Assembly: GCF_036556685.1 (NCBI RefSeq)
Contig: NZ_CP140614.1
Location: forward strand, 1,240,001 to 1,304,000
Origin: Sulfurospirillum sp. 1612
Lineage (GTDB): Bacteria; Campylobacterota; Campylobacteria; Campylobacterales; Sulfurospirillaceae
Direction of reading: 5' to 3'
Length of the DNA stretch: 64,000 nt
Shown: one piece after another, positions 1-64,000 of the stretch
Layout: every line of letters starts with the position of its first letter
How positions within the stretch are numbered: position 1 is the stretch's first letter
Position numbers and translations under genes: made by a program
Notes under the pieces: model-generated
What the model was told of the DNA's origin: nothing
The model's input: only the letters and a program-made list of their open reading frames with translations
Databases searched by the model: none

Positions 1-1
1 T

Positions 2-94
2 GAGGCCATATTATTTGAAATGTTGATGTTTGATAAACGTGAAGCATTACTAGATGCTTTTTTCAAAAATAAGGAGTTAAAAAATGATTATTGA
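2..94 (+). CDS. C-terminal end of an unidentified gene of the virus-like element (partial)
   Basis: An open frame enters from the left edge and stops at 94, giving about 30 residues rich in Leu, Phe, Lys and Asp. It overlaps the next start by 11 bases, the same tight packing used throughout this operon, which supports a real gene end. No family can be recognised from so short a tail. It is probably co-transcribed with the following genes. Confidence 0.4.
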   Translation, partial: EAILFEMLMFDKREALLDAFFKNKELKNDY

Positions 95-299
95 AATTTT
101 ATCTTTACAATATGACATGATCCAAAATATTATAAAAGAACAAATCGAAGATAGAAAAGGTGGCATTAGTATATTAAAAGGTGAAGATCACTTTTATGGC
201 AATGACAATGAAGAGCGAACAAAACGAATAAAAGAATTAAAAAAAGAGATCAAGCAATTGATAGAACTAAGAAGAGCTTTAAAACGCGGCATAAAATAG
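84..299 (+). CDS. Small charged helical protein, function unknown
   Basis: This 71-residue protein is preceded by a clear ribosome binding site (AAGGAG at 72-77). It is strongly charged. The C-terminal half, from about residue 40, is a run of Glu, Lys, Arg and Leu typical of a coiled coil. There is no signal peptide or membrane segment, so it is probably cytoplasmic. It sits just upstream of the structural genes of the virus-like element, so a regulatory or assembly role is possible but not shown. I recognise no family. Confidence 0.6.
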   Translation: MIIEILSLQYDMIQNIIKEQIEDRKGGISILKGEDHFYGNDNEERTKRIKELKKEIKQLIELRRALKRGIK

Positions 300-342
300 A
301 TGTTTAACTCTTATACAGGGATACCGTAATTTCCCTATATAA

Positions 343-389
343 GCGTTTTCATGTTACGGAATGAAAGCGCCTTTAATCAAAATAAAGGC
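343..389 (+). promoter_or_regulatory. Two consecutive hairpins in the leader of the structural operon
   Basis: Hairpin 1 has 10-base arms at 343-352 and 361-370 with one G-T pair and an 8-base loop. Hairpin 2 has perfect 7-base arms at 369-375 and 383-389 with a 7-base loop. The second hairpin contains AAAGG (384-388), the only ribosome-binding candidate for the gene starting at 395. The hairpins share two bases and could therefore compete. This suggests translational or attenuation control of the downstream genes; the effect is inferred. Confidence 0.4.
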
Positions 390-394
390 AAAAA

Positions 395-793
395 ATGTTT
401 CCAATTTTATCTTCTATTTTAGGGATTTTTCAAGATCCTATCAAAAAAGCGGCTTCTAAATGGTTTGAAACGGCACAAGATAAAGCACAAGCAACAGCAA
501 TATATCTTAAAGCGCTTGATCCAAATGGGCAGATGAGAAGAAGCATAACTACAACCACGATGAGGCTATATAGTACTTATATTTATGTTATGCTTTTTTT
601 ACTACTCGCACAATCTTTTAATCTAGGAAATACACAACAAATATCTAGTGCCATATCTAGCATGAAAGATTTATTTTTACCTATTACGACGGCCTTTGGC
701 ACGATTATGAGTGCAAGTTTTGCAGTCAATGGCGTAAACTCATTTACAGATGGAAAAATTAAAACAAATACAAATCAAGGAGGCGAAAAATGA
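395..793 (+). CDS. Holin-like or virion membrane protein with two hydrophobic segments
   Basis: The 132-residue protein has an amphipathic N-terminus, a charged region around residues 20-35, and two hydrophobic segments at about 61-76 and 94-112. A polar tail follows. Size and topology fit a holin or a membrane-embedded virion protein. It overlaps the next gene by 4 bases (ATGA), so translation is probably coupled. It lies at the head of a run of membrane proteins encoded with the packaging ATPase and capsid protein, which favours a role in the internal virion membrane or in lysis. The two options cannot be separated from sequence. Confidence 0.6.
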   Translation: MFPILSSILGIFQDPIKKAASKWFETAQDKAQATAIYLKALDPNGQMRRSITTTTMRLYSTYIYVMLFLLLAQSFNLGNTQQISSAISSMKDLFLPITTAFGTIMSASFAVNGVNSFTDGKIKTNTNQGGEK

Positions 794-1074
794 CTAAAGA
801 GATTGAAAGTTTATCTGATGATCAAATTATTCAAACAGAAGAGGAAAATATACCAGATATAAAAGAAAATTTGACAAAAGATTTAGAGAAACGCATAAAT
901 GAAGTTGAAAAAAGATTTGAGGATTTTAAGGTCGTAGAAATTAAAGAAGAACATGAAGAGGAAAAGAAACCAAAATCAAAATACTTTTTTTTGATTGGTA
1001 GTGTTTCTTTGATTGGTATTGGCCTATTTCTTATTAAAAACTCTAAAAATAACGATAAAGAGGCTAAAGCATGA
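790..1074 (+). CDS. Tail-anchored acidic coiled-coil membrane protein
   Basis: This 94-residue protein is very acidic for its first 60 residues and has heptad-like Glu/Lys/Leu spacing suggestive of a coiled coil. One transmembrane helix follows at about 65-82, then a short lysine-rich tail. The layout is that of a single-span membrane protein with a soluble rod. It overlaps both neighbours by 4 bases. In a membrane-containing virus it could link membrane and capsid; that is inference from context. Confidence 0.6.
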   Translation: MTKEIESLSDDQIIQTEEENIPDIKENLTKDLEKRINEVEKRFEDFKVVEIKEEHEEEKKPKSKYFFLIGSVSLIGIGLFLIKNSKNNDKEAKA

Positions 1075-1634
1075 ATAAAGGAGCGGAAAAAGTAACGGAT
1101 AATGGCGTAGATATGGATATTCCTTTTGATGACATAAAAAGCACGAAGGAAGATATAACCAGGACTGAGTTAATGCAGAAGACGGGCAAAGAATTGGCAA
1201 AAATCGCCCTCCCCTATACAAATTTAAAAGAAGTTACATTAACAAAATTAAGCAAAGCCGAACTTTGCGACATAATACTAACAAAAGGAGCAAATAGAGA
1301 GCAAACAGAGCCAAAGGCAAGAGCAAACAGAGCCAAAAGCGATAGCGAGGCGATTATTGATACATTTTTGGCTATTGCAGAGAGTTTTAAGCTAAAGAGA
1401 GAGCAAGAGCCGCTTAATGCAGCAGCAAAACAGATTTTTAAAAATAATGCAGTCAATATCGTTGATAAAAAGGTCGAAGATGAAACAGTAAGTAGCCACG
1501 GCGTTAATACGGCAGTCGTAATTGTAGCGGGTGCATTTTTGGCTATTGATGGGATTATAGGCTTAGCGAATATTCCAACATTTTTAGGAAAGTTAAAAAG
1601 TAAATTTAATGCTAATAGAACAAAGACAAAATAA
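1071..1634 (+). CDS. Membrane-anchored protein of the virus-like element, function unknown
   Basis: The 187-residue protein has a soluble, charged N-terminal region of about 140 residues. A hydrophobic segment lies at about 145-170 (with the stretch VVIVAGAFLAIDGIIGLA) before a basic tail. It starts on the last codons of the preceding gene and ends 26 bases inside the ATPase gene, so it belongs to the same translationally coupled operon. No known family is recognised. A virion membrane or packaging-vertex role is plausible because it directly precedes the ATPase. Confidence 0.6.
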   Translation: MNKGAEKVTDNGVDMDIPFDDIKSTKEDITRTELMQKTGKELAKIALPYTNLKEVTLTKLSKAELCDIILTKGANREQTEPKARANRAKSDSEAIIDTFLAIAESFKLKREQEPLNAAAKQIFKNNAVNIVDKKVEDETVSSHGVNTAVVIVAGAFLAIDGIIGLANIPTFLGKLKSKFNANRTKTK

Positions 1635-2265
1635 AATTATTACAGTCATAGGGCATAAGGGCTATGGAAAGACAGCTTTAACAGAAGCACTTATGCTCAT
1701 GTACAATAAGCCGACTATAATTGCAGATCCACGATTTCAATATTCTACATTTCAAAATCGACGGTTAAGTTTTCAATCCGTTGGAAAGTTTAGAAAGTGG
1801 ATATATAACACGGCAAATTTCAAAGTTTTTTATAAATACAAGTTAGAACTAATCGTTAATGCTTTTGATGATACTTTTGATGAACTTGCAAGTATCGTTG
1901 CACAGATGAGATCTTTGATGTTTGTCGTCGATGAAGTAGATATGTTTTTAGATCCTCGGGCTACAAAAAAGAACTCCTTGAACAAGATTATACAATATGG
2001 TAGGCACCACGAGATTGACATAATATCCACTTCACGTAGGCCGGCAAACATCTCGCGCAACTTGACATCACAAACAGATATTTTTTATTTTTCACGGTTG
2101 CGCGAACCTACTGATAAATTATATATAAAGCAAGCGATCGGGGCTGAATATGTTAGTTTAGTTGAAAATTTAGATCGCTTCAGTTTTTTAGAGTTTGAAG
2201 ATGAAGAACATCATAAGATCATTACTACAAGTAAAAATGATCTTGAAATATTACAAAAAGGATAA
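1609..2265 (+). CDS. FtsK/HerA-type genome packaging ATPase
   Basis: The 218-residue P-loop ATPase has Walker A GHKGYGKTA at residues 15-23 and Walker B LMFVVDEVD at 103-111. A downstream STSRRP motif near 140 resembles the arginine-containing segment of the FtsK-HerA group, which includes the packaging ATPases of PRD1, PM2 and other double-jelly-roll viruses. It is small, as those enzymes are, and lies just upstream of the capsid gene. It probably drives DNA into preformed capsids. A Zot-type secretion ATPase of a filamentous phage is the main alternative; the capsid neighbour argues against it. Confidence 0.75.
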   Translation: MLIEQRQNKIITVIGHKGYGKTALTEALMLMYNKPTIIADPRFQYSTFQNRRLSFQSVGKFRKWIYNTANFKVFYKYKLELIVNAFDDTFDELASIVAQMRSLMFVVDEVDMFLDPRATKKNSLNKIIQYGRHHEIDIISTSRRPANISRNLTSQTDIFYFSRLREPTDKLYIKQAIGAEYVSLVENLDRFSFLEFEDEEHHKIITTSKNDLEILQKG

Positions 2266-2287
2266 ATCTTTGAAAGGAGGTTTAAAA

Positions 2288-2383
2288 ATGCAAAAGAACG
2301 TAACAAAAGGCGTTATTTATGGCGTAGCCGCGGTTGTTGTTTCAAGTGTTTTGGGAAAATATATCCCATTTTTATCAATCTAA
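2288..2383 (+). CDS. 31-residue single-helix membrane protein
   Basis: A near-perfect ribosome binding site (AAAGGAGG at 2273-2280) precedes ATG at 2288. The product is 31 residues with one hydrophobic helix (VIYGVAAVVVSSVLG). An upstream in-frame start would add a lysine-rich extension read through the ATPase gene and has no comparable ribosome site, so I reject it. Minute membrane proteins between ATPase and capsid genes are typical of viruses with an internal lipid membrane. The exact role is unknown. Confidence 0.65.
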   Translation: MQKNVTKGVIYGVAAVVVSSVLGKYIPFLSI

Positions 2384-2406
2384 TTAAATATCAAAGGACA
2401 TCATAA

Positions 2407-2520
2407 ATGAATTTTACACAATCAGACCTATACGTAAGTTTAGGCGTAATTATTGGCGTTGTTGTTGGAAAAAAATATATCCAACCAATTATCTCAAGCA
2501 CTTTGACTGCAGGAGCTTAA
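2407..2520 (+). CDS. 37-residue single-helix membrane protein
   Basis: ATG at 2407 follows AAAGGA at 2393-2398. The product is 37 residues with a polar N-terminus, a short hydrophobic stretch (YVSLGVIIGVVVG) and a polar tail. The gene ends three bases before the capsid gene start, so it is almost certainly translated with it. It looks like another small component of a virion membrane. No homologue can be named from sequence alone. Confidence 0.6.
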   Translation: MNFTQSDLYVSLGVIIGVVVGKKYIQPIISSTLTAGA

Positions 2521-2523
2521 ATC

Positions 2524-3477
2524 ATGGCAAGAACATTTAAGAGAAAAGAAGGATCATTATCTTTTACCGCATCAACTCAAACAAGATTACAGTTATCACG
2601 AAACTATCACGTTGAGAGTTATTTAGTAAAGATCAAAGTGACACATACTAACGGGGCAAGTCCTAAGTTTTACAATGAAGGCGTATTGAGTTTAATTAAC
2701 GGCATCCAGCTTGTCGGAAATGGTAACGAAAATATTAAACAGATACCAGGAAATAAATTGTACATTGATGCAATTTTATCAAATGGAAAGCAAGGTAAAA
2801 CCGTACTTGACACAACAGCAAGCACAAGCGGCTTAGTGTCTTATGTATGGGCAAAGATTAACTTATCAATGCCAAACAGTGTACGCCCATGGGATACCAT
2901 TTTAAATACTGGAGTTTTCCAGAGTTTAGATCTAATTGTAGATTGGGGATCTAGTGCAAATATGGGCGAAGATATTACAATCACGGCGGCAGATATGACA
3001 GTTTATAGCAACCAGCTTATTGGTTATACACGCGGCAAAGGTGAAGTGATTAAATATTACGAAGAAACCGCACTCAAAGAAGAGGTAACAAGCACAAACA
3101 GCGAGTTTACAATCACATTACCAATTAACAAACTATATAGATCACTAGTTGTCGCCGCTACCGTTGATAATATTAGATCCGGTAATGTCATCAAAGGCCT
3201 AAAAGTAAAAAGTGGCACAACTGTGATTGTTGATTGGGATAGTGAAGCGCTTAATGAGTTTAACAAAGAACATTTTAGAATTGAAGGCGATCAAGATTTC
3301 ACCGGTATTTATGTGATTGATTTTGCAGAACGTGGAAGATTAAGCGACGTTTTGAATACTCTAACCGGAGGTTTCAACACTTTAGAGCTTGTGCTTGATG
3401 TTGAAAAACAATCAGGGTCAAATTTTGTACAAGTTTATAGTGATACAGTAAAACAAACATCAATCACGGAGGCTTAA
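2524..3477 (+). CDS. Major capsid protein, probable double jelly-roll fold
   Basis: The 317-residue protein has no signal peptide or membrane helix and is rich in beta-forming residues throughout, falling into two similar-sized beta-rich halves (about 10-165 and 175-310). The N-terminal half has a basic start, a strand with LVKIKVTHTNG near residue 34, and a following LINGIQLVGNGN motif near 57. This pattern is seen in double-jelly-roll capsid proteins of the PM2/PRD1 lineage. Size (PM2 P2 is about 270, PRD1 P3 about 395 residues), position after a packaging ATPase, and the swarm of tiny membrane proteins all agree. Structure prediction would settle the fold. Confidence 0.72.
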   Translation: MARTFKRKEGSLSFTASTQTRLQLSRNYHVESYLVKIKVTHTNGASPKFYNEGVLSLINGIQLVGNGNENIKQIPGNKLYIDAILSNGKQGKTVLDTTASTSGLVSYVWAKINLSMPNSVRPWDTILNTGVFQSLDLIVDWGSSANMGEDITITAADMTVYSNQLIGYTRGKGEVIKYYEETALKEEVTSTNSEFTITLPINKLYRSLVVAATVDNIRSGNVIKGLKVKSGTTVIVDWDSEALNEFNKEHFRIEGDQDFTGIYVIDFAERGRLSDVLNTLTGGFNTLELVLDVEKQSGSNFVQVYSDTVKQTSITEA

Positions 3478-3478
3478 A

Positions 3479-3769
3479 ATGCCAAACTATAACGGAGATG
3501 GAACATCAAGCGGAGTGATAAGCGGTACCACGGCAAGTGGTACCGATTGGTTAAGTAGCATATTAAATCCAATTTCAAATGCAGTCATCACAGTTGCAAG
3601 CACAAAAGCACAAGTGGACACCTTAAACAATCAAACCAAAACAACGCAATCATACCAGGATCAACAACAAGCCGTAGGATCAAAAAATTTGATTTCCGGC
3701 ATAGATAACAATTATTTGATATTGGGTATTTTTAGTGCCATTGGTGTATATATGTTTTTGAAAGGTTAA
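3479..3769 (+). CDS. Small virion-type protein with C-terminal membrane helix
   Basis: The 96-residue product begins one base after the capsid stop codon. It has a Gly/Ser/Thr-rich N-terminus, a Gln/Asn-rich middle and a C-terminal hydrophobic helix (YLILGIFSAIGVYMFL, about 79-94). Low-complexity spacer plus tail anchor suggests a membrane-capsid linker in the virion. The same architecture recurs in the next two genes, so the three may form a paralogous or functionally related set. Confidence 0.6.
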   Translation: MPNYNGDGTSSGVISGTTASGTDWLSSILNPISNAVITVASTKAQVDTLNNQTKTTQSYQDQQQAVGSKNLISGIDNNYLILGIFSAIGVYMFLKG

Positions 3770-3772
3770 ATC

Positions 3773-4159
3773 ATGGGATTGTTTGGAGGATCCGCAACAT
3801 CAAGCGGAATTACAACAAGTAGTATAAATTTTAATCCCTCTATTATTTTTGGGAAAGATAATAGTACAAGTAGCACCCCTACTCTATCACAGACACCAAC
3901 GAGTAGCCAAACCACCCGCGATGGGTTAAGCGCCGCAGCTAGTGTCGGGTTATTGGGTGGCACAGCGGGGCAAGCAAGCTTAAGTGAAGCGCCTATGGAT
4001 AGTGGAACAGATCCGCAAGCGGCAACGGCAGAAAGTACCGCAAGCGGATCTAATTTTGATCTCAAAACTTTTGGTATCGGATTGGCAGGAATTGGTGGCG
4101 TAATGCTTGTTAAAAATGGGATGGATCATACAAAGCACAAGAAAAAAAAGGCTAAGTAA
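3773..4159 (+). CDS. Ser/Thr/Gly-rich protein with C-terminal membrane helix
   Basis: The 128-residue product starts with MGLFGG and has a long Ser/Thr/Ala/Gly-rich spacer. It ends in a hydrophobic segment (FGIGLAGIGGVMLV) and a strongly basic tail with five consecutive lysines interrupted once. The basic tail could face the packaged DNA inside a membrane-containing capsid. Its stop overlaps the next start by one base. Family unknown. Confidence 0.6.
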   Translation: MGLFGGSATSSGITTSSINFNPSIIFGKDNSTSSTPTLSQTPTSSQTTRDGLSAAASVGLLGGTAGQASLSEAPMDSGTDPQAATAESTASGSNFDLKTFGIGLAGIGGVMLVKNGMDHTKHKKKKAK

Positions 4160-4473
4160 TGGGATTTTTAAGCGCGATTTTTGGCGGTGGTGGCAGTAGT
4201 AGCAATAGCACAACAAATACTAATGTCACCGTAAATCCAACAACAAACGTTGATATAAATCTTGATGAATTAGCACAAGCTATAAAAGATGGAACCGCCA
4301 CCGATGCACAAATTCAAGCCGCCGCTTTACAACTTACGGCGGCAAGTAATAACGCAGAGCTAGAACAAAGAAATAATTTTTTTAATTCTATAACAACTGG
4401 ATCTAAAAAATATATTCTTTTGGGTGGTTTTTTTTATCTTATTTATCGAATTAACAAAAAGGGAAAATTATGA
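4159..4473 (+). CDS. Asn/Thr-rich protein with C-terminal membrane helix
   Basis: The 104-residue product starts MGFLSAIFGGGG, closely resembling the start of the previous gene's product. It continues with an Asn/Thr-rich stretch and an amphipathic alanine-rich helix. It ends in an aromatic hydrophobic helix (YILLGGFFYLIYRI) and a basic tail. The shared N-terminal pattern and tail anchor suggest duplication from a common ancestor. Probably a virion membrane protein. It overlaps the next gene by 4 bases. Confidence 0.6.
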   Translation: MGFLSAIFGGGGSSSNSTTNTNVTVNPTTNVDINLDELAQAIKDGTATDAQIQAAALQLTAASNNAELEQRNNFFNSITTGSKKYILLGGFFYLIYRINKKGKL

Positions 4474-5024
4474 ATTACAATATAATTGAAAAAGATATTA
4501 GTAATGGTCTTGATGCGAATCAGGTAAACTCTTTAGGCTCCGGAGATTATCTAATTTTACGCTATGCACCAGAGGGGGCAAATGTAAAGATCCGCATTAA
4601 TGATGCAAACGCCAAAGATATTTCAATGATACAAGATGACAGCATCACGGCTACCGGAATAAATCGAATATATATTTCAGCAGATCCCGTACCAGATGAG
4701 CATATAATTTTTGCGCAAAGTAGTAATGATGCAGATTTTAAGATCAACCCTGCTCCAGCGTTAAAGACTGTAAACGTAAACGGATCATTTACGCCACGTT
4801 TTGATGAGGAATATACAATCGCATCGGGTGAAAGTTTTGATCTTGATGTAAAGGCGATTAAAGCAGTAAGATTTTTGGCGAGCGATTATGTAAATATTTC
4901 TTTAAATACAAGTAGCATAAAATATGAAATGTTAGAAGATCTAATCTATACCACAGAACTAACAAATTTAAAATTTAGCAACGATACAGCGGCAAGTATT
5001 AGCGTTATTATATGGGGTATGTAA
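4470..5024 (+). CDS. Beta-rich structural protein, candidate minor capsid or penton protein
   Basis: The 184-residue product has no membrane helix and is composed mainly of alternating hydrophobic and polar residues typical of beta sandwiches. Two similar halves can be seen (about 20-95 and 100-184), each with short strands separated by Asp/Asn-rich turns. It lies between tail-anchored proteins and the receptor-tip module. In DJR viruses the equivalent slot often encodes a penton or spike-base protein. That assignment is inferred from position and fold propensity only. Confidence 0.5.
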   Translation: MNYNIIEKDISNGLDANQVNSLGSGDYLILRYAPEGANVKIRINDANAKDISMIQDDSITATGINRIYISADPVPDEHIIFAQSSNDADFKINPAPALKTVNVNGSFTPRFDEEYTIASGESFDLDVKAIKAVRFLASDYVNISLNTSSIKYEMLEDLIYTTELTNLKFSNDTAASISVIIWGM

Positions 5025-5025
5025 G

Positions 5026-5394
5026 ATGCTAGGAATAACAAGAGGAACTTTAATTAAAGTTGTTAAAAAGCTATTTAATGTTACAGGGTCGTCACCTCTT
5101 TATGCTTGTAGGGCATGGGTAAATTTTAATGGTACTGGGACAGTTTCTATTAGAGCGAGTGGTAATATATCTAGTATTACAGATAATGGAACTGGGGATT
5201 ATACAGCTAACTTTATAATAGCTATGGAAGATGCCAATTATTATGCAAGTACACTACAAAGAGGAAACAGTTTTGCATCAGGACCATCATATCCTTCAGA
5301 GTTTACAACTACGAGTTATAGATTTAGATATTACATTGGTATAGATGGGGAAAAAATAGATAGAGATATTTGTGGATGTATTGTGTTTAGATAA
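5026..5394 (+). CDS. Tail-fibre/spike tip-like receptor-binding protein
   Basis: The 122-residue protein carries a motif that I recognise from many phage tail-fibre C-termini: ACRAWVNFNGTGTVSIRASG near residues 27-46, followed by a VSSITDNGTGDYTVNF-type segment. It has no signal or membrane helix. In this element it probably forms the receptor-binding spike tip. Finding a fibre-tip domain typical of tailed phages beside a DJR capsid suggests exchange of host-range modules. The ribosome site is weak, so coupling to the upstream stop (2 bases before) probably matters. Confidence 0.65.
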   Translation: MLGITRGTLIKVVKKLFNVTGSSPLYACRAWVNFNGTGTVSIRASGNISSITDNGTGDYTANFIIAMEDANYYASTLQRGNSFASGPSYPSEFTTTSYRFRYYIGIDGEKIDRDICGCIVFR

Positions 5395-5409
5395 CAAAAG
5401 GAAAAAAAA

Positions 5410-5691
5410 ATGAATAGAATAATATACAAAAACAAAGACGAAAGTGTAGCAATACTAATACCAGCACAAGAAGTACTAGATATAGTAGGTTTACAAGCGA
5501 TTGCTGAAAAAGATGTACCTCATAATCTTCCTTATTGGCTAGTATCTGATACAGATATTCCAACAGATAGAACAGATAGAGATAGATGGGTGCTTGAAGA
5601 TATGCCAGAACCTGATGGGTTTGGTGGTGAGTCTAGTGAATTTACAGATACAGAATTACAAGCACTATACAGACAAGGAGTAATAAAATGA
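5410..5691 (+). CDS. Small phage protein commonly found next to fibre genes
   Basis: The 93-residue product follows AAAGGAAAA at 5397-5405. It contains PYWLVSDTDIPTDRTDRDRW at residues 51-70, a pattern I associate with short proteins encoded beside tail-fibre genes of tailed phages. The C-terminal part is acidic and polar. It may help fold or attach the preceding tip protein. The link is by resemblance and position; the biochemical role is not established here. Confidence 0.55.
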   Translation: MNRIIYKNKDESVAILIPAQEVLDIVGLQAIAEKDVPHNLPYWLVSDTDIPTDRTDRDRWVLEDMPEPDGFGGESSEFTDTELQALYRQGVIK

Positions 5692-5915
5692 TAATAATTG
5701 ATAAAGACAAAATTAAAATAAAAGAATTATTATTATTTAAAAAACAAGTAAAAGAAGCATTGAATAATAGTGATTTGGTTGCTATTCGATGCCTAAAAGC
5801 AAATATCCCATTTCCTGATGATTGGGTCAGTTATGTCATGACTTTAAGGGCTTTATTAAAAAGTGATACTGTGCAAGATATACCAGCTCATCCAGATTAT
5901 CCAATAGGGTCATAA
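5688..5915 (+). CDS. Phage tail-assembly-chaperone-like small protein
   Basis: The 75-residue product overlaps the preceding gene by 4 bases. Its C-terminus has W(VS)YVMTLRALL followed by PAHPDYP. This resembles the W-x-x-Y-x-x-x-LR ... P-x-P motif of short fibre-assembly chaperones of tailed phages. Together with the two preceding genes it forms a compact three-gene receptor-tip cassette (5026-5915). It probably assists assembly of the tip protein. Confidence 0.55.
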   Translation: MIIIDKDKIKIKELLLFKKQVKEALNNSDLVAIRCLKANIPFPDDWVSYVMTLRALLKSDTVQDIPAHPDYPIGS

Positions 5916-5916
5916 A

Positions 5917-6462
5917 ATGGTTGATCGCCGCGTTAAGCGCGTTATTATTTCATTATTTTTTTTTAGTCAAATCGTTTATTTTAGGGGGTTTTTTATGTAT
6001 GGGTTAATAAGCAAAAAACATTTAGATGAAATTATAATAAATGTTGTTAATACTTTAGGAGGTGGCCAAAATGCTATAAATCTTCTAAGCGAAACGGCAA
6101 TGGCGGAAACTAACTACGGAGATACGCCGGATCTTCATTTAAGCAGCGGGTATGGAATTTTCCAATTTGATCGGCCGGGGTTTGCTGATGTTCAAGCTAG
6201 AACACCACAAAGTACAAAAGTTCTTATACAAAAAGTTTATAATATCGATATAGACAATGTCAGCATTTTAGCATTACAATGGTCACCACTTTTAAGCACT
6301 ATTTTTGCAAGACTTTTTTATCTTTTGCGCCCAGGGGCAATTCCATCAACTTTAGAATGTCGCGCCGCGTATTGGAAGCAATATTATAATACTTACAGCG
6401 GAGCGGGAACGATTGCGCACTATATAGAAGCAAATTCTAACCAAAGGTTTGAAAATGGTTAA
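5917..6462 (+). CDS. Peptidoglycan-degrading lysis enzyme, possible signal-anchor form
   Basis: The full frame gives 181 residues with a basic, hydrophobic N-terminus (RRVKRVIISLFFFSQIVYF) resembling a signal anchor. A second in-frame ATG at 5995, preceded by AGGGGG at 5983-5988, gives a soluble 155-residue form. The body has AMAETNYGD followed by SSGYGIFQFD, a Glu-then-GYGIFQF layout seen in lysozyme and lytic-transglycosylase folds. It probably cuts peptidoglycan for entry or lysis. Which start is used is open; both may be. Confidence 0.6.
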   Translation: MVDRRVKRVIISLFFFSQIVYFRGFFMYGLISKKHLDEIIINVVNTLGGGQNAINLLSETAMAETNYGDTPDLHLSSGYGIFQFDRPGFADVQARTPQSTKVLIQKVYNIDIDNVSILALQWSPLLSTIFARLFYLLRPGAIPSTLECRAAYWKQYYNTYSGAGTIAHYIEANSNQRFENG

Positions 6463-6841
6463 TACATACAATAATAGCGATACATTAGCGAGTATTTTTG
6501 GATTTGATACAAATAATCTTAATATTCCAGATAATACTGGAGTAGTACAACAAGATGATCTATCATTTTTTGATTGGTATGATAATGAACTAAGAAAAGC
6601 GAGTATTTCCGCTGATGATACTTTAGGAGAGCAAGAATTACAACAAGAACAAATTAAAGCTAGTGCCGCGAAATTTTATGAGAATTTTTCCTCCAATATA
6701 AAAAACGCTATTGATACTATTTCAAGCGATTTATCTATCGGTAAAAATGTTGTTATTGTTGGGGGATCCGTGTTGATTTGTTTAGTAGTTTGGAATTTTA
6801 TCGGGCGTGATATTTATCAAATTGCTAAAAAGGGGAAATAA
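6455..6841 (+). CDS. Membrane-anchored protein of the lysis/virion cluster
   Basis: ATG at 6455 follows AAAGG at 6443-6447 and overlaps the lysis gene by 8 bases; a TTG two codons upstream is less likely. The 128-residue product has an acidic, Gln/Asp-rich N-terminal region of about 95 residues. One transmembrane helix (VVIVGGSVLICLVVWNFI) follows, then a basic tail. It could be a spanin- or holin-like partner of the lysis enzyme or a virion membrane protein. Confidence 0.55.
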   Translation: MVNTYNNSDTLASIFGFDTNNLNIPDNTGVVQQDDLSFFDWYDNELRKASISADDTLGEQELQQEQIKASAAKFYENFSSNIKNAIDTISSDLSIGKNVVIVGGSVLICLVVWNFIGRDIYQIAKKGK

Positions 6842-6981
6842 TGGACATTATACATGATTTAGCGATATATGTGCAAATTTTGACACCGCTTGTTTTGATC
6901 CCTCTTTTTAAATTACAGCAGACATTAACAGAGATAAAAATTGATATTGCAAAATTAAAACAAAAAACGGGAGTAAATTAA
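6841..6981 (+). CDS. 46-residue membrane protein
   Basis: ATG at 6841 uses the last base of the preceding stop codon (TAATG-type coupling). The 46-residue product has a hydrophobic segment (YVQILTPLVLIPLF) and then an amphipathic Lys/Glu helix with heptad spacing. It belongs to the series of minute membrane proteins of this element. No family is recognised. Confidence 0.55.
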   Translation: MDIIHDLAIYVQILTPLVLIPLFKLQQTLTEIKIDIAKLKQKTGVN

Positions 6982-7116
6982 ATGGATTTGACAGAAGCAA
7001 GCAACGCCGCCGGCGCACAGATAAAAGATGGAATTATACAAGCGGGCAAAGATATTGGGTTTAAGATCACAATAGGATTATTTATTATTGCAATAGCAGT
7101 CTATAAAAAGAAGTAG
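6982..7116 (+). CDS. 44-residue membrane protein, last gene of the structural operon
   Basis: ATG follows the preceding stop directly. The 44-residue product has an Ala/Gly-rich polar start and a C-terminal hydrophobic helix (ITIGLFIIAIAVY) followed by lysines. Its stop codon runs straight into a strong terminator hairpin, which marks it as the last gene of the operon. Likely a small virion membrane protein. Confidence 0.55.
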   Translation: MDLTEASNAAGAQIKDGIIQAGKDIGFKITIGLFIIAIAVYKKK

Positions 7117-7142
7117 TGGCGAGATCTCGTCACACTTTTTTA
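7116..7142 (+). terminator. Rho-independent terminator of the structural operon
   Basis: GTGGCGAGA and TCTCGTCAC (7116-7133) form a near-perfect stem with one G-T pair, followed by a T-run at 7136-7141. It begins on the last base of the final structural gene's stop codon. Confidence 0.8.
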
Positions 7143-7156
7143 GTATTTGTATAAAA

Positions 7157-7178
7157 TTAAGTTTAAAATCAACCTTAA
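7157..7178. promoter_or_regulatory. Operator-like inverted repeat, copy A
   Basis: TTAAGTTT (7157-7164) and AACCTTAA (7171-7178) are separated by 6 bases and are reverse complements except for one position. The same arms and spacing recur at 7267-7292. Two matched sites flanking a promoter region suggest binding of a dimeric repressor. Confidence 0.4.
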
Positions 7179-7266
7179 GTGTTTTTTCCTCCAGGATCTA
7201 TTCGCGCAGCATAACAACAAACTACCATAAAATAGACATTTCATTTTTTTAGAAAATATTAAAACC

Positions 7267-7292
7267 GTTTAAGTTTCAAAATAACCTTAAAC
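7267..7292. promoter_or_regulatory. Operator-like inverted repeat, copy B
   Basis: GTTTAAGTTT (7267-7276) and AACCTTAAAC (7283-7292) are 10-base arms with one mismatch and a 6-base spacer. They match copy A at 7157-7178. The site lies about 30 bases upstream of the -10 box of the lipoprotein gene. Isolated half-sites also occur at 8288-8295 and 8441-8448. Confidence 0.45.
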
Positions 7293-7320
7293 AAATTTTA
7301 CTATTTAATCTTATCTTTTA

Positions 7321-7329
7321 TGATATAAT
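7321..7329 (+). promoter_or_regulatory. Extended -10 promoter of the lipoprotein gene
   Basis: TG-A-TATAAT at 7321-7329 is an extended -10 box 31 bases before the start codon at 7361. No good -35 box is visible, as is usual for extended -10 promoters. The gene therefore has its own transcript, separate from the terminated structural operon. Confidence 0.55.
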
Positions 7330-7360
7330 TTTCTCAAAATTTTGTATCAAAAGGTTTATC

Positions 7361-7759
7361 ATGATAAAAATACTTATCTCAACAATTGCTATATCTGCCC
7401 TATTCTTTGGATGCGCAAGCAAAGAGCCATTATCTACCGTAGAAGCAACCGATTACGCAATGAGTTGTAACGCATTGATAAGTGAAATTAGCAACATAAG
7501 ATCACAACTTAAAACAGAAGAGGACAAAAATCTAGCTAAAAATATAGTTGGAAAGACTCTAACATTAGGAATATATAGCGCAAATGATGACAAAGCACTA
7601 CTTTTAAGAGAGCGTGCAAAGAGTTTACAGCTTATTTATACCATAAAACAAGCTAAAAATGAATGTAAACAATTAACCGAAAAAGATCTAAAAGTAGATA
7701 GTATGCCAGTGCATGAAATAAAAAACATAAAAACTCAAACAAATGAGCTAAAAAATTAA
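7361..7759 (+). CDS. Small lipoprotein of the virus-like element
   Basis: The 132-residue product has a signal peptide ending in a lipobox (LFFGC, Cys18), so the mature protein should be lipid-anchored at the cell envelope. The rest is mostly helical and charged, with further cysteines near residues 36 and 81 of the precursor. It has its own extended -10 promoter and lies outside the structural operon. A prophage-encoded lipoprotein can serve in superinfection exclusion or in modifying the host envelope, but no family is recognised. Confidence 0.6.
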   Translation: MIKILISTIAISALFFGCASKEPLSTVEATDYAMSCNALISEISNIRSQLKTEEDKNLAKNIVGKTLTLGIYSANDDKALLLRERAKSLQLIYTIKQAKNECKQLTEKDLKVDSMPVHEIKNIKTQTNELKN

Positions 7760-7919
7760 TTTCGCGCGGAAACTTAACATATAAATAAAAATATATTCAA
7801 TTTTACCGTAATAGATTAATTCTTTAATAGTAAAATTGAATAATCTTTGAAATTTAATACCAACATACCAATACATAATAAAAAAAGATTGTAGGGCATT
7901 TTAGAGAGGTTTTTTTATC

Positions 7920-7970
7920 ATGATAAACTTCAAAATTCAAAACCATCTAATCATAAACCGCATAGATTAA
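7920..7970 (+). CDS. Possible 16-residue leader peptide
   Basis: ATG at 7920 follows AGAGAGG (7903-7909) with a long T-run between, and the frame runs 16 codons before TAA. It sits just ahead of the structured segment at 7979-8030, the classic position for a leader peptide. There is no direct evidence that it is translated. Confidence 0.2.
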   Translation: MINFKIQNHLIINRID

Positions 7971-7978
7971 GTGCTTTT

Positions 7979-8030
7979 GCCTCAAGCAAAACACCAAAAC
8001 ACAGTCGTAAGACTGTTTCCTTATTGAGGC
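7979..8030 (+). other. Structured segment: closing stem and GTAA-tetraloop hairpin
   Basis: An outer 7-base stem (GCCTCAA near 7979, TTGAGGC near 8024) encloses an inner hairpin ACAGTC-GTAA-GACTGT near 8000-8015. The inner loop is a GNRA tetraloop. A further small hairpin (GGCG-TAG-CGCC) abuts it. This may be a structured RNA, an attenuator or a single-strand origin. It is not a standard terminator because no T-run follows. Confidence 0.35.
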
Positions 8031-8125
8031 GTAGCGCCGCGAGAAATCAAAAATCGACAATAAATATAAATTATTATATATCTAAAATATCTATCAAAAA
8101 AAGACTTTGTATATATATAGGATAG

Positions 8126-8206
8126 CTAGTGTCTGTTAGACACCAGAAAATTGCTAGCTAGTGTCTGTTAGACACCAGCTAGTGTCTGTTAGACACCAGC
8201 TAGCAA
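8126..8206. repeat. Three copies of a 21-bp palindromic repeat
   Basis: Identical 21-bp units lie at 8126-8146, 8158-8178 and 8179-8199; the last two are directly abutting. Each unit is itself palindromic, with core GTGTCT-GTT-AGACAC and flanking CT/AG pairs. The pair at 8158-8199 is enclosed by larger arms (8151-8166 and 8191-8206), so the whole segment is also an inverted repeat. This looks like a multi-site binding region for a dimeric protein, for example a replication initiator, repressor or recombinase. Confidence 0.75.
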
Positions 8207-8299
8207 CGTATAGATTACAGAAAATAAATTTGATGATTTTTAAAAAAATTAAGCTAAGTTTAAAAAATTTAATATTAGAATTGTCTCTTAAGTTTCAAA

Positions 8300-8341
8300 G
8301 CTACGAAGAGTAGCCGTGTAATGCTTGCAACAAAACACGGC
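8300..8341 (+). promoter_or_regulatory. Two alternative hairpins ahead of the ORF at 8373
   Basis: GCTAC-GAAGA-GTAGC (8300-8314) and GCCGTGT (8313-8319) with ACACGGC (8335-8341) are two perfect stems that share bases 8313-8314, so they compete at their junction. A strong ribosome site (CGGAGGT, 8361-8367) follows. This suggests conditional control of the downstream ORF. Confidence 0.35.
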
Positions 8342-8372
8342 CTACAGATACAACCTATTACGGAGGTCATAA

Positions 8373-8615
8373 ATGTATTACGAACGAATTATATCTACAA
8401 ATGCTTTTAATCCCCTTAAATATCATAAAAAATCAAAATTAACCTTAAGCGATAAAAACGTTATAAAGTTTAAAGTAAATTTTTTAAAATGCCATATTTA
8501 TAGTAGTTTTGCACAGTTGGCAACTATAATTTCCAAACTATTATATAAACCTCTCAATGGCCTATCGGGCAACATACCATTGGTGTTCTACTGGCTTTTT
8601 GAGAATGCCGTGTAA
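8373..8615 (+). CDS. Short ORF at the element/chromosome junction, probably truncated
   Basis: The frame has an excellent ribosome site (GGAGGT, 8362-8367) and an elaborate leader, as expected of a real gene. The first 35 residues are polar and natural-looking. From about codon 40 the sequence becomes hydrophobic, and the frame then runs antisense into the 3' end of the M23 peptidase gene. I infer that a longer viral gene was cut at the integration or rearrangement point near 8490-8530. No family can be named from the remaining N-terminus. Confidence 0.4.
   Translation: MYYERIISTNAFNPLKYHKKSKLTLSDKNVIKFKVNFLKCHIYSSFAQLATIISKLLYKPLNGLSGNIPLVFYWLFENAV
8498..8529. other. Inverted repeat at the right boundary of the element
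   Basis: TTATAGT (8498-8504) and ACTATAA (8523-8529) are perfect 7-base arms around an 18-base spacer. They fall where coding character changes from element to chromosome. This could mark an attachment site; no second copy is visible because the left end is outside the window. Confidence 0.2.
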
Positions 8616-9374
8616 TGTGACAAATTGGATTGGTAATGATTCTATTTTATTGCCATTGACGATTCGATATACTACAAAATGCAGATGAGGTCCCCTAGCA
8701 TATCCTGTTTTGCCGCTGTATCCAATCAATTCTCCTGCTCGCACTTGCTCGCCAAGTCTCACCACGACACCATGTTGCTTGAGGTGGGCATACAATGCAA
8801 AAGTACCATCATGATGCTCAATGACGATATGATTGGCATCTTTCAAAAACGAACGATTGGGACCTCCTTTGTTGGAATCTGATTTCACTTCAATTACCCT
8901 ACCCGCTCTAGCTGCATAGACGCCGGTACCTTCTTTGAGATTAAAATCAACAGCATATTGACTTGCTCCAAAATGAGTAAAGGTGCCATTAAATCCTTGT
9001 GTAACCATCTGTCTGCTTCCTGCACGATAAGGGAGTCTGTAATGATATGCTTTGTCATACTTGGCATTTATTCTTCCCATCATCCATTTGTAATTAGATT
9101 TGAAGATTGTCTTACCTTTTTGCTCACGGATACGCACTATCTCTTTTTTTATATTCGGTTGCAAAATGACGCGTTTTGAGATGTGTTGATTGCCGCTTTT
9201 GCTTTGATAGCGTGCATCATAGACGAGTGTCACACTATAGGGATTTTTATTGAGTCCTGTGACAACAATATCATGACCTACGACTTTGGCCTTGCAAACA
9301 ACACTATGATTGGCGCCATTTAGGGCACTGAGCAAAGAAAATATTAGCAAAAACGGGACGATTAATTTATTCAT
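8562..9374 (-). CDS. M23-family (LytM-type) peptidoglycan endopeptidase
   Basis: The 270-residue protein has an N-terminal signal peptide (about 1-20) and a C-terminal M23 metallopeptidase domain. Zinc-site motifs are visible: THFG...YAVDF near residues 133-145, HLKQHG in the middle and HLHFVVY near 230. The enzyme probably cuts peptide cross-links of peptidoglycan in the periplasm. The motif set is complete, so it should be active. It is convergent with the virus-like element, whose junction lies just beyond its 3' end. Confidence 0.85.
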   Translation of the reverse strand: MNKLIVPFLLIFSLLSALNGANHSVVCKAKVVGHDIVVTGLNKNPYSVTLVYDARYQSKSGNQHISKRVILQPNIKKEIVRIREQKGKTIFKSNYKWMMGRINAKYDKAYHYRLPYRAGSRQMVTQGFNGTFTHFGASQYAVDFNLKEGTGVYAARAGRVIEVKSDSNKGGPNRSFLKDANHIVIEHHDGTFALYAHLKQHGVVVRLGEQVRAGELIGYSGKTGYARGPHLHFVVYRIVNGNKIESLPIQFVTLHGILKKPVEHQWYVAR

Positions 9375-9429
9375 TTTTATTCTTAGTGATGATTTATAAT
9401 TAAAAGTATACCGTGTCTTGGAAAATTAT

Positions 9430-9437
9430 GGTATAAT
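9430..9437 (+). promoter_or_regulatory. Extended -10 promoter of rhlE
   Basis: TG-G-TATAAT ends at 9437, about 140 bases before the rhlE start. Transcription from here would give a long leader of roughly 130 bases. Confidence 0.5.
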
Positions 9438-9457
9438 CTTTCTAATTTCAGCGCACC

Positions 9458-9531
9458 TCGATCTGCGACTGACTTCGTTTTTGTAATCCTTCGATAACCT
9501 TAACAACAACTCACAATCGAGTCTAGATCGA
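9458..9531 (+). promoter_or_regulatory. Long-range stem in the rhlE 5' leader
   Basis: TCGATCT (9458-9464) pairs with AGATCGA (9525-9531). After a small internal loop, GACT (9467-9470) pairs with AGTC (9520-9523), giving an 11-bp two-part stem enclosing about 50 bases. Long structured leaders are common on cold-induced DEAD-box helicase mRNAs, so temperature or autoregulation is a reasonable hypothesis. Confidence 0.35.
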
Positions 9532-9577
9532 CAAAGTTTCCAAACTTATCGTAGGCTCATCATATAAAAGGTATTTT

Positions 9578-10870
9578 ATGTCATTTTCAAATTTGGGTTT
9601 AATGAAACCCCTACTGCGCTCTATTGCAGATTTAGGCTACAATGAGCCAACGCCGATTCAAAAGCAAGCCATTCCGCTCATATTAAAGCGCAAAGATGTT
9701 TTAGCCGGAGCACAAACCGGTACAGGGAAGACTGCCGGATTTACCCTACCCCTATTACAATTACTCGATAGCAAAAAAGTCACCAAAGGCAAACGTCAAA
9801 TACGTGCCCTCATCATGACGCCAACACGAGAACTCGCCGCTCAAGTGGGTGAGAGTGTTCAAGATTATGGAAAGTATCTCCCTTACAAGGCTACGACGAA
9901 TTTCGGTGGGGTTGGTATCAATCCTCAAATTACAGCGATTAAAAAAGGTGTGGATATTTTGATTGCCACTCCGGGCCGATTATTGGACCTTGTCGGGCAA
10001 AAAGCTTTGGATCTCTCCGCTGTTGAGTTTTTGATTTTAGATGAAGCCGATCGTATGCTCGATATGGGATTTATCCACGACATCAAAAAAGTCCTCGCCC
10101 TACTTCCAAAACAGCGACAAAACCTGCTCTTTTCAGCAACCTTTTCCAGCGAAATCAAAAAATTGGCAGATAGCCTACTCAACGCGCCTACATTAATCGA
10201 AGTAGCGCGTAGAAATACCACAGCTGAGAGTATTCGTCAAACAGTGCATCCGGTGGATAGAGATAAAAAAAGAGAAATGCTCTCTCATCTCATTCATGAG
10301 GGCAAATGGAGTCAAGTTTTGGTTTTTACCAGAACCAAACACGGGGCAAATCGCCTGAGTGGACAACTTGAAAAAGATGGCATTCGTGCTGCGGCGATTC
10401 ATGGAAACAAAAGTCAAAGCGCAAGAACCAAAGCATTGGCTGATTTCAAGATGGGCAGGGTTAACGTGTTGGTGGCCACAGATATTGCAGCACGTGGGAT
10501 TGATATCGAACAACTTCCTTATGTCGTCAATTTTGAATTGCCTAATGTTCCAGAAGATTATGTACATCGTATCGGAAGAACGGGACGTGCCGGCAATGGA
10601 GGAGAAGCACTCTCATTGGTTTGTGTCGATGAAGATGCTTTTCTTGTGGGGATTGAGAAACTCATCAAATATAAAATTCCAAAAGTCATTATCGATGGCT
10701 TTGAACCAGATCGCTCCATTAAACCTGAGCCGATTTTGCAACGCAGTAACCGACAACAACGCAGTAAGCCTCGCACCTCGGCACCAAGAGGCTCTAGTGG
10801 GAACTTTGCAAAAAATCATTCACGAAATACAAATACCTCTTCAAGACCGAGAAGAACACAATCTCGATAA
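9578..10870 (+). CDS. rhlE: DEAD-box RNA helicase RhlE
   Basis: The 430-residue protein has the full set of DEAD-box motifs: a Q motif ([10 protein letters not shown]), motif I AQTGTGKT near residue 45, [12 protein letters not shown] at about 150, SAT, and [10 protein letters not shown] near 330. It ends in a basic Arg/Ser/Asn-rich tail typical of RhlE. It unwinds short RNA duplexes and acts in ribosome assembly and RNA turnover. The single-gene unit has its own promoter and structured leader. Confidence 0.93.
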
Positions 10871-10881
10871 TCTGTTATATT

Positions 10882-10904
10882 CGGCTTCTTTAATCAAGAA
10901 GTCG
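10882..10904. terminator. Hairpin between convergent rhlE and TlpA-like gene
   Basis: CGGCTTCTT (10882-10890) and AAGAAGTCG (10896-10904) form a 9-bp stem with one G-T pair and a 5-base loop just after rhlE. No long T-run follows, so it may be a weak terminator. Confidence 0.4.
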
Positions 10905-10925
10905 ATACCCTCTTTTCACCCGCCC

Positions 10926-11420
10926 CTATTGGCTCATCAGCATCCTTGCATATAAGCCCGCTGTGGTAGTGTAGCCGACTTCACTAAATTTCAGCCTACC
11001 CTCTTTGTCATACATCAGTGTGGTGGGGAAAACGGTGATATGAAACTTTTTGGCATAAAAGCCCTCTTTGTCATTGACGACATTAAAATGTAGCTTATGT
11101 TCATCAAGATAGGCTTGTATCTCTTTTTGAGTGCCCGATTGTACCGCAATCGTGATGACATCATAATCTTTTGAAATCTTCTCAATATTGGGAGCTTCGA
11201 GTTTACAAATAGGACACCAAGTCGCCCAAAAGTGTATCATGATAGGACGATTTTTGGGTAGTGTGATATTGCGACCATCTATAAGCGTGACATGCTTAAT
11301 ATCAAGCCGATTTTTATTTAAATCCGACGCACGATAATAGCTCACAACATTCATCGCAATCGTTAAAAATACCACAAAGAATAACGCTTCTTTGAGATAT
11401 TTTTTTATATGATTTTGCAT
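10926..11420 (-). CDS. Membrane-anchored TlpA/ResA-like thiol-disulfide protein
   Basis: The 164-residue protein has an N-terminal hydrophobic anchor (about 8-27) and a thioredoxin-like domain with active-site WCPIC near residue 71-75 (HFWATWCPIC). A cis-proline segment (VFPTTLMYD) follows near 130. It should face the periplasm and reduce or isomerise disulfides, for example during cytochrome c maturation. It is transcribed away from rhlE and lies just downstream of hspR on the same strand, possibly in the same transcript. Confidence 0.82.
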   Translation of the reverse strand: MQNHIKKYLKEALFFVVFLTIAMNVVSYYRASDLNKNRLDIKHVTLIDGRNITLPKNRPIMIHFWATWCPICKLEAPNIEKISKDYDVITIAVQSGTQKEIQAYLDEHKLHFNVVNDKEGFYAKKFHITVFPTTLMYDKEGRLKFSEVGYTTTAGLYARMLMSQ

Positions 11421-11453
11421 GCTATCCCTTCATGCTAAGTATTGTTGATATGG

Positions 11454-11825
11454 CTATTCTCCGAAAATAATCACTTCGTAACTATCGCGTTTCACCAAAG
11501 GATTTTTGACAGTATCGCCACTATTTTTATTGACTTTGATGAGTTCTTCTTTGAGTTCATCAATCATATTTTCGTACTCTTGAAGTTTCTCTTTGAGTTG
11601 AATAATAATATCAACGCCTGCCAAGTTGACACCAAGGTCTCGCGTGAGTCTTTGTATCATTTTGATTTTATCGATATCTTTTTGAGAAAAAAGCCGCATC
11701 TTTCCTTCAGTACGAGAGGGACAAATCAGCCCTTCTCTCTCATATTGTCTTAGTGTTTGAGGATGGATGGTCAAAACTTTAGCAACTACGCTTATTAAAT
11801 ATACCGGTTCATCATATGCATGCAT
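11454..11825 (-). CDS. hspR: HspR, MerR-family heat-shock repressor
   Basis: The 123-residue protein has an N-terminal MerR-type winged helix (PVYLISVVAKVLTIHPQTLR, then YEREGLI-PSRT near 28-38) and a C-terminal coiled coil (about 75-95). HspR represses chaperone genes and typically uses DnaK or CbpA/GroE as co-factors. It lies 17 bases downstream of cbpA on the same strand. This is the cbpA-hspR arrangement known from Helicobacter and Campylobacter. Confidence 0.9.
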   Translation of the reverse strand: MHAYDEPVYLISVVAKVLTIHPQTLRQYEREGLICPSRTEGKMRLFSQKDIDKIKMIQRLTRDLGVNLAGVDIIIQLKEKLQEYENMIDELKEELIKVNKNSGDTVKNPLVKRDSYEVIIFGE

Positions 11826-11842
11826 GGTTTTATGTCCCCTTT

Positions 11843-12730
11843 CTACTCTGGTAATTTTTCTTTCATGATCTCTTTTAAATTCTCATCCAAACTATTGACA
11901 TCTGGAAGGATAATATTGGCTTTTAAGTAGAGATCTCCTTTTTCTTGCGTTTTTCTATTGATAACGCCAAAGCCTTTAACACGGAATTTTTGACCGTTTT
12001 TAGTGTTTTCTTTGATTTTTAGTGTCACCTCTTTATAAGGTGTTTCCACTGCGACTTTACCGCCGAATAAGGCTGTTTTGAGTTTGATATCTAGATTTTG
12101 TATCAAATCATCACCTTCTCGTTCATAAATAGGACTACTCGCCACTTCGACACTCAAAAAGAGGTCACCGCGTTGTCCTTGGTAAGATTTACCTTTGCCT
12201 TTGAGGCGCATTTTTTCGCCACTTTTGATACCGGCTGGAATCTTGATATCAAAATGCTCATCGCTATAGGAAATCGAATGTTTTCCACCCAAGATAGCAA
12301 CATTAAACGGGACCGTAATCCGCGCTTCTACATCTAAATCAGGTGCTTGAAATCCACCAAATCCGCTATTTGAAAATCCACCGGAGAAGCCACCTCGATT
12401 GAAGCCACCAAATCCAGCACCGCCCATGCCGCCACCAAAGATATTTCTCAGTATTTCATCCAAATCTGCATTTCCACCTTGGCTGGATGCAAAATCATGA
12501 AAATTTTGTCCTCCAAACATATTATCGCCATACGTGTCATATTGTTTTCTTTTTTCCGCATCTTTGAGTATTTCGTAAGCAGCATTTATCTCTTTAAATT
12601 TTTCTTCCGAATCTTTTTCTTTATTTACATCAGGATGATATTTACGAGCTAATCTTCGATATGCTTTTTTTATTTCGTCTGCCGAAGCATCACTTGAAAC
12701 ACCTAATGTGTCGTATAAACTTCCACTCAT
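11843..12730 (-). CDS. cbpA: CbpA/DnaJ-type co-chaperone
   Basis: The 295-residue protein has an N-terminal J domain with the HPD motif (KYHPDVNKE near 31-39), a Gly/Phe-rich linker (about 85-125) and DnaJ C-terminal substrate-binding domains. It lacks the cysteine zinc finger of canonical DnaJ, which identifies it as CbpA-like. It stimulates DnaK. First gene of the cbpA-hspR unit, so it is probably repressed by HspR. Confidence 0.92.
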   Translation of the reverse strand: MSGSLYDTLGVSSDASADEIKKAYRRLARKYHPDVNKEKDSEEKFKEINAAYEILKDAEKRKQYDTYGDNMFGGQNFHDFASSQGGNADLDEILRNIFGGGMGGAGFGGFNRGGFSGGFSNSGFGGFQAPDLDVEARITVPFNVAILGGKHSISYSDEHFDIKIPAGIKSGEKMRLKGKGKSYQGQRGDLFLSVEVASSPIYEREGDDLIQNLDIKLKTALFGGKVAVETPYKEVTLKIKENTKNGQKFRVKGFGVINRKTQEKGDLYLKANIILPDVNSLDENLKEIMKEKLPE

Positions 12731-12784
12731 GCCTTTTACCTCTTATTTTTATTTGATATGCATTGTACCATAAAAGTTTAGTCT

Positions 12785-12806
12785 ATGTCAATCAAGGTTG
12801 TGACAT
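12785..12806. promoter_or_regulatory. Inverted repeat between cbpA and the response-regulator gene
   Basis: ATGTCA (12785-12790) and TGACAT (12801-12806) are perfect arms with a 10-base spacer, in the divergent promoter region. It does not match the HspR HAIR consensus closely. It may be an operator for either flanking regulator. Confidence 0.35.
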
Positions 12807-12919
12807 TATGGAGAATAAATACATAAAATTATACATAAAATATAAACTTTTTTTGTATCTAAAACGAATGTCAGCACATCTATGGTAGAATAAATCAAAA
12901 TAAATTTTAGGTTAGGCGC

Positions 12920-13600
12920 ATGAAGATATTAATGATAGAAGATGATTTGGAATTGGCTGAAATTTTATCAGAATATTTAGAACAATTTGACATCAAAACA
13001 ACAACAGCTGAAGACCCATATTTGGGGCTTTCCTATCTTGATCATGAGACTTTCGACCTGGTTATTTTAGACCTCACGCTCCCCGGAATCGATGGCCTGG
13101 TTGTTTGTAAAGAGATACGAAAAAAACATGCGATCCCCATCATCATTTCATCAGCACGTCATGATCTCACCGATAAAGTCACTGCACTTGAAAATGGGGC
13201 TGATGATTATCTTCCAAAACCTTATGACCCACTAGAACTCAGAGCGCGAATTATGAGCTTGCTCCGTCGTCACAATCAAGATTTTGGGATTTCACAAGAG
13301 ACAAAAAAAGAGGCACCAGACCTCTTACTTGATGAAAATAAAATGCGCATCACCCTTATGGGCGAGGAGTTAAATCTCACCGTGGCAGAGTATGAGATTT
13401 TAGCATATCTCATCAAAAAAGCAGGCGGTGTCGTCTCTCGCGAAGAGTTGATTTATAATGTTGATTCTATCGGAGAAGACACCACCAATAAGAGCATTGA
13501 TGTTATCATTGGACGTATCAGAACAAAACTCAATGAAAATCCAAAGGACCCTAGATACATCCACTCGGTGAGAGGAATCGGGTATAAATTAGTCCAATGA
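12920..13600 (+). CDS. OmpR-family response regulator (RacR/ArsR-like)
   Basis: The 226-residue protein has a receiver domain with acidic pocket EDD (7-9), phospho-acceptor Asp51 (VILDLTLPG) and Lys100 (LPKPYDP). A winged-helix DNA-binding domain follows (about 130-226, ending RGIGYKLVQ). It lies beside a DnaJ-family gene and upstream of its sensor kinase, matching the dnaJ-racR-racS layout of Campylobacter jejuni. The closest named relatives are RacR and Helicobacter ArsR. It overlaps the kinase gene by 4 bases. Confidence 0.88.
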   Translation: MKILMIEDDLELAEILSEYLEQFDIKTTTAEDPYLGLSYLDHETFDLVILDLTLPGIDGLVVCKEIRKKHAIPIIISSARHDLTDKVTALENGADDYLPKPYDPLELRARIMSLLRRHNQDFGISQETKKEAPDLLLDENKMRITLMGEELNLTVAEYEILAYLIKKAGGVVSREELIYNVDSIGEDTTNKSIDVIIGRIRTKLNENPKDPRYIHSVRGIGYKLVQ

Positions 13601-14829
13601 ACAGAAACTCTATCTTTTATAGCATTACCTTTATTTTTATTATCTCCATTGCAAGTATCATCTTGGCATTTATGTTTTTGATGGACTATGACAAGCAAAA
13701 TTATACAGAAAAGCTCAATAACAAATATACCATTATAGCCAGAGCCACCCTCTTTCATCTTAATAATTTCATCACGAAAAAAGAGCTTGAAAATCAAGTC
13801 GAGGGATACAATATGAAGGGGATTAATAACAAAAAAGACAAAGAAAAAATCATCAAAAATGCTCAAGTGCTCCAAAAAATCGTCAATAAAATCGGAACCA
13901 GCTCGATTCTCTATTATGAAAAACAAAACTATCTTTTGATTGAACACGACAACACCGTATTGCTTTTAAAAGATAATGATTACCAACCCTACCGCTATCA
14001 CACCATACGCAGTATCTTTGCGCTCATACTTTTGATTATAATCACTGCGTACATTCTCACTATCCGAAAAATAAAGCCGCTACGAAAACTCAAAAGAGAG
14101 ATGAATAAATTCGCACAAGGCGATTTGCAAATCTATTGTGCCACAGATGGAGAAGATGAGATTTCGCAAGTGGCCAACTCATTTCAAAATGCCGTAGATC
14201 AAATCAACAAACTAAATAAATCGCGCCAACTCTTCTTAAGAAATATCATGCATGAGCTCAAAACGCCCATCACAAAGGGAAGAATTAGCGTCGAAATGAT
14301 TGACAATAACAAACAAAAGCAACGATTAATCAGTGTTTTTGAAAAGCTTGAACTTCTGATTAACGAATTTGCATCAATCGAGCAGATTACTTCAGGGGAA
14401 GGCGTCAAAAATGTCAAACCATACCGCTTGAGCGATATCATTGATGAAGCCATTGATTTGGCCATGATATCAGATGATCAAGTCACTATCGATATAGATA
14501 AAAATTATATTGTTCATGTTGATTTCAGACTCTTTACAACAGCAATCAAAAATATCATCGACAATGGGATCAAACACTCTATCGATAAACAAGTCTCTAT
14601 CAAAACAACTGACGATGAGATTATCTTCATCTCGCAAGGCAATCCTTTAAAATATGATCTTTCCCACTATACCGAACCCTTTACACAAGGTGAGATTACC
14701 CATAAAAGCTTTGGATTAGGACTTTATATCGTATCGAGTATCATTAGCGCTCATAAACTGGAATTCAAATATGAACACAGAAGCAGCCAAAACTACTTTA
14801 GCTTCAATAAAATAAGTCGGCTATTTTAA
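13597..14829 (+). CDS. Sensor histidine kinase, partner of the preceding regulator
   Basis: The 410-residue inner-membrane kinase has transmembrane helices at about 7-27 and 144-162 around a periplasmic sensor region. A HAMP-like segment and a dimerisation domain follow, with the phospho-acceptor His in MHELKTPITKGR (about 221-232). The ATP-binding region keeps the N box (NIIDNGIKH) and a G2-like GLGLYIV. It should phosphorylate the upstream RacR/ArsR-type regulator. The signal is unknown; relatives sense temperature or acidity. Confidence 0.87.
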   Translation: MNRNSIFYSITFIFIISIASIILAFMFLMDYDKQNYTEKLNNKYTIIARATLFHLNNFITKKELENQVEGYNMKGINNKKDKEKIIKNAQVLQKIVNKIGTSSILYYEKQNYLLIEHDNTVLLLKDNDYQPYRYHTIRSIFALILLIIITAYILTIRKIKPLRKLKREMNKFAQGDLQIYCATDGEDEISQVANSFQNAVDQINKLNKSRQLFLRNIMHELKTPITKGRISVEMIDNNKQKQRLISVFEKLELLINEFASIEQITSGEGVKNVKPYRLSDIIDEAIDLAMISDDQVTIDIDKNYIVHVDFRLFTTAIKNIIDNGIKHSIDKQVSIKTTDDEIIFISQGNPLKYDLSHYTEPFTQGEITHKSFGLGLYIVSSIISAHKLEFKYEHRSSQNYFSFNKISRLF

Positions 14830-14835
14830 GAGATG

Positions 14836-16044
14836 TTATTCATTTCTCAAAGTATCTAAGACATTAATCTTAGTCGCTTTGTAGGAGGGATAATAAGACG
14901 AAAAAGCAACAATACCAATCGAACCCAATAGTATCATGAAGAAATCTGTTGTTGATAATTCAAGTGGCAATTTCGAGGTACCATACACATCAGCAGGCAG
15001 TGAGACAATATCGAAATTTCCCAATAGATAAATCGAGAAAAGCCCCAAAAGTGTCCCGATGACAATCCCACCGCCTCCTATAATCATGCCAAGATAAAAA
15101 AATGTTTTTTTAATCTCTTGCTTTGTGGCTCCGAGTGAGAAAAGCAATGCAATCTCTTTGCGTCTGCTCATCACCGTCATCAAAAGAGAGCTGATAATAT
15201 TCAATGATGCGATGAGGATAATCAACATCAAGACGATAAACAACGAGCGTTTTTCTAGGGCTAGTGCTGAGAAAAAGTTACCATTCATCTGCCACCAACC
15301 AAGGATTTTTAGATTTTTAGGCAAGACTTTCCTAATCTTTTCAATATCCTTAAAAGGATGCTTTGAGTAGATATGAATCCCATCAAATGTCCCTTTTTTA
15401 TAATTTAAAATTGCTCTAATTGACTCTAAGGTTGTGTACATATAGACTTTGTCATAAGCAATCAATCCGGATTCAAAATCACCTTTATATGTAAATCGTT
15501 TCATTCTGGGCATCAAAGAAAAACCGCTGGGGTCATTTTCAGTGAAAATCAAAATCAGCTTATCTCCTAAATGCAGAAAATTGCTATCTTTGATCTCTTT
15601 CCCTACGATAAGATCGTATTTTTTGGGATTGACGCCTTTGAGTGCTTTGTTTAAGACCGAATTAATCTTTTTTTCTTGCTGAAAATCAACACCAAACAGC
15701 AAGCCGCCTTCTAGCTGACTGCCTCGCTTTGTAATCACTTGAGAAGAGATATAGGGACTAAAAAGTAGCTGAGGAAATGTATCTTTTAAATACTCTAAAT
15801 CTTTTGTTTTAACTTTATCAAATGTAGCAGAGTAGACACTCAGGGGATAATTCATCGTAAAAAGTTTGCGTTCAAACTCTTTGTCGAAACCATTCATAAT
15901 GGCCATGGCGACGAGTAATACCATCACACCGACACAAACGCCTAAAAAGGCCAAGAAAGCACTCACGGTTATGAAAGGCTGAGCCTTATCAAATCGTAGA
16001 TATTTGCGAACCAGATAACCGCTTATGCTTTTTCGTGCCATCAA
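14836..16044 (-). CDS. LolC/LolE-type lipoprotein-releasing ABC permease
   Basis: The 402-residue protein has the FtsX/LolC layout: one helix near 25-48, a large periplasmic domain (about 50-260), and three C-terminal helices near 270-295, 315-340 and 365-390. It releases lipoproteins from the inner membrane for transfer to LolA. It is immediately downstream of secA on the same strand (adjacent coordinates), and lolA lies on the other side of secA, so three envelope-export genes cluster here. Campylobacterota usually have a single LolC/E-like permease that works as a homodimer. Confidence 0.85.
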   Translation of the reverse strand: MMARKSISGYLVRKYLRFDKAQPFITVSAFLAFLGVCVGVMVLLVAMAIMNGFDKEFERKLFTMNYPLSVYSATFDKVKTKDLEYLKDTFPQLLFSPYISSQVITKRGSQLEGGLLFGVDFQQEKKINSVLNKALKGVNPKKYDLIVGKEIKDSNFLHLGDKLILIFTENDPSGFSLMPRMKRFTYKGDFESGLIAYDKVYMYTTLESIRAILNYKKGTFDGIHIYSKHPFKDIEKIRKVLPKNLKILGWWQMNGNFFSALALEKRSLFIVLMLIILIASLNIISSLLMTVMSRRKEIALLFSLGATKQEIKKTFFYLGMIIGGGGIVIGTLLGLFSIYLLGNFDIVSLPADVYGTSKLPLELSTTDFFMILLGSIGIVAFSSYYPSYKATKINVLDTLRNE

Positions 16045-18636
16045 TTATACTAATGCACCTTTTTTAGGACCGCTCACACCGCAGCAATTTTTATATTTTT
16101 TGCCACTACCGCATGGACACGGAGCATTTCGTGGGATTTTTTTCTCTGTAACCATCACACTATCAGCATCACTTGTAGCAGAACCATTGTGCTCTAATGT
16201 CATACCGTTTTTCGTATCTGCTTCCATCGCGCGCATCATATCTTCCATCGCTTTTTTCTGCGCTTCTTCGTTTTCATCTTTCAATTGCACGACATAAAGT
16301 GTTTTGAAGCTTTCAAATTTTATCTGATCAACCAACTCTACAAAAAGGTTATAACTCTCTTTTTTATACTCTACCAATGGATCTTTTTGGTTGTACCCTC
16401 GCAGTCCGATACCCGTTTTTAAGATATCCATTTGATATAAATGCTCTCGCCATGCTGTATCTAAGACTTGAAGGTATAAAATACGCTCAATTTCTCTTTT
16501 TTGCTCATCATCAACAACAGACATTTTGACACGATAGGTTTCTGATAACGCTTCATCAATATAAGTTTTCAAGGCATCATAATCAAGACCTTCAAAATCT
16601 TTTTCTTCAAAGCCTTCTTTCAAATCTGTGTTGATAATCGATACTAAATTTTTCAAATCAAAATCTTCTTTAGGAGCACCTTCTAATATCTCAGCACGCA
16701 ATAATAAATCTTCAACATACTCTTTTTTGATTTCTTCTATTTTTGAGCTAATATCATAATTTTCATCCAAGAGATTGTTTCTAAAATTATAGATTGTCTT
16801 TCTTTGTTCATTGGCAACATCATCATATTCGAGCAAATGTTTTCGGGATTCAAAGTTCATATTTTCAACTTTTTTCTGTGCATTTTCAACTGCACGCGTT
16901 ACCATTTTGGACTCGATATGTTCGCCCTCTTCAATACCTAAGCGGTTCATGATGTTTTTGATACGATCACTACCGAATATTCGCAACAGATTGTCTTCTA
17001 GACTGAGATAAAAACGACTTTTACCCGGGTCTCCTTGTCGTCCTGCACGACCCCGTAATTGATTATCAATCCGTCTACTTTCATGACGCTCTGTACCGAT
17101 GATGTACAAGCCACCTAAAGCTTTGATTTCATCAGATATCTTGATATCAACCCCACGACCTGCCATATTAGTGGCAATCGTAACCGCACCTTTTAAGCCG
17201 GCATCTTTAATGATTTCTGCCTCTTTTGTGTGATTTTTCGCATTCAATACGGTATGAGGGATGTGACGTTCTTTGAGAAGAGAATGCAGTGCTTCACTTT
17301 TTTCAATTGAAGCCGTACCAACCAAGACCGGTTGCCCTTTTTTGTGACATGCTTCAATATCATCAATGGCTGCTTTGAATTTTTCTGCTTCTGTCTTATA
17401 GATAAAGTCATTGTTGTCTTCTCGAATCATTGGGAGATTTGTTGGAATTGTGATGACTTCTAGTTTGTAGATTTGTGCAAATTCTGTGGCTTCTGTTTGT
17501 GCGGTACCTGTCATACCGGAGAGTTTTTTATATTGTCTAAAATAGTTTTGAAAGGTGATATCTGCGAGTGTTTGGGACTCTTCTTTGATTTGTACCTTTT
17601 CTTTGGCTTCTAGTGCTTGGTGTAAGCCCTCAGAAAAGCGTCTGCCTTCGCTGAGTCGTCCTGTAAATTCATCGACGATGACAATTTCACCATCTTTGAC
17701 CACATAATCGACATCTTTTTCAAAAAGATAGTGTGCTTTGAGCGCTTGGTCAAGATGATGGGCTAATACCGCATTTTCCAAGCTATAAAGGTTACCGACA
17801 CCAAAAAGCTCTTCGGATTTTTCATTACCTGCTTCTGTTATCATGATGGTTCTATTTTTTTCATCAACGGTAAAATCCACATCTTTTTTCAATTGTAGGG
17901 CAATGTCATTGGCTTGTCTGTATCCATCTAAAGTTCGATTTGTTGGCCCAGAGATGATAAGAGGGGTTCGAGCCTCATCAATCAAAATCGAATCCACTTC
18001 ATCTACGATGACAAAGTTGTGTCCACGTTGGACTTTTTCTTTCAAAGAGTAGCTCATATTATCACGCAAATAATCAAATCCATACTCATTGTTGGTACCA
18101 TAGGTAATATCAGCGTTGTATTGTTCTTTTCGTGCCACTTCATCTTCAAGTTCCGCAGTCACAACACCCACACTCAAACCTAAAAAATTATAAACCGGTT
18201 TCATATCGTTGGCATCTCTTGCGGCTAAGTAATCATTGACGGTGACGACATGCACCCCTTCACCGCTCATCGCATTGAGTGTGACGGGCAATGTTGCTAC
18301 GAGTGTTTTACCCTCCCCCGTTTTCATCTCTGCGATATCGCCGCCATGCAACACTAATCCACCGACAAGTTGCACATCAAAATGACGCAAACCGATTGTT
18401 CTTTTACTCGCCTCTCTCGTAATTGCAAATACATCGTATAAAATTTCATCTGTTGTTTTTGTACCGTTTTTAATCTCTTCTCTAAAGTGGTTAAATTTCT
18501 CTTGTATCTCAGTATCGCTCATCTTCTCATATGTCTTCTCAAGCGCATTGATGTTTTCTACTTTTTTCAGATAAGCTTTCACCAATCTGTCATTTTTAGT
18601 TCCAAAAATCTTCTTAGCTATATTGTTTACGAGCAT
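16045..18636 (-). CDS. secA: SecA preprotein translocase ATPase
   Basis: The 863-residue protein is full length for SecA. Walker A MKTGEGKT is at 104-111, DEVD follows in [18 protein letters not shown], and the C-terminal zinc motif [13 protein letters not shown] is intact. SecA drives Sec-dependent export at the inner membrane and its zinc tail binds SecB or the ribosome. It is transcribed with the downstream LolC/E permease and divergently from lolA. Confidence 0.98.
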
Positions 18637-18733
18637 TAATCTACCTTTTATTTATTTCAAAGCGATAATTTTATCATACTTTTACTATCTATTTGCTAAA
18701 ACTTTACTATAATATCCCAATGGAGTCAAATTT

Positions 18734-19249
18734 ATGAAATATTTTTTATTAATTGCTATTTTTATCATCAAAATACAAGCTGGAGTTTTGGATTTTAAAA
18801 GTTTACAAAGTGATTTTACACAAACCATCACCAATGATGAAAACAGCACGATTACTTATACCGGAACCTTTTATGCCACAGCGGCAAACCAAGCATTGTG
18901 GATTTATAAGTCGCCCATCAAAAAAAGTGTCTATTTTGATGGCAATCATGTCGCCATCGTAGAACCAGAGTTAGAACAAGTCATCATGACGACACTCCAA
19001 CGCAGTCCCAACCTCACTCAAATTATCGCCGATGCAAAAAAAATGCATCATGATACATACAAAGCGACCTATGAGAACACGGATTATTTTATCAATATCA
19101 AAAACGACACGATACAAGATATCCATTATAAGGACAAACTTGATAATCATGTCGTCATCCATCTCAAAAACCTTCAAAAAAATATCATCTTAGATGCGAC
19201 ACTCTTTCAGGTCAAAATACCCGAAGGCTATGATGTCATCGATCAATAA
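18734..19249 (+). CDS. lolA: LolA periplasmic lipoprotein chaperone
   Basis: The 171-residue precursor has a signal peptide (about 1-17) followed by a LolA beta-barrel domain, recognisable from SLQSDFTQTI near 24-33 and GTFYATAANQALWIYKSPIKK-type strands. It ferries lipoproteins released by the LolC/E permease across the periplasm. It starts a separate transcript with a TATAAT box at 18708-18713. Its 3' end overlaps the convergent small gene by a few bases. Confidence 0.88.
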   Translation: MKYFLLIAIFIIKIQAGVLDFKSLQSDFTQTITNDENSTITYTGTFYATAANQALWIYKSPIKKSVYFDGNHVAIVEPELEQVIMTTLQRSPNLTQIIADAKKMHHDTYKATYENTDYFINIKNDTIQDIHYKDKLDNHVVIHLKNLQKNIILDATLFQVKIPEGYDVIDQ

Positions 19250-19638
19250 TCTTTCACACACATACCCTCTTTTTTGAGGGCATCGATGATTTGTTGGGTA
19301 CTTGGCAAGGCATTCATCTTTTGAATATAAATATGATCGATATCGACTCCGTATTTATTGGAGCAATACTTGATGATGGCTTTTTTCATATTTTCCTTGC
19401 CTTGAGAGGTCACTAAATCTTCAAAATAAAAGCTACCGATGATGATATTAAGGGCATCAATGATTTTATAATGTTCCTCTTCGACATCTCTTCCATCAAA
19501 CACCAAACTGATGCTAATAGATACCGGCTTTTTCTTCACTTTTGAAAAGACTTCTGAGCTAAAATCATCAACATGCAACATCTGCGCATAAAGTCCAACC
19601 GTAGCACATAGCACTAAAAATATCATGATCTTTTTCAT
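19243..19638 (-). CDS. Small secreted protein, weakly FliL-like
   Basis: The 131-residue product has a clear signal peptide (MKKIMIFLVLCATVGLYAQ). The mature part has a segment with DALNIIIGSF, LVTSQGKENMKKAI and VYIQKM-like spacing that recalls the periplasmic domain of FliL, but it lacks FliL's membrane helix topology and acidic linker. The resemblance is weak. It precedes the PIF1-like helicase in the opposite sense of lolA and may be co-transcribed with the helicase. Confidence 0.55.
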   Translation of the reverse strand: MKKIMIFLVLCATVGLYAQMLHVDDFSSEVFSKVKKKPVSISISLVFDGRDVEEEHYKIIDALNIIIGSFYFEDLVTSQGKENMKKAIIKYCSNKYGVDIDHIYIQKMNALPSTQQIIDALKKEGMCVKDY

Positions 19639-19647
19639 CTTCTCTCC

Positions 19648-20970
19648 TTAATCAAAAAATGTTTGGTAACGGATGGGTTCTTCTTCAATCTTTCGCACTT
19701 CAGAATTGTGATAAAAATCAATCACTTTTTGCGACACTGTCGTGATTTTTTCTATCCATTTGTGAAAATCTCCATGCGTTTGATGGAGGTAGAGATTTTT
19801 GGGATTTTTTGCCCTTGAGATGGCAACGTAAAATTGACTTTTTTCAAAAATATGATCGATATTGCAAACCAGTGCATCGATGCTCATCCCTTGTGATTTA
19901 TGTATGGTGATAGCATAGGCTAGTTTGATAGGAAATTGCTCCAAAGAGACCAGTGGTTTCTCTTCGATTTCGCCATTGAGACTAATATTTTCACTCATCA
20001 CATACTCTTGCCTATCAACCCGCACTACCGCATTCTCTTTTTCGATGATGAGGTAATCATCAGCGATTTCTTTGACAATACCACGCTCTCCATTATAGTA
20101 TTTGCCCCATTTATTGGTGCAAAAGAGCACTTTGGCTCCTATTTTCAATGTCAAATCACAAGGAACCGGCAAAGAGTTTTTCCAATTTTTGATTTTATTT
20201 TCGTGCAAACTTTTGACATGATGCGTCTCTAATGCCTTGATGACAATCGGTGCGCCTTCAAGCTCGTTTAGTTTTTTGAGATTCATTTGATCAGCCTCAT
20301 GATTTCTCGCAAACAACATCGTAGCAGAACGCTCTAAAACTGATTTGTTTTCTCGCAACTTTTCAAGGTATGCGATCACATCATCATCAATATTTGCCAC
20401 TCTGATTTTACTCAAAACAGCAAAAAATGCAGCATCATCTGTGCGTTTTGTTTTGGTTAACTCTACCACCAGTGGATTCATCAACTCCCAAGCACTACTC
20501 TCAAAGGCGTATTGATTGAGATTCAAAAGAGTGGTATTGTTCTTCTTAAAAATTGGCGGCAATTGGAAAAAGTCTCCAATAAATAAGACACGCCCCTTAA
20601 ATCCTGCACTTCGCAAGCGATATTGAATCATATCTAGTAAGGAAGCAGAGACCATGCTAATCTCATCAATAATCAATAAATCACAACTTTTGAGTATTTT
20701 TTTGATTTCGCTCAGACGCCCTTTAGCATAGCGGTCGTGCTTGCGTAACTCCTCTAAAGAACCACAAATCCCAAATGCAAAAAAACTGTGAATCGTTTGA
20801 CCGTTTATATTCACAGCACTCACTCCCGTGCTCCCTAGTGTCACAACTTGCCATGCGTGGGCTTTGGCTCGTGATACCAACTCAGTCGCCAGATAACTTT
20901 TGCCAACACCACCACCGCCTGTTAGGAGTACATCTCGTGTTTCTAGTATTTCTTCTATTTTATTTATCAT
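19648..20970 (-). CDS. PIF1/RecD-like superfamily 1 DNA helicase
   Basis: The 440-residue protein has Walker A GGGGVGKS at 18-25, a DEIS Walker B (LLIDEISMVS near 95) and a C-terminal SF1B motif (AYAITIHKSQGMS near 355). It resembles bacterial PIF1 helicases, 5'-3' enzymes that unwind G-quadruplexes and displace bound protein. No nuclease domain is present. Expected in the cytoplasm; gene order suggests co-transcription with the small secreted protein downstream. Confidence 0.85.
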   Translation of the reverse strand: MINKIEEILETRDVLLTGGGGVGKSYLATELVSRAKAHAWQVVTLGSTGVSAVNINGQTIHSFFAFGICGSLEELRKHDRYAKGRLSEIKKILKSCDLLIIDEISMVSASLLDMIQYRLRSAGFKGRVLFIGDFFQLPPIFKKNNTTLLNLNQYAFESSAWELMNPLVVELTKTKRTDDAAFFAVLSKIRVANIDDDVIAYLEKLRENKSVLERSATMLFARNHEADQMNLKKLNELEGAPIVIKALETHHVKSLHENKIKNWKNSLPVPCDLTLKIGAKVLFCTNKWGKYYNGERGIVKEIADDYLIIEKENAVVRVDRQEYVMSENISLNGEIEEKPLVSLEQFPIKLAYAITIHKSQGMSIDALVCNIDHIFEKSQFYVAISRAKNPKNLYLHQTHGDFHKWIEKITTVSQKVIDFYHNSEVRKIEEEPIRYQTFFD

Positions 20971-21073
20971 CGATTTATGTCCAATTATTTTATGTCATTA
21001 TAGCATAGATATTTTATCCTAAAGACAGATGGCATTAATAGCTTTTTAACAGCTCATTTGCTATGATTAGCTT

Positions 21074-21736
21074 ATGATTAACCTAGAAAAAGCAAAATTA
21101 CTAAAGCAATTATACCAATACAAATCATTTGGTTTTGAATACTTTCAAGACAATCAAACACTGGGAACAACACAGAATCAACCTTCTGTAAATAGCCTTG
21201 ATGAATTGGAACATAAGGTCAAACAATGTCATTTGTGTCAGTTGGCAAAATCTCGAAAAAACATCGTTTTTGGAGAAGGAGATGAGCATGCAACGTTGCT
21301 TTTTGTAGGCGAAGGTCCTGGTGCCAATGAAGATGAGAGTGGCAGACCTTTTGTAGGAAGAGCGGGCATGTTGCTCACAAAAATCATTGAAAATGTACTC
21401 GAACTCACACGAGAAGATGTTTATATCACCAATATCGTCAAATGCAGACCCCCGAATAATCGCGTCCCAAGCGTCGATGAAGCCAGTGTCTGCAAACCAT
21501 ATTTGATGGAACAAATCGCCATCATCAAACCCAAAATTATCGTCGCTTTGGGTTCGACTAGCTATCACTATCTCACAGAAGATTACGATATGCCGATATC
21601 TAAAATCAGAGGAGAGATTCTTGAATTTGGAGATGCTAAACTCATCCCGACATACCATCCAAGTTTTCTCTTACGAAATCCATCAGCCAAAAAAGAAGTC
21701 TATGCTGATATGTTAAAGGTCAAAAGGCTCCTATGA
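21074..21736 (+). CDS. Family 4 uracil-DNA glycosylase
   Basis: The 220-residue protein has an N-terminal Cys pair (CHLCQ near 50) and further cysteines (IVKCRPP, ASVCKPY) that fit the 4Fe-4S cluster of family 4 enzymes. The catalytic region VGEGPGANEDESGRPFVG near 77-94 and the HPSFLL motif near 192 are intact. It removes uracil from DNA to start base excision repair. The last four bases overlap the next gene's start, so the two are translationally coupled. Confidence 0.92.
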   Translation: MINLEKAKLLKQLYQYKSFGFEYFQDNQTLGTTQNQPSVNSLDELEHKVKQCHLCQLAKSRKNIVFGEGDEHATLLFVGEGPGANEDESGRPFVGRAGMLLTKIIENVLELTREDVYITNIVKCRPPNNRVPSVDEASVCKPYLMEQIAIIKPKIIVALGSTSYHYLTEDYDMPISKIRGEILEFGDAKLIPTYHPSFLLRNPSAKKEVYADMLKVKRLL

Positions 21737-22917
21737 AATCTTTATTATTATTGTTTGTTGTTATAAGTTTCTTGTTTTCCAAAAGTGAAGTGCCCTCTAC
21801 AATACCACCAGCGCAGAGTGTCTTTATCAATCTTGAAACCCAAGAGTGCCATACGGAATGTCTCAATGAATTATTGAATAATGGCAAGATTTTTTCATTT
21901 TTGAGTGTCTATCAAAATCATAGTGAATATGATGATATCCAAAACGCCTACAATGAATACTCAAAGCTATTTGGAATGAGTCGCTCACAAGAGGTCACCA
22001 TCAAAGTCGCCATGCTGGTACCGCAAAAAACCATACGACGCTATGCTATCAGCACGGTCAATTCTGTTTTTACGTATCTGCTTTATAGAAAATTTAATTT
22101 TGATCTTAAAGTGTATAATTGTGAAGATGAAAGTGAAAAATCAATCTTGGATAACCTACAAAAAATCAAAGATGATGGATTTATTTATGTGATTGCGCCT
22201 TTTACCGAAGTCGGTGCTAATATCCTCACCAATCACGCCGATGGATTGATCGCATACATCCCAACTGTCAATGTTTCTAAAATACAAAATCCTCGTGCTA
22301 ATGTGATATTAGGGGGGATTGACTATAAGGCTCAAATTGAAAAACTCTTGGACTATACCGCTGATAAAATCGCAATATTTTCTGATAATAGCAGTATTGC
22401 CAACGAACTAGATAGTGATGTGGCTACCACACCAAAAAACATCATTTATAGCAAACAATTTCACAATAATCGCCTGCAATTCAAAAAAGTCCTCAAATGG
22501 AACAAAGCCCTTGATGGGGCATCGATTTTCTTGAATCTTCCTCTTGTCAAGGCCAGTTTATTGGCCTCACAACTGCGTGTTTATGATAGAAAACCTTACA
22601 ACCTTCTCTCTACGCAAATCAACTACAATCCGATGATATTGACACTCACACAATATGCGGATAGGAAATCCATGCTCATTGCCAATTCTATTGGCGAAAC
22701 CAAGACAGAAATCGTAAGAGCCAATGAAATGCTGGGTGGCGATATTGAATACGATTGGGTAAATTACTCAACAACACTCGGCATTGATATGCTATATGAA
22801 ACATACTTTTTAGCTGATGGCCAAAGAGATTTTTCAGAAACCATCGCCAATGGACAGGTACAATATGGCATCAAAATCATGTCACCGAAAATCTATACAA
22901 TAAGACCGGTAGAGTAA
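21733..22917 (+). CDS. Secreted protein with periplasmic-binding-protein-like fold
   Basis: The 394-residue product has a signal peptide (about 1-16). The region from about 90 on alternates strands and helices as in type I periplasmic binding proteins, with segments such as VAMLVPQKTIRRYA, VIAPFTEVGANIL and IAIFSDNSS. The pattern is closest to the LpoA/LppC-like branch, but I cannot show a peptidoglycan role. It seems a conserved envelope protein of this lineage. Two cysteines near the mature N-terminus (HTECLN) may form a disulfide. Confidence 0.6.
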   Translation: MKSLLLLFVVISFLFSKSEVPSTIPPAQSVFINLETQECHTECLNELLNNGKIFSFLSVYQNHSEYDDIQNAYNEYSKLFGMSRSQEVTIKVAMLVPQKTIRRYAISTVNSVFTYLLYRKFNFDLKVYNCEDESEKSILDNLQKIKDDGFIYVIAPFTEVGANILTNHADGLIAYIPTVNVSKIQNPRANVILGGIDYKAQIEKLLDYTADKIAIFSDNSSIANELDSDVATTPKNIIYSKQFHNNRLQFKKVLKWNKALDGASIFLNLPLVKASLLASQLRVYDRKPYNLLSTQINYNPMILTLTQYADRKSMLIANSIGETKTEIVRANEMLGGDIEYDWVNYSTTLGIDMLYETYFLADGQRDFSETIANGQVQYGIKIMSPKIYTIRPVE

Positions 22918-22922
22918 AACAT

Positions 22923-23297
22923 CTAAAGATTGAGGGATGTCAAAAAGTCTCTAATATCCCTGTCGATTCGAAGAGGTTTGCCCTCTTTTGCAAAGACTAA
23001 AACCGCGGTCATATCAAAAAGCTTTTCGTCGCCTCGCCACACTGTTTGACTCAACTTCATCGAACTGTTTCTGAGTTGTAGTATTTTATTTTTGACGTCA
23101 AGCAAATCGCCAAGTTTTGCCGATTTTAAAAATTCTGCATCGATATGTTTGATCACAAAATGTCCACCATCTGCAGTCGGTGTAGTGCCTTGTTCAAAAA
23201 ATAATTCGCTACGGGAACGCTCACAAAATTTCAAATAATTTGCATGGTAAACAATACCACCAGCATCCGTATCTTCGTAATAGACTCGTATCTTCAC
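22923..23297 (-). CDS. ybgC: YbgC-type acyl-CoA thioesterase
   Basis: The 124-residue hot-dog-fold protein has the family signature near its start: YYEDTDAGGIVYHANYL with catalytic Asp near residue 11. YbgC hydrolyses short acyl-CoA and is often linked to the Tol-Pal system. The tol-pal genes are not in this window. It is convergent with the preceding gene, and the island direct repeat begins 24 bases beyond its start. Confidence 0.88.
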   Translation of the reverse strand: MKIRVYYEDTDAGGIVYHANYLKFCERSRSELFFEQGTTPTADGGHFVIKHIDAEFLKSAKLGDLLDVKNKILQLRNSSMKLSQTVWRGDEKLFDMTAVLVFAKEGKPLRIDRDIRDFLTSLNL

Positions 23298-23320
23298 GCT
23301 ATGTTCTCCTATTTATCAAT

Positions 23321-23402
23321 GAGTTAATCATCTATATACTTTAGATTATACAAAGGTCTGGCTTGTACATGGCTTTGCTTTAAAATTTTTTTGAAGTTCA
23401 CT
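23321..23402. repeat. 82-bp direct repeat, left copy (island boundary)
   Basis: This segment recurs in the same orientation at 27807-27888 with three mismatches in 82 bases. Similarity stops sharply at both ends. The two copies bracket a 4.4-kb block with a dead transposase, a diguanylate cyclase and a HipBA pair, so they look like the footprint of an inserted or duplicated segment. Confidence 0.85.
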
Positions 23403-23412
23403 GTGTCAAAGA

Positions 23413-23840
23413 GTATCAAGAACTAGTCCAAATGAAATTTATGTTGGAAATATGACTTACATACTCACAGGTGAAGGATGGTTCTATTTAGCTACGGTTA
23501 TTGACTTATATTCACGTAAAATGGTTGGGGAGTTAATGGGATAATTACTCTTGTAAATGATGCACTTTTTATGGCTTTAAAAACAAAAAATCCTAAACAT
23601 GGATTAATTTGGCATACGTGAACGAGGAAGTCAAAACTAGCAAATGCGGTTGCATAGCAAAGTTTCTGTGAATATGCAGCTGATTCTCATCGTGAACTTC
23701 TTAAATCTTATGGAATCATTCAAAATATGAGTCGTAGAGAAAACTGTTATGATAATGCTGTAGCAGAAAACTTTTTTCACTCATTCAAAACTGAACTGAC
23801 ACATTTGAGAAAATTAAATAGAATGAGCACTTTTTGAAAT
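23413..23840 (+). pseudogene. Decayed IS3-family transposase (OrfB/rve domain)
   Basis: Translated pieces match the IS3 OrfB core: MTYILTGEGWFYLATVIDL, then LIWHT, then NMSRRENCYDNAVAENFFHS. The pieces lie in shifted frames with internal stops. The first catalytic Asp is replaced by Asn (GNMTY) and the HSDRG motif is broken by an extra base (ACG TGA A CGA). A ~30-bp imperfect palindrome is inserted near 23634-23665. Both ends of the gene are missing. The element is dead. Confidence 0.85.
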
Positions 23841-23958
23841 TATCATAAACATCTAATATTTTATATTTCAATTTAGAGTTACTTTGTAGGCATTTAAAAT
23901 GACTATAAAATTACATAAAATATCTAAAAAGGGGAGTGTTTAGTAGTACAAGACAATT

Positions 23959-24009
23959 GGCATGGAAGAAATTCTTCATTATGCGTACGAATTAAGGTTG
24001 ACAGATCAT
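23959..24009. repeat. 51-bp inverted repeat, left copy
   Basis: This segment matches the reverse complement of 27508-27558 with three mismatches in 51 bases. The right copy lies in the C-terminal part of a decayed gene, so this left copy may be a second fragment of it in opposite orientation. The pair flanks the diguanylate cyclase and hipBA genes. Confidence 0.8.
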
Positions 24010-24325
24010 ATTCCCAAAGGCATATGTTATGCAACCGTCTCGTTTATAGAGAATATTTCAAAACACTCAAAACAGGAGGGGCCATTTGATTATTATATTC
24101 AATAGGTTTTAACAAATTACATGTTAAAATACAAAACATTTTATAACATATGACAAGATTCGTGTCTCAAAATTTTGTCTCTAAAAGGTCATATGGACTT
24201 TAACAAACAATACATTTATATCTTTACTTATATGATGTCACAGGCAATCAGGCAAAAAATCAGCTGTAGAGAACAGGGACATATGAGTACATTTTAAGTA
24301 TACAGGAAAAAGATTTAAACTGACA
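24010..24325. other. AT-rich stretch without a gene, upstream of the diguanylate cyclase
   Basis: No supported gene lies here. A 47-codon frame (23962-24105) lacks a ribosome site and covers the inverted repeat. The stretch presumably carries the promoter of the following gene, but no convincing -10/-35 pair is visible. Confidence 0.4.
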
Positions 24326-25729
24326 ATGAAAGTTAATATTGTAGCACTCATACTCATCTTGTTCATTACAAGTACTGCTGTCATGTGTAAAGAGCCCGAA
24401 AAAGTGTCTTTACGGTTTCTGGGCAATATCAATTATGCTCCGCTTTTGTTTATGAACAACGATACGCCAACGGGATTGGGCGTAGAACTTGTCCATGCGG
24501 TTTTGCATAGTGCTCAGATCGATGGTGAAGTAGAACTCATGGAATGGGATGAAGCACAAAAGCAGATGAAAGCAGGCAAGGCAGATGCTTTAGTACTGAT
24601 TAATAAATCACCAGCTCGCCTAGAACTGTATGATTTTTCTGAACCCTTCTTGGAATCTGATTTCTCTATCTTCCATCATATAAGCCGACCTGAAATCAAT
24701 ACACTCAACAGTCTTTCAGGTTTAAAAGTCGGCTCTGAGAAAGGTGGTTATGCTCGCACTATTCTTGAAAATAACCCTAACATTGAAATTATTACGATTC
24801 CGAATTGGCTAACCGGCTTTAGAATGATTGAAGCGGGGACTATAGATGCCCTTTTGACCGAAAAATGGGTTGGCGAGTACACACTAAGCCACTATAAAAT
24901 CAGTGACATTGCAATATCGCCAATTCCAACTAAAAAAACGACAAGCTATATTGCAGTGGCTAAGGGAAACAAAGCACTTCTTGATAAAATCAATGAAGGG
25001 TTGAGAAAGTTGTCTGAGACAGATGTACGCGAACGCATACTTAGTCATTGGAGTTCTGAGACAATTACCTATATAACGAATAGAGAATTGAAAGCAGAAA
25101 GGTTACATAAACTCATGCTTTTATTAGCAATGGCACTCTTGTCTATCCTTGGTGCTTTAGGTGTGTACAGCATGTATCAGCAACGTATAATCAAACAACA
25201 AAACCAAAAACTCAAAGACTACAATACTCAACTTGAAGAGCTATTTGTTACAGACAAACTGACTGGTCTATATAACCGACACAAACTTGATGACACTCTT
25301 ATATCCGAATTAATGCGGTTTAAACGCTATCAGGCTCCTCTATCTATAATCATCATGGATATTGATTTTTTCAAATCAATCAATGACACTTATGGTCATC
25401 AAGTTGGTGATGAAGTATTGAAAGATTTTGCCAATCTGAATAAGAATGCTATACGGTCTTCTGATATTCTTGGTCGTTGGGGTGGAGAAGAATTTTTGAT
25501 TATATGCCCTGAAACTGATTTGGAAAGTGCTTATATCCTTGCTGAAAAGCTTCGTAGTATTCTAGAATCTCATGAATTTGCTAATGTTGGAAATATAACA
25601 GCAAGTTTTGGTGTGACGACCGCTACGATAGGTGCAAACGTTGATAACTTAATCGCACAGGCTGATGATGCCCTTTATAAAGCCAAGAGTAAAGGCAGAA
25701 ACCGTGTTGAAAGGTTTAGTGCAGAATAA
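24326..25729 (+). CDS. Diguanylate cyclase with periplasmic solute-binding sensor
   Basis: The 467-residue protein has a signal segment (about 1-20) and a type 3 solute-binding domain (about 28-255) in the periplasm. A transmembrane helix follows near 262-280, then a cytoplasmic GGDEF domain. The active site is GRWGGEEF at 383-390, and an RSSD inhibitory-site motif sits five residues before it, so the enzyme should make c-di-GMP and be product-inhibited. The solute domain suggests an amino-acid or similar signal. It lies within the repeat-bounded island. Confidence 0.9.
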   Translation: MKVNIVALILILFITSTAVMCKEPEKVSLRFLGNINYAPLLFMNNDTPTGLGVELVHAVLHSAQIDGEVELMEWDEAQKQMKAGKADALVLINKSPARLELYDFSEPFLESDFSIFHHISRPEINTLNSLSGLKVGSEKGGYARTILENNPNIEIITIPNWLTGFRMIEAGTIDALLTEKWVGEYTLSHYKISDIAISPIPTKKTTSYIAVAKGNKALLDKINEGLRKLSETDVRERILSHWSSETITYITNRELKAERLHKLMLLLAMALLSILGALGVYSMYQQRIIKQQNQKLKDYNTQLEELFVTDKLTGLYNRHKLDDTLISELMRFKRYQAPLSIIIMDIDFFKSINDTYGHQVGDEVLKDFANLNKNAIRSSDILGRWGGEEFLIICPETDLESAYILAEKLRSILESHEFANVGNITASFGVTTATIGANVDNLIAQADDALYKAKSKGRNRVERFSAE

Positions 25730-25802
25730 TCTAGACATATCAAAGTGGATTGTCTCCCAAAAACTACGAAAAATATTTGTTTTTATACCATAAGAATAAG
25801 CT

Positions 25803-27059
25803 CTATATTATGTGAAGCATTAATTCCTTGTAAATTCTATCTATTGTCTGGTCTCTAAGATCTAGCTCTTTGGCTTTGTTCTTAAATTGTGAGAAGACTG
25901 CAATAACCTGCCCTACATAATCTTTAGCAATACTCTCTTTTATAGAGTGTTTTTTTGCAAGATCTAAAATATCTTTTAAAGTAAAATCATTGACCTTCCC
26001 ATTTAAAGAGAGTTGGTGATTTTTTGTATATCCTGCTCCATTTGAATAAGTGATGTCATAAGCGGGACTTAGATTCCAAATACCATTTTTATCCATCGTA
26101 AATGCGAAGTTTTTAGCATGGTCATCTTGATTTCGTCCAACAATATTAAAAATCATCCTTTTAAACTGTTCATTTACTGCTTGTTGGCTTCCTGTAAGAT
26201 ATCTTGTCAGTCGCAAGAGTTCATCATAAGAATAATGCATAGGAATGTTAAAATTTGTATGGGTAAGTCCTGCCACAGAGTGCAGATGCAACGCTTCTCC
26301 ATCTACTCTATCAAATCTTTTTATAAGATAGTGAGCTAAATTTCCATGAGTTAATAACTCAATATTTGGCACATTTATACCAAGCTCTTTTGCCATGCTC
26401 ATGTAAAGATATTCTAATTTTGTATAGTCACTACTACTTCCATCATCTCTTTCTATATCAAATTTAATTAAGTAGTGCTCAAAATCTTTTTTTAATTCTC
26501 TTTTAACCCCACTTATGATCTCTTTTGTCTTATTGTTGTAGCCAATGATAGCCTTAGCTCTCGCTCCTCCTGCACTTGCAGCACTATCCATAAAGTTTAG
26601 CATTTCATCTACCACTTCAATAGCATCACCGCTTATAATCTTTTTTGCATTTTCATAAAAGTTTTGAAGCTCAATAAGTTCATTGATTTTCTCTTCTTCT
26701 ACCTTATGTGCAACAGGTTTATATGTAATAGCCCCTATACTTTTATCTCCTATAAACATAAGCTTTTGGATAATTGTGAGTTCGTGGGGTGGAATGTTTT
26801 TTGATTCAAAATATCTCTCAATTACTTTTGTACCAAACTTATCTGGCAAAGTATCATGAAAAACTCCTGCCAATCCTTCAAAATATCTATCATCATTGTT
26901 TGTATATACCCCGTTCATTGAAAGAGGTAGTTTTAAAGGGGAGATTTCAAGAGTACTTGTTTTAAACTCTTTATCATATTCAAAATATACTACCCCATCT
27001 TTTAAAAGTATGGTTCCAATCTTTTTATCAAAAATAAAAGCTTCTACTTCCATACTCAT
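25803..27059 (-). CDS. hipA: HipA-family serine/threonine kinase toxin
   Basis: The 418-residue protein has the HipA N-terminal subdomain (LPLSMNGVY, then YFEGLAGVFHDTLPD near 59-73) and the kinase core: IGDKSIGAITY, RFDRVDGEALHLHSV, and NQDDHAKNFAF near 318-328 followed by SPAYDITYS. HipA kinases inactivate glutamyl-tRNA synthetase or related targets and cause dormancy. Catalytic and metal-binding Asp residues are present. It overlaps the upstream HTH gene by 4 bases. Confidence 0.9.
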   Translation of the reverse strand: MSMEVEAFIFDKKIGTILLKDGVVYFEYDKEFKTSTLEISPLKLPLSMNGVYTNNDDRYFEGLAGVFHDTLPDKFGTKVIERYFESKNIPPHELTIIQKLMFIGDKSIGAITYKPVAHKVEEEKINELIELQNFYENAKKIISGDAIEVVDEMLNFMDSAASAGGARAKAIIGYNNKTKEIISGVKRELKKDFEHYLIKFDIERDDGSSSDYTKLEYLYMSMAKELGINVPNIELLTHGNLAHYLIKRFDRVDGEALHLHSVAGLTHTNFNIPMHYSYDELLRLTRYLTGSQQAVNEQFKRMIFNIVGRNQDDHAKNFAFTMDKNGIWNLSPAYDITYSNGAGYTKNHQLSLNGKVNDFTLKDILDLAKKHSIKESIAKDYVGQVIAVFSQFKNKAKELDLRDQTIDRIYKELMLHII

Positions 27060-27349
27060 TTTACAATCCTTTTAGGCAAAGAATCTTTGTTTTTTATCTC
27101 ATCAAGGCTTTGGTGTTCTTTGGTTTTTAGTAAAGAGTTTAGATTATCAAAAAGGCGTAAAGCCATAAAAAGCTTAATAAGGTTCTCAAAAGATATTTTA
27201 TATGAGTAAATAAACTGTTTATACGTAGGCAAAGGGATGTCAGCTTTTAGGGCTAACTCTTTTTGTTGGAGTTTTTGTACTTTTCGCTCAGTCTCTATTA
27301 TCTTCACAGCTTTTTGTATTATTTCAAGTGGTGTATATAGCTCTATCAT
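27056..27349 (-). CDS. hipB: HipB-like helix-turn-helix antitoxin
   Basis: The 97-residue protein is predicted helical with an Xre-like region at about 25-65 (QQKELALKADIPLPTYKQF, the expected two-helix motif). It lies directly upstream of hipA and overlaps it by 4 bases, the usual antitoxin-first order. It probably binds HipA and represses the operon from the AT-rich region 27350-27480. The HTH match is moderate, but the context is strong. Confidence 0.8.
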   Translation of the reverse strand: MIELYTPLEIIQKAVKIIETERKVQKLQQKELALKADIPLPTYKQFIYSYKISFENLIKLFMALRLFDNLNSLLKTKEHQSLDEIKNKDSLPKRIVK

Positions 27350-27493
27350 TATTCATCCTAAATATATTATAATATCTTTAATAAGTAAAATATACAATAA
27401 TATATATTATAATATACTTAGTATTTATATAAAACTATTCTTATTTATAAAATAGACTGTATTTTGAGTAGCCACTTTTATATCTAAATTTCC

Positions 27494-27800
27494 CTATGGC
27501 AACCACAATGATTTGTCAACCTTAATTCCTACGCAGAATGAAGAATTTCTTCCATGCCCAATAACGACACTTCGTGCATGAATCGTTTCAGGTGCATCAA
27601 ACTCCCAAGTAAAAGTTACATCTGCTGGCATTGCTGATTGCTGTGTTTGAGTGAAGAAATCTACTTTGATTCTCTGGGTCTCTATCGTTTGCAATTGCAA
27701 CAAGATGCACTGTTACCACATATTCAACAGTTTTATATTTGACAACTGTTTCTATAAACTCCATCATATTACGAATTTGAAAGAAGATTCTGACATAAGG
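27494..27800 (-). pseudogene. Decayed gene fragment resembling an MIT_C (phospholipase-D-like) domain
   Basis: Minus-strand translation gives two frames that join into one domain-like sequence. The first has DPYVRIFFQIRNMMEFIETV and YVVTVHLVAIANDRDPEN. After a frameshift near 27670 the second has ADVTFTWEFDAPETIHARSVV. This order resembles the phospholipase-D-like C-terminal domain first defined in MIT proteins and also found in bacterial ATPases. The N-terminus is absent and the end is scrambled, so it is a remnant. The family call is tentative. Confidence 0.45.
27508..27558. repeat. 51-bp inverted repeat, right copy
   Basis: Reverse complement of 23959-24009 with three mismatches. It overlaps the 3' end of the decayed MIT_C-like fragment. 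Confidence 0.8.
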
Positions 27801-27806
27801 ATCTTG

Positions 27807-27888
27807 AGTTTATCATCTATATACTTTAGATTATACAAAGGTCTGGCTTTTACATGGCTTTGCTTTAAAATTTTTTTGAAGTGCACTC
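27807..27888. repeat. 82-bp direct repeat, right copy (island boundary)
   Basis: Matches 23321-23402 in the same orientation with three mismatches; the copies start 4486 bases apart. Confidence 0.85.
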
Positions 27889-28011
27889 CGATGATGTCAT
27901 GATGATAAAATGGCATTTTGATTAAACCTCTGAAAATTTGTTGCTTTTTCTCGCGAGTTTAAGATACAATTTTATATATCTAAAAACAATGAAAGACAAT
28001 AAGGAGAGCAC

Positions 28012-28119
28012 ATGATCAGTTCACTACTGTCTCTTGCATTAGCATTAGGAGTGACCTATTATGTTTTTCTTTTATCAGAGCAACAAAAAACGTTGATGAA
28101 GTTAAAAAGTAAGAAATGA
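28012..28119 (+). CDS. 35-residue membrane protein, first of a four-gene micro-operon
   Basis: ATG at 28012 follows AAGGAG at 28001-28006. The 35-residue product is one hydrophobic helix (LLSLALALGVTYYVFLL) with a lysine-rich cytoplasmic tail. Three similar minute genes follow within 400 bases in the same orientation, which makes chance unlikely. Small helices like this often stabilise larger membrane complexes such as oxidases, but no partner is encoded next to them. Confidence 0.6.
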   Translation: MISSLLSLALALGVTYYVFLLSEQQKTLMKLKSKK

Positions 28120-28125
28120 GGCATT

Positions 28126-28230
28126 ATGGAAGTGTTTAAAGCATCGATCTTTTTGCTTCTTGCAATCGGATTGTTTTATGCATCCATACAACCAAGAAAG
28201 CGTAAGAAACAAAGCAAGCCAAAGCATTAA
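28126..28230 (+). CDS. 34-residue membrane protein, second of the micro-operon
   Basis: ATG at 28126 lies 6 bases after the previous stop, with a GAGG ribosome motif inside the preceding gene's end (28117-28121). The product has one helix (SIFLLLAIGLFYASI) and a strongly basic C-terminus with KRKKQSKPK. The positive tail predicts an N-out, C-in topology like its neighbours. Confidence 0.55.
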   Translation: MEVFKASIFLLLAIGLFYASIQPRKRKKQSKPKH

Positions 28231-28284
28231 TAAAATAGTTTGAAAACTTGAAAAAAATAAAATAAACACTAAAAGGAGTTAATG

Positions 28285-28428
28285 ATGTCAATAGGAAGTA
28301 TCGTCGCTTTAAGTATATTGGGTATTATTATAGGTGGTTTATATTTTTTTGAGAAGATGTTGCTGCGTGTTTCAATCACGAATCCAAAAAATAGCAACAA
28401 TCAACACAACTCTAAAAAAGCATGTTAG
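28285..28428 (+). CDS. 47-residue membrane protein, third of the micro-operon
   Basis: Two adjacent ATGs occur at 28282 and 28285; the second has better spacing (6 bases) from GGAG at 28275-28278. The 47-residue product has one helix (IVALSILGIIIGGLYFF), then a polar Asn-rich tail ending in Cys. It overlaps the next start by 7 bases. Confidence 0.55.
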   Translation: MSIGSIVALSILGIIIGGLYFFEKMLLRVSITNPKNSNNQHNSKKAC

Positions 28429-28523
28429 CAATCATTACAGGTATTGTATTTGCCGGCGTTGCTTATTATCTTACTGAAAAAGATAATAAAGATGGCGACT
28501 TATACCAACTACTTCACAAATAA
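28422..28523 (+). CDS. 33-residue membrane protein, last of the micro-operon
   Basis: ATG at 28422 overlaps the end of the previous gene. The product has one helix (LAIITGIVFAGVAYYL) and an acidic, polar tail ending YQLLHK. Translation is probably coupled. It is convergent with the ArsR gene, whose 3' end lies 21 bases away. Confidence 0.5.
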   Translation: MLAIITGIVFAGVAYYLTEKDNKDGDLYQLLHK

Positions 28524-28544
28524 TTAGAGACAGTATAGCACCTA

Positions 28545-28841
28545 TTATTTCATTGTTTCATACACACAACACTGGTTTTGAAGCTCTGCTATGACGATAT
28601 CGAGCAACTCATAATTTGCGATGCAATGCAATATTCTACCTTCTCTTTTTTGTTTTACCAGCTCTAAATTTGTGAGTTTGGAGATATGATGAGAGAGTGT
28701 CGATCCGGGGATTTTTAACGCTTCTTGTATTTCACCGACACTCAATCCGTCTTGACCTGCCTTTACTAAAAGCCTGAAAATTCTCAATCGCGTAAGATTT
28801 CCTAATTGTGCCAAGCATTTTACTAATCTTTCTTCTTCCAT
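28545..28841 (-). CDS. ArsR/SmtB-family repressor
   Basis: The 98-residue winged-helix protein has a typical ArsR HTH (SVGEIQEALKIPGSTLSHHISKL-type segment near 35-57) and a wing (KREGRILHC). Cysteines at the wing (LHC) and near the C-terminus (NQCCVYE) could bind a soft metal or metalloid. It lies 33 bases downstream of the permease gene's stop-start boundary on the same strand, so both form one unit in which the repressor may control its own operon. Confidence 0.85.
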   Translation of the reverse strand: MEEERLVKCLAQLGNLTRLRIFRLLVKAGQDGLSVGEIQEALKIPGSTLSHHISKLTNLELVKQKREGRILHCIANYELLDIVIAELQNQCCVYETMK

Positions 28842-28874
28842 GATTTATCCATATTTTAGTTTTGTAGAATTATA

Positions 28875-29891
28875 TCAAAAATAGAGATTAACCAAAAAAC
28901 CACAACCAATTGCCATCGTAAAGACCGAGGCAATAAAAAATATCATGATAGGTGCTTTGAAAATCTTCTTGAGCATGATCATCTCTGGTAAACTCGCTCC
29001 GGCACCGGCTACTGTCAAGGTCAAAATAGAGCCCATCCCCACTCCTTTGGCTAACAAAGCAGGTGCAAGCCCAACCATTGATGCCGCTCGAATATAAAGA
29101 GGAATCCCCACTAATGCCGAAAGGGGAATAGCAAAGGGGTTGTCAGCTCCTGCATATTTTGCCAATAAATCATGAGGGACAAAACCATGCACAAAGGCGC
29201 CGATACCAATACCAATAGCAAGGTATGGCGAAAAGCTTAGAAATTGCCTCCATGTTTTACCCAATAGTGCGGTGTTAAATATTTTATGCATGTTACTGAT
29301 TTTCCTTGTCGCAGCGGGGCCATCACAGCACTCATTTGTAGATGCAAAAATCCTGAAATTTGAAACGCGTTGAAGTTTTTGAGATGTTGCATTGAGATGA
29401 CAAGTAGCAGTAGCACAAGAAGTTGGCTTATATTCTGGTTCAAAAATCTCTGTTTTAATATATTTTTCAAAGCCAAACTTCTCCAAGGTATAACCTGCAA
29501 ATATTGAAGCAAAAAATGAAATCAAACCATAGACAATAGTCACATTGAGACCAAAAGCACTCCAAAATACTGCCACGATAATCGGATTCAACAAAGGTGA
29601 TGTAAATAAAAATGTCATGATAGGACCAAATGACGCTTTTGCCTTCAATAGTCCTAAAGTCATAGGAATTGTTGAACAGCTACAAAAAGGTGTAATAGAA
29701 CCCAATACTGCAGATATTATATACCCTCCTTTGCTTGATGATAATAGCGTCTGTACTTTTGTCGGGTTGATAAAGACATTAATAACTTCTACTAAAAAAC
29801 TAACGCCGATAAACAAGACGGTCAATTCAAGAAAATTATAAATAAAAAAACTCGCTGATTCTTTAAAAAGAGACAGTGTATCTATATTCAT
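28875..29891 (-). CDS. YraQ/SO_0444-type permease, probable metal efflux
   Basis: The 338-residue protein has eight to nine predicted helices with the permease signature GSITPFCSCSTIPM near 60-74 and a second, related GIPLYIRAASMVG near 265. A central loop carries Cys/His clusters (CATATCHLN and ECCDG). This layout matches the permease family represented by SO_0444, linked to copper or zinc efflux, and related to arsenical permeases. The adjacent ArsR repressor fits metal-responsive control. The substrate is not proven. Confidence 0.8.
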   Translation of the reverse strand: MNIDTLSLFKESASFFIYNFLELTVLFIGVSFLVEVINVFINPTKVQTLLSSSKGGYIISAVLGSITPFCSCSTIPMTLGLLKAKASFGPIMTFLFTSPLLNPIIVAVFWSAFGLNVTIVYGLISFFASIFAGYTLEKFGFEKYIKTEIFEPEYKPTSCATATCHLNATSQKLQRVSNFRIFASTNECCDGPAATRKISNMHKIFNTALLGKTWRQFLSFSPYLAIGIGIGAFVHGFVPHDLLAKYAGADNPFAIPLSALVGIPLYIRAASMVGLAPALLAKGVGMGSILTLTVAGAGASLPEMIMLKKIFKAPIMIFFIASVFTMAIGCGFLVNLYF

Positions 29892-30051
29892 ATTATTCCT
29901 TTAAAATTATATTTCTAGAATTATAGAAATAATTAGCTTAAAATAATATTATATTTCTGGAATTATAGAATAATATAAACTGCTCAATACTCATCTATTC
30001 AATGTTTCAATTTCATATCATGATATAAAATTGGGGTATTTTTCTATCTTT

Positions 30052-30300
30052 TTATTTTTTGCAAGCGCCTATTTTCATATTTTTTCGATTTTTCTCCAAA
30101 AACTTTGCCCCCAACCCTTTTACTTGGATGATATCATCGACTTTTTTAAAACAGTGTTTTTCTCGGTAAGAGACGATAGCTTTTGCTTTTGAGATACCAA
30201 CACCATTGAGTGTTGTCAGCTCTTTAATATTGGCATTATTGATGTCAACCGCACCAAAAACAAAACTTGCAACCATAACCAGTAAAGCTAAAAACTTCAT
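30052..30300 (-). CDS. ComEA-like helix-hairpin-helix DNA-binding protein
   Basis: The 82-residue product has a signal peptide (about 1-17) and one helix-hairpin-helix pair: INNANIKELTTLNGVGISKA near 20-39 and the VKGLGAKFLEKN repeat. ComEA-type proteins bind incoming DNA in the periplasm during natural transformation. This is a short single-domain form, normal for Campylobacterota. It stands alone, not in a competence operon. Confidence 0.82.
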   Translation of the reverse strand: MKFLALLVMVASFVFGAVDINNANIKELTTLNGVGISKAKAIVSYREKHCFKKVDDIIQVKGLGAKFLEKNRKNMKIGACKK

Positions 30301-30378
30301 CTTTATCCCCTTTTTTAAATTTCCTATATTCTATCAAAAAAAGTGCAAAAAATAAACTTCCACCTCAAAATCCTAGCA

Positions 30379-31374
30379 CTACTGGGCGAGGAGTTGATAC
30401 GATTTGACACGATCTTTAAAATGATAGGTCACATTGACGATCAAGACTTCATCAACATCATAAAACGCAGCAAGTTTGGCGAGTTTTTCTTGGCATTCTT
30501 TTGCTGTTCCTAATACCATCGCTTGCTTGGATTCTTCATAATATTGTCTATCAACATCTGATAAATTTTTGATAATTTTCACGAGTTCTTCGGGACTTTT
30601 TAGTGGTTCTCGCTTATACTGCGTCGCCGCTTGCAATTTCCAATACAGATGTGAACTTGCTATAAATTCTGCCTCTTCTTTGGAGTCTGCGACGATACAC
30701 GCCACCGCAATCATCGCCTTGGGTGCTTCAAATGAAGTAGAAGGGATAAAGGATTTTTTGTACTCTTTGATGATTTCAGGAGTGCGTTCATGATTGCCTA
30801 TAAAAAGTGCCAAAACAAATCCAGCACCCAAGACGCCTGCGAGTTGAGAGCTTCCCTCACTAGAGCCTAGCAGATACACCGGTGGGGCGTTGAGGCCTGT
30901 TGGTGTCAGCGCAACATCAAAAAATGGGTGATTTTTGTCTAAGTTTTGATTTAAATATCCAATCAAATCATACGCCTTTTGCGAATAATCAATCTCACGA
31001 TTTCCGCCTAAGGCACGTGATGTCATAAAATCACTTCCCGGAGCGCGCCCTATTCCCACATCGATTCTACCGGGATGGAGTGCTTCTAGCATATTGAAAG
31101 TCTCCGCCACTTTAAACGCGCTGTAATGGTTCAGCATCACGCCCCCGCTTCCGATTCTCATATTCTGTGTCGCGGTAGCAACGGAGTTTATCATGATTTC
31201 AGGAGCACAAGAGGCATAGCCTGTGGTATTGTGATGTTCTGCTAACCAATAACGATGATACCCTAAAGTGTCGCATATCTTGGCTAATTCTATCGTATCG
31301 AGCAACCCAAATCGATCGGCTTTGCCATCATGTACTGGCGATTGGTCGAGTACGCTTAGTTTTAATTTTTTCAT
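30379..31374 (-). CDS. Luciferase-like flavin-dependent monooxygenase
   Basis: Start chosen at 31374 (AAAGGGAA precedes it), giving 331 residues; an upstream in-frame ATG lacks such a site. The protein begins LKLSVLDQSPV, followed by WLAEHHN near 45 and RIGSGGVMLNHYSA near 75, which identify the YhbW/bacterial-luciferase-like branch. It should use reduced flavin; the substrate is unknown. No luciferase partner subunit is nearby. Confidence 0.88.
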   Translation of the reverse strand: MKKLKLSVLDQSPVHDGKADRFGLLDTIELAKICDTLGYHRYWLAEHHNTTGYASCAPEIMINSVATATQNMRIGSGGVMLNHYSAFKVAETFNMLEALHPGRIDVGIGRAPGSDFMTSRALGGNREIDYSQKAYDLIGYLNQNLDKNHPFFDVALTPTGLNAPPVYLLGSSEGSSQLAGVLGAGFVLALFIGNHERTPEIIKEYKKSFIPSTSFEAPKAMIAVACIVADSKEEAEFIASSHLYWKLQAATQYKREPLKSPEELVKIIKNLSDVDRQYYEESKQAMVLGTAKECQEKLAKLAAFYDVDEVLIVNVTYHFKDRVKSYQLLAQ

Positions 31375-31406
31375 GTTATATTCCCTTTTTAGCATCACCT
31401 TTGAGC

Positions 31407-31619
31407 CTATGATTTTTCATCAAACAATTGCCTCATGATAAGTTTCCCCAAGATGAGTGAAATCGCAATATTTACAAAAATCAAAGTCAAATCTCTATCA
31501 TCAAAGTAAGAAAAAATATCATTGGGTGTGGTTGATTGATAAATGTGTAAAAAAATAAAAAGATGATCGATACAAAAGTACAATGCCCACGTTATGATAT
31601 TGTAAACGATAAATTTCAT
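31407..31619 (-). CDS. Small two-helix membrane protein
   Basis: Start at 31619 gives 70 residues with hydrophobic segments at about 4-24 and 45-62. A longer frame from 31730 would add an unlikely Cys-rich extension without a better ribosome site. It is tandem with the monooxygenase gene but no functional link is evident. No family recognised. Confidence 0.5.
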   Translation of the reverse strand: MKFIVYNIITWALYFCIDHLFIFLHIYQSTTPNDIFSYFDDRDLTLIFVNIAISLILGKLIMRQLFDEKS

Positions 31620-31774
31620 AATCACTCTTTGTTTGGATATTTGATGACAGTTGCTATTATAACAAGAGATTTTAAACAATAGGAAAACTGGTGCAAAGAT
31701 GATGAAATAAAGAGGTACGGATACTCTCACATCGGTACACGTACCTCTATCATGATACTTATTTAAAGTATTTT

Positions 31775-32797
31775 TTAGAGTTCTATATTTTCAACAATTT
31801 TCAATCCAAAACCGCCGATACCGACAAAATCTTTATTTTTTGACATGGAAAGCAGTCTGATATTTTTGATTCCTAATTTATTGAGAATCTGTGCTCCAAT
31901 ACCGTATTCTCGAATCTCTTTGCTGTGTGAATTTTCATCATCTATGAAGACCAACAATCCACCGTGTTCTTTCAGATAAGCAATGGCGTTGAGCATACTG
32001 TGTAATTTAGTGGTATTAGCAAACAGTTCATCATCCCTAAGGATATTATGGAACTTGACCGCCATCGTTTCTTGTGGTTCACCAAACTGATAGGCGGTGT
32101 GATGGTTGCCTTCATGATCTACCATATCGACTTTTCTTGTATCAACATCCAAAAATTTGGTAGTAGAAGAAGCGACTTCACGCACCAATGATTCGCTTTT
32201 CATACGATATTCAACAATATCTGAGATATACACCATATTGATATCATTTTCTTTGCAAAAAATATCCAAATCTGGCCTTCTTGCCATCGTGCCATCATCT
32301 TTCATGACTTCACAAATCACCGCGACTTCATGTAAGCCTGCCAAACGACATAAATCCACAGAGCCTTCAGTATGTCCGGTTCTCACCAAAGTACCACCTT
32401 TTCGCGCAATCAATGGGAAGATGTGTCCTGGTCTTACTAAATCGTCCGGATTACTAAGATTATCTGCTAATACTTTAATGGTCATATCTCGCTCATACGC
32501 GGATATCCCTGTCGTACAATCTTTTGCATCTACCGTCACGGTAAAGGCTGTTTCGTGCTGTGAATTGTTGTTGAGTACCATGGGTGCTAACTCTAATTTA
32601 TCCGAAATTTTCTTTGAAAGAGCCACACAAATCAAACCTTTGGCGTGTGAAGCCATAAAATTGACCATCTGAGGGGTAGAAAAAGTCCCCGCATAAACCA
32701 AATCTCCTTCATTTTCTCGATCTTCATCATCTACCATCAAAACCATTTTGCCTTGTTTGATGTCCTCTATCGCTCTTTTTACTCTCTCTTCTGACAT
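31775..32797 (-). CDS. ribB: 3,4-dihydroxy-2-butanone-4-phosphate synthase with degenerate RibA-like tail
   Basis: The 340-residue protein has a complete RibB domain (about 1-200): MVDDEDRENEGDLV near 20-33, then TGISAYER and RPGHIFPL near 118-125, and HTEGSVDL. It makes the four-carbon riboflavin precursor from ribulose 5-phosphate. The C-terminal 130 residues resemble GTP cyclohydrolase II in length and order but lack its zinc-binding Cys triad and catalytic Arg region. A separate RibA must do that step elsewhere. Confidence 0.92.
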   Translation of the reverse strand: MSEERVKRAIEDIKQGKMVLMVDDEDRENEGDLVYAGTFSTPQMVNFMASHAKGLICVALSKKISDKLELAPMVLNNNSQHETAFTVTVDAKDCTTGISAYERDMTIKVLADNLSNPDDLVRPGHIFPLIARKGGTLVRTGHTEGSVDLCRLAGLHEVAVICEVMKDDGTMARRPDLDIFCKENDINMVYISDIVEYRMKSESLVREVASSTTKFLDVDTRKVDMVDHEGNHHTAYQFGEPQETMAVKFHNILRDDELFANTTKLHSMLNAIAYLKEHGGLLVFIDDENSHSKEIREYGIGAQILNKLGIKNIRLLSMSKNKDFVGIGGFGLKIVENIEL

Positions 32798-32846
32798 GTA
32801 AAAGTTCCTGCCTATATTTAAATTTTTAAAATTGTACCATAATCCC

Positions 32847-32875
32847 TTGACAATTTAAATAAAATTGATTATAAT
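32847..32875 (+). promoter_or_regulatory. Consensus sigma-70 promoter of the tRNA pair
   Basis: TTGACA at 32847-32852 and TATAAT at 32870-32875 are separated by exactly 17 bases. Both boxes match consensus. It reads toward the tRNA genes that start 54 bases downstream. Confidence 0.85.
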
Positions 32876-32929
32876 TCCACCTCACAAATTGAGTGAAACC
32901 TACTTCATCTCAGGAGTAGTTGAAAATGT

Positions 32930-33006
<77 letters not shown>

Positions 33007-33023
33007 ATTCTTAATATAAATAT

Positions 33024-33098
33024 TGGGGATTCGCCAAGCGGTAAGGCATCACGTTTTGGTCGTGACATTCACAGGTTCGAATCCTGTATCCCCATCCA
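33024..33098 (+). tRNA. tRNA-Gln (UUG)
   Basis: The 75-base cloverleaf has acceptor arms TGGGGAT and ATCCCCA, an anticodon loop TTTTGGT with anticodon TTG, and an encoded CCA. It follows tRNA-fMet by 17 bases and is probably co-transcribed. Confidence 0.95.
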
Positions 33099-33134
33099 CC
33101 TTCTTTTAAAATTATCTCATACGATTTCATCCCT

Positions 33135-34055
33135 TTAAAATATAGAAAGTTCTGTTTTTGTCGTAAACAGTTCGAGCGCTTTTGTCCCTGCCAAAGAATT
33201 ACCTCGTGCATTTAAACGTGGTGACCAAACACATAATGACATGAGATTGGGAACGATCGCCACAATACCACCACCCACACCACTTTTACCAGGTAGTCCT
33301 ACTTTGAAGGCAAAATCACCCGAAGCATCATAATGTCCGCACGTCAGCATCAACGAGCTCAGCTTTTTGGCTTGTGATGCACTAATATAGCGCTTTTGTG
33401 TTATCGGGTCAACACCATGATTGGCAAGAAACAGCATCGCGCGACTCAACTCATGTGCACTCATCGAGATGGAACATTGTTGAAAATAGACAGCCATAAC
33501 ATCTGCAATATCATTTTGAATATTACCGAAACTCTTCATCATGTTAATCAAAGACATATTACGATAACCATACGCCGCTTCTGAATCTGCGACTTCTTTA
33601 TCATGAGATAGTGCCCTATTGTCGCTCACATTGCGGATAAAATCCACAATTCTTTCAAATGTCTTATCATGATACCCGCTCACCAACATATCCGTCACAA
33701 CGATCGCACCGGCATTAATGAAGGGATTTCTTGGTATCCCCTTTTCGTATTCAAGCTGCACAAGAGAGTTAAATGGATTGCCAGAGGGCTCAATACCGAC
33801 TCTTTCATGAAGTGTTTTTTCATACAAATCCAGCGCCAAGGTAAAGGTAAAAACTTTCGAGATACTTTGGATCGAAAATTTTGTATCCACATCCCCGACA
33901 CCAAAAGTCGTGCCATCAAAAAGCTGCAAGCTCATCGCAAATTGGTTGGGGTTCACACGCCCAAGTGCCGGAATATAATCAGCTACTTTTCCTTGCTCCA
34001 AATAAGGCTTGATTTCCTCTTGTATTTCTTTTAATATTGCTTCATAATCCATCAT
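33135..34055 (-). CDS. glsA: Glutaminase A
   Basis: The 306-residue protein matches the serine-dependent beta-lactamase-like glutaminase family: catalytic SxxK in QSISKVF near residue 63-69, NPFINAGAI near 117-125 and GLPGKSGVGGGI near 265. It hydrolyses glutamine to glutamate and ammonia in the cytoplasm. It is convergent with the tRNA-Gln gene, which is probably coincidence. Confidence 0.95.
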   Translation of the reverse strand: MMDYEAILKEIQEEIKPYLEQGKVADYIPALGRVNPNQFAMSLQLFDGTTFGVGDVDTKFSIQSISKVFTFTLALDLYEKTLHERVGIEPSGNPFNSLVQLEYEKGIPRNPFINAGAIVVTDMLVSGYHDKTFERIVDFIRNVSDNRALSHDKEVADSEAAYGYRNMSLINMMKSFGNIQNDIADVMAVYFQQCSISMSAHELSRAMLFLANHGVDPITQKRYISASQAKKLSSLMLTCGHYDASGDFAFKVGLPGKSGVGGGIVAIVPNLMSLCVWSPRLNARGNSLAGTKALELFTTKTELSIF

Positions 34056-34074
34056 GATGCTCCACTTAAAGTAT

Positions 34075-34115
34075 TTGATAATTGTAACAAAATATTACAT
34101 TTTTTCTGTTATAGT
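34075..34115 (+). promoter_or_regulatory. Promoter and inverted repeat ahead of the CRISPR regulator
   Basis: TTGATA (34075-34080) and an extended -10 TG-T-TATAGT (34107-34115) precede the WYL gene. Between them lies an inverted repeat TGTAA-N7-TTACA (34083-34099), where a repressor could block RNA polymerase. The spacing of the boxes is long (29 bases), so the extended -10 may act alone. Confidence 0.45.
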
Positions 34116-34180
34116 CTGTGATAGAGCAAATCAAACATGAAACTCAGTAAAATATTATTTTTCTTGGAGTATCATCAATC

Positions 34181-35110
34181 ATGCACGGTAAAAATAGAAT
34201 CAAAAGATTGTCTTCGATATTGCTAGCCCTTAGCAAAGGAAATGCCCTTTCTACCCTAAACCTTGCAAATAGGTATGGTGTTTCAACAAAAGTGATACGA
34301 ACCGATTTTAGCTCTTATATTTTACCGCTCTTTTCAGATTCTAAGATTTACTACGATCATACCACGCAATCTTATCATGCAAAAAAGAACTTTTTACATG
34401 AGACGCTTCTAAGCGCAGAAGAACTCGCTATCATCGCCATACTCAAATATAAAGCCCGGGATAAATATAGCGATGAAAATCTATATGAGAAAACTACGCT
34501 CCTATTTGAAAAATTTGAAAAAACACTGGACAATAAACTCTATCAAAAATCTGCCGTTGAAAAAATCGACAACTTCAAAGAAGAGATCACGCGCATCAAA
34601 AATGCTATCAGCTCCAGGCGTATTATCACTTGTACTTACAACAACAAAACAAGAGAGATATATCCGCTCAAGATTTTAAATTTTGAAGGATACTGGTACT
34701 TGGTTATTTACGAACCAAAGGATACAAAAATCAAAACATTTCACCTCAATAGTATCAAAAATATTGAAATCCATGATACGCAATATGTATTTGACTTTGA
34801 TCAGATCAAAAGCTTTGAGAATGCCATCAATGCCTTTCATGTGCTCAACCAAGAGCCATTGTTTATAGAGCTGTATGTAGATGCCAAAGTGGCAAAATAT
34901 TTTCTAAGAAAACCGTTGTCTCCATCGCAAAGAATATTAAATGAGTGTGAAGATGGTGCTCTTGAGCTTGAAATCATGGTGAGTGACTTCAGAGAGATCA
35001 TCCCAACAATACAGCGATATATACCTCATATTAAAGTCATCGAACCCGAAGCACTAAGGAGCCAAATCAATAAAAATATACAACAATACATAGATGACCA
35101 AACTAGGTAA
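34181..35110 (+). CDS. WYL-domain transcriptional regulator of the CRISPR-Cas locus
   Basis: The 309-residue protein has an N-terminal winged-helix HTH (ALSTLNLANRYGVSTKVIRTD, about 22-42 split by one residue) and a WYL domain (about 140-215 with GYWYLVIYEP near 169). A C-terminal extension follows. WYL proteins sense ligands, often nucleic-acid-derived, and regulate defence genes. It lies 47 bases upstream of cas6 in the same orientation, so it probably controls the cas operon and itself. Confidence 0.87.
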   Translation: MHGKNRIKRLSSILLALSKGNALSTLNLANRYGVSTKVIRTDFSSYILPLFSDSKIYYDHTTQSYHAKKNFLHETLLSAEELAIIAILKYKARDKYSDENLYEKTTLLFEKFEKTLDNKLYQKSAVEKIDNFKEEITRIKNAISSRRIITCTYNNKTREIYPLKILNFEGYWYLVIYEPKDTKIKTFHLNSIKNIEIHDTQYVFDFDQIKSFENAINAFHVLNQEPLFIELYVDAKVAKYFLRKPLSPSQRILNECEDGALELEIMVSDFREIIPTIQRYIPHIKVIEPEALRSQINKNIQQYIDDQTR

Positions 35111-35121
35111 CTAGCTCGTAG

Positions 35122-37827
<2,706 letters not shown>

Positions 37828-37835
<8 letters not shown>

Positions 37836-38841
37836 TACAGAATTTAAAAACAGAGTGTATGGATGTGTAGTGGTAAAAGCGATTAATGCAAATTATAATG
37901 CAGATTTCAGTGGGTTGCCTAGAAGATTGAAAAGTGATGGTAGTTTTTATGCTACGGACAAATCTTTTAAGTGGTTGGTTAGAAACTATATTAAGAAAAA
38001 TTATAGTCATGAAAAAGTGCTTTTTACAAAAGTTTTTGATGATAAATTAAACACAATGAAATTAAAAGAGGCTTTTGAAAGTTTGAGTGATGAGAAAATC
38101 AATAAAGACAATATGAAAGATACTCTTTTTCCAAAACTTTTAAATTTTATCGATATAAGACTTTTTGGTGCAGTATTCTCTCCAGAAGGAAAAAAAGACA
38201 ATAATATATCAATACATGGCAATGTTCAAATTAATCATGCAACAGATTTGTATAAAAAAGGGCGTGTGTATACTGATGAAATATTAGCACCATTTACAGC
38301 AATCGGTAGTATGAGCAAAGCTACAGAGGCTCACTATATCCACAACTTTTCAGTCAATCCAAAAAATTTATCAAGTTGGAAAAATATTTTTAAGAAAGAT
38401 GCAGAAACTTCAAAACAGGAAACTTTGCTTGATGATGATGTGAAAAATGATACATTCAAGCTTTTATCACAAAATGATATTGCAATCCTAAAAAACTCGT
38501 TTAATAATGCTGCAACATTTTATGATTCTCACTCAAAAGCTGGTGTAGAAAATGAGCTCTCAATTTATGTAACATTAAAAGAAACATCAACCTTAACCTT
38601 GCCAAGTTTAGCTCAATTTATAGCATTTGAAAAAGGAAAAGAGAACGAAAATAATTCATTTGATATAACTAAACTTATCAATTATTTATCTAAATATGAG
38701 GAGCAAATAAAGTCTATAGATATTTATTACATCGATGAGCTTTTAAATGTTATAAATAGTAGTAATGAATTATCAGCTATCATACATAAACATGATTTAT
38801 TAGAAGTCTTAGAAGTGAATGAAAATGAAAAAACTTATTAG
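37828..38841 (+). CDS. cas7: Cas7 backbone subunit of type I-B Cascade (Csh2-like)
   Basis: ATG at 37828 follows GAGGAG at 37814-37819; an upstream GTG is less likely. The 337-residue RAMP-like protein has the conserved LFGAVFSPEG near 120 and NVQINHATDLYKKGR near 138, matching Csh2/Cas7b. Multiple copies coat the crRNA spacer. It overlaps cas5 by about 20 bases. Confidence 0.87.
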
Positions 38842-39574
38842 TTTTACAATCAAAGCAGAATTTGGATTTTTTAAAAAGCCAGATATAAACGATAAAATTT
38901 TTATCTCTTACAATATGATTCATAAGCCCTCACTTTTAGGAATATTAGGTGCAATCATGGGTTATGATGGTTATGCTCAAAGTAAAGATAAAGCACAACT
39001 CCCAGAATATTATCAAAAGTTAAAAGATATAAGAGTGGCTATTGCCCCAAGCTCAGAAAATGGTGGAATTTTTAAAAAAGAGTTTATTTTATTTAACAAT
39101 ACCACCAATGGACAAACAGCAAATATTACAGAACAAACGCTAGTGAATCCCGCTTATAGAATTTATCTTGAACTTGATGATGCAAATGAAGAGCATACTA
39201 AATTAATAGATAGTTTGAAAAATCATAGAGCAGTTTATCTTCCATATATGGGCAAAAATGAATTTTCTTTGTGGTGGGATAATTTTCATGAACATGGAAG
39301 ATGTAACGAGCTTCAAGAAAAAGAAAAATTTGAAATAAAAACGATAATTGTAAAAGATGAAAATTTTGTGCTAAAAAACAGTGGATATAAAGAGCGAACT
39401 ACAAATTATTTTTATCTTTTTGAGAGATTGCCTATTGGATTTGATAAGCAACTCAAGCAATATAGTTATCAAGATTTTTTATACACGAATGCAGTATTTA
39501 AATCAAATGAATTTGGAAAATTATGCCTTATTAATCTTTATGAATGTGATGAGGGTGTGATATGTCTATTTTAA
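38819..39574 (+). CDS. cas5: Cas5 subunit of type I-B Cascade
   Basis: The 251-residue protein has a Cas5 start (LISFTIKAEFGFFKKPDIN) and the HKPSLLGILGAIMGYDGYA segment near 37-55, which matches the family's PS-x-x-GILGA motif. ATG at 38819 or 38825 may be used. Cas5 holds the 5' tag of the crRNA. It overlaps cas3 by 13 bases. Confidence 0.86.
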   Translation: MKMKKLISFTIKAEFGFFKKPDINDKIFISYNMIHKPSLLGILGAIMGYDGYAQSKDKAQLPEYYQKLKDIRVAIAPSSENGGIFKKEFILFNNTTNGQTANITEQTLVNPAYRIYLELDDANEEHTKLIDSLKNHRAVYLPYMGKNEFSLWWDNFHEHGRCNELQEKEKFEIKTIIVKDENFVLKNSGYKERTTNYFYLFERLPIGFDKQLKQYSYQDFLYTNAVFKSNEFGKLCLINLYECDEGVICLF

Positions 39575-42195
39575 AATTTAGTGAGTTAGATATCAAGCTA
39601 ACAATAGATGATAAATATAAAGCACACAAAAGATGTATCGACAACAAAGTCATTAATGATAAAAATGTATGTGTTAAATTTGCAAAAGAGAGCCTCAAAG
39701 AACATATAGACTTGGTTTATGACTATTTTTTATTCTTAGTAGAGCAAAATGGTTTAGAAAATTATCTTGATAAACTTTTTGAACAGAGTATTAATCTCTT
39801 GGAAGATATAAAAGAGAAAATAGAGTTTGGTGATTTTGTAAAATATCTATTTGCAAAGGCTATCTATTGGCATGATATGGGGAAAATAAATCCTAATTTT
39901 CAAGTCGATAAGATGGGTAATGATAAATTTAAAAATATTGAACTATCAGAGAGTAGTAATCATTCGCCATTAGGGGCTTATCTGTTTATAAATCACTCTT
40001 TAGAAGAACTTTATGGTAAAAACTGGGATGAAGATGAGATAGAGATAATTGAAAGCATTGTCTATCTCTTTGGATATTTTATCTCTAAGCATCATGGCTC
40101 TCTTTATAAAAGTAGTGATTTTGAGTTCAGCGATGATTTAGAAGAGTTTTTAAAACTATTTGACATTGATAAAAATCTCATAAAAGTACACAAAGATGAA
40201 AAGAGAGTCTTTTCAAATATTTTTGATTATATTGAAGATAATAAAGATACGCTATTTTTGTTGTCAAAATCTCTCTTCTCACTCCTCATCATATCGGACT
40301 ACTACGCCACAGCTCAATTTATGAATTATGGCAATCAAAAAGAACTTGCGTATAAAGATTTTGGCTTAATAGATGCATTGTTTCGTGAAAAAGTTTATAC
40401 GGAATTTTATACTGATAAACTTGATGAAAATAATAAAAAGATAACATTTAATCAAGATTTAAAAGATATTACAGATATAGAAATTGGTTTTAATAAATTG
40501 GAAGAAAAATCAAATATAAATCTAAATATTTTAAGAAATAAACTTTTTTTAGAAGTGAGAGAAAACCTAAGAGCAGAACTCAAAAAAGAGAAGAAACAAA
40601 ACCTCTTTTACATCGAAGCTCCGACAGGTGCAGGAAAAACGAACCTTTCTGTCATGAGTGCCGTTGAGATTTTAAAAGAAGATGAGTCTATCAATAAGAT
40701 ATTTTATGTATTTCCATTTACTACACTTATCACCCAAACTTATGAGGCTATAAAAAATGTTTTAAATTTGGATAACTCACAGATGGTACAACTTCATTCA
40801 AAGGCAAAATACAACCAAAAAGAGGAAAGTAAAAAAGATGGTGTTTATGGTGATGAAAAAACAAACTTTTTAGATAATCAGTTTATGAATTATCCTATAA
40901 CACTCTTAAGTCATGTGAAGTTTTTCAATGTTTTAACAGGTGTTTCAAAAGATGATAACTATATCTTCCATCGTTTGGCTAATTCTATTGTAATTATAGA
41001 TGAGATACAGACTTATAATCCTAATCTTTGGTCAAGTATAGTTTATTTGCTTGATAGTTTTGCAGATAAATTTAATATGAAGTTTATTGTCATGAGTGCT
41101 ACTTTACCAAAGATAGGCGATATTTTAAATGAGCCAAATCATAAGTTTATAAAGTTAGTCACCCATAAAAAAGAGTATTTTTCAAATCCTAATTTTGGAG
41201 AGAGAGTTAAAATTTTTACAGAAGATAAAAAGATAAAAGAACCAAAAGATATTTATAAAAGGCTCCTTGAAGAGAGTAAAAATTATCAAAAACTAGAGAG
41301 TAATAAAACAGACAAAGTAAGAACTATCATAGAGTTTATTACCAAAAAAGGTGCTGATGAGTTTTATCAACATGCGAAAGACCACAACAAGCTTTTTGAT
41401 GAGATATTTATCTTAAGTGGTACAATTTTAGAGCCTAGACGAAAAGAGATTATAAACTTTCTTAAAAACACTAATGATAAAAACATTTTGTTAGTGACGA
41501 CACAAGTGGTAGAAGCTGGTGTGGATATAGATATGGATATAGGCTTTAAAGAAAAATCCCTCATAGATAGTGATGAACAGTTGGCAGGGCGTATCAATCG
41601 CAATAGTTCCAAAGAGGGAAATAAACTGTTTTTGTTTGAGATGACAAACGCAAAGGCGAAATTTGTTTACAAAGGCGATAAGAGATTAAATATATCAGTA
41701 GATGAAAATGTATTGGAAACTAAGGATTTTGACGCTTATTACAATCAAGTGATTGCGAAGATAAAAACATCAAACGACACGCCGTTTATCGAGGGATTAA
41801 AGAGCTATGTTGATCATATTAAAAATCTTAGATTTTCTGAATCTCATGTAAAAATTATAGATATGGAATCGCTGTCTGTTTTTGTACCGCATTGTGACGA
41901 AGCGGTTGAGATATGGGAAGAGTATGTCCAAACAATTAAAAATCAAGATGAAGATTATACTTCAAGACAAATAAAGCTACAAAATTTAGCTTCTAAAATA
42001 TCTCAATATACTTTTTCTTTGGCTGATTATAAAAATAGCGGAATTAACTACTTAAAGAATTATGGAGAAGAAAAATATGGATATTTATATCTAAAAGAAT
42101 GGGATACAGACTGTGACGGTAAAAAGCTTTATAGTTACAAAGACGGTTTGGATACAAGTGTGTTAAGAGGTGAATTTGTATCGATGATCATATGA
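39562..42195 (+). CDS. cas3: Cas3 nuclease-helicase (HD plus SF2)
   Basis: The 877-residue fusion has an N-terminal HD nuclease domain (WHDMGKINPNF near 111-121, SNHSPLGAYL near 133, KHHGS near 176) and an SF2 helicase. Helicase motifs are EAPTGAGKTNLS near 353, VIIDEIQTY, SATLPKI and LAGRINRNS near 674. It degrades DNA marked by Cascade. Both catalytic parts look intact. Confidence 0.95.
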   Translation: MSILKFSELDIKLTIDDKYKAHKRCIDNKVINDKNVCVKFAKESLKEHIDLVYDYFLFLVEQNGLENYLDKLFEQSINLLEDIKEKIEFGDFVKYLFAKAIYWHDMGKINPNFQVDKMGNDKFKNIELSESSNHSPLGAYLFINHSLEELYGKNWDEDEIEIIESIVYLFGYFISKHHGSLYKSSDFEFSDDLEEFLKLFDIDKNLIKVHKDEKRVFSNIFDYIEDNKDTLFLLSKSLFSLLIISDYYATAQFMNYGNQKELAYKDFGLIDALFREKVYTEFYTDKLDENNKKITFNQDLKDITDIEIGFNKLEEKSNINLNILRNKLFLEVRENLRAELKKEKKQNLFYIEAPTGAGKTNLSVMSAVEILKEDESINKIFYVFPFTTLITQTYEAIKNVLNLDNSQMVQLHSKAKYNQKEESKKDGVYGDEKTNFLDNQFMNYPITLLSHVKFFNVLTGVSKDDNYIFHRLANSIVIIDEIQTYNPNLWSSIVYLLDSFADKFNMKFIVMSATLPKIGDILNEPNHKFIKLVTHKKEYFSNPNFGERVKIFTEDKKIKEPKDIYKRLLEESKNYQKLESNKTDKVRTIIEFITKKGADEFYQHAKDHNKLFDEIFILSGTILEPRRKEIINFLKNTNDKNILLVTTQVVEAGVDIDMDIGFKEKSLIDSDEQLAGRINRNSSKEGNKLFLFEMTNAKAKFVYKGDKRLNISVDENVLETKDFDAYYNQVIAKIKTSNDTPFIEGLKSYVDHIKNLRFSESHVKIIDMESLSVFVPHCDEAVEIWEEYVQTIKNQDEDYTSRQIKLQNLASKISQYTFSLADYKNSGINYLKNYGEEKYGYLYLKEWDTDCDGKKLYSYKDGLDTSVLRGEFVSMII

Positions 42196-42218
42196 AAATT
42201 TTCTATAAATTAAAATAC

Positions 42219-42228
42219 ATGATATAAT
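42219..42228 (+). promoter_or_regulatory. Internal promoter ahead of the toxin-antitoxin pair
   Basis: An extended -10 box (TG-A-TATAAT, ending 42228) lies in the 63-base gap between cas3 and the antitoxin. It is the only sizeable gap between cas3 and cas4, and it would let the pair and the adaptation genes be transcribed independently of cas6-cas3. Confidence 0.5.
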
Positions 42229-42258
42229 ACTAATAGATTAATATATAAGGATTAAAAG

Positions 42259-42504
42259 ATGACTACTTATGGTGTAACAACAATCCAAAATAAACCATCC
42301 CTATTAAAGGAGATGGATGTAGCCCAAATCATAGATAAAAGAGCTCACAAAAGTGTAGGATATTTTATATCTGCAAAATATGAAAAATTTATCAGATCAG
42401 CGATTGAAGAAATAGAAAAAGCAAATAAAATAGAGAAGCTAAAAAAATTAAGAGCTCATCATGATTTAGAATTTTTAGAGCTTGGAGTTGATGATGGACT
42501 ATAA
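42259..42504 (+). CDS. Antitoxin of the MazF-type pair
   Basis: The 81-residue protein starts with a segment like Phd/YefM N-termini (YGVTTIQNKPSLLKEMD) and has a charged, helical C-terminal half. It precedes the toxin and overlaps it by 11 bases, the standard order. AAGGAT-type ribosome site (42248-42253) is present. It should neutralise the toxin and may repress the pair's own promoter. Confidence 0.72.
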   Translation: MTTYGVTTIQNKPSLLKEMDVAQIIDKRAHKSVGYFISAKYEKFIRSAIEEIEKANKIEKLKKLRAHHDLEFLELGVDDGL

Positions 42505-42829
42505 AAAAGGAGATATTGTCACTATAAATTTCAATCCTAAAAAAGGTGATGAGGTGGGCAAGACAAGACCTGCTTTGATTATCTCAGGAGATGAAGAGAA
42601 TAAAATTTTAGATACTATCATCGTTATGCCTTTATCTACCCAGCTTTTAAATGATGTGGAACCTTTTAGATTAAGAATTATTAAAAGAGATGGCTTAAGG
42701 GAAGATTCGGATCTACTCGTAAATCATATAAGAACTATTTCAAAGAAAAGAGTTGGTATCAAAATAGCTGCTATTAGTGAAGAAGAGTACCAAAGTGTGA
42801 TAACAAATCTATGCAAAAACTTTCAATGA
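42494..42829 (+). CDS. MazF/PemK-type endoribonuclease toxin
   Basis: ATG at 42494 has the best spacing from GGAG at 42484-42487 and gives 111 residues. The family pattern is clear: KKGDIVTINFNPKKGDEVGKTRPALIIS near 4-31 in total, then VMPLSTQ near 50 and HIRTISKKRVG near 84. MazF toxins cut mRNA at short motifs. It is embedded between cas3 and cas4 in the same orientation and overlaps cas4 by 4 bases. Confidence 0.88.
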   Translation: MDYKKGDIVTINFNPKKGDEVGKTRPALIISGDEENKILDTIIVMPLSTQLLNDVEPFRLRIIKRDGLREDSDLLVNHIRTISKKRVGIKIAAISEEEYQSVITNLCKNFQ

Positions 42830-43317
42830 ATATCACCGGAACGCTTATTAACTACTATTTCCATTGCAAAACGCAATGCTGGCTTCACGCCAATCGCTTA
42901 AATCTTGAAGACAATAGCGAAGATGTGCGCATCGGCAAAGTCTTACATGAGATCAATGAAGAAAAGAGCAAAAAAACTGAAATCAAGATCGATAACATCA
43001 AGATAGACAAAATCACAAAAGACTACTTGAGTGAGTTCAAAAAATCCGATTCCGATCCTGAAGCGGTAAAGTGGCAAGTGTTACTCTATCTGTATAAACT
43101 GAAGCAAAAAGGCGTGATACGCAAAGGCAAAGTCGAATATCATGAAAAAAATCACAATACAAAAACAGAGATATTTGAGTTAGATGAGCAAAATGAACAA
43201 GCGCTCCTCGATGTCCTTGCTCAGATCAATACACTCATCGACCTCCCAGCTCCGCCCACACCACAGTTCGAAAATAAATGTAAAAAATGTGCTTATTATG
43301 AATACTGTTATATCTAA
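42826..43317 (+). CDS. cas4: Cas4 adaptation exonuclease
   Basis: ATG at 42826 overlaps the toxin stop (ATGA) and gives the usual Cas4 start (MNITGTLINYYFHCKTQCWL, with the first cluster Cys). His is in GKVLHE near 42, an E-x-K motif in SEFKKS and Q in KWQVLLYLY follow, and the C-terminal CKKCAYYEYC near 153 completes the iron-sulfur site. Cas4 trims and orients prespacers. Its codon use resembles cas1 and cas6 rather than cas3. Confidence 0.88.
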   Translation: MNITGTLINYYFHCKTQCWLHANRLNLEDNSEDVRIGKVLHEINEEKSKKTEIKIDNIKIDKITKDYLSEFKKSDSDPEAVKWQVLLYLYKLKQKGVIRKGKVEYHEKNHNTKTEIFELDEQNEQALLDVLAQINTLIDLPAPPTPQFENKCKKCAYYEYCYI

Positions 43318-43325
43318 GGAAAACT

Positions 43326-44638
<1,313 letters not shown>

Positions 44639-44819
44639 ACTATAATTTTCCAACCGTTTTTGAAGTATGCCATCATAGATGTGCTAAAATACGGTATTAA
44701 AATGTGTTATTTAGCTTATCATTGTCAATTCATATTTGTGATTGGAAAAAATCACAATGTCCACTGTATTTAGGAAGTTTTGATTTAGAATAAAAATGTT
44801 AGAATGCGCAAACGATTTA
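44639..44819 (+). promoter_or_regulatory. CRISPR leader
   Basis: This 181-base AT-rich stretch lies between cas2 and the first repeat. An inverted repeat with perfect 8-base arms (TTGTGATT at 44736-44743, AATCACAA at 44750-44757) sits near its middle. A -10-like TAGAAT occurs at 44800-44805 just before the array. Leader placement here is supported by repeat decay at the opposite end. Confidence 0.7.
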
Positions 44820-47800
44820 CTCGAACCGAAACATATGATGTATTTAAATCTGAAACAGCTTTTGCATCAAGAGGAAGTTGCCCTCTCGAACCGAAACATA
44901 TGATGTATTTAAATTTTACTGCGCCTTGGGTTAATGGTACTGTTATTGAGCTCGAACCGAAACATATGATGTATTTAAATTTTTTGCTTTGATCTCTATT
45001 CCTTTTTATTATTTCCTCGAACCGAAACATATGATGTATTTAAATATTCTTAAATCACGTATTTTTGTTTCTTCTACTCCTCGAACCGAAACATATGATG
45101 TATTTAAATTAAATCTTCTTATACTTCTTTTCCATCAAATAACGTCTCGAACCGAAACATATGATGTATTTAAATAGCAACTTGTGAAAGCTCTCCAACA
45201 TTTGTCAAAACTCGAACCGAAACATATGATGTATTTAAATAATAAAGTCAGCTCACAATCTAACCCAGACCAGGAACTCGAACCGAAACATATGATGTAT
45301 TTAAATCCGTCTAAAGATCCACAAGTACCGCATGTAATATTTCTCGAACCGAAACATATGATGTATTTAAATTCATCAAGAAAATTTGTATAGTATAGAT
45401 GCGGTATCTCGAACCGAAACATATGATGTATTTAAATGTTGATTTTTAATTGCTTCAGCAGCATCTGCACTACTCGAACCGAAACATATGATGTATTTAA
45501 ATAAATGCCCTACAATGATTTTTTTATATATATTTGAGCTCGAACCGAAACATATGATGTATTTAAATTTACTTAACATGTAAACTCTTGTTATACTATT
45601 ATCCTCGAACCGAAACATATGATGTATTTAAATTTTTATATATGCAGCACCTTTTATCTATTTAATGAGCTCGAACCGAAACATATGATGTATTTAAATT
45701 ATGTCTGTTATTTTCAGCACTCCCACATTATTGAACTCGAACCGAAACATATGATGTATTTAAATAACATTGAAGGGAACATCACGATATCACAAGTTAA
45801 CTCGAACCGAAACATATGATGTATTTAAATCTTTTTGAAGCTCTGCCACACGAGTAAATTTATCTCTCGAACCGAAACATATGATGTATTTAAATATTCT
45901 TTTGCATAGTCGATGTGTTTTTGCAACATCTCGAACCGAAACATATGATGTATTTAAATCAAAAATTTAATTCTTGTAGTGAAAGTGTACATAACTCGAA
46001 CCGAAACATATGATGTATTTAAATCATCAAAAGTGATAGATTATAGCGAAAAAGAAATAGCTCGAACCGAAACATATGATGTATTTAAATGCCATTGGAG
46101 ATTTGCTTAAGTGGCTAGGCTTCACTCGAACCGAAACATATGATGTATTTAAATATTTTTGAGAGATAAAAAAGTTTTACAATCAAATAACTCGAACCGA
46201 AACATATGATGTATTTAAATCTTAATCCTGAAAGTGTAATTGTAGGCACTTCTTCTCGAACCGAAACATATGATGTATTTAAATGAAGATTAACCTCTAA
46301 CGGTGCCACCCTGCAAAGGCTCGAACCGAAACATATGATGTATTTAAATAATTTTCTGCCTCTGTCCCAGTTTGGAAGCGTTATGCTCGAACCGAAACAT
46401 ATGATGTATTTAAATGGGCGCCGATAGCCACGGGGACAGCGAAGTCGATACCTCGAACCGAAACATATGATGTATTTAAATGGATTAGCTGATTTAGTTT
46501 CTACACTAATAAAACCTCTCGAACCGAAACATATGATGTATTTAAATATCGAGGACGGATACGCAACATTGACATTGGCAACTCGAACCGAAACATATGA
46601 TGTATTTAAATCCACGTCTAATATCCCACCCCTGAGACTGCATCCGTCTCGAACCGAAACATATGATGTATTTAAATTTAAGTTTTTGAGATTTAGATTC
46701 ATTGGCGCGTACGCTCGAACCGAAACATATGATGTATTTAAATAACTATAATACTGAATTCGAAAGAAGAACGGTAGTGCTCGAACCGAAACATATGATG
46801 TATTTAAATTGGAGAAATTCCGAGAATGTACATGCTGCAAATTCAACTCGAACCGAAACATATGATGTATTTAAATTTTTCATAATCGATGTTTGATAGT
46901 ACTCGAATATAACTCGAACCGAAACATATGATGTATTTAAATTGTTATTCTCCTATATCATCGATGTCTGCTGCGCCTCTCGAACCGAAACATATGATGT
47001 ATTTAAATAGTCCATTCAACCGTTTCTTGCACGGAGCAGTATCTCGAACCGAAACATATGATGTATTTAAATTCTTCGCAACGACAATGGCGACAATTCC
47101 CGATACTGCTCGAACCGAAACATATGATGTATTTAAATACGCTAAAGTTGTATGTGCTTTTTTCTCCAGTTTCGCTCGAACCGAAACATATGATGTATTT
47201 AAATAGTCTTATTTTCCCCCCGATTTGACACCAGACCAAACTCGAACCGAAACATATGATGTATTTAAATATAGAATGTTGAATGCAATGACTACCGATA
47301 TGGCACCTCGAACCGAAACATATGATGTATTTAAATAGGACATCAGCAACCGAAACAGCAATATAACCAACCCTCGAACCGAAACATATGATGTATTTAA
47401 ATCGTTTTCTTTTCCGTATGTTCTATACTCCACTATACTCGAACCGAAACATATGATGTATTTAAATTCAGCTTTGTGGTATAATACTTTTTGGTTTTAA
47501 ACTCTCGAACCGAAACATATGATGTATTTAAATTTTTGAACAATACCAAAATGTTTCAAATCAAGAGCTCGAACCGAAACATATGATGTATTTAAATAGA
47601 GCAAACAACACTGAGGTGGTAGAACAAGAAGATACTCGAACCGAAACATATGATGTATTTAAATGAAAACTTTTTTGGGAAATATTGTTGTGCTTCATCA
47701 ACTCGAACCGAAACATATGATGTATTTAAATTCGGGGATAGAGTTTCTATCGCCCTCCTCTGCAAAAGGCTCGAACCGAAACATATGATGTATTTAAATA

Positions 47801-50800
47801 TGGCCAATGTGCTTCTGTTTGTTCTTACGGTTATCTCGAACCGAAACATATGATGTATTTAAATATTATCACAGACCCCCCTTATGGGATGGACTTAACT
47901 CTCGAACCGAAACATATGATGTATTTAAATGTTGCCTTTAGTGACTAACAATTAAATTTAAGAGCTCGAACCGAAACATATGATGTATTTAAATTTAATT
48001 ATTACACTTTTGAATCTTATGACGAGGTAACTCGAACCGAAACATATGATGTATTTAAATTCTCTTATGGATGTTAAAATGCCTTTTGGAGTTACTCTCG
48101 AACCGAAACATATGATGTATTTAAATTCTGATATATTAGTTAATGTTCCAGCTGGGCATGCTCGAACCGAAACATATGATGTATTTAAATCCTATTCAGC
48201 GCCTTCAAAATTGGCTACCTGGTTTCCTCGAACCGAAACATATGATGTATTTAAATTTGACATAAATATTTTGAGCTCTGGCGTCCGTGCCTACTCGAAC
48301 CGAAACATATGATGTATTTAAATCTTTTAGCCATAATGTTATAATTACAAATAGAGTGACTCGAACCGAAACATATGATGTATTTAAATCAACTTGCGAC
48401 ATATTAGTTTTTTCTATATTGTTAACTCGAACCGAAACATATGATGTATTTAAATTGATTTTAAATTCTAGGCGATAAAATTATACGCAGCTCGAACCGA
48501 AACATATGATGTATTTAAATCGATGGACGTCGTGACGGGCTCCTTTAAGAACTTCTCGAACCGAAACATATGATGTATTTAAATAATCGATAAGCCTTTA
48601 AAAGTATTAGACGGAAATTCTCGAACCGAAACATATGATGTATTTAAATTCTACACCCAACCATAAACCGAAGTTATTTACAGCACTCGAACCGAAACAT
48701 ATGATGTATTTAAATATGAAGCCGCACTCTATATATGTATGTGTAGACGCTCGAACCGAAACATATGATGTATTTAAATTATGTAGAATAGTTGCCCTCT
48801 CTTGGGACATCTGCTCGAACCGAAACATATGATGTATTTAAATATTATTAGTAGGTGTAACGGATAGAATACATAAAACTCGAACCGAAACATATGATGT
48901 ATTTAAATTTTGTTTCTGTTATATACTCTCTGTCTTTTAGCATCTCGAACCGAAACATATGATGTATTTAAATACATCAGCAAAAGAAAAAGAAATTATA
49001 AGAGTTAACTCGAACCGAAACATATGATGTATTTAAATCCTAGTGCTTATCTTTTTAATCAACCAGATGCAGACTCGAACCGAAACATATGATGTATTTA
49101 AATTACACTTGACATTGTATCTCAAGCTGTTTTCTGATGCTCGAACCGAAACATATGATGTATTTAAATAACAACATATACAGACATGGCGGTAGCGGTT
49201 AAGCTCGAACCGAAACATATGATGTATTTAAATTAGTCAATATCATACTCTTGTGCAAAAATTATCTCTCTCGAACCGAAACATATGATGTATTTAAATG
49301 GCTAAAGTTTCGGAGCAACACAAAAACGTAGCGGCTCGAACCGAAACATATGATGTATTTAAATCACCATAGGTTATAGTGTTACACACCATAGGTTTTC
49401 TCGAACCGAAACATATGATGTATTTAAATCCGTCTAAAGATCCACATGTACCGCATGTAATATCTCGAACCGAAACATATGATGTATTTAAATGCAGCTA
49501 CCCACTCACCAAACTGATTTTTATATTCTCGAACCGAAACATATGATGTATTTAAATTAATATGGTCGTCGAGTAGGAAACAATTCCCACCCCTCGAACC
49601 GAAACATATGATGTATTTAAATAAGCTTATTTATAGCTATTTAAATGCCCTACAAGACTCGAACCGAAACATATGATGTATTTAAATGGCTCAGGATTTG
49701 TGACAGTAGGCGGAACACAAACTCGAACCGAAACATATGATGTATTTAAATTGTTACAAAAGATCCTTCGGGTGCTGTAACAAATACTCGAACCGAAACA
49801 TATGATGTATTTAAATGCTACAACTGCCGCATCTGCTGATTTATCTTTTTTACTCGAACCGAAACATATGATGTATTTAAATTACAAATCAATATCTAAA
49901 GTTTCTTTAGCCATAGCTCGAACCGAAACATATGATGTATTTAAATACTCTGGCCTGCAAAAAGTCTATACCTCGAACAATCTCGAACCGAAACATATGA
50001 TGTATTTAAATTTTTAAATCCTAACAATGTATATACTCGGTGTGGCTCGAACCGAAACATATGATGTATTTAAATGTATGTATTAAATCATCATCTATTT
50101 TCTCACTCTCTCGAACCGAAACATATGATGTATTTAAATAGTAAAGAAGAAACACCCCTATTTTTTAACCTTTTCTCGAACCGAAACATATGATGTATTT
50201 AAATTAGATAGGAAGTGTTTTCGCTTTAGATTTTCTAAACTCGAACCGAAACATATGATGTATTTAAATATTTAAGCTATTTACTTATCGATTTTGGATT
50301 CGACTCGAACCGAAACATATGATGTATTTAAATATTATAATAATAACAGCAGTAAGACCAAACTTTTTACTCGAACCGAAACATATGATGTATTTAAATC
50401 AAAAGTAGTGGGTGCAAATGGCGATGTAGTCCGCAGCTCGAACCGAAACATATGATGTATTTAAATTCTGTGGGGAATGGTTAAAAAATGATTTGTTAAA
50501 ACTCTCGAACCGAAACATATGATGTATTTAAATAAAAGTATGTATAACGATATTAAGCAAAAAAAAAGGCTCGAACCGAAACATATGATGTATTTAAATT
50601 TTTAAATCCTAACAATGTATATACTCGGTGTGGCTCGAACCGAAACATATGATGTATTTAAATTTAATAGAATTTGTTGCATTAATTTCTTGTGTTACTC
50701 GAACCGAAACATATGATGTATTTAAATCAATATTTGTGGATAGCTTTATTTTGTGTTAATGTCTCGAACCGAAACATATGATGTATTTAAATTTAGCAAG

Positions 50801-52101
50801 TTTGTCGTTATTTATTAATTTATTGTCTCGAACCGAAACATATGATGTATTTAAATTCTTTTACTCTTTTTATTTATTTTTTCATAATCCCTCGAACCGA
50901 AACATATGATGTATTTAAATTCATTTATATTGAATTTTAAATACATAGAATCAGCTCGAACCGAAACATATGATGTATTTAAATCAGTACTGGAAAGATA
51001 CGGAACATTTTTCACACTAGCTCGAACCGAAACATATGATGTATTTAAATGAGACTTTTTCTAAATCAACTATATACATCTTCACTCGAACCGAAACATA
51101 TGATGTATTTAAATTTATTATTAATATTACTAATCGGAGCTGAAGTATTCCTCGAACCGAAACATATGATGTATTTAAATACTACGGGTATTAGTGCAAA
51201 ATTTTCTGATGGTAACTCGAACCGAAACATATGATGTATTTAAATATCCTTCTGCTATTTTAAGCGGTGATGGTTCTAAACTCGAACCGAAACATATGAT
51301 GTATTTAAATTCGAATCCCAAATCGATAAGCAAATAGCTTAACTGTCTCGAACCGAAACATATGATGTATTTAAATACTTCTTGAAGGGGGATGAGTTTA
51401 TCGACCCCTTCTCTCGAACCGAAACATATGATGTATTTAAATAGAAACACCGTATCCATTTTATTGAGAAGAGTCAATACTCGAACCGAAACATATGATG
51501 TATTTAAATGTCAAAGTCTCATCATTTGATGATAATTCAACTCTTCTCGAACCGAAACATATGATGTATTTAAATACTGTGAGCGGCAAAAAGATAATAT
51601 CTCAAAATGATACTCGAACCGAAACATATGATGTATTTAAATCGGGGGATGGCTTTGACGTTCCTTACGAGGTGTAACTCGAACCGAAACATATGATGTA
51701 TTTAAATGACCATCGCAATTTTTTGGATAAACTCTTCCGAACCCTCGAACCGAAACATATGATGTATTTAAATATCCCTAATATACCTTTTAGTTATAGA
51801 GCTACATGCTCGAACCGAAACATATGATGTATTTAAATTATATAAAAGGCTTGTCATTTTCAAGAATTAATCTCTCGAACCGAAACATATGATGTATTTA
51901 AATATATTACAGAAAAGTTAAAAAGAGTGTAACAAATAACTCGAACCGAAACATATGATGTATTTAAATTTTGCACGGCTTTATTCGAATTTTTAGGACT
52001 CATAGCTCAAACCGAAACATATGATGTATTTAAATTACCAATCAACTCCGACCGCAGTCATTCTTCTTTTACTCGAACCGAAACATATGATGTATTTCAG
52101 T
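44820..52101 (+). CRISPR. Type I-B CRISPR array, 112 repeats and 111 spacers
   Basis: The 30-bp repeat begins CTCGAACCGAAAC, continues ATATGATGT and ends ATTTAAAT. I counted 112 copies by reading. Spacers are 34-38 bases, averaging about 35. Nearly all repeats are identical. Only the last two differ: one has a G-to-A change near its start (about 52008-52037) and the last ends CAGT-like instead of AAAT (52072-52101). The distal end is therefore at 52.1 kb. Exact and near-duplicate spacers occur and are listed as findings. Confidence 0.99.
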
Positions 52102-52217
52102 CAAATATTTAACTTTTAATTTTTACATCATGATACATTACTTACATAAAGTAACGTAAGGTGTAATTAAGTAGATAGGGTATATAATTCTCACTAAATT
52201 AACTTTAAAGGTAACGC

Positions 52218-53363
52218 ATGAATGATTTCACCTATTACAATCCAACAAAAATAGAATTTGGCAAGGGCAAAGAAAACAATATTGGTGCTTATATCAAAGC
52301 ATCAGGGATTCAAAAAATACTTCTAGTTTACGGTGGAGGTAGTATCAAAAAAACAGGTCTTTATGAGAGAATCATCACCTCTTTAAAAAAGAGTAATATA
52401 GAATTTGAAGAACTCTCAGGAGTAGTAAGCAATCCATTGTTAAGCAAAGTAAATGAAGGGATTGCACTCGCAAAAAATCACGGTATCCAAGCTGTCTTAG
52501 GTGTCGGTGGTGGTTCTGTGGCAGATAGTGCCAAATCAATCGCAGCGGGCGCTAAATATGATGGTGATGTCTGGGACTTTTTCATCAACAAAGCTAAAAT
52601 AGCCGATGCATTGCCCGTATTTACGGTCATGACACTCTCAGCAACAGCCAGTGAGATGAATGGCAATGCAGTCATCATCAATGATGAAACCAAACAAAAA
52701 TACTCTATCGCTTCAGTATTGGTCAATCCAAAGATATCCATCATCAATCCAGAGCTCATGGCCACCGTCAGCCAAGATTATCTCGCATATTCGGCGGTCG
52801 ATATCATCGCACATTCTATCGAAGTTTATTTCACCGCGACAGTACATCCACATTTTAATTCAAGAATTGTCGAATCCATCATCAAAACCGTCATGGAAAC
52901 AACAGAAATATTGATAAAAAATCCAGCAGATTATGACGCACGAGCTGAATTTGCATGGACAGCGATACAAGCACTCAATGGCCTCACTCCAGCAGGTACC
53001 GGTGGTGGAAGCTTTCCAAATCATATGATTGAGCATGCCCTATCAGCACTCTACAATGTCCCTCATGGTGCTGGATTGGCAGTGGTAATCCCCGCATGGA
53101 TGAAATGGTACAAAGCAAACAACATCGCCCAATTTCAACGCTTTGCCAAAGAAATCTTCAACACGCAAGATGCTGATGAAGGCATCATAAAACTTGAAAA
53201 TTGGTTTGCAAAAATTGGAGCACCCGTCACTTTGGCACAACTTAATATCCCAAGAGAAGGAATCACAGCACTTGCCACCAACGCCAATGCTCTAGCAAGC
53301 GTTTGGGGTTTGGGTGATTTTTATACCCAAGAAGTTATCGCTGAAATATTAAAAAAAGCCTGA
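52218..53363 (+). CDS. Iron-containing alcohol dehydrogenase (BDH/YqhD-like)
   Basis: The 381-residue protein has the group III dehydrogenase layout. The NAD(P)-binding GGGSVADSAKSIA is near 97-109, and the iron-binding residues occur in the D-x-x-xH, H and HGAGLAVVIPAW segments (about 195-290). It reduces aldehydes or oxidises alcohols, probably butyraldehyde-like or general aldehydes. The gene starts 116 bases after the array and has a TATAAT-like box near 52180. Confidence 0.9.
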   Translation: MNDFTYYNPTKIEFGKGKENNIGAYIKASGIQKILLVYGGGSIKKTGLYERIITSLKKSNIEFEELSGVVSNPLLSKVNEGIALAKNHGIQAVLGVGGGSVADSAKSIAAGAKYDGDVWDFFINKAKIADALPVFTVMTLSATASEMNGNAVIINDETKQKYSIASVLVNPKISIINPELMATVSQDYLAYSAVDIIAHSIEVYFTATVHPHFNSRIVESIIKTVMETTEILIKNPADYDARAEFAWTAIQALNGLTPAGTGGGSFPNHMIEHALSALYNVPHGAGLAVVIPAWMKWYKANNIAQFQRFAKEIFNTQDADEGIIKLENWFAKIGAPVTLAQLNIPREGITALATNANALASVWGLGDFYTQEVIAEILKKA

Positions 53364-53391
53364 TATTTCATCTCACAAAGGTATCATACTC

Positions 53392-53427
53392 ATCAGGAGA
53401 AATTTTATATTTTTCCTGATTTTCTCT
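53392..53427 (+). terminator. Terminator after the alcohol dehydrogenase
   Basis: Arms of 11 bases (53392-53402 and 53410-53420, one G-T pair) close a 7-base loop and run into a T/C-rich tract. Confidence 0.7.
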
Positions 53428-53523
53428 TCTTTAGTACTAGTATTTATAAAATATTAATCAATAAATCACTTTATTGTACAATCTCACAAAAAATCGGCCG
53501 ATTTTTATGCTACAATCTTATAC

Positions 53524-55815
53524 ATGAAAAAAAATATTATTTTCTTACTTTTGCTAATCATGCATCTTTTTGCTGACGCTCCTTTGACACCTCTTAGTAT
53601 ACAACTTGATTGGAAATACCAATTTCAACATGCTGGTATCATTATGGCAAAAGAAAGGGGATATTATAAAGACGTCGGACTCGATATCACCATCAAAGAA
53701 TACAAAAAAGGCATCAATATAACCGAGGATATTCTATCGGGAAAATCGACATTTGGACTCATCAATACCTCATTGATTTATGACAATGATGGCAACCTTC
53801 AACCCGCCGTGCTTTTGGCCACATACTTACAAAAATCACCCTTGGTATTTATCACACAGCCGACACTTACCAAACCATCAATGCTTCGCAATAAAAAGAT
53901 CATGATTACCGCATACGAGGCAGAAAATAGCTCACTCTCACTCCTGCTCAATCATTTTTCTATACCCTACACCTATCTACCGCACTCTTACAATATCAAT
54001 GCATTTAAAAATAAAAAAGTAGATGCCATCAGCGCTTTTGTCTCAAATGAGCTTTATGATCTAAAAAAAGAGAAAATACCCTACAATATCATTGATCCTG
54101 CAGACTATGGATTTGTCACCAATGCGATGAATCTCTTCACCTCAGATACCTTTGCAAAACAGCATCCAAAATTGGTAGAGAAGTTTTTGATGGCGACGAA
54201 ACAAGGGTGGGAATACGCACTAGAACATCCAAAGAAAACCGCAATGATTATACATGAGAAGTATCGTCCATCTGCAGATATCAAAAAACTCACGTATGAA
54301 GCGACAGTGATAAAAAATTTAATGCTTACAGATCTTTTCGATATTGGTGAGACCAATAAAGATCTCATGCGTAGAATTTACAAGCAACTGGTAAGAAGTG
54401 GAAAACTAAAACCAGGGCAAGAGGCTAAAATTTTGACTTTTGATGATATTTTGAATACCATCAACAATCAACCCATCATATTTAATAAAAAAGAGCAACA
54501 ATTTCTCGCAAAAAAAGGCGTCATAAAGGTCTGTGGAAATCCCGATATTATGCCCTTTGAAGGTATCATCAACGGCAAACATACCGGTATTATTGGAGAT
54601 ATGATAACCTTAATCAAAGACAAGACCAATATGAATATTGTCCTCTATCCCACCAAAGACTGGGGCGCATGTCTTAATGCAATCAAAGAAAAAAAATGTG
54701 ATTTTGCCGCCTCCATTACCAATACAAAACAAAGAAGAAAATATATCAATTTTACCGATAATTACCTCCATTTTCCTATTGTCATTGCTACAAAAAATGA
54801 CAAACCTTTTATCGAAGATATCGATAAAATCAAAGAAAAAAAACTCGGTGTTACCAAAGATTTGGCCATCATAGAAATTCTCAAACAAAGAACCAACAAT
54901 ACTATCAATCTCGTAGAAGTCGAAAATGATATGGATGGCCTAAAAAAAGTCGAAAATGGAACGCTCTATGGATATATCAACGACCTCACTGTCATCGCAC
55001 CAAAGATACAACAACACTTCGCAGGCTCACTCAGAATTTCAGGTAGATTAAAAGAAAATGATGACATTAGCATCGGTGTACGAAATGATGAGCCCATATT
55101 AAGAGATATCTTTCAAAAAACACTCACCCATATTACTCCAGCAGAAAAACAGAAAATCTTCAATCGATGGATTTCAGTACAACAAGTAGTCAGCACCGAC
55201 AAACGTCTCATCGTAGAGATTCTCACCGCTTCACTACTCATATTTGCAGGACTTTTTCTCTATCTGATGCAATTAAAAAAACACAACAGAGAACTGTTGC
55301 ATATCGCAAGAATCGATGAGCTAACACAAATAGCAAATCGACTCAAAATTGACGAAATTTTAAATCAACAACAAGAACTCATCGATCGATATGGCCTCCA
55401 ATGCTCTTTTGCAATTTTTGATGTCGATGATTTTAAAAAGGTCAATGACACCTATGGGCATCTTGCCGGAGATAAAATACTCCAAGACATCTCACACCTC
55501 ATAAGTACCTCTATCCGAAGTACCGATACGATTGGAAGATGGGGAGGAGAAGAGTTTATGTTGATATGTCCCAATACGGCCGTCAATGATATTTACAACT
55601 TGGTACAAGAGATACAAAAGGATATCAAACAAACGATTATTTGTGGAGAAAGGCACATCACTTTAAGCGTGGGCGTAAGATTTTTAATCCAAGGAAGACC
55701 TATAGATATCGCACTAAAATTAACAGATGATGCCCTCTATAAGGCCAAAAATAGTGGTAAAAATCGTGCTGAGATGATGGACATCCAAGATATATTAAAT
55801 GGAAAAGAAACATGA
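53524..55815 (+). CDS. Diguanylate cyclase with two periplasmic solute-binding domains
   Basis: The 763-residue protein has a signal peptide (about 1-17), an NMT1/THI5-like domain (about 20-285) and a type 3 solute-binding domain (about 325-555). A transmembrane helix near 562-580 leads to a GGDEF domain with GRWGGEEF and an RSTD inhibitory site five residues before it. It should make c-di-GMP in response to one or two periplasmic ligands. The NMT1-like domain suggests a pyrimidine or sulfonate type ligand, by family analogy only. Confidence 0.9.
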   Translation: MKKNIIFLLLLIMHLFADAPLTPLSIQLDWKYQFQHAGIIMAKERGYYKDVGLDITIKEYKKGINITEDILSGKSTFGLINTSLIYDNDGNLQPAVLLATYLQKSPLVFITQPTLTKPSMLRNKKIMITAYEAENSSLSLLLNHFSIPYTYLPHSYNINAFKNKKVDAISAFVSNELYDLKKEKIPYNIIDPADYGFVTNAMNLFTSDTFAKQHPKLVEKFLMATKQGWEYALEHPKKTAMIIHEKYRPSADIKKLTYEATVIKNLMLTDLFDIGETNKDLMRRIYKQLVRSGKLKPGQEAKILTFDDILNTINNQPIIFNKKEQQFLAKKGVIKVCGNPDIMPFEGIINGKHTGIIGDMITLIKDKTNMNIVLYPTKDWGACLNAIKEKKCDFAASITNTKQRRKYINFTDNYLHFPIVIATKNDKPFIEDIDKIKEKKLGVTKDLAIIEILKQRTNNTINLVEVENDMDGLKKVENGTLYGYINDLTVIAPKIQQHFAGSLRISGRLKENDDISIGVRNDEPILRDIFQKTLTHITPAEKQKIFNRWISVQQVVSTDKRLIVEILTASLLIFAGLFLYLMQLKKHNRELLHIARIDELTQIANRLKIDEILNQQQELIDRYGLQCSFAIFDVDDFKKVNDTYGHLAGDKILQDISHLISTSIRSTDTIGRWGGEEFMLICPNTAVNDIYNLVQEIQKDIKQTIICGERHITLSVGVRFLIQGRPIDIALKLTDDALYKAKNSGKNRAEMMDIQDILNGKET

Positions 55816-55853
55816 TTTTAGATATAATTCAAAAAATTTTTAGAAGGAATACT

Positions 55854-56345
55854 ATGAGTTTAAAACAATACGATTTTTCACAAGAAGAATTAGCAAAATG
55901 CCAATGGGCCGTCATTACTACAAAAAACGGCGATATGAATATCAAGCTTTATGCCAATGAAGCACCTAATACTGTGGCAAATTTTGCGACATTAGCACGA
56001 GATGGGTTTTATAATGGTTTGAATTTTCACAGAGTGATCCCAGGATTTGTTGCCCAAGGAGGTTGCCCAAATAAAACAGGTACCGGCGGTCCGGGATGGA
56101 ATATCGCGTGTGAATGTGATCAAAATACCAGTAAACACGAAAAAGGCAAACTCTCTATGGCTCATGCTGGTCCCAATACCGGTGGTAGTCAATTTTTTAT
56201 CTGCTATGATAATTTACCACATCTTGATGGTTTGCACACCATATTCGGTGGTATCGAAGCCGATGATGATGCCAGCATGAAAGTATTAGATAGTATCAAA
56301 CAAGGGGATGATATCTTAAAAGTCGAGATTAAAGACGCCCTATAA
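55854..56345 (+). CDS. ppiB: Cyclophilin-type peptidyl-prolyl isomerase
   Basis: Start at 55854 is preceded by AGAAGGAAT and gives 163 residues; a start 42 bases upstream would add a poor extension. The cyclophilin core is clear: FHRVIPGFVAQGG near 61-73 and GSQFFICYDNLPHLDG near 112-127. No signal peptide, so cytoplasmic. It is separated from the diguanylate cyclase by 38 bases and may be in its transcript. Confidence 0.93.
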   Translation: MSLKQYDFSQEELAKCQWAVITTKNGDMNIKLYANEAPNTVANFATLARDGFYNGLNFHRVIPGFVAQGGCPNKTGTGGPGWNIACECDQNTSKHEKGKLSMAHAGPNTGGSQFFICYDNLPHLDGLHTIFGGIEADDDASMKVLDSIKQGDDILKVEIKDAL

Positions 56346-56351
56346 ACCGCT

Positions 56352-56378
56352 AAAAAGAGTGATTATTTCACTCTTTTT
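56352..56378. terminator. Bidirectional terminator between ppiB and the DedA gene
   Basis: AAAAAGAGTGA (56352-56362) and TCACTCTTTTT (56368-56378) are perfect 11-base arms with a 5-base loop, with A- and T-runs on both sides. It serves both convergent genes. Confidence 0.88.
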
Positions 56379-56929
56379 CTCGTCGCCATCTTCATATAAA
56401 ACCACAACAATCCCAACAATACCGCAATAATCAATGGTGCAATCCAAGGATGTGCTGAGATATAGGTGCTCGCTTTTACCAGTGTTTCACCCGCTTTATA
56501 ACTCGCTATTCCGATAATCAAACTCCACAGTAGTGCGGATATGGCATTGAGGATGTTAAATTTCATCGCGGGATATTTCGTGAAGCCAATCACAATAGGA
56601 ATCAAGGTTTTAATACCATAGATAAATTTTTGTATAAAGATAATCTTATCACCATATTTTTTCATAAGCACATGGCTGAGTGCCAATTTTCTCCTATGTT
56701 TTTTGAGATAAGGCATCATTTGTGCTTTATTGTATCTGCTGACATACAATAGTATTGAGTCTCCCAAAGCATTGCTGACAAATGCCACTAAGATTGACGT
56801 AGTCAAATCCATATGTCCACCATAAGAGAGAACACCAGCAGCTATCAACGCGACCATACCGCCTCCTAGAGAGTATAAAAACAGGACAATATAACCGTAA
56901 GTCGATAGAGAATGAAGTATATCTTGCAA
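56363..56929 (-). CDS. DedA-family membrane protein
   Basis: The 188-residue protein has four or five predicted helices. The DedA motif FVSNALGDSILLYVSRY near 50-66 and FIQKFIYGIKTLIP near 98-111 are present. DedA proteins act as lipid flippases or scramblases and support envelope homeostasis. Its stop codon lies inside the shared terminator hairpin. Confidence 0.85.
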   Translation of the reverse strand: MQDILHSLSTYGYIVLFLYSLGGGMVALIAAGVLSYGGHMDLTTSILVAFVSNALGDSILLYVSRYNKAQMMPYLKKHRRKLALSHVLMKKYGDKIIFIQKFIYGIKTLIPIVIGFTKYPAMKFNILNAISALLWSLIIGIASYKAGETLVKASTYISAHPWIAPLIIAVLLGLLWFYMKMATRKRVK

Positions 56930-56939
56930 AGTGTTCCTT

Positions 56940-57596
56940 TTATAATAAATTTAAAGCAGCTCGAAATTCTCTGATAGCAAACGAGTCTTCTTTGATAGGC
57001 ATCATGACAATATCTGAAGCTTTCATACCATTGCCATAATATTCCACGTCTTGGCTGCTATCATGACGAATAACCGCCCCTTTGAGCGATAGGCCGATAA
57101 ATAATCCTTTGGCTTTTCGATAGGAGAAAATTTCTGCGCTGAGGTCTATTTTACTATTTTTCTCAAAACTTTGGCTCAATGGACCTGCTGAGATCGAAGC
57201 ATCTGCTCCCATGGTCATACTATTTTCAAGCAATGAATTTGCACTACTTTGTGTATTAAAAATCAACAATATCGAGTTCATCTCAAATCCAAATTGCCAT
57301 CCCAGACTTCCACTTTCTAGTGTTACGAAAAATGGATTTCCCCAGCTACCGTCACTTTTTTTAATCACCGCAACGCCATGTCCAAATTCTCCACCTAAAA
57401 AAAATCCAATTTTTTTAGCATCAGGGAATACAACTACCGCACGAGCCTTAGTTAGTACCGTGCTAGGTATCATATCACTACTGCGTGCCATCTCTTTTAT
57501 AATATTGGCAGAATCCAATAGCTGCTCTCGTGGTCCTGCCACCGCAAGTGTCGCACATAAAGCACTAAATATTAATACTAACAGATATTTTTTCAT
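56940..57596 (-). CDS. SYLF-domain (Ysc84-like) exported protein
   Basis: Start at 57596 gives 218 residues with a signal peptide (MKKYLLVLIFSALCATLAVA). GGGGGATA-like purines just upstream act as ribosome site. The SYLF domain is recognisable from ARAVVVFPDAKKIGFFLGGEFG near 55-75 in two parts and the closing SYRKAKGLFIGLSLKGAVI region. SYLF domains bind phospholipids. The mature protein is periplasmic. Confidence 0.85.
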   Translation of the reverse strand: MKKYLLVLIFSALCATLAVAGPREQLLDSANIIKEMARSSDMIPSTVLTKARAVVVFPDAKKIGFFLGGEFGHGVAVIKKSDGSWGNPFFVTLESGSLGWQFGFEMNSILLIFNTQSSANSLLENSMTMGADASISAGPLSQSFEKNSKIDLSAEIFSYRKAKGLFIGLSLKGAVIRHDSSQDVEYYGNGMKASDIVMMPIKEDSFAIREFRAALNLL

Positions 57597-57597
57597 T

Positions 57598-59361
57598 TTA
57601 TCCCCCTTTCGTATATCCATAAAAAACTCCTTCCAAACTCATCAATTTATCATGAGTCCCCTCTTCTGCAATGACACCATTATCTAATACATAGATATAG
57701 TCTGCTTTGCGAATGGTACTCAAGCGATGCGCGATGATGATAGTCGTCTTCTCTTGTAAAAAATCACTCAAATCATCAAACAACTTACTCTCAGTATGGA
57801 CATCAAGTGCCGAAGTTGATTCATCTAAAATCACAATATTAGCATCTTGAATAATCATCCGTGCAATCGAGAGTCTTTGTCTTTGCCCTCCTGAGAGTTT
57901 GATTCCATTGCGCCCCACATGGGTATCAAGCTTTTCATCCAAGCCTTCAATGAAATCTTTCAATTGGGCAATTTCTAGCGCATTATACAACTTTTCATCA
58001 CTTATTTCCACACCAAAAGTCAGGTTTTCTCGAATTGTATTATTGAACAATTGAGGATTTTGCAAGACCAGATAGACATGATCTCTCACAACATCCAAAC
58101 CAATCTCTTTGATAGAGCGTCCATCGTACAATATATCACCCTCTTCAAAAGCATACAAGCCGACCAAAAGATTTGCCAGCGTCGTTTTACCACTGCCACT
58201 AGCACCTACAATAGCAACATTGCTACCTTTTTCTATCGTCATATTGATATGATTGAGTATTTTTTTGGAATTATGATATGCGAAGCTAAGATCCCGCACT
58301 TCAATCTTGTTGGTATGCGCTCCCTTAAAGGGGTCAAAATGATGCTCATATAGAGGTTCACATTTTAGTGCAAAAATCGTATTGATACGCTCCAGTGCTT
58401 TTTGGGCATTGTGATAAGTGTATTGGATGTTGAGAATATCTTGTATCGGTGTCATCATGACCCACAAATAACCAAAGATTCCAAACATCAAACCAATACT
58501 CAAATCCGAATACGCCACCACCAAAATACTCGTCGCACGAAATACTTCAAATCCTGATAAAAAAACTAAAAACGAGAGACGACTCGCCCCATCACTTTTA
58601 TAAGTAAATTCGATGGATTTCTCTTTAATCTCTTTGGCGTTGTGAATCACGCGTGAAAAAAAGTTTTTATCTTGGTTTGCCGCTCGAATTTGGACAAAAA
58701 GCTCCAAAGTCTCACTCAAGGCCTCTTGAAAGATTTCAAAACTCAAATTTTGCTTTTTCTTTAAGACCGAAACCTTTTTGGCAATCTTCGTCGTCAAAAC
58801 AACCACGACAGGATTGAGTATCAAGATAAAAAGTGCCAGCTGCCAATAGATCATGAGCAAGACAACACCCACGCCAATCATCGTCAAAATAGAGATAATC
58901 AAACGACTCACAAAACTGCCCAGAAAGTTTTCAATCGTCTCGATATCCACAACCATCAATGAAGCACTTTTGCCTGAACCAAAATACTCTAACTCATTGA
59001 TGGCGACTTTACTGAGATGATTTAATAAATCCTGCCTAATTTTGAACGAGATATTTTTTGATACGATTGTAAAAAGCTTGGTTTGAAAAAAGTTAAAAAC
59101 AAAAAAGAAAGCTCGAAGCACAATCACCAAACTTAGCATCATGAGCACATACACATAAGCCGGTGACGTGTGACCAAAAATCTTGTCAATCGTATGTACG
59201 ACGACACCAGGCTTGTGAAGTAGCACTTCATCAACTAAAACAGGCATGATAAGTGGGGTGGGAGTGCTAACAAGAACAGCCAAAAGAGCTAATATATTAG
59301 CATATATCAACTCTTTCTTATACTTTTTAGCTTCTGTTAAAAAGGTTTTAAAACTATACAT
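57598..59361 (-). CDS. ABC exporter, fused permease and ATPase
   Basis: The 587-residue protein has six helices in the first 320 residues and a C-terminal ATPase. Walker A is GASGSGKTT near 379, the signature LSGGQRQRLS near 481 and Walker B IVILDESTSALD near 501. It is MsbA/lipid or peptide exporter-like, acting as a dimer. The substrate is unknown. It is nearly adjacent to the SYLF gene downstream, so a lipid-related role is possible. Confidence 0.85.
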   Translation of the reverse strand: MYSFKTFLTEAKKYKKELIYANILALLAVLVSTPTPLIMPVLVDEVLLHKPGVVVHTIDKIFGHTSPAYVYVLMMLSLVIVLRAFFFVFNFFQTKLFTIVSKNISFKIRQDLLNHLSKVAINELEYFGSGKSASLMVVDIETIENFLGSFVSRLIISILTMIGVGVVLLMIYWQLALFILILNPVVVVLTTKIAKKVSVLKKKQNLSFEIFQEALSETLELFVQIRAANQDKNFFSRVIHNAKEIKEKSIEFTYKSDGASRLSFLVFLSGFEVFRATSILVVAYSDLSIGLMFGIFGYLWVMMTPIQDILNIQYTYHNAQKALERINTIFALKCEPLYEHHFDPFKGAHTNKIEVRDLSFAYHNSKKILNHINMTIEKGSNVAIVGASGSGKTTLANLLVGLYAFEEGDILYDGRSIKEIGLDVVRDHVYLVLQNPQLFNNTIRENLTFGVEISDEKLYNALEIAQLKDFIEGLDEKLDTHVGRNGIKLSGGQRQRLSIARMIIQDANIVILDESTSALDVHTESKLFDDLSDFLQEKTTIIIAHRLSTIRKADYIYVLDNGVIAEEGTHDKLMSLEGVFYGYTKGG

Positions 59362-59384
59362 TTAGATGCAATAGAAGGATATGG

Positions 59385-60941
59385 CTATCTAGCAAAATCC
59401 ACCGAACGAACCTCTCGAATGACATTGACTTTTATTTCGCCAGGATATTGTACACGCTCTTCAATCTCTTTGGCAATTTCTTTAGCCAACAAGACCGCTT
59501 CATCATCATTGATTAATTTGGCATTAGCAATCACGCGGATCTCTCGCCCTGCATTAATCGCATAAGCATGCTTGATACCATCTTTGCTTGTGGCAATCTC
59601 TTCGATATCTTGCACTCTTTTCAAAAATGCCTCAAGGACTTCACGTCTCGCACCCGGCCTTGCAGCCGAAAGCGTATCAGCAGCACATACCGCTGCTGAT
59701 TCTACAGAGAGTGGTTCTTCATGTCCATGATGAGCATAAATGGCATTGATAACAACAGGATGCTCTTTATATCTTTTACAAATATCTGCACCCAAATCGA
59801 CATGACTTCCTGGAAAATCATGCGTCAAAGCTTTTCCAATATCATGTAATATTCCCGCACGACGTGCTAGGATTTCATCACCACCGGTTTCTGCGGCTAT
59901 GATACCCGCAAGATGTGCCACCTCCAAAGAGTGTCCGAGTGCATTTTGTCCATAACTCGCACGGAATTTTAATCTTCCGATTAATTTAATGATTTCAGGA
60001 TGAACACGACTCAAACCTAAATCCATCACGATGTTTTGTCCCTCTTCGATCAAGCCTTGGTCAAAGTCTTCTTTCACTTTTTCATAAATCGCTTCAATAC
60101 GTGCAGGCTGAATTCTGCCATCTTCGACTAACAGTTCTATCACTTTGGTAGCCACAGCACGTCTGTAGAGGTTAAAACTACTTAAAATAATCGCATTAGG
60201 TGTATCATCGATGATAATATCTACGCCCAATAGCATTTCAAGCGTTTTAATATTGCGTCCTTCTTTACCAATAATACGCCCTTTGAGTTCATCATTTTTG
60301 ATATTCACGACATTGATAAGACGCTCTGCTGCAAATTCCCCAGCAAAACGACTCGTTGCTTGTGCCAAGATATAGTCTGCTTTTCTTTTGCCGTCTTGTT
60401 TGGCTTCTTCTTCATATTTTCGTACAATATGTGCAATCTCATCACGAGATTGTTCTTCCACTTTTTTAAGGACAATTTCTTTGGCCTCTTCTTGTGTTAA
60501 GCCCGATGATTTTTCCAAAACCAATAAGGCTTCTTTGACTTTTGAAGCATACTCTTCTTTTAAGCTAGCTCCTTCAGCATAGAGCTCTTTGGCCTCTTTT
60601 TGTAGATTGCCCAATTCACTTTTATCTTTATTTATCTTCTTCAACTCTTCTTTATAATGATCTTCTTTTTTATCAAGTTCTAGCATTTTCTCTGAGAGAT
60701 CTTTTTTGAACGAGATGAGTTTATCTTCATACTGCTCGCGTGCTTCAAGTTCCGCTTCGCGAACTTTTATTTTGCTATTTTTCAATACCAATTCTGCTTC
60801 GTGTTCAATCGCTTTTGCTTTTGCTTTTGCCTGCTCTACTCGCACCTCATGATTGGCCGCTTCCATTTTTTTGGAGATTAAAAATCCAAAGCCTGCACCG
60901 ATTAAAGCACTGGCTCCAACTACTGTTGATTCTAATATCAT
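59385..60941 (-). CDS. rny: Ribonuclease Y
   Basis: The 518-residue protein has an N-terminal membrane helix, a long coiled coil (about 25-190), a KH domain (RIIGKEGRNIKTLE near 221) and an HD domain (GILHDIGKALTHD near 366). RNase Y starts bulk mRNA decay at the membrane. It overlaps the folate gene start by 4 bases. Confidence 0.96.
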   Translation of the reverse strand: MILESTVVGASALIGAGFGFLISKKMEAANHEVRVEQAKAKAKAIEHEAELVLKNSKIKVREAELEAREQYEDKLISFKKDLSEKMLELDKKEDHYKEELKKINKDKSELGNLQKEAKELYAEGASLKEEYASKVKEALLVLEKSSGLTQEEAKEIVLKKVEEQSRDEIAHIVRKYEEEAKQDGKRKADYILAQATSRFAGEFAAERLINVVNIKNDELKGRIIGKEGRNIKTLEMLLGVDIIIDDTPNAIILSSFNLYRRAVATKVIELLVEDGRIQPARIEAIYEKVKEDFDQGLIEEGQNIVMDLGLSRVHPEIIKLIGRLKFRASYGQNALGHSLEVAHLAGIIAAETGGDEILARRAGILHDIGKALTHDFPGSHVDLGADICKRYKEHPVVINAIYAHHGHEEPLSVESAAVCAADTLSAARPGARREVLEAFLKRVQDIEEIATSKDGIKHAYAINAGREIRVIANAKLINDDEAVLLAKEIAKEIEERVQYPGEIKVNVIREVRSVDFAR

Positions 60942-61513
60942 TTTTCCCTCTTCTTAATTGTATTATAAGGGGTAATATAAATATCTGCTTGTATGTCGTG
61001 TTTTTCGCTTACTGTTGATGTAGTATGACAATCCACTAACTCTACAAATGCTATGTGTGGCGTGTAAGGTAATGACTCAAAAAATCTGTCATACATACCT
61101 TTTCCAAACCCAACGCGTCTAAATGCTCCGTCTACCCCAAGCACCGGAACAATTGCTAAATCAATTTTTTTACATTTCGCAAAAGAATTATTTGGCTCTT
61201 TTATATTAAATTTTTTACCTTTTAAAGGCAATCTAAATTTTACCATTTTAAAACTGACACCTTCCATAAATGGTACATAAATATTACAATCAGGTCGGCA
61301 TCTAGCGCGATATAGTAACTTTCTGACATCAACTTCTCGCTTGAGGGGCCAATAAAAAAGGATATTTTTGGCGTGAATCTCATCGATTAATTGTAGCAAC
61401 TTTTTTTGCACCAATGCGTTTCTTTTCAAAAGATTTTGACGCGATATTTTTTGGAGTTTTCCCTTGCAATGCGTTCTAAAATCCTGCTTTGTATCAAATG
61501 TTAGTTTTTCCAT
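60938..61513 (-). CDS. 5-formyltetrahydrofolate cyclo-ligase
   Basis: The 191-residue protein (start at 61513; 61522 possible) has the family pattern: N-terminal basic helix, FYWPLKREVDVR near 55-66, and VPVLGVDGAFRRVGFGKGMYDRFF near 127-150 in two parts. It converts 5-formyl-THF to methenyl-THF using ATP. It precedes rny on the same strand, a pairing seen in Campylobacterota. Confidence 0.92.
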   Translation of the reverse strand: MEKLTFDTKQDFRTHCKGKLQKISRQNLLKRNALVQKKLLQLIDEIHAKNILFYWPLKREVDVRKLLYRARCRPDCNIYVPFMEGVSFKMVKFRLPLKGKKFNIKEPNNSFAKCKKIDLAIVPVLGVDGAFRRVGFGKGMYDRFFESLPYTPHIAFVELVDCHTTSTVSEKHDIQADIYITPYNTIKKREK

Positions 61514-61578
61514 TATCTTCACTTTAAGGAGCTTTTTTCTATAATATTATCCTTATTTTTATAAAAAAGGTTTTTAAT

Positions 61579-62148
61579 ATGAGAAAATATTTGTATGTTT
61601 TATTGATTTTGCTACCCTTTCTGTTTTCTGCTTGTTCAAGTGACAAAAAAGAAACAGATGCCTCAAAGCAAAATACGACACAACAAGAAACAAAAACACA
61701 AAATAATCCCAATGAAATATTATTAAAAGATATCAATGGACAAACTATCACCGTCACGAAAACAGACAAAGGATTTTTATTTTCTAATGCAAAAGATAAA
61801 GTGGTCTTGTTAGCATTTTTTGCTACGTGGTGTCCTCCTTGTAAAGCGGAAATCCCACATCTTGTCGATTTACAAGAAAAATACAAAGGAAAACTCGAAA
61901 TAATTGGAGTGTTGCTTGAAAAAAATAAAGATATTGACGAAATCAAAAATTTCATCAACTATCACGCCATCAACTACACGGTCACAAATGGTGATGGCAA
62001 TTATAAAATGACAGACTTGGTTGGCGGAGTCAAAAACATCCCTTTTATGATTATGTATGACAAACATGGCGATTATGCGACTCATTATCTCGGTGTCATT
62101 CCTGAAGAGATGATAGATTCTGATATTGAAAACACCCTAAAACAATGA
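61579..62148 (+). CDS. TlpA-like thioredoxin-fold lipoprotein
   Basis: The 189-residue precursor has a signal peptide with lipobox (LFSAC, Cys18), an Asn/Gln/Thr-rich linker and a thioredoxin domain with [13 protein letters not shown] near 77-89. It is tethered in the periplasm and probably reduces disulfides for cytochrome maturation or protects thiols. It overlaps ftsY by 4 bases. This makes two TlpA-like proteins in the window (compare 10926-11420). Confidence 0.88.
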
Positions 62149-63038
62149 TAGGTTTCATTAAAAAAGGGCTCGGCAAAACCCTACATGCCATTCATGAGAT
62201 ATTGCCTGAAAAAGTTGAGAAGATAGATAAATCCACCTTGGAAGATATTTTGTTGGAATCTGATGTTCCTTATGAACTGGTCGAGGAGATTATATACTAC
62301 TTGCCTCCGCAAGAAAAAATTGAAGAAAAAGACCTCAAAAGAGTCTTGAAATCCTATTTTATTTATGACGAGCCAACAGCAGAGATCATCAAAACACAAC
62401 CTTTTGTAGATCTTATCATTGGCGTCAATGGTGCGGGAAAAACAACGACAATTGCCAAACTCGCCAATCATTATAAACAAGAAGGCAAAAGTGTTATGTT
62501 AGGCGCATCTGATACCTTCAGAGCTGCTGCGATAGAACAATTGAGTCGATGGGCAACCAAACTCAACATCCCTATCATCGCCACAAAACAAGGTCATGAT
62601 CCCTCCGCAGTCGCCTATGATGCAATCCGCTCTGCCATCGCCAAAAAAATCGATCATGTGATTATTGATACCGCCGGTAGATTACACAATCAAACCAATC
62701 TCTCCAATGAATTGAAAAAGATTGTGCGTATTTGTGATAAAGCCAAAGAGGGCGCACCCCAACGCAAAATTTTGATTTTAGATGGTACCCAAGGCAATTC
62801 TGCCATCAATCAAGCCAAAGCCTTTCATGATCTCGTCAATGTTGATGCAATCATCATCACAAAATTAGACGGCACGGCCAAAGGAGGCGCCCTGTTTGCT
62901 ATCGCCAAAGAGTTGCAATTACCAATCCTTTATATTGGTGTTGGCGAAGGAGAAAATGATTTGATTCCTTTTGATGCAGATGAATATGTAGAGACCATAT
63001 TAGATTCTATATTTGTGCGTAACCATGGCAAAAACTAA
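62145..63038 (+). CDS. ftsY: FtsY, signal recognition particle receptor
   Basis: The 297-residue GTPase has G1 [15 protein letters not shown] near 91-105, DTFRAAA, DTAGR near 176 and [10 protein letters not shown] near 241. It lacks the long acidic A domain of E. coli FtsY, as is usual in this phylum. It docks ribosome-SRP complexes at the membrane. Its end overlaps radA. Confidence 0.96.
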
Positions 63039-64000
63039 ATCTTTATTTGAGTGTCAAGCGTGTGGACATCAAACTTCAAAATGGATGGGAAAATGTCCAA
63101 ATTGCGGCGCTTGGGACCAATTTCTTGAATTAAATGCAAAACAGATAGAAGCACTCAAAGAGATGGGTTCAAGCAGCAGTATGGGCAACCATACAAACAC
63201 TTATGTAGGGGCTTTGCCTATCACAGAAATCGAACATGAAATTGTCGATAGAGAATCTTCAGGAAGTGAAGAGCTTGACTTGGTACTCGGTGGGGGTATC
63301 GTCAATGGTAGCTTAATTTTAGTAGGAGGAAGCCCTGGTGTAGGAAAGTCCACACTACTGCTTAAAATCGCTGGGAATATCGCCAAAGAGCATAAAAAAG
63401 TCCTCTATGTCAGCGCTGAGGAATCCACCAGCCAAATCAAGCTCCGCTCAGATCGTCTTGGCAGTAATGAAGATGACCTCTTTCTTCTATCAGAAATCCG
63501 ACTTGATATCATTTTTGATGAATTAAAAAAACAAGATTTCAAACTTCTCATTATCGATTCAATCCAGACTATTTATAGTGACAAACTCACAGCAGCGCCG
63601 GGTAGTGTCTCCCAAGTACGCGAAATTACCTTTGATTTGATGCGCTATGCAAAAGAGAGTAATACGGCGATTTTCATCATTGGACACATCACCAAAGAAG
63701 GCTCCATAGCAGGCCCTCGCGTACTCGAACACATGGTTGATACAGTTTTATATTTTGAAGGAGACTCTTCAAAAGAGTTACGACTGTTAAGAGGTTTTAA
63801 AAACCGTTTTGGTCCGACTAGTGAAGTCGGTATCTTTGAGATGACCAAACAAGGACTTCTCAGTGCCAAAGATATTTCCAAGAAATTTTTCACACGAGGA
63901 AATCCACAATCAGGATCTGCGACCACAGTCGTCATGGAGGGTTCTCGTCCTATTATTTTGGAGGTGCAAGCTTTGGTGAGCGAAAGTGGCTATTCCAATC
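63025..64000 (+). CDS. radA: RadA branch-migration ATPase, partial (runs off the window)
   Basis: The first 325 residues are present. They include the C4 zinc finger (CQACG, then CPNCG near 28), Walker [11 protein letters not shown] near 99, and the RadA-specific KNRFG motif near 262. The Lon-like C-terminal domain continues past the right edge. RadA promotes heteroduplex extension in recombination and transformation. It starts 14 bases before the end of ftsY. Confidence 0.95.

What the first reader, a model, noticed from the sequence alone, without database searches (positions are those of the whole stretch)
8126..8206. Triple 21-bp palindrome nested in a larger palindrome beside an AT-rich tract
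Three identical palindromic units, two of them abutting and enclosed by 16-base outer arms, sit next to the most AT-rich stretch of the element. The arrangement fits a replication origin with iterons, a repressor operator cluster or a recombinase site. No gene explains it.
Basis: seen in the sequence. Interest (0 to 1): 0.55.

Follow-up and report, generated by a model that had tools for sequence, protein, structure and literature searches.

The report
Control array of split phage operon
Three identical palindromes near one end of a small tailless-phage prophage most likely form the control site of the phage's replication genes, and because the phage's integration site lies inside the same gene group, integration would cut the replication gene off from its own switch.

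Summary
In detail: three identical 21-bp imperfect palindromes at 8126-8199, dyads 32 and 21 bp apart (about 3 and 2 helical turns), found nowhere else in the genome.

The element is a 9,159-bp PM2-like (tailless, double-jelly-roll) prophage inserted at the host site difH beside xerH. Three other complete prophages share the layout with unrelated palindromes. Each of the four has exactly one tandem-palindrome array, 317-498 bp inside its right att site (0 of 100 shuffles); the last dyad lies 10.5-20 bp before a -10-like box.

In the excised circle, a 75-80 residue ORF right of the array reads through the att core and ends at or near the start of a replication-initiator gene, in 4 of 4. Best reading: an operator array heading a replication operon that integration splits.

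Open: nothing here tests binding or transcription; the three relatives have a small, weakly ribbon-helix-helix-like gene after the array, but the window's element has none; origin iterons remain a serious rival. A REP-like repeat is ruled out; a Xer crossover site is not supported.

The parts
8126..8146 (+). palindromic unit 1 (21 bp)
   Evidence: only 3 copies in the genome
8158..8178 (+). palindromic unit 2, dyad 32 bp from unit 1
8179..8199 (+). palindromic unit 3, abuts unit 2, dyad 21 bp on
8151..8206 (.). composite palindrome enclosing units 2 and 3
   Evidence: (I2)
8040..8125 (.). AT-rich tract (81% AT) left of the array
8206..8282 (.). AT-rich tract (86% AT) right of the array
8209..8215 (+). 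candidate -10 box TATAGAT, 20 bp after the last dyad; TATAAT stands at the matching place in three relatives
   Evidence: the generic promoter scan did not list a + strand promoter here
8362..8367 (+). GGAGGT, likely ribosome site of the leader ORF
   Evidence: similar GGAGGT in G386 and G361
8373..8615 (+). leader ORF as read in the prophage (80 aa); in the joined circle it crosses the att core and ends 4 nt inside the start codon of rep (also 80 aa)
8517..8544 (.). right att site (difH-like, TTGGC left arm); the left copy is 9,159 bp away, outside the window, beside xerH
1..94 (+). 3' end of the winged-helix initiator gene rep (starts 547 bp left of the window)
1609..2265 (+). packaging ATPase
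   Evidence: phrog_2666 E 6.6e-22, AAA_22 E 2.8e-6
2524..3477 (+). major capsid protein, PM2 P2-like
   Evidence: Pfam P2_C E 5.4e-5, 23.5 bits, cut-off 25; Foldseek of a low-confidence model

Best explanation
The three palindromes are an operator array at the promoter of a replication-control operon of a PM2-like prophage. In the excised circle the order is: AT-rich tract, palindrome array, -10 box, (in three of four elements) a small gene, possibly of the ribbon-helix-helix kind, a leader ORF, and the winged-helix initiator gene rep, which begins at or close to the leader's stop. Proposed working: dimers of an element-encoded protein bind the phased dyads, hold down the promoter and so set the level of rep. 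The attachment site lies inside the leader ORF. Integration at the host dif site by the host's Xer recombinase therefore leaves array, promoter and leader start at the right end of the prophage and rep at the left end, cut off from that promoter; excision rebuilds the operon. Shown: array, uniqueness, att sites, shared order, read-through ORFs. Inferred: promoter activity, the binding protein, translational coupling, and that integration silences rep.
For: Dyads 32, 21 bp apart, 3.05 and 2.0 turns. Exactly one tandem-palindrome cluster in each of 4 complete elements; none in the 8 flanks, in window 8601-44000 and 50000-64000, in a 20-kb host stretch, or in 100 shuffles; the repeats of the three relatives were first seen with a general repeat search. 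Last dyad 20, 10.5, 13 and 13 bp before TATAGAT or TATAAT. An ORF reads across the joined att core in 4 of 4 and ends +4, -14, +8, +8 nt relative to the first base of the rep start; shuffles do so in 774, 629, 89 and 45 of 5,000, combined P 0.0014. G386 and G361: initiators 68% identical, small proteins 43%, arrays unrelated.
Against: No small ribbon-helix-helix-like gene in the window's element; its att-spanning ORF matches no family, does not align with the relatives' small proteins, and a low-confidence model shows only helices. The ribbon-helix-helix call for the relatives is weak: sub-threshold for G220, E 0.13 for G386, nothing for G361. The generic promoter scan lists no + strand promoter between 8100 and 8372. 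In the window the -10-like box is TATAGAT, not TATAAT. In G220 the ORF stops 14 nt short of rep. G386 and G361 are related, so the combined P is optimistic.
Confidence: 0.55

Rival explanations
1. Replication origin: the palindromes are iterons bound by the winged-helix initiator, as in the phage lambda origin, and the AT-rich tract beside them is where the strands open. It can coexist with the operator role.
For: The initiator matches HTH_36 (E 4.5e-10), RepL (E 1.8e-4) and, below cut-off, phage replication protein O (E 0.006), and PHROG replication initiation families. Lambda iterons are 19-bp imperfect inverted repeats beside an AT-rich region (PMC7466680, passages). AT tracts flank the array. 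DnaD-like winged-helix initiators occur in Vinavirales (PMC9502842, passage).
Against: The array abuts a -10-like box in 4 of 4 elements. G386 and G361 have initiators 68% identical but unrelated arrays, though a few residues can change recognition. GC skew gives no origin signal at the array. Lambda's iterons lie inside the initiator gene, these do not.
Confidence: 0.3
2. The repeats act as RNA or single-stranded hairpins, for example a terminator of leftward transcription coming from the neighbouring chromosomal gene.
For: The minus strand folds better as RNA (z -8.07) than the plus strand (z -5.49); the terminator scan lists a minus-strand site at 8182-8154 with a short T run.
Against: The T run is weak (CAATTTTCTG). 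The relatives carry different palindromes at the same place next to a -10-like box, which fits protein sites better. No credible Rfam family: sub-threshold hits are mostly microRNA models.
Confidence: 0.06
3. Accessory sequences of Xer recombination that bind a helper protein and give direction to integration or excision.
For: The array lies 317, 451, 498 and 496 bp from the right att core in four elements, in hosts with two kinds of dif.
Against: Genes and a -10-like box stand between array and att. That accessory sites of plasmid dimer systems adjoin the core is recalled, from no call.
Confidence: 0.05
4. A REP-like repeat dispersed over the chromosome.
For: Short palindromes in a non-coding gap.
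Against: Only these three copies in 2,377,931 bases with up to 3 mismatches.
Confidence: 0.01

Closest known systems
PM2-like prophages at dif in Vibrio (phage NO16, PMC9966536; marine Vibrio, PMC11630473; passages read)
   Same: About 10-kb tailless prophages with dif-like att sites at a chromosome dimer-resolution site; host Xer use proposed for NO16.
   Different: Here difH/XerH hosts (G220: classical dif) and no recombinase found in the element. In marine Vibrio the tailless prophages at dif regularly carried integrase genes, and whether they use host recombinases was left open. No palindrome array or split replication operon appears in the passages read.
Phage lambda origin and O protein (PMC7466680, passages)
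   Same: Several imperfect inverted repeats beside an AT-rich tract; winged-helix initiator with weak similarity to O.
   Different: Repeats lie outside and well upstream of the initiator gene and beside a -10-like box.
copG-repB of pMV158 and copB-tap-repA of R1 (PMC5717011, passages)
   Same: Repressor gene cotranscribed with the initiator; in R1 initiator synthesis is coupled to a leader peptide.
   Different: The att site splits the operon here; a repressor gene was not found in the window's element.
PrpA antitoxin of plasmid pMBL6842 (PMC7848731, passages)
   Same: A ribbon-helix-helix protein represses its own promoter and also binds iterons against the initiator, so one protein may serve both readings.
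   Different: No toxin partner was looked for here; binding untested.
S004-repA of Salmonella Genomic Island 1 (PMC7826253, passages)
   Same: A leader ORF overlaps repA and its translation is needed for RepA, in an integrative element that replicates after excision.
   Different: Its origin lies near the 3' end of repA; the passages read do not place the att site inside the leader.
Integration-dependent immunity of mycobacteriophage BPs (PMC4557955, abstract and outline)
   Same: attP lies inside a coding gene, so integration changes the product and serves as a switch.
   Different: In BPs the gene is the repressor; here it is an ORF of unknown function before the initiator.

Membership tests
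[quoted passage not shown]
   P2_C E 5.4e-5, 23.5 bits against a cut-off of 25; a model with mean pLDDT 56.6 finds PRD1 P3 (E 1.9e-9) and PM2 P2 (E 1.7e-5) but with low TM-scores of 0.26-0.36
PM2-like (Vinavirales-type) prophage | packaging ATPase encoded near the capsid gene | tested here: met
   phrog_2666 E 6.6e-22, one gene upstream of the capsid gene
PM2-like (Vinavirales-type) prophage | circular genome of about 10 kb | tested here: inconclusive
   9,159 bp between att cores; circle inferred, not observed
PM2-like (Vinavirales-type) prophage | internal membrane, icosahedral virion | not testable with these tools
   needs virions
dif-integrated element using host Xer | direct repeat of the host dif site at both ends | tested here: met
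   exact core beside xerH in six relatives, which have no capsid match
dif-integrated element using host Xer | no recombinase of its own | tested here: met
   none among 17 of 19 element ORFs scanned with Pfam; two small ORFs not scanned
lambda-type replication origin | several imperfect inverted-repeat iterons beside an AT-rich tract | tested here: met
lambda-type replication origin | iterons inside the initiator gene | tested here: not met
   array lies upstream, outside rep
lambda-type replication origin | initiator binds the iterons | not testable with these tools
   needs binding assays
CopG-repB-type autoregulated replication operon | small ribbon-helix-helix repressor gene before the initiator | tested here: not met
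   not found in the window's element; weak in three relatives
CopG-repB-type autoregulated replication operon | operator at the promoter of the operon | tested here: inconclusive
   last dyad 10.5-20 bp before a -10-like box in 4 of 4; promoter activity untested
BPs-type integration-dependent switch | attP inside a coding gene | tested here: met
   ORF reads across the joined att core in 4 of 4 elements
BPs-type integration-dependent switch | the gene is the repressor | tested here: inconclusive
   no family match
difH recombination site | inverted arms TGAAAAC / TTTTCAAA around a hexamer | tested here: not met
   the 21-bp unit does not resemble the consensus (PMC2731167, passages); the att site at 8517-8544 does, as a GG/CC variant
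REP-like dispersed repeat | many copies across the chromosome | tested here: not met
   3 copies, all at this locus

The most novel reading that the evidence does not exclude
A group of tailless prophages uses its attachment site as a replication switch. attP sits inside the leader ORF of the initiator operon, so insertion at the host's dif site disconnects the initiator from its operator array and excision reconnects it. The operator palindromes change wholly from element to element, like immunity types, while the layout is kept.
Probability: 0.38. Interest if true: 0.7.

Novelty: new variant of a known kind. Interest (0 to 1): 0.52.

Why it matters
Phages that insert at dif without a recombinase of their own carry an active replicon inside the chromosome and must keep it quiet. 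If the att site itself splits the initiator operon, silence follows from integration. The rule (att site inside the ORF before the initiator) is simple to test on other dif-inserted elements, and the exchangeable palindrome arrays would be the immunity types of a little-studied phage group.

Tried and rejected
Other copies of the unit: in 398 genomes of the order only one further site, with 3 mismatches, against 4 control matches; three exact 15-base matches in viral contigs were not followed. No match of the DNA in phage or plasmid records, of the capsid protein in phage records, or of the initiator in either. Viral contigs gave no capsid, initiator or ATPase relative, so the comparison set is small: 6 of 398 genomes have a capsid match, own genome included. 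Four have both ends and were counted; G001 (5.5-kb contig without ends) and G019 (left half only) were left out of the array count.

TTTACATGTAAA stands three times beside the cut-off G019 element but is scattered there (11 matches in 15 kb, 0.34 expected), so it was dropped. G001's two dif contigs looked like attL and attR; by eye they overlap and read as an empty site. GC skew as origin marker gave nothing. Sub-threshold Rfam hits (microRNA, CRISPR and RNase P models) were ignored. My first tandem-palindrome detector was too strict and found only G361; I loosened it once, after seeing the repeats, and it then found all four with no hit in the controls. Window 44001-49999 was left out of those controls because it looks like CRISPR repeats.

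Full report
WHAT IS THERE. The three 21-bp units are as described, at 8126-8146, 8158-8178 and 8179-8199. An 18-base part with up to 3 mismatches is found only here in the window, 0.00 expected. In the genome (2,377,931 bases, one contig) only these three copies occur with up to 3 mismatches. The dyads are 32 and 21 bp apart, 3.05 and 2.0 turns of DNA, so they face nearly the same side, as expected of protein sites. AT tracts on both sides are among the five least stable 80-bp windows of the element, but not the most AT-rich.

THE ELEMENT. DNA fetched from left of the window showed a 28-bp direct repeat at genome positions 1239358 and 1248517, 9,159 bp apart. The left copy lies beside a gene for a XerH-type recombinase (Phage_int_SAM_6 and Phage_integrase). 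The exact core TTGGAAACTATAATTTCCAAAC also stands beside xerH in six relatives, G003, G004, G008, G009, G013 and G026, none of which has a capsid match. It is a GG/CC variant of the published difH layout (PMC2731167, passages). The right copy has a deviating left arm (TTGGC), as a phage-borne half-site would. The element encodes a capsid protein resembling PM2 P2 (Pfam P2_C E 5.4e-5, 23.5 bits, cut-off 25); a low-confidence model finds double-jelly-roll coat proteins with low TM-scores. It also encodes a packaging ATPase and a winged-helix protein matching replication initiators. No recombinase turned up among the 17 of 19 element ORFs scanned. I read it as a PM2-like prophage inserted at dif. 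Such insertion is reported in Vibrio, where it is open whether host recombinases act (PMC11630473; PMC9966536; passages).

RELATIVES. A capsid profile search of 398 genomes of the order matched 6, own genome included. Three gave complete elements with two att sites: G220 (9,503 bp; a classical-type dif), G386 (9,295 bp) and G361 (9,161 bp), the last two at difH beside xerH. A general repeat search showed a tandem repeat near the right end of each: two 22-nt copies around CCCGTCG-AAAA-CGACGGG, three copies around GGTCA-TTT-TGACC (spacing 23, 25), three copies around GCAAA-A-TTTGC (spacing 23, 23). A purpose-written detector then found exactly one tandem-palindrome cluster in each of the 4 elements and none in 8 flanks, window 8601-44000, window 50000-64000, a 20-kb host stretch, or 100 shuffled elements. 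Window 44001-49999 was left out, and a stricter first version had found only G361. The arrays end 317, 451, 498 and 496 bp before the right att core in G000, G220, G386 and G361, and the last dyad is 20, 10.5, 13 and 13 bp before TATAGAT or TATAAT. The layout is kept, the letters are not.

WHAT FOLLOWS THE ARRAY. In G220, G386 and G361 a gene of 65, 92 and 95 residues follows. Evidence for a ribbon-helix-helix protein is weak: NikA-like E 0.0077 and DUF6290 E 0.0058, both under cut-off, for G220; Arc-like E 0.13 for G386; nothing for G361. The three align with each other at 31-44% identity to the first. The window's element has no such gene, and its att-spanning ORF does not resemble them. In all four, an ORF starts shortly before the right att core and continues across it when the ends are joined as in the circle. 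It has 80, 80, 76 and 75 residues in G000, G220, G386 and G361 and ends 4 nt inside, 14 nt before, 8 nt inside and 8 nt inside the initiator start. Shuffled left segments do this in 774, 629, 89 and 45 of 5,000, combined P 0.0014; G386 and G361 are related, so this is optimistic. In G019 the frame from att core to the ATGA at its initiator is open too, as in 21% of shuffles.

HOW IT MOST LIKELY WORKS. Phased dyads abutting a promoter-like box, at the head of genes that lead to an initiator, are best read as an operator array. The layout is like plasmid copG-repB and copB-tap-repA (PMC5717011, passages) and the SGI1 leader-repA pair (PMC7826253, passages). The initiators of G386 and G361 are 68% identical over both readable pieces while their palindromes are unrelated; their small proteins are 43% identical. 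This favours the small protein as reader of the array but does not prove it. The generic promoter scan did not list a + strand promoter in the window's gap, so the promoter there rests on the comparison. Because the att core lies inside the leader ORF, integration parts rep from array and promoter: that is read from the sequence. That it silences rep is inference.

RIVALS. Origin iterons remain serious: the units are like lambda iterons in kind (PMC7466680, passages) and the initiator is of that general kind. One protein may read both: PrpA, a ribbon-helix-helix antitoxin, represses its own promoter and binds iterons (PMC7848731, passages). Hairpin, Xer-accessory and REP readings are weaker, for the reasons given with them.

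NOVELTY. The listings of the paper searches showed me no report of PM2-like prophages at difH, or of an att site inside the leader of a phage initiator; only part of each hit list was shown and the library lacks most subscription journals. attP inside a repressor gene is known from BPs (PMC4557955, abstract). I rate it a new variant of a known kind.

Noticed in passing
L107:6547-7161 (G386): The initiator gene of the G386 prophage is broken by one in-frame stop at codon 39.
   Followed up: partly
L106:15591-15638, L107:15559-15588, L108:15050-15065: Perfect hairpins with loops CGGCAA (three) or TTGGCG (one) stand between the small gene and the leader ORF; they could be targets of an antisense RNA. 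The window has a different hairpin at about 8313-8341.
   Followed up: partly
window 7355-7368 and 7914-7927: A perfect 14-bp palindrome TTTATCATGATAAA occurs twice in the element, once over the start codon of the lipoprotein-like gene.
   Followed up: no
window 7960-8060: The plus strand folds well as RNA (z -2.80, 2 of 200 shuffles as good); no Rfam family.
   Followed up: partly
window 35158-47206: By eye a type I CRISPR-Cas locus with repeat arrays, with a MazF-like gene pair at 42259-42829 inside it.
   Followed up: no
L100:6147-10000 (G036) and L099:4993-8109 (G006): Stretches of 3-4 kb lie between xerH and the dif core in two relatives, with a degenerate second dif half in G036: possible other elements at the same site.
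   Followed up: partly
L009 (G019): TTTACATGTAAA with up to 1 mismatch occurs 11 times in 15 kb, 0.34 expected: a scattered palindrome in that genome.
   Followed up: partly
L019 (G026): The dif core is reversed relative to xerH compared with the other relatives.
   Followed up: no
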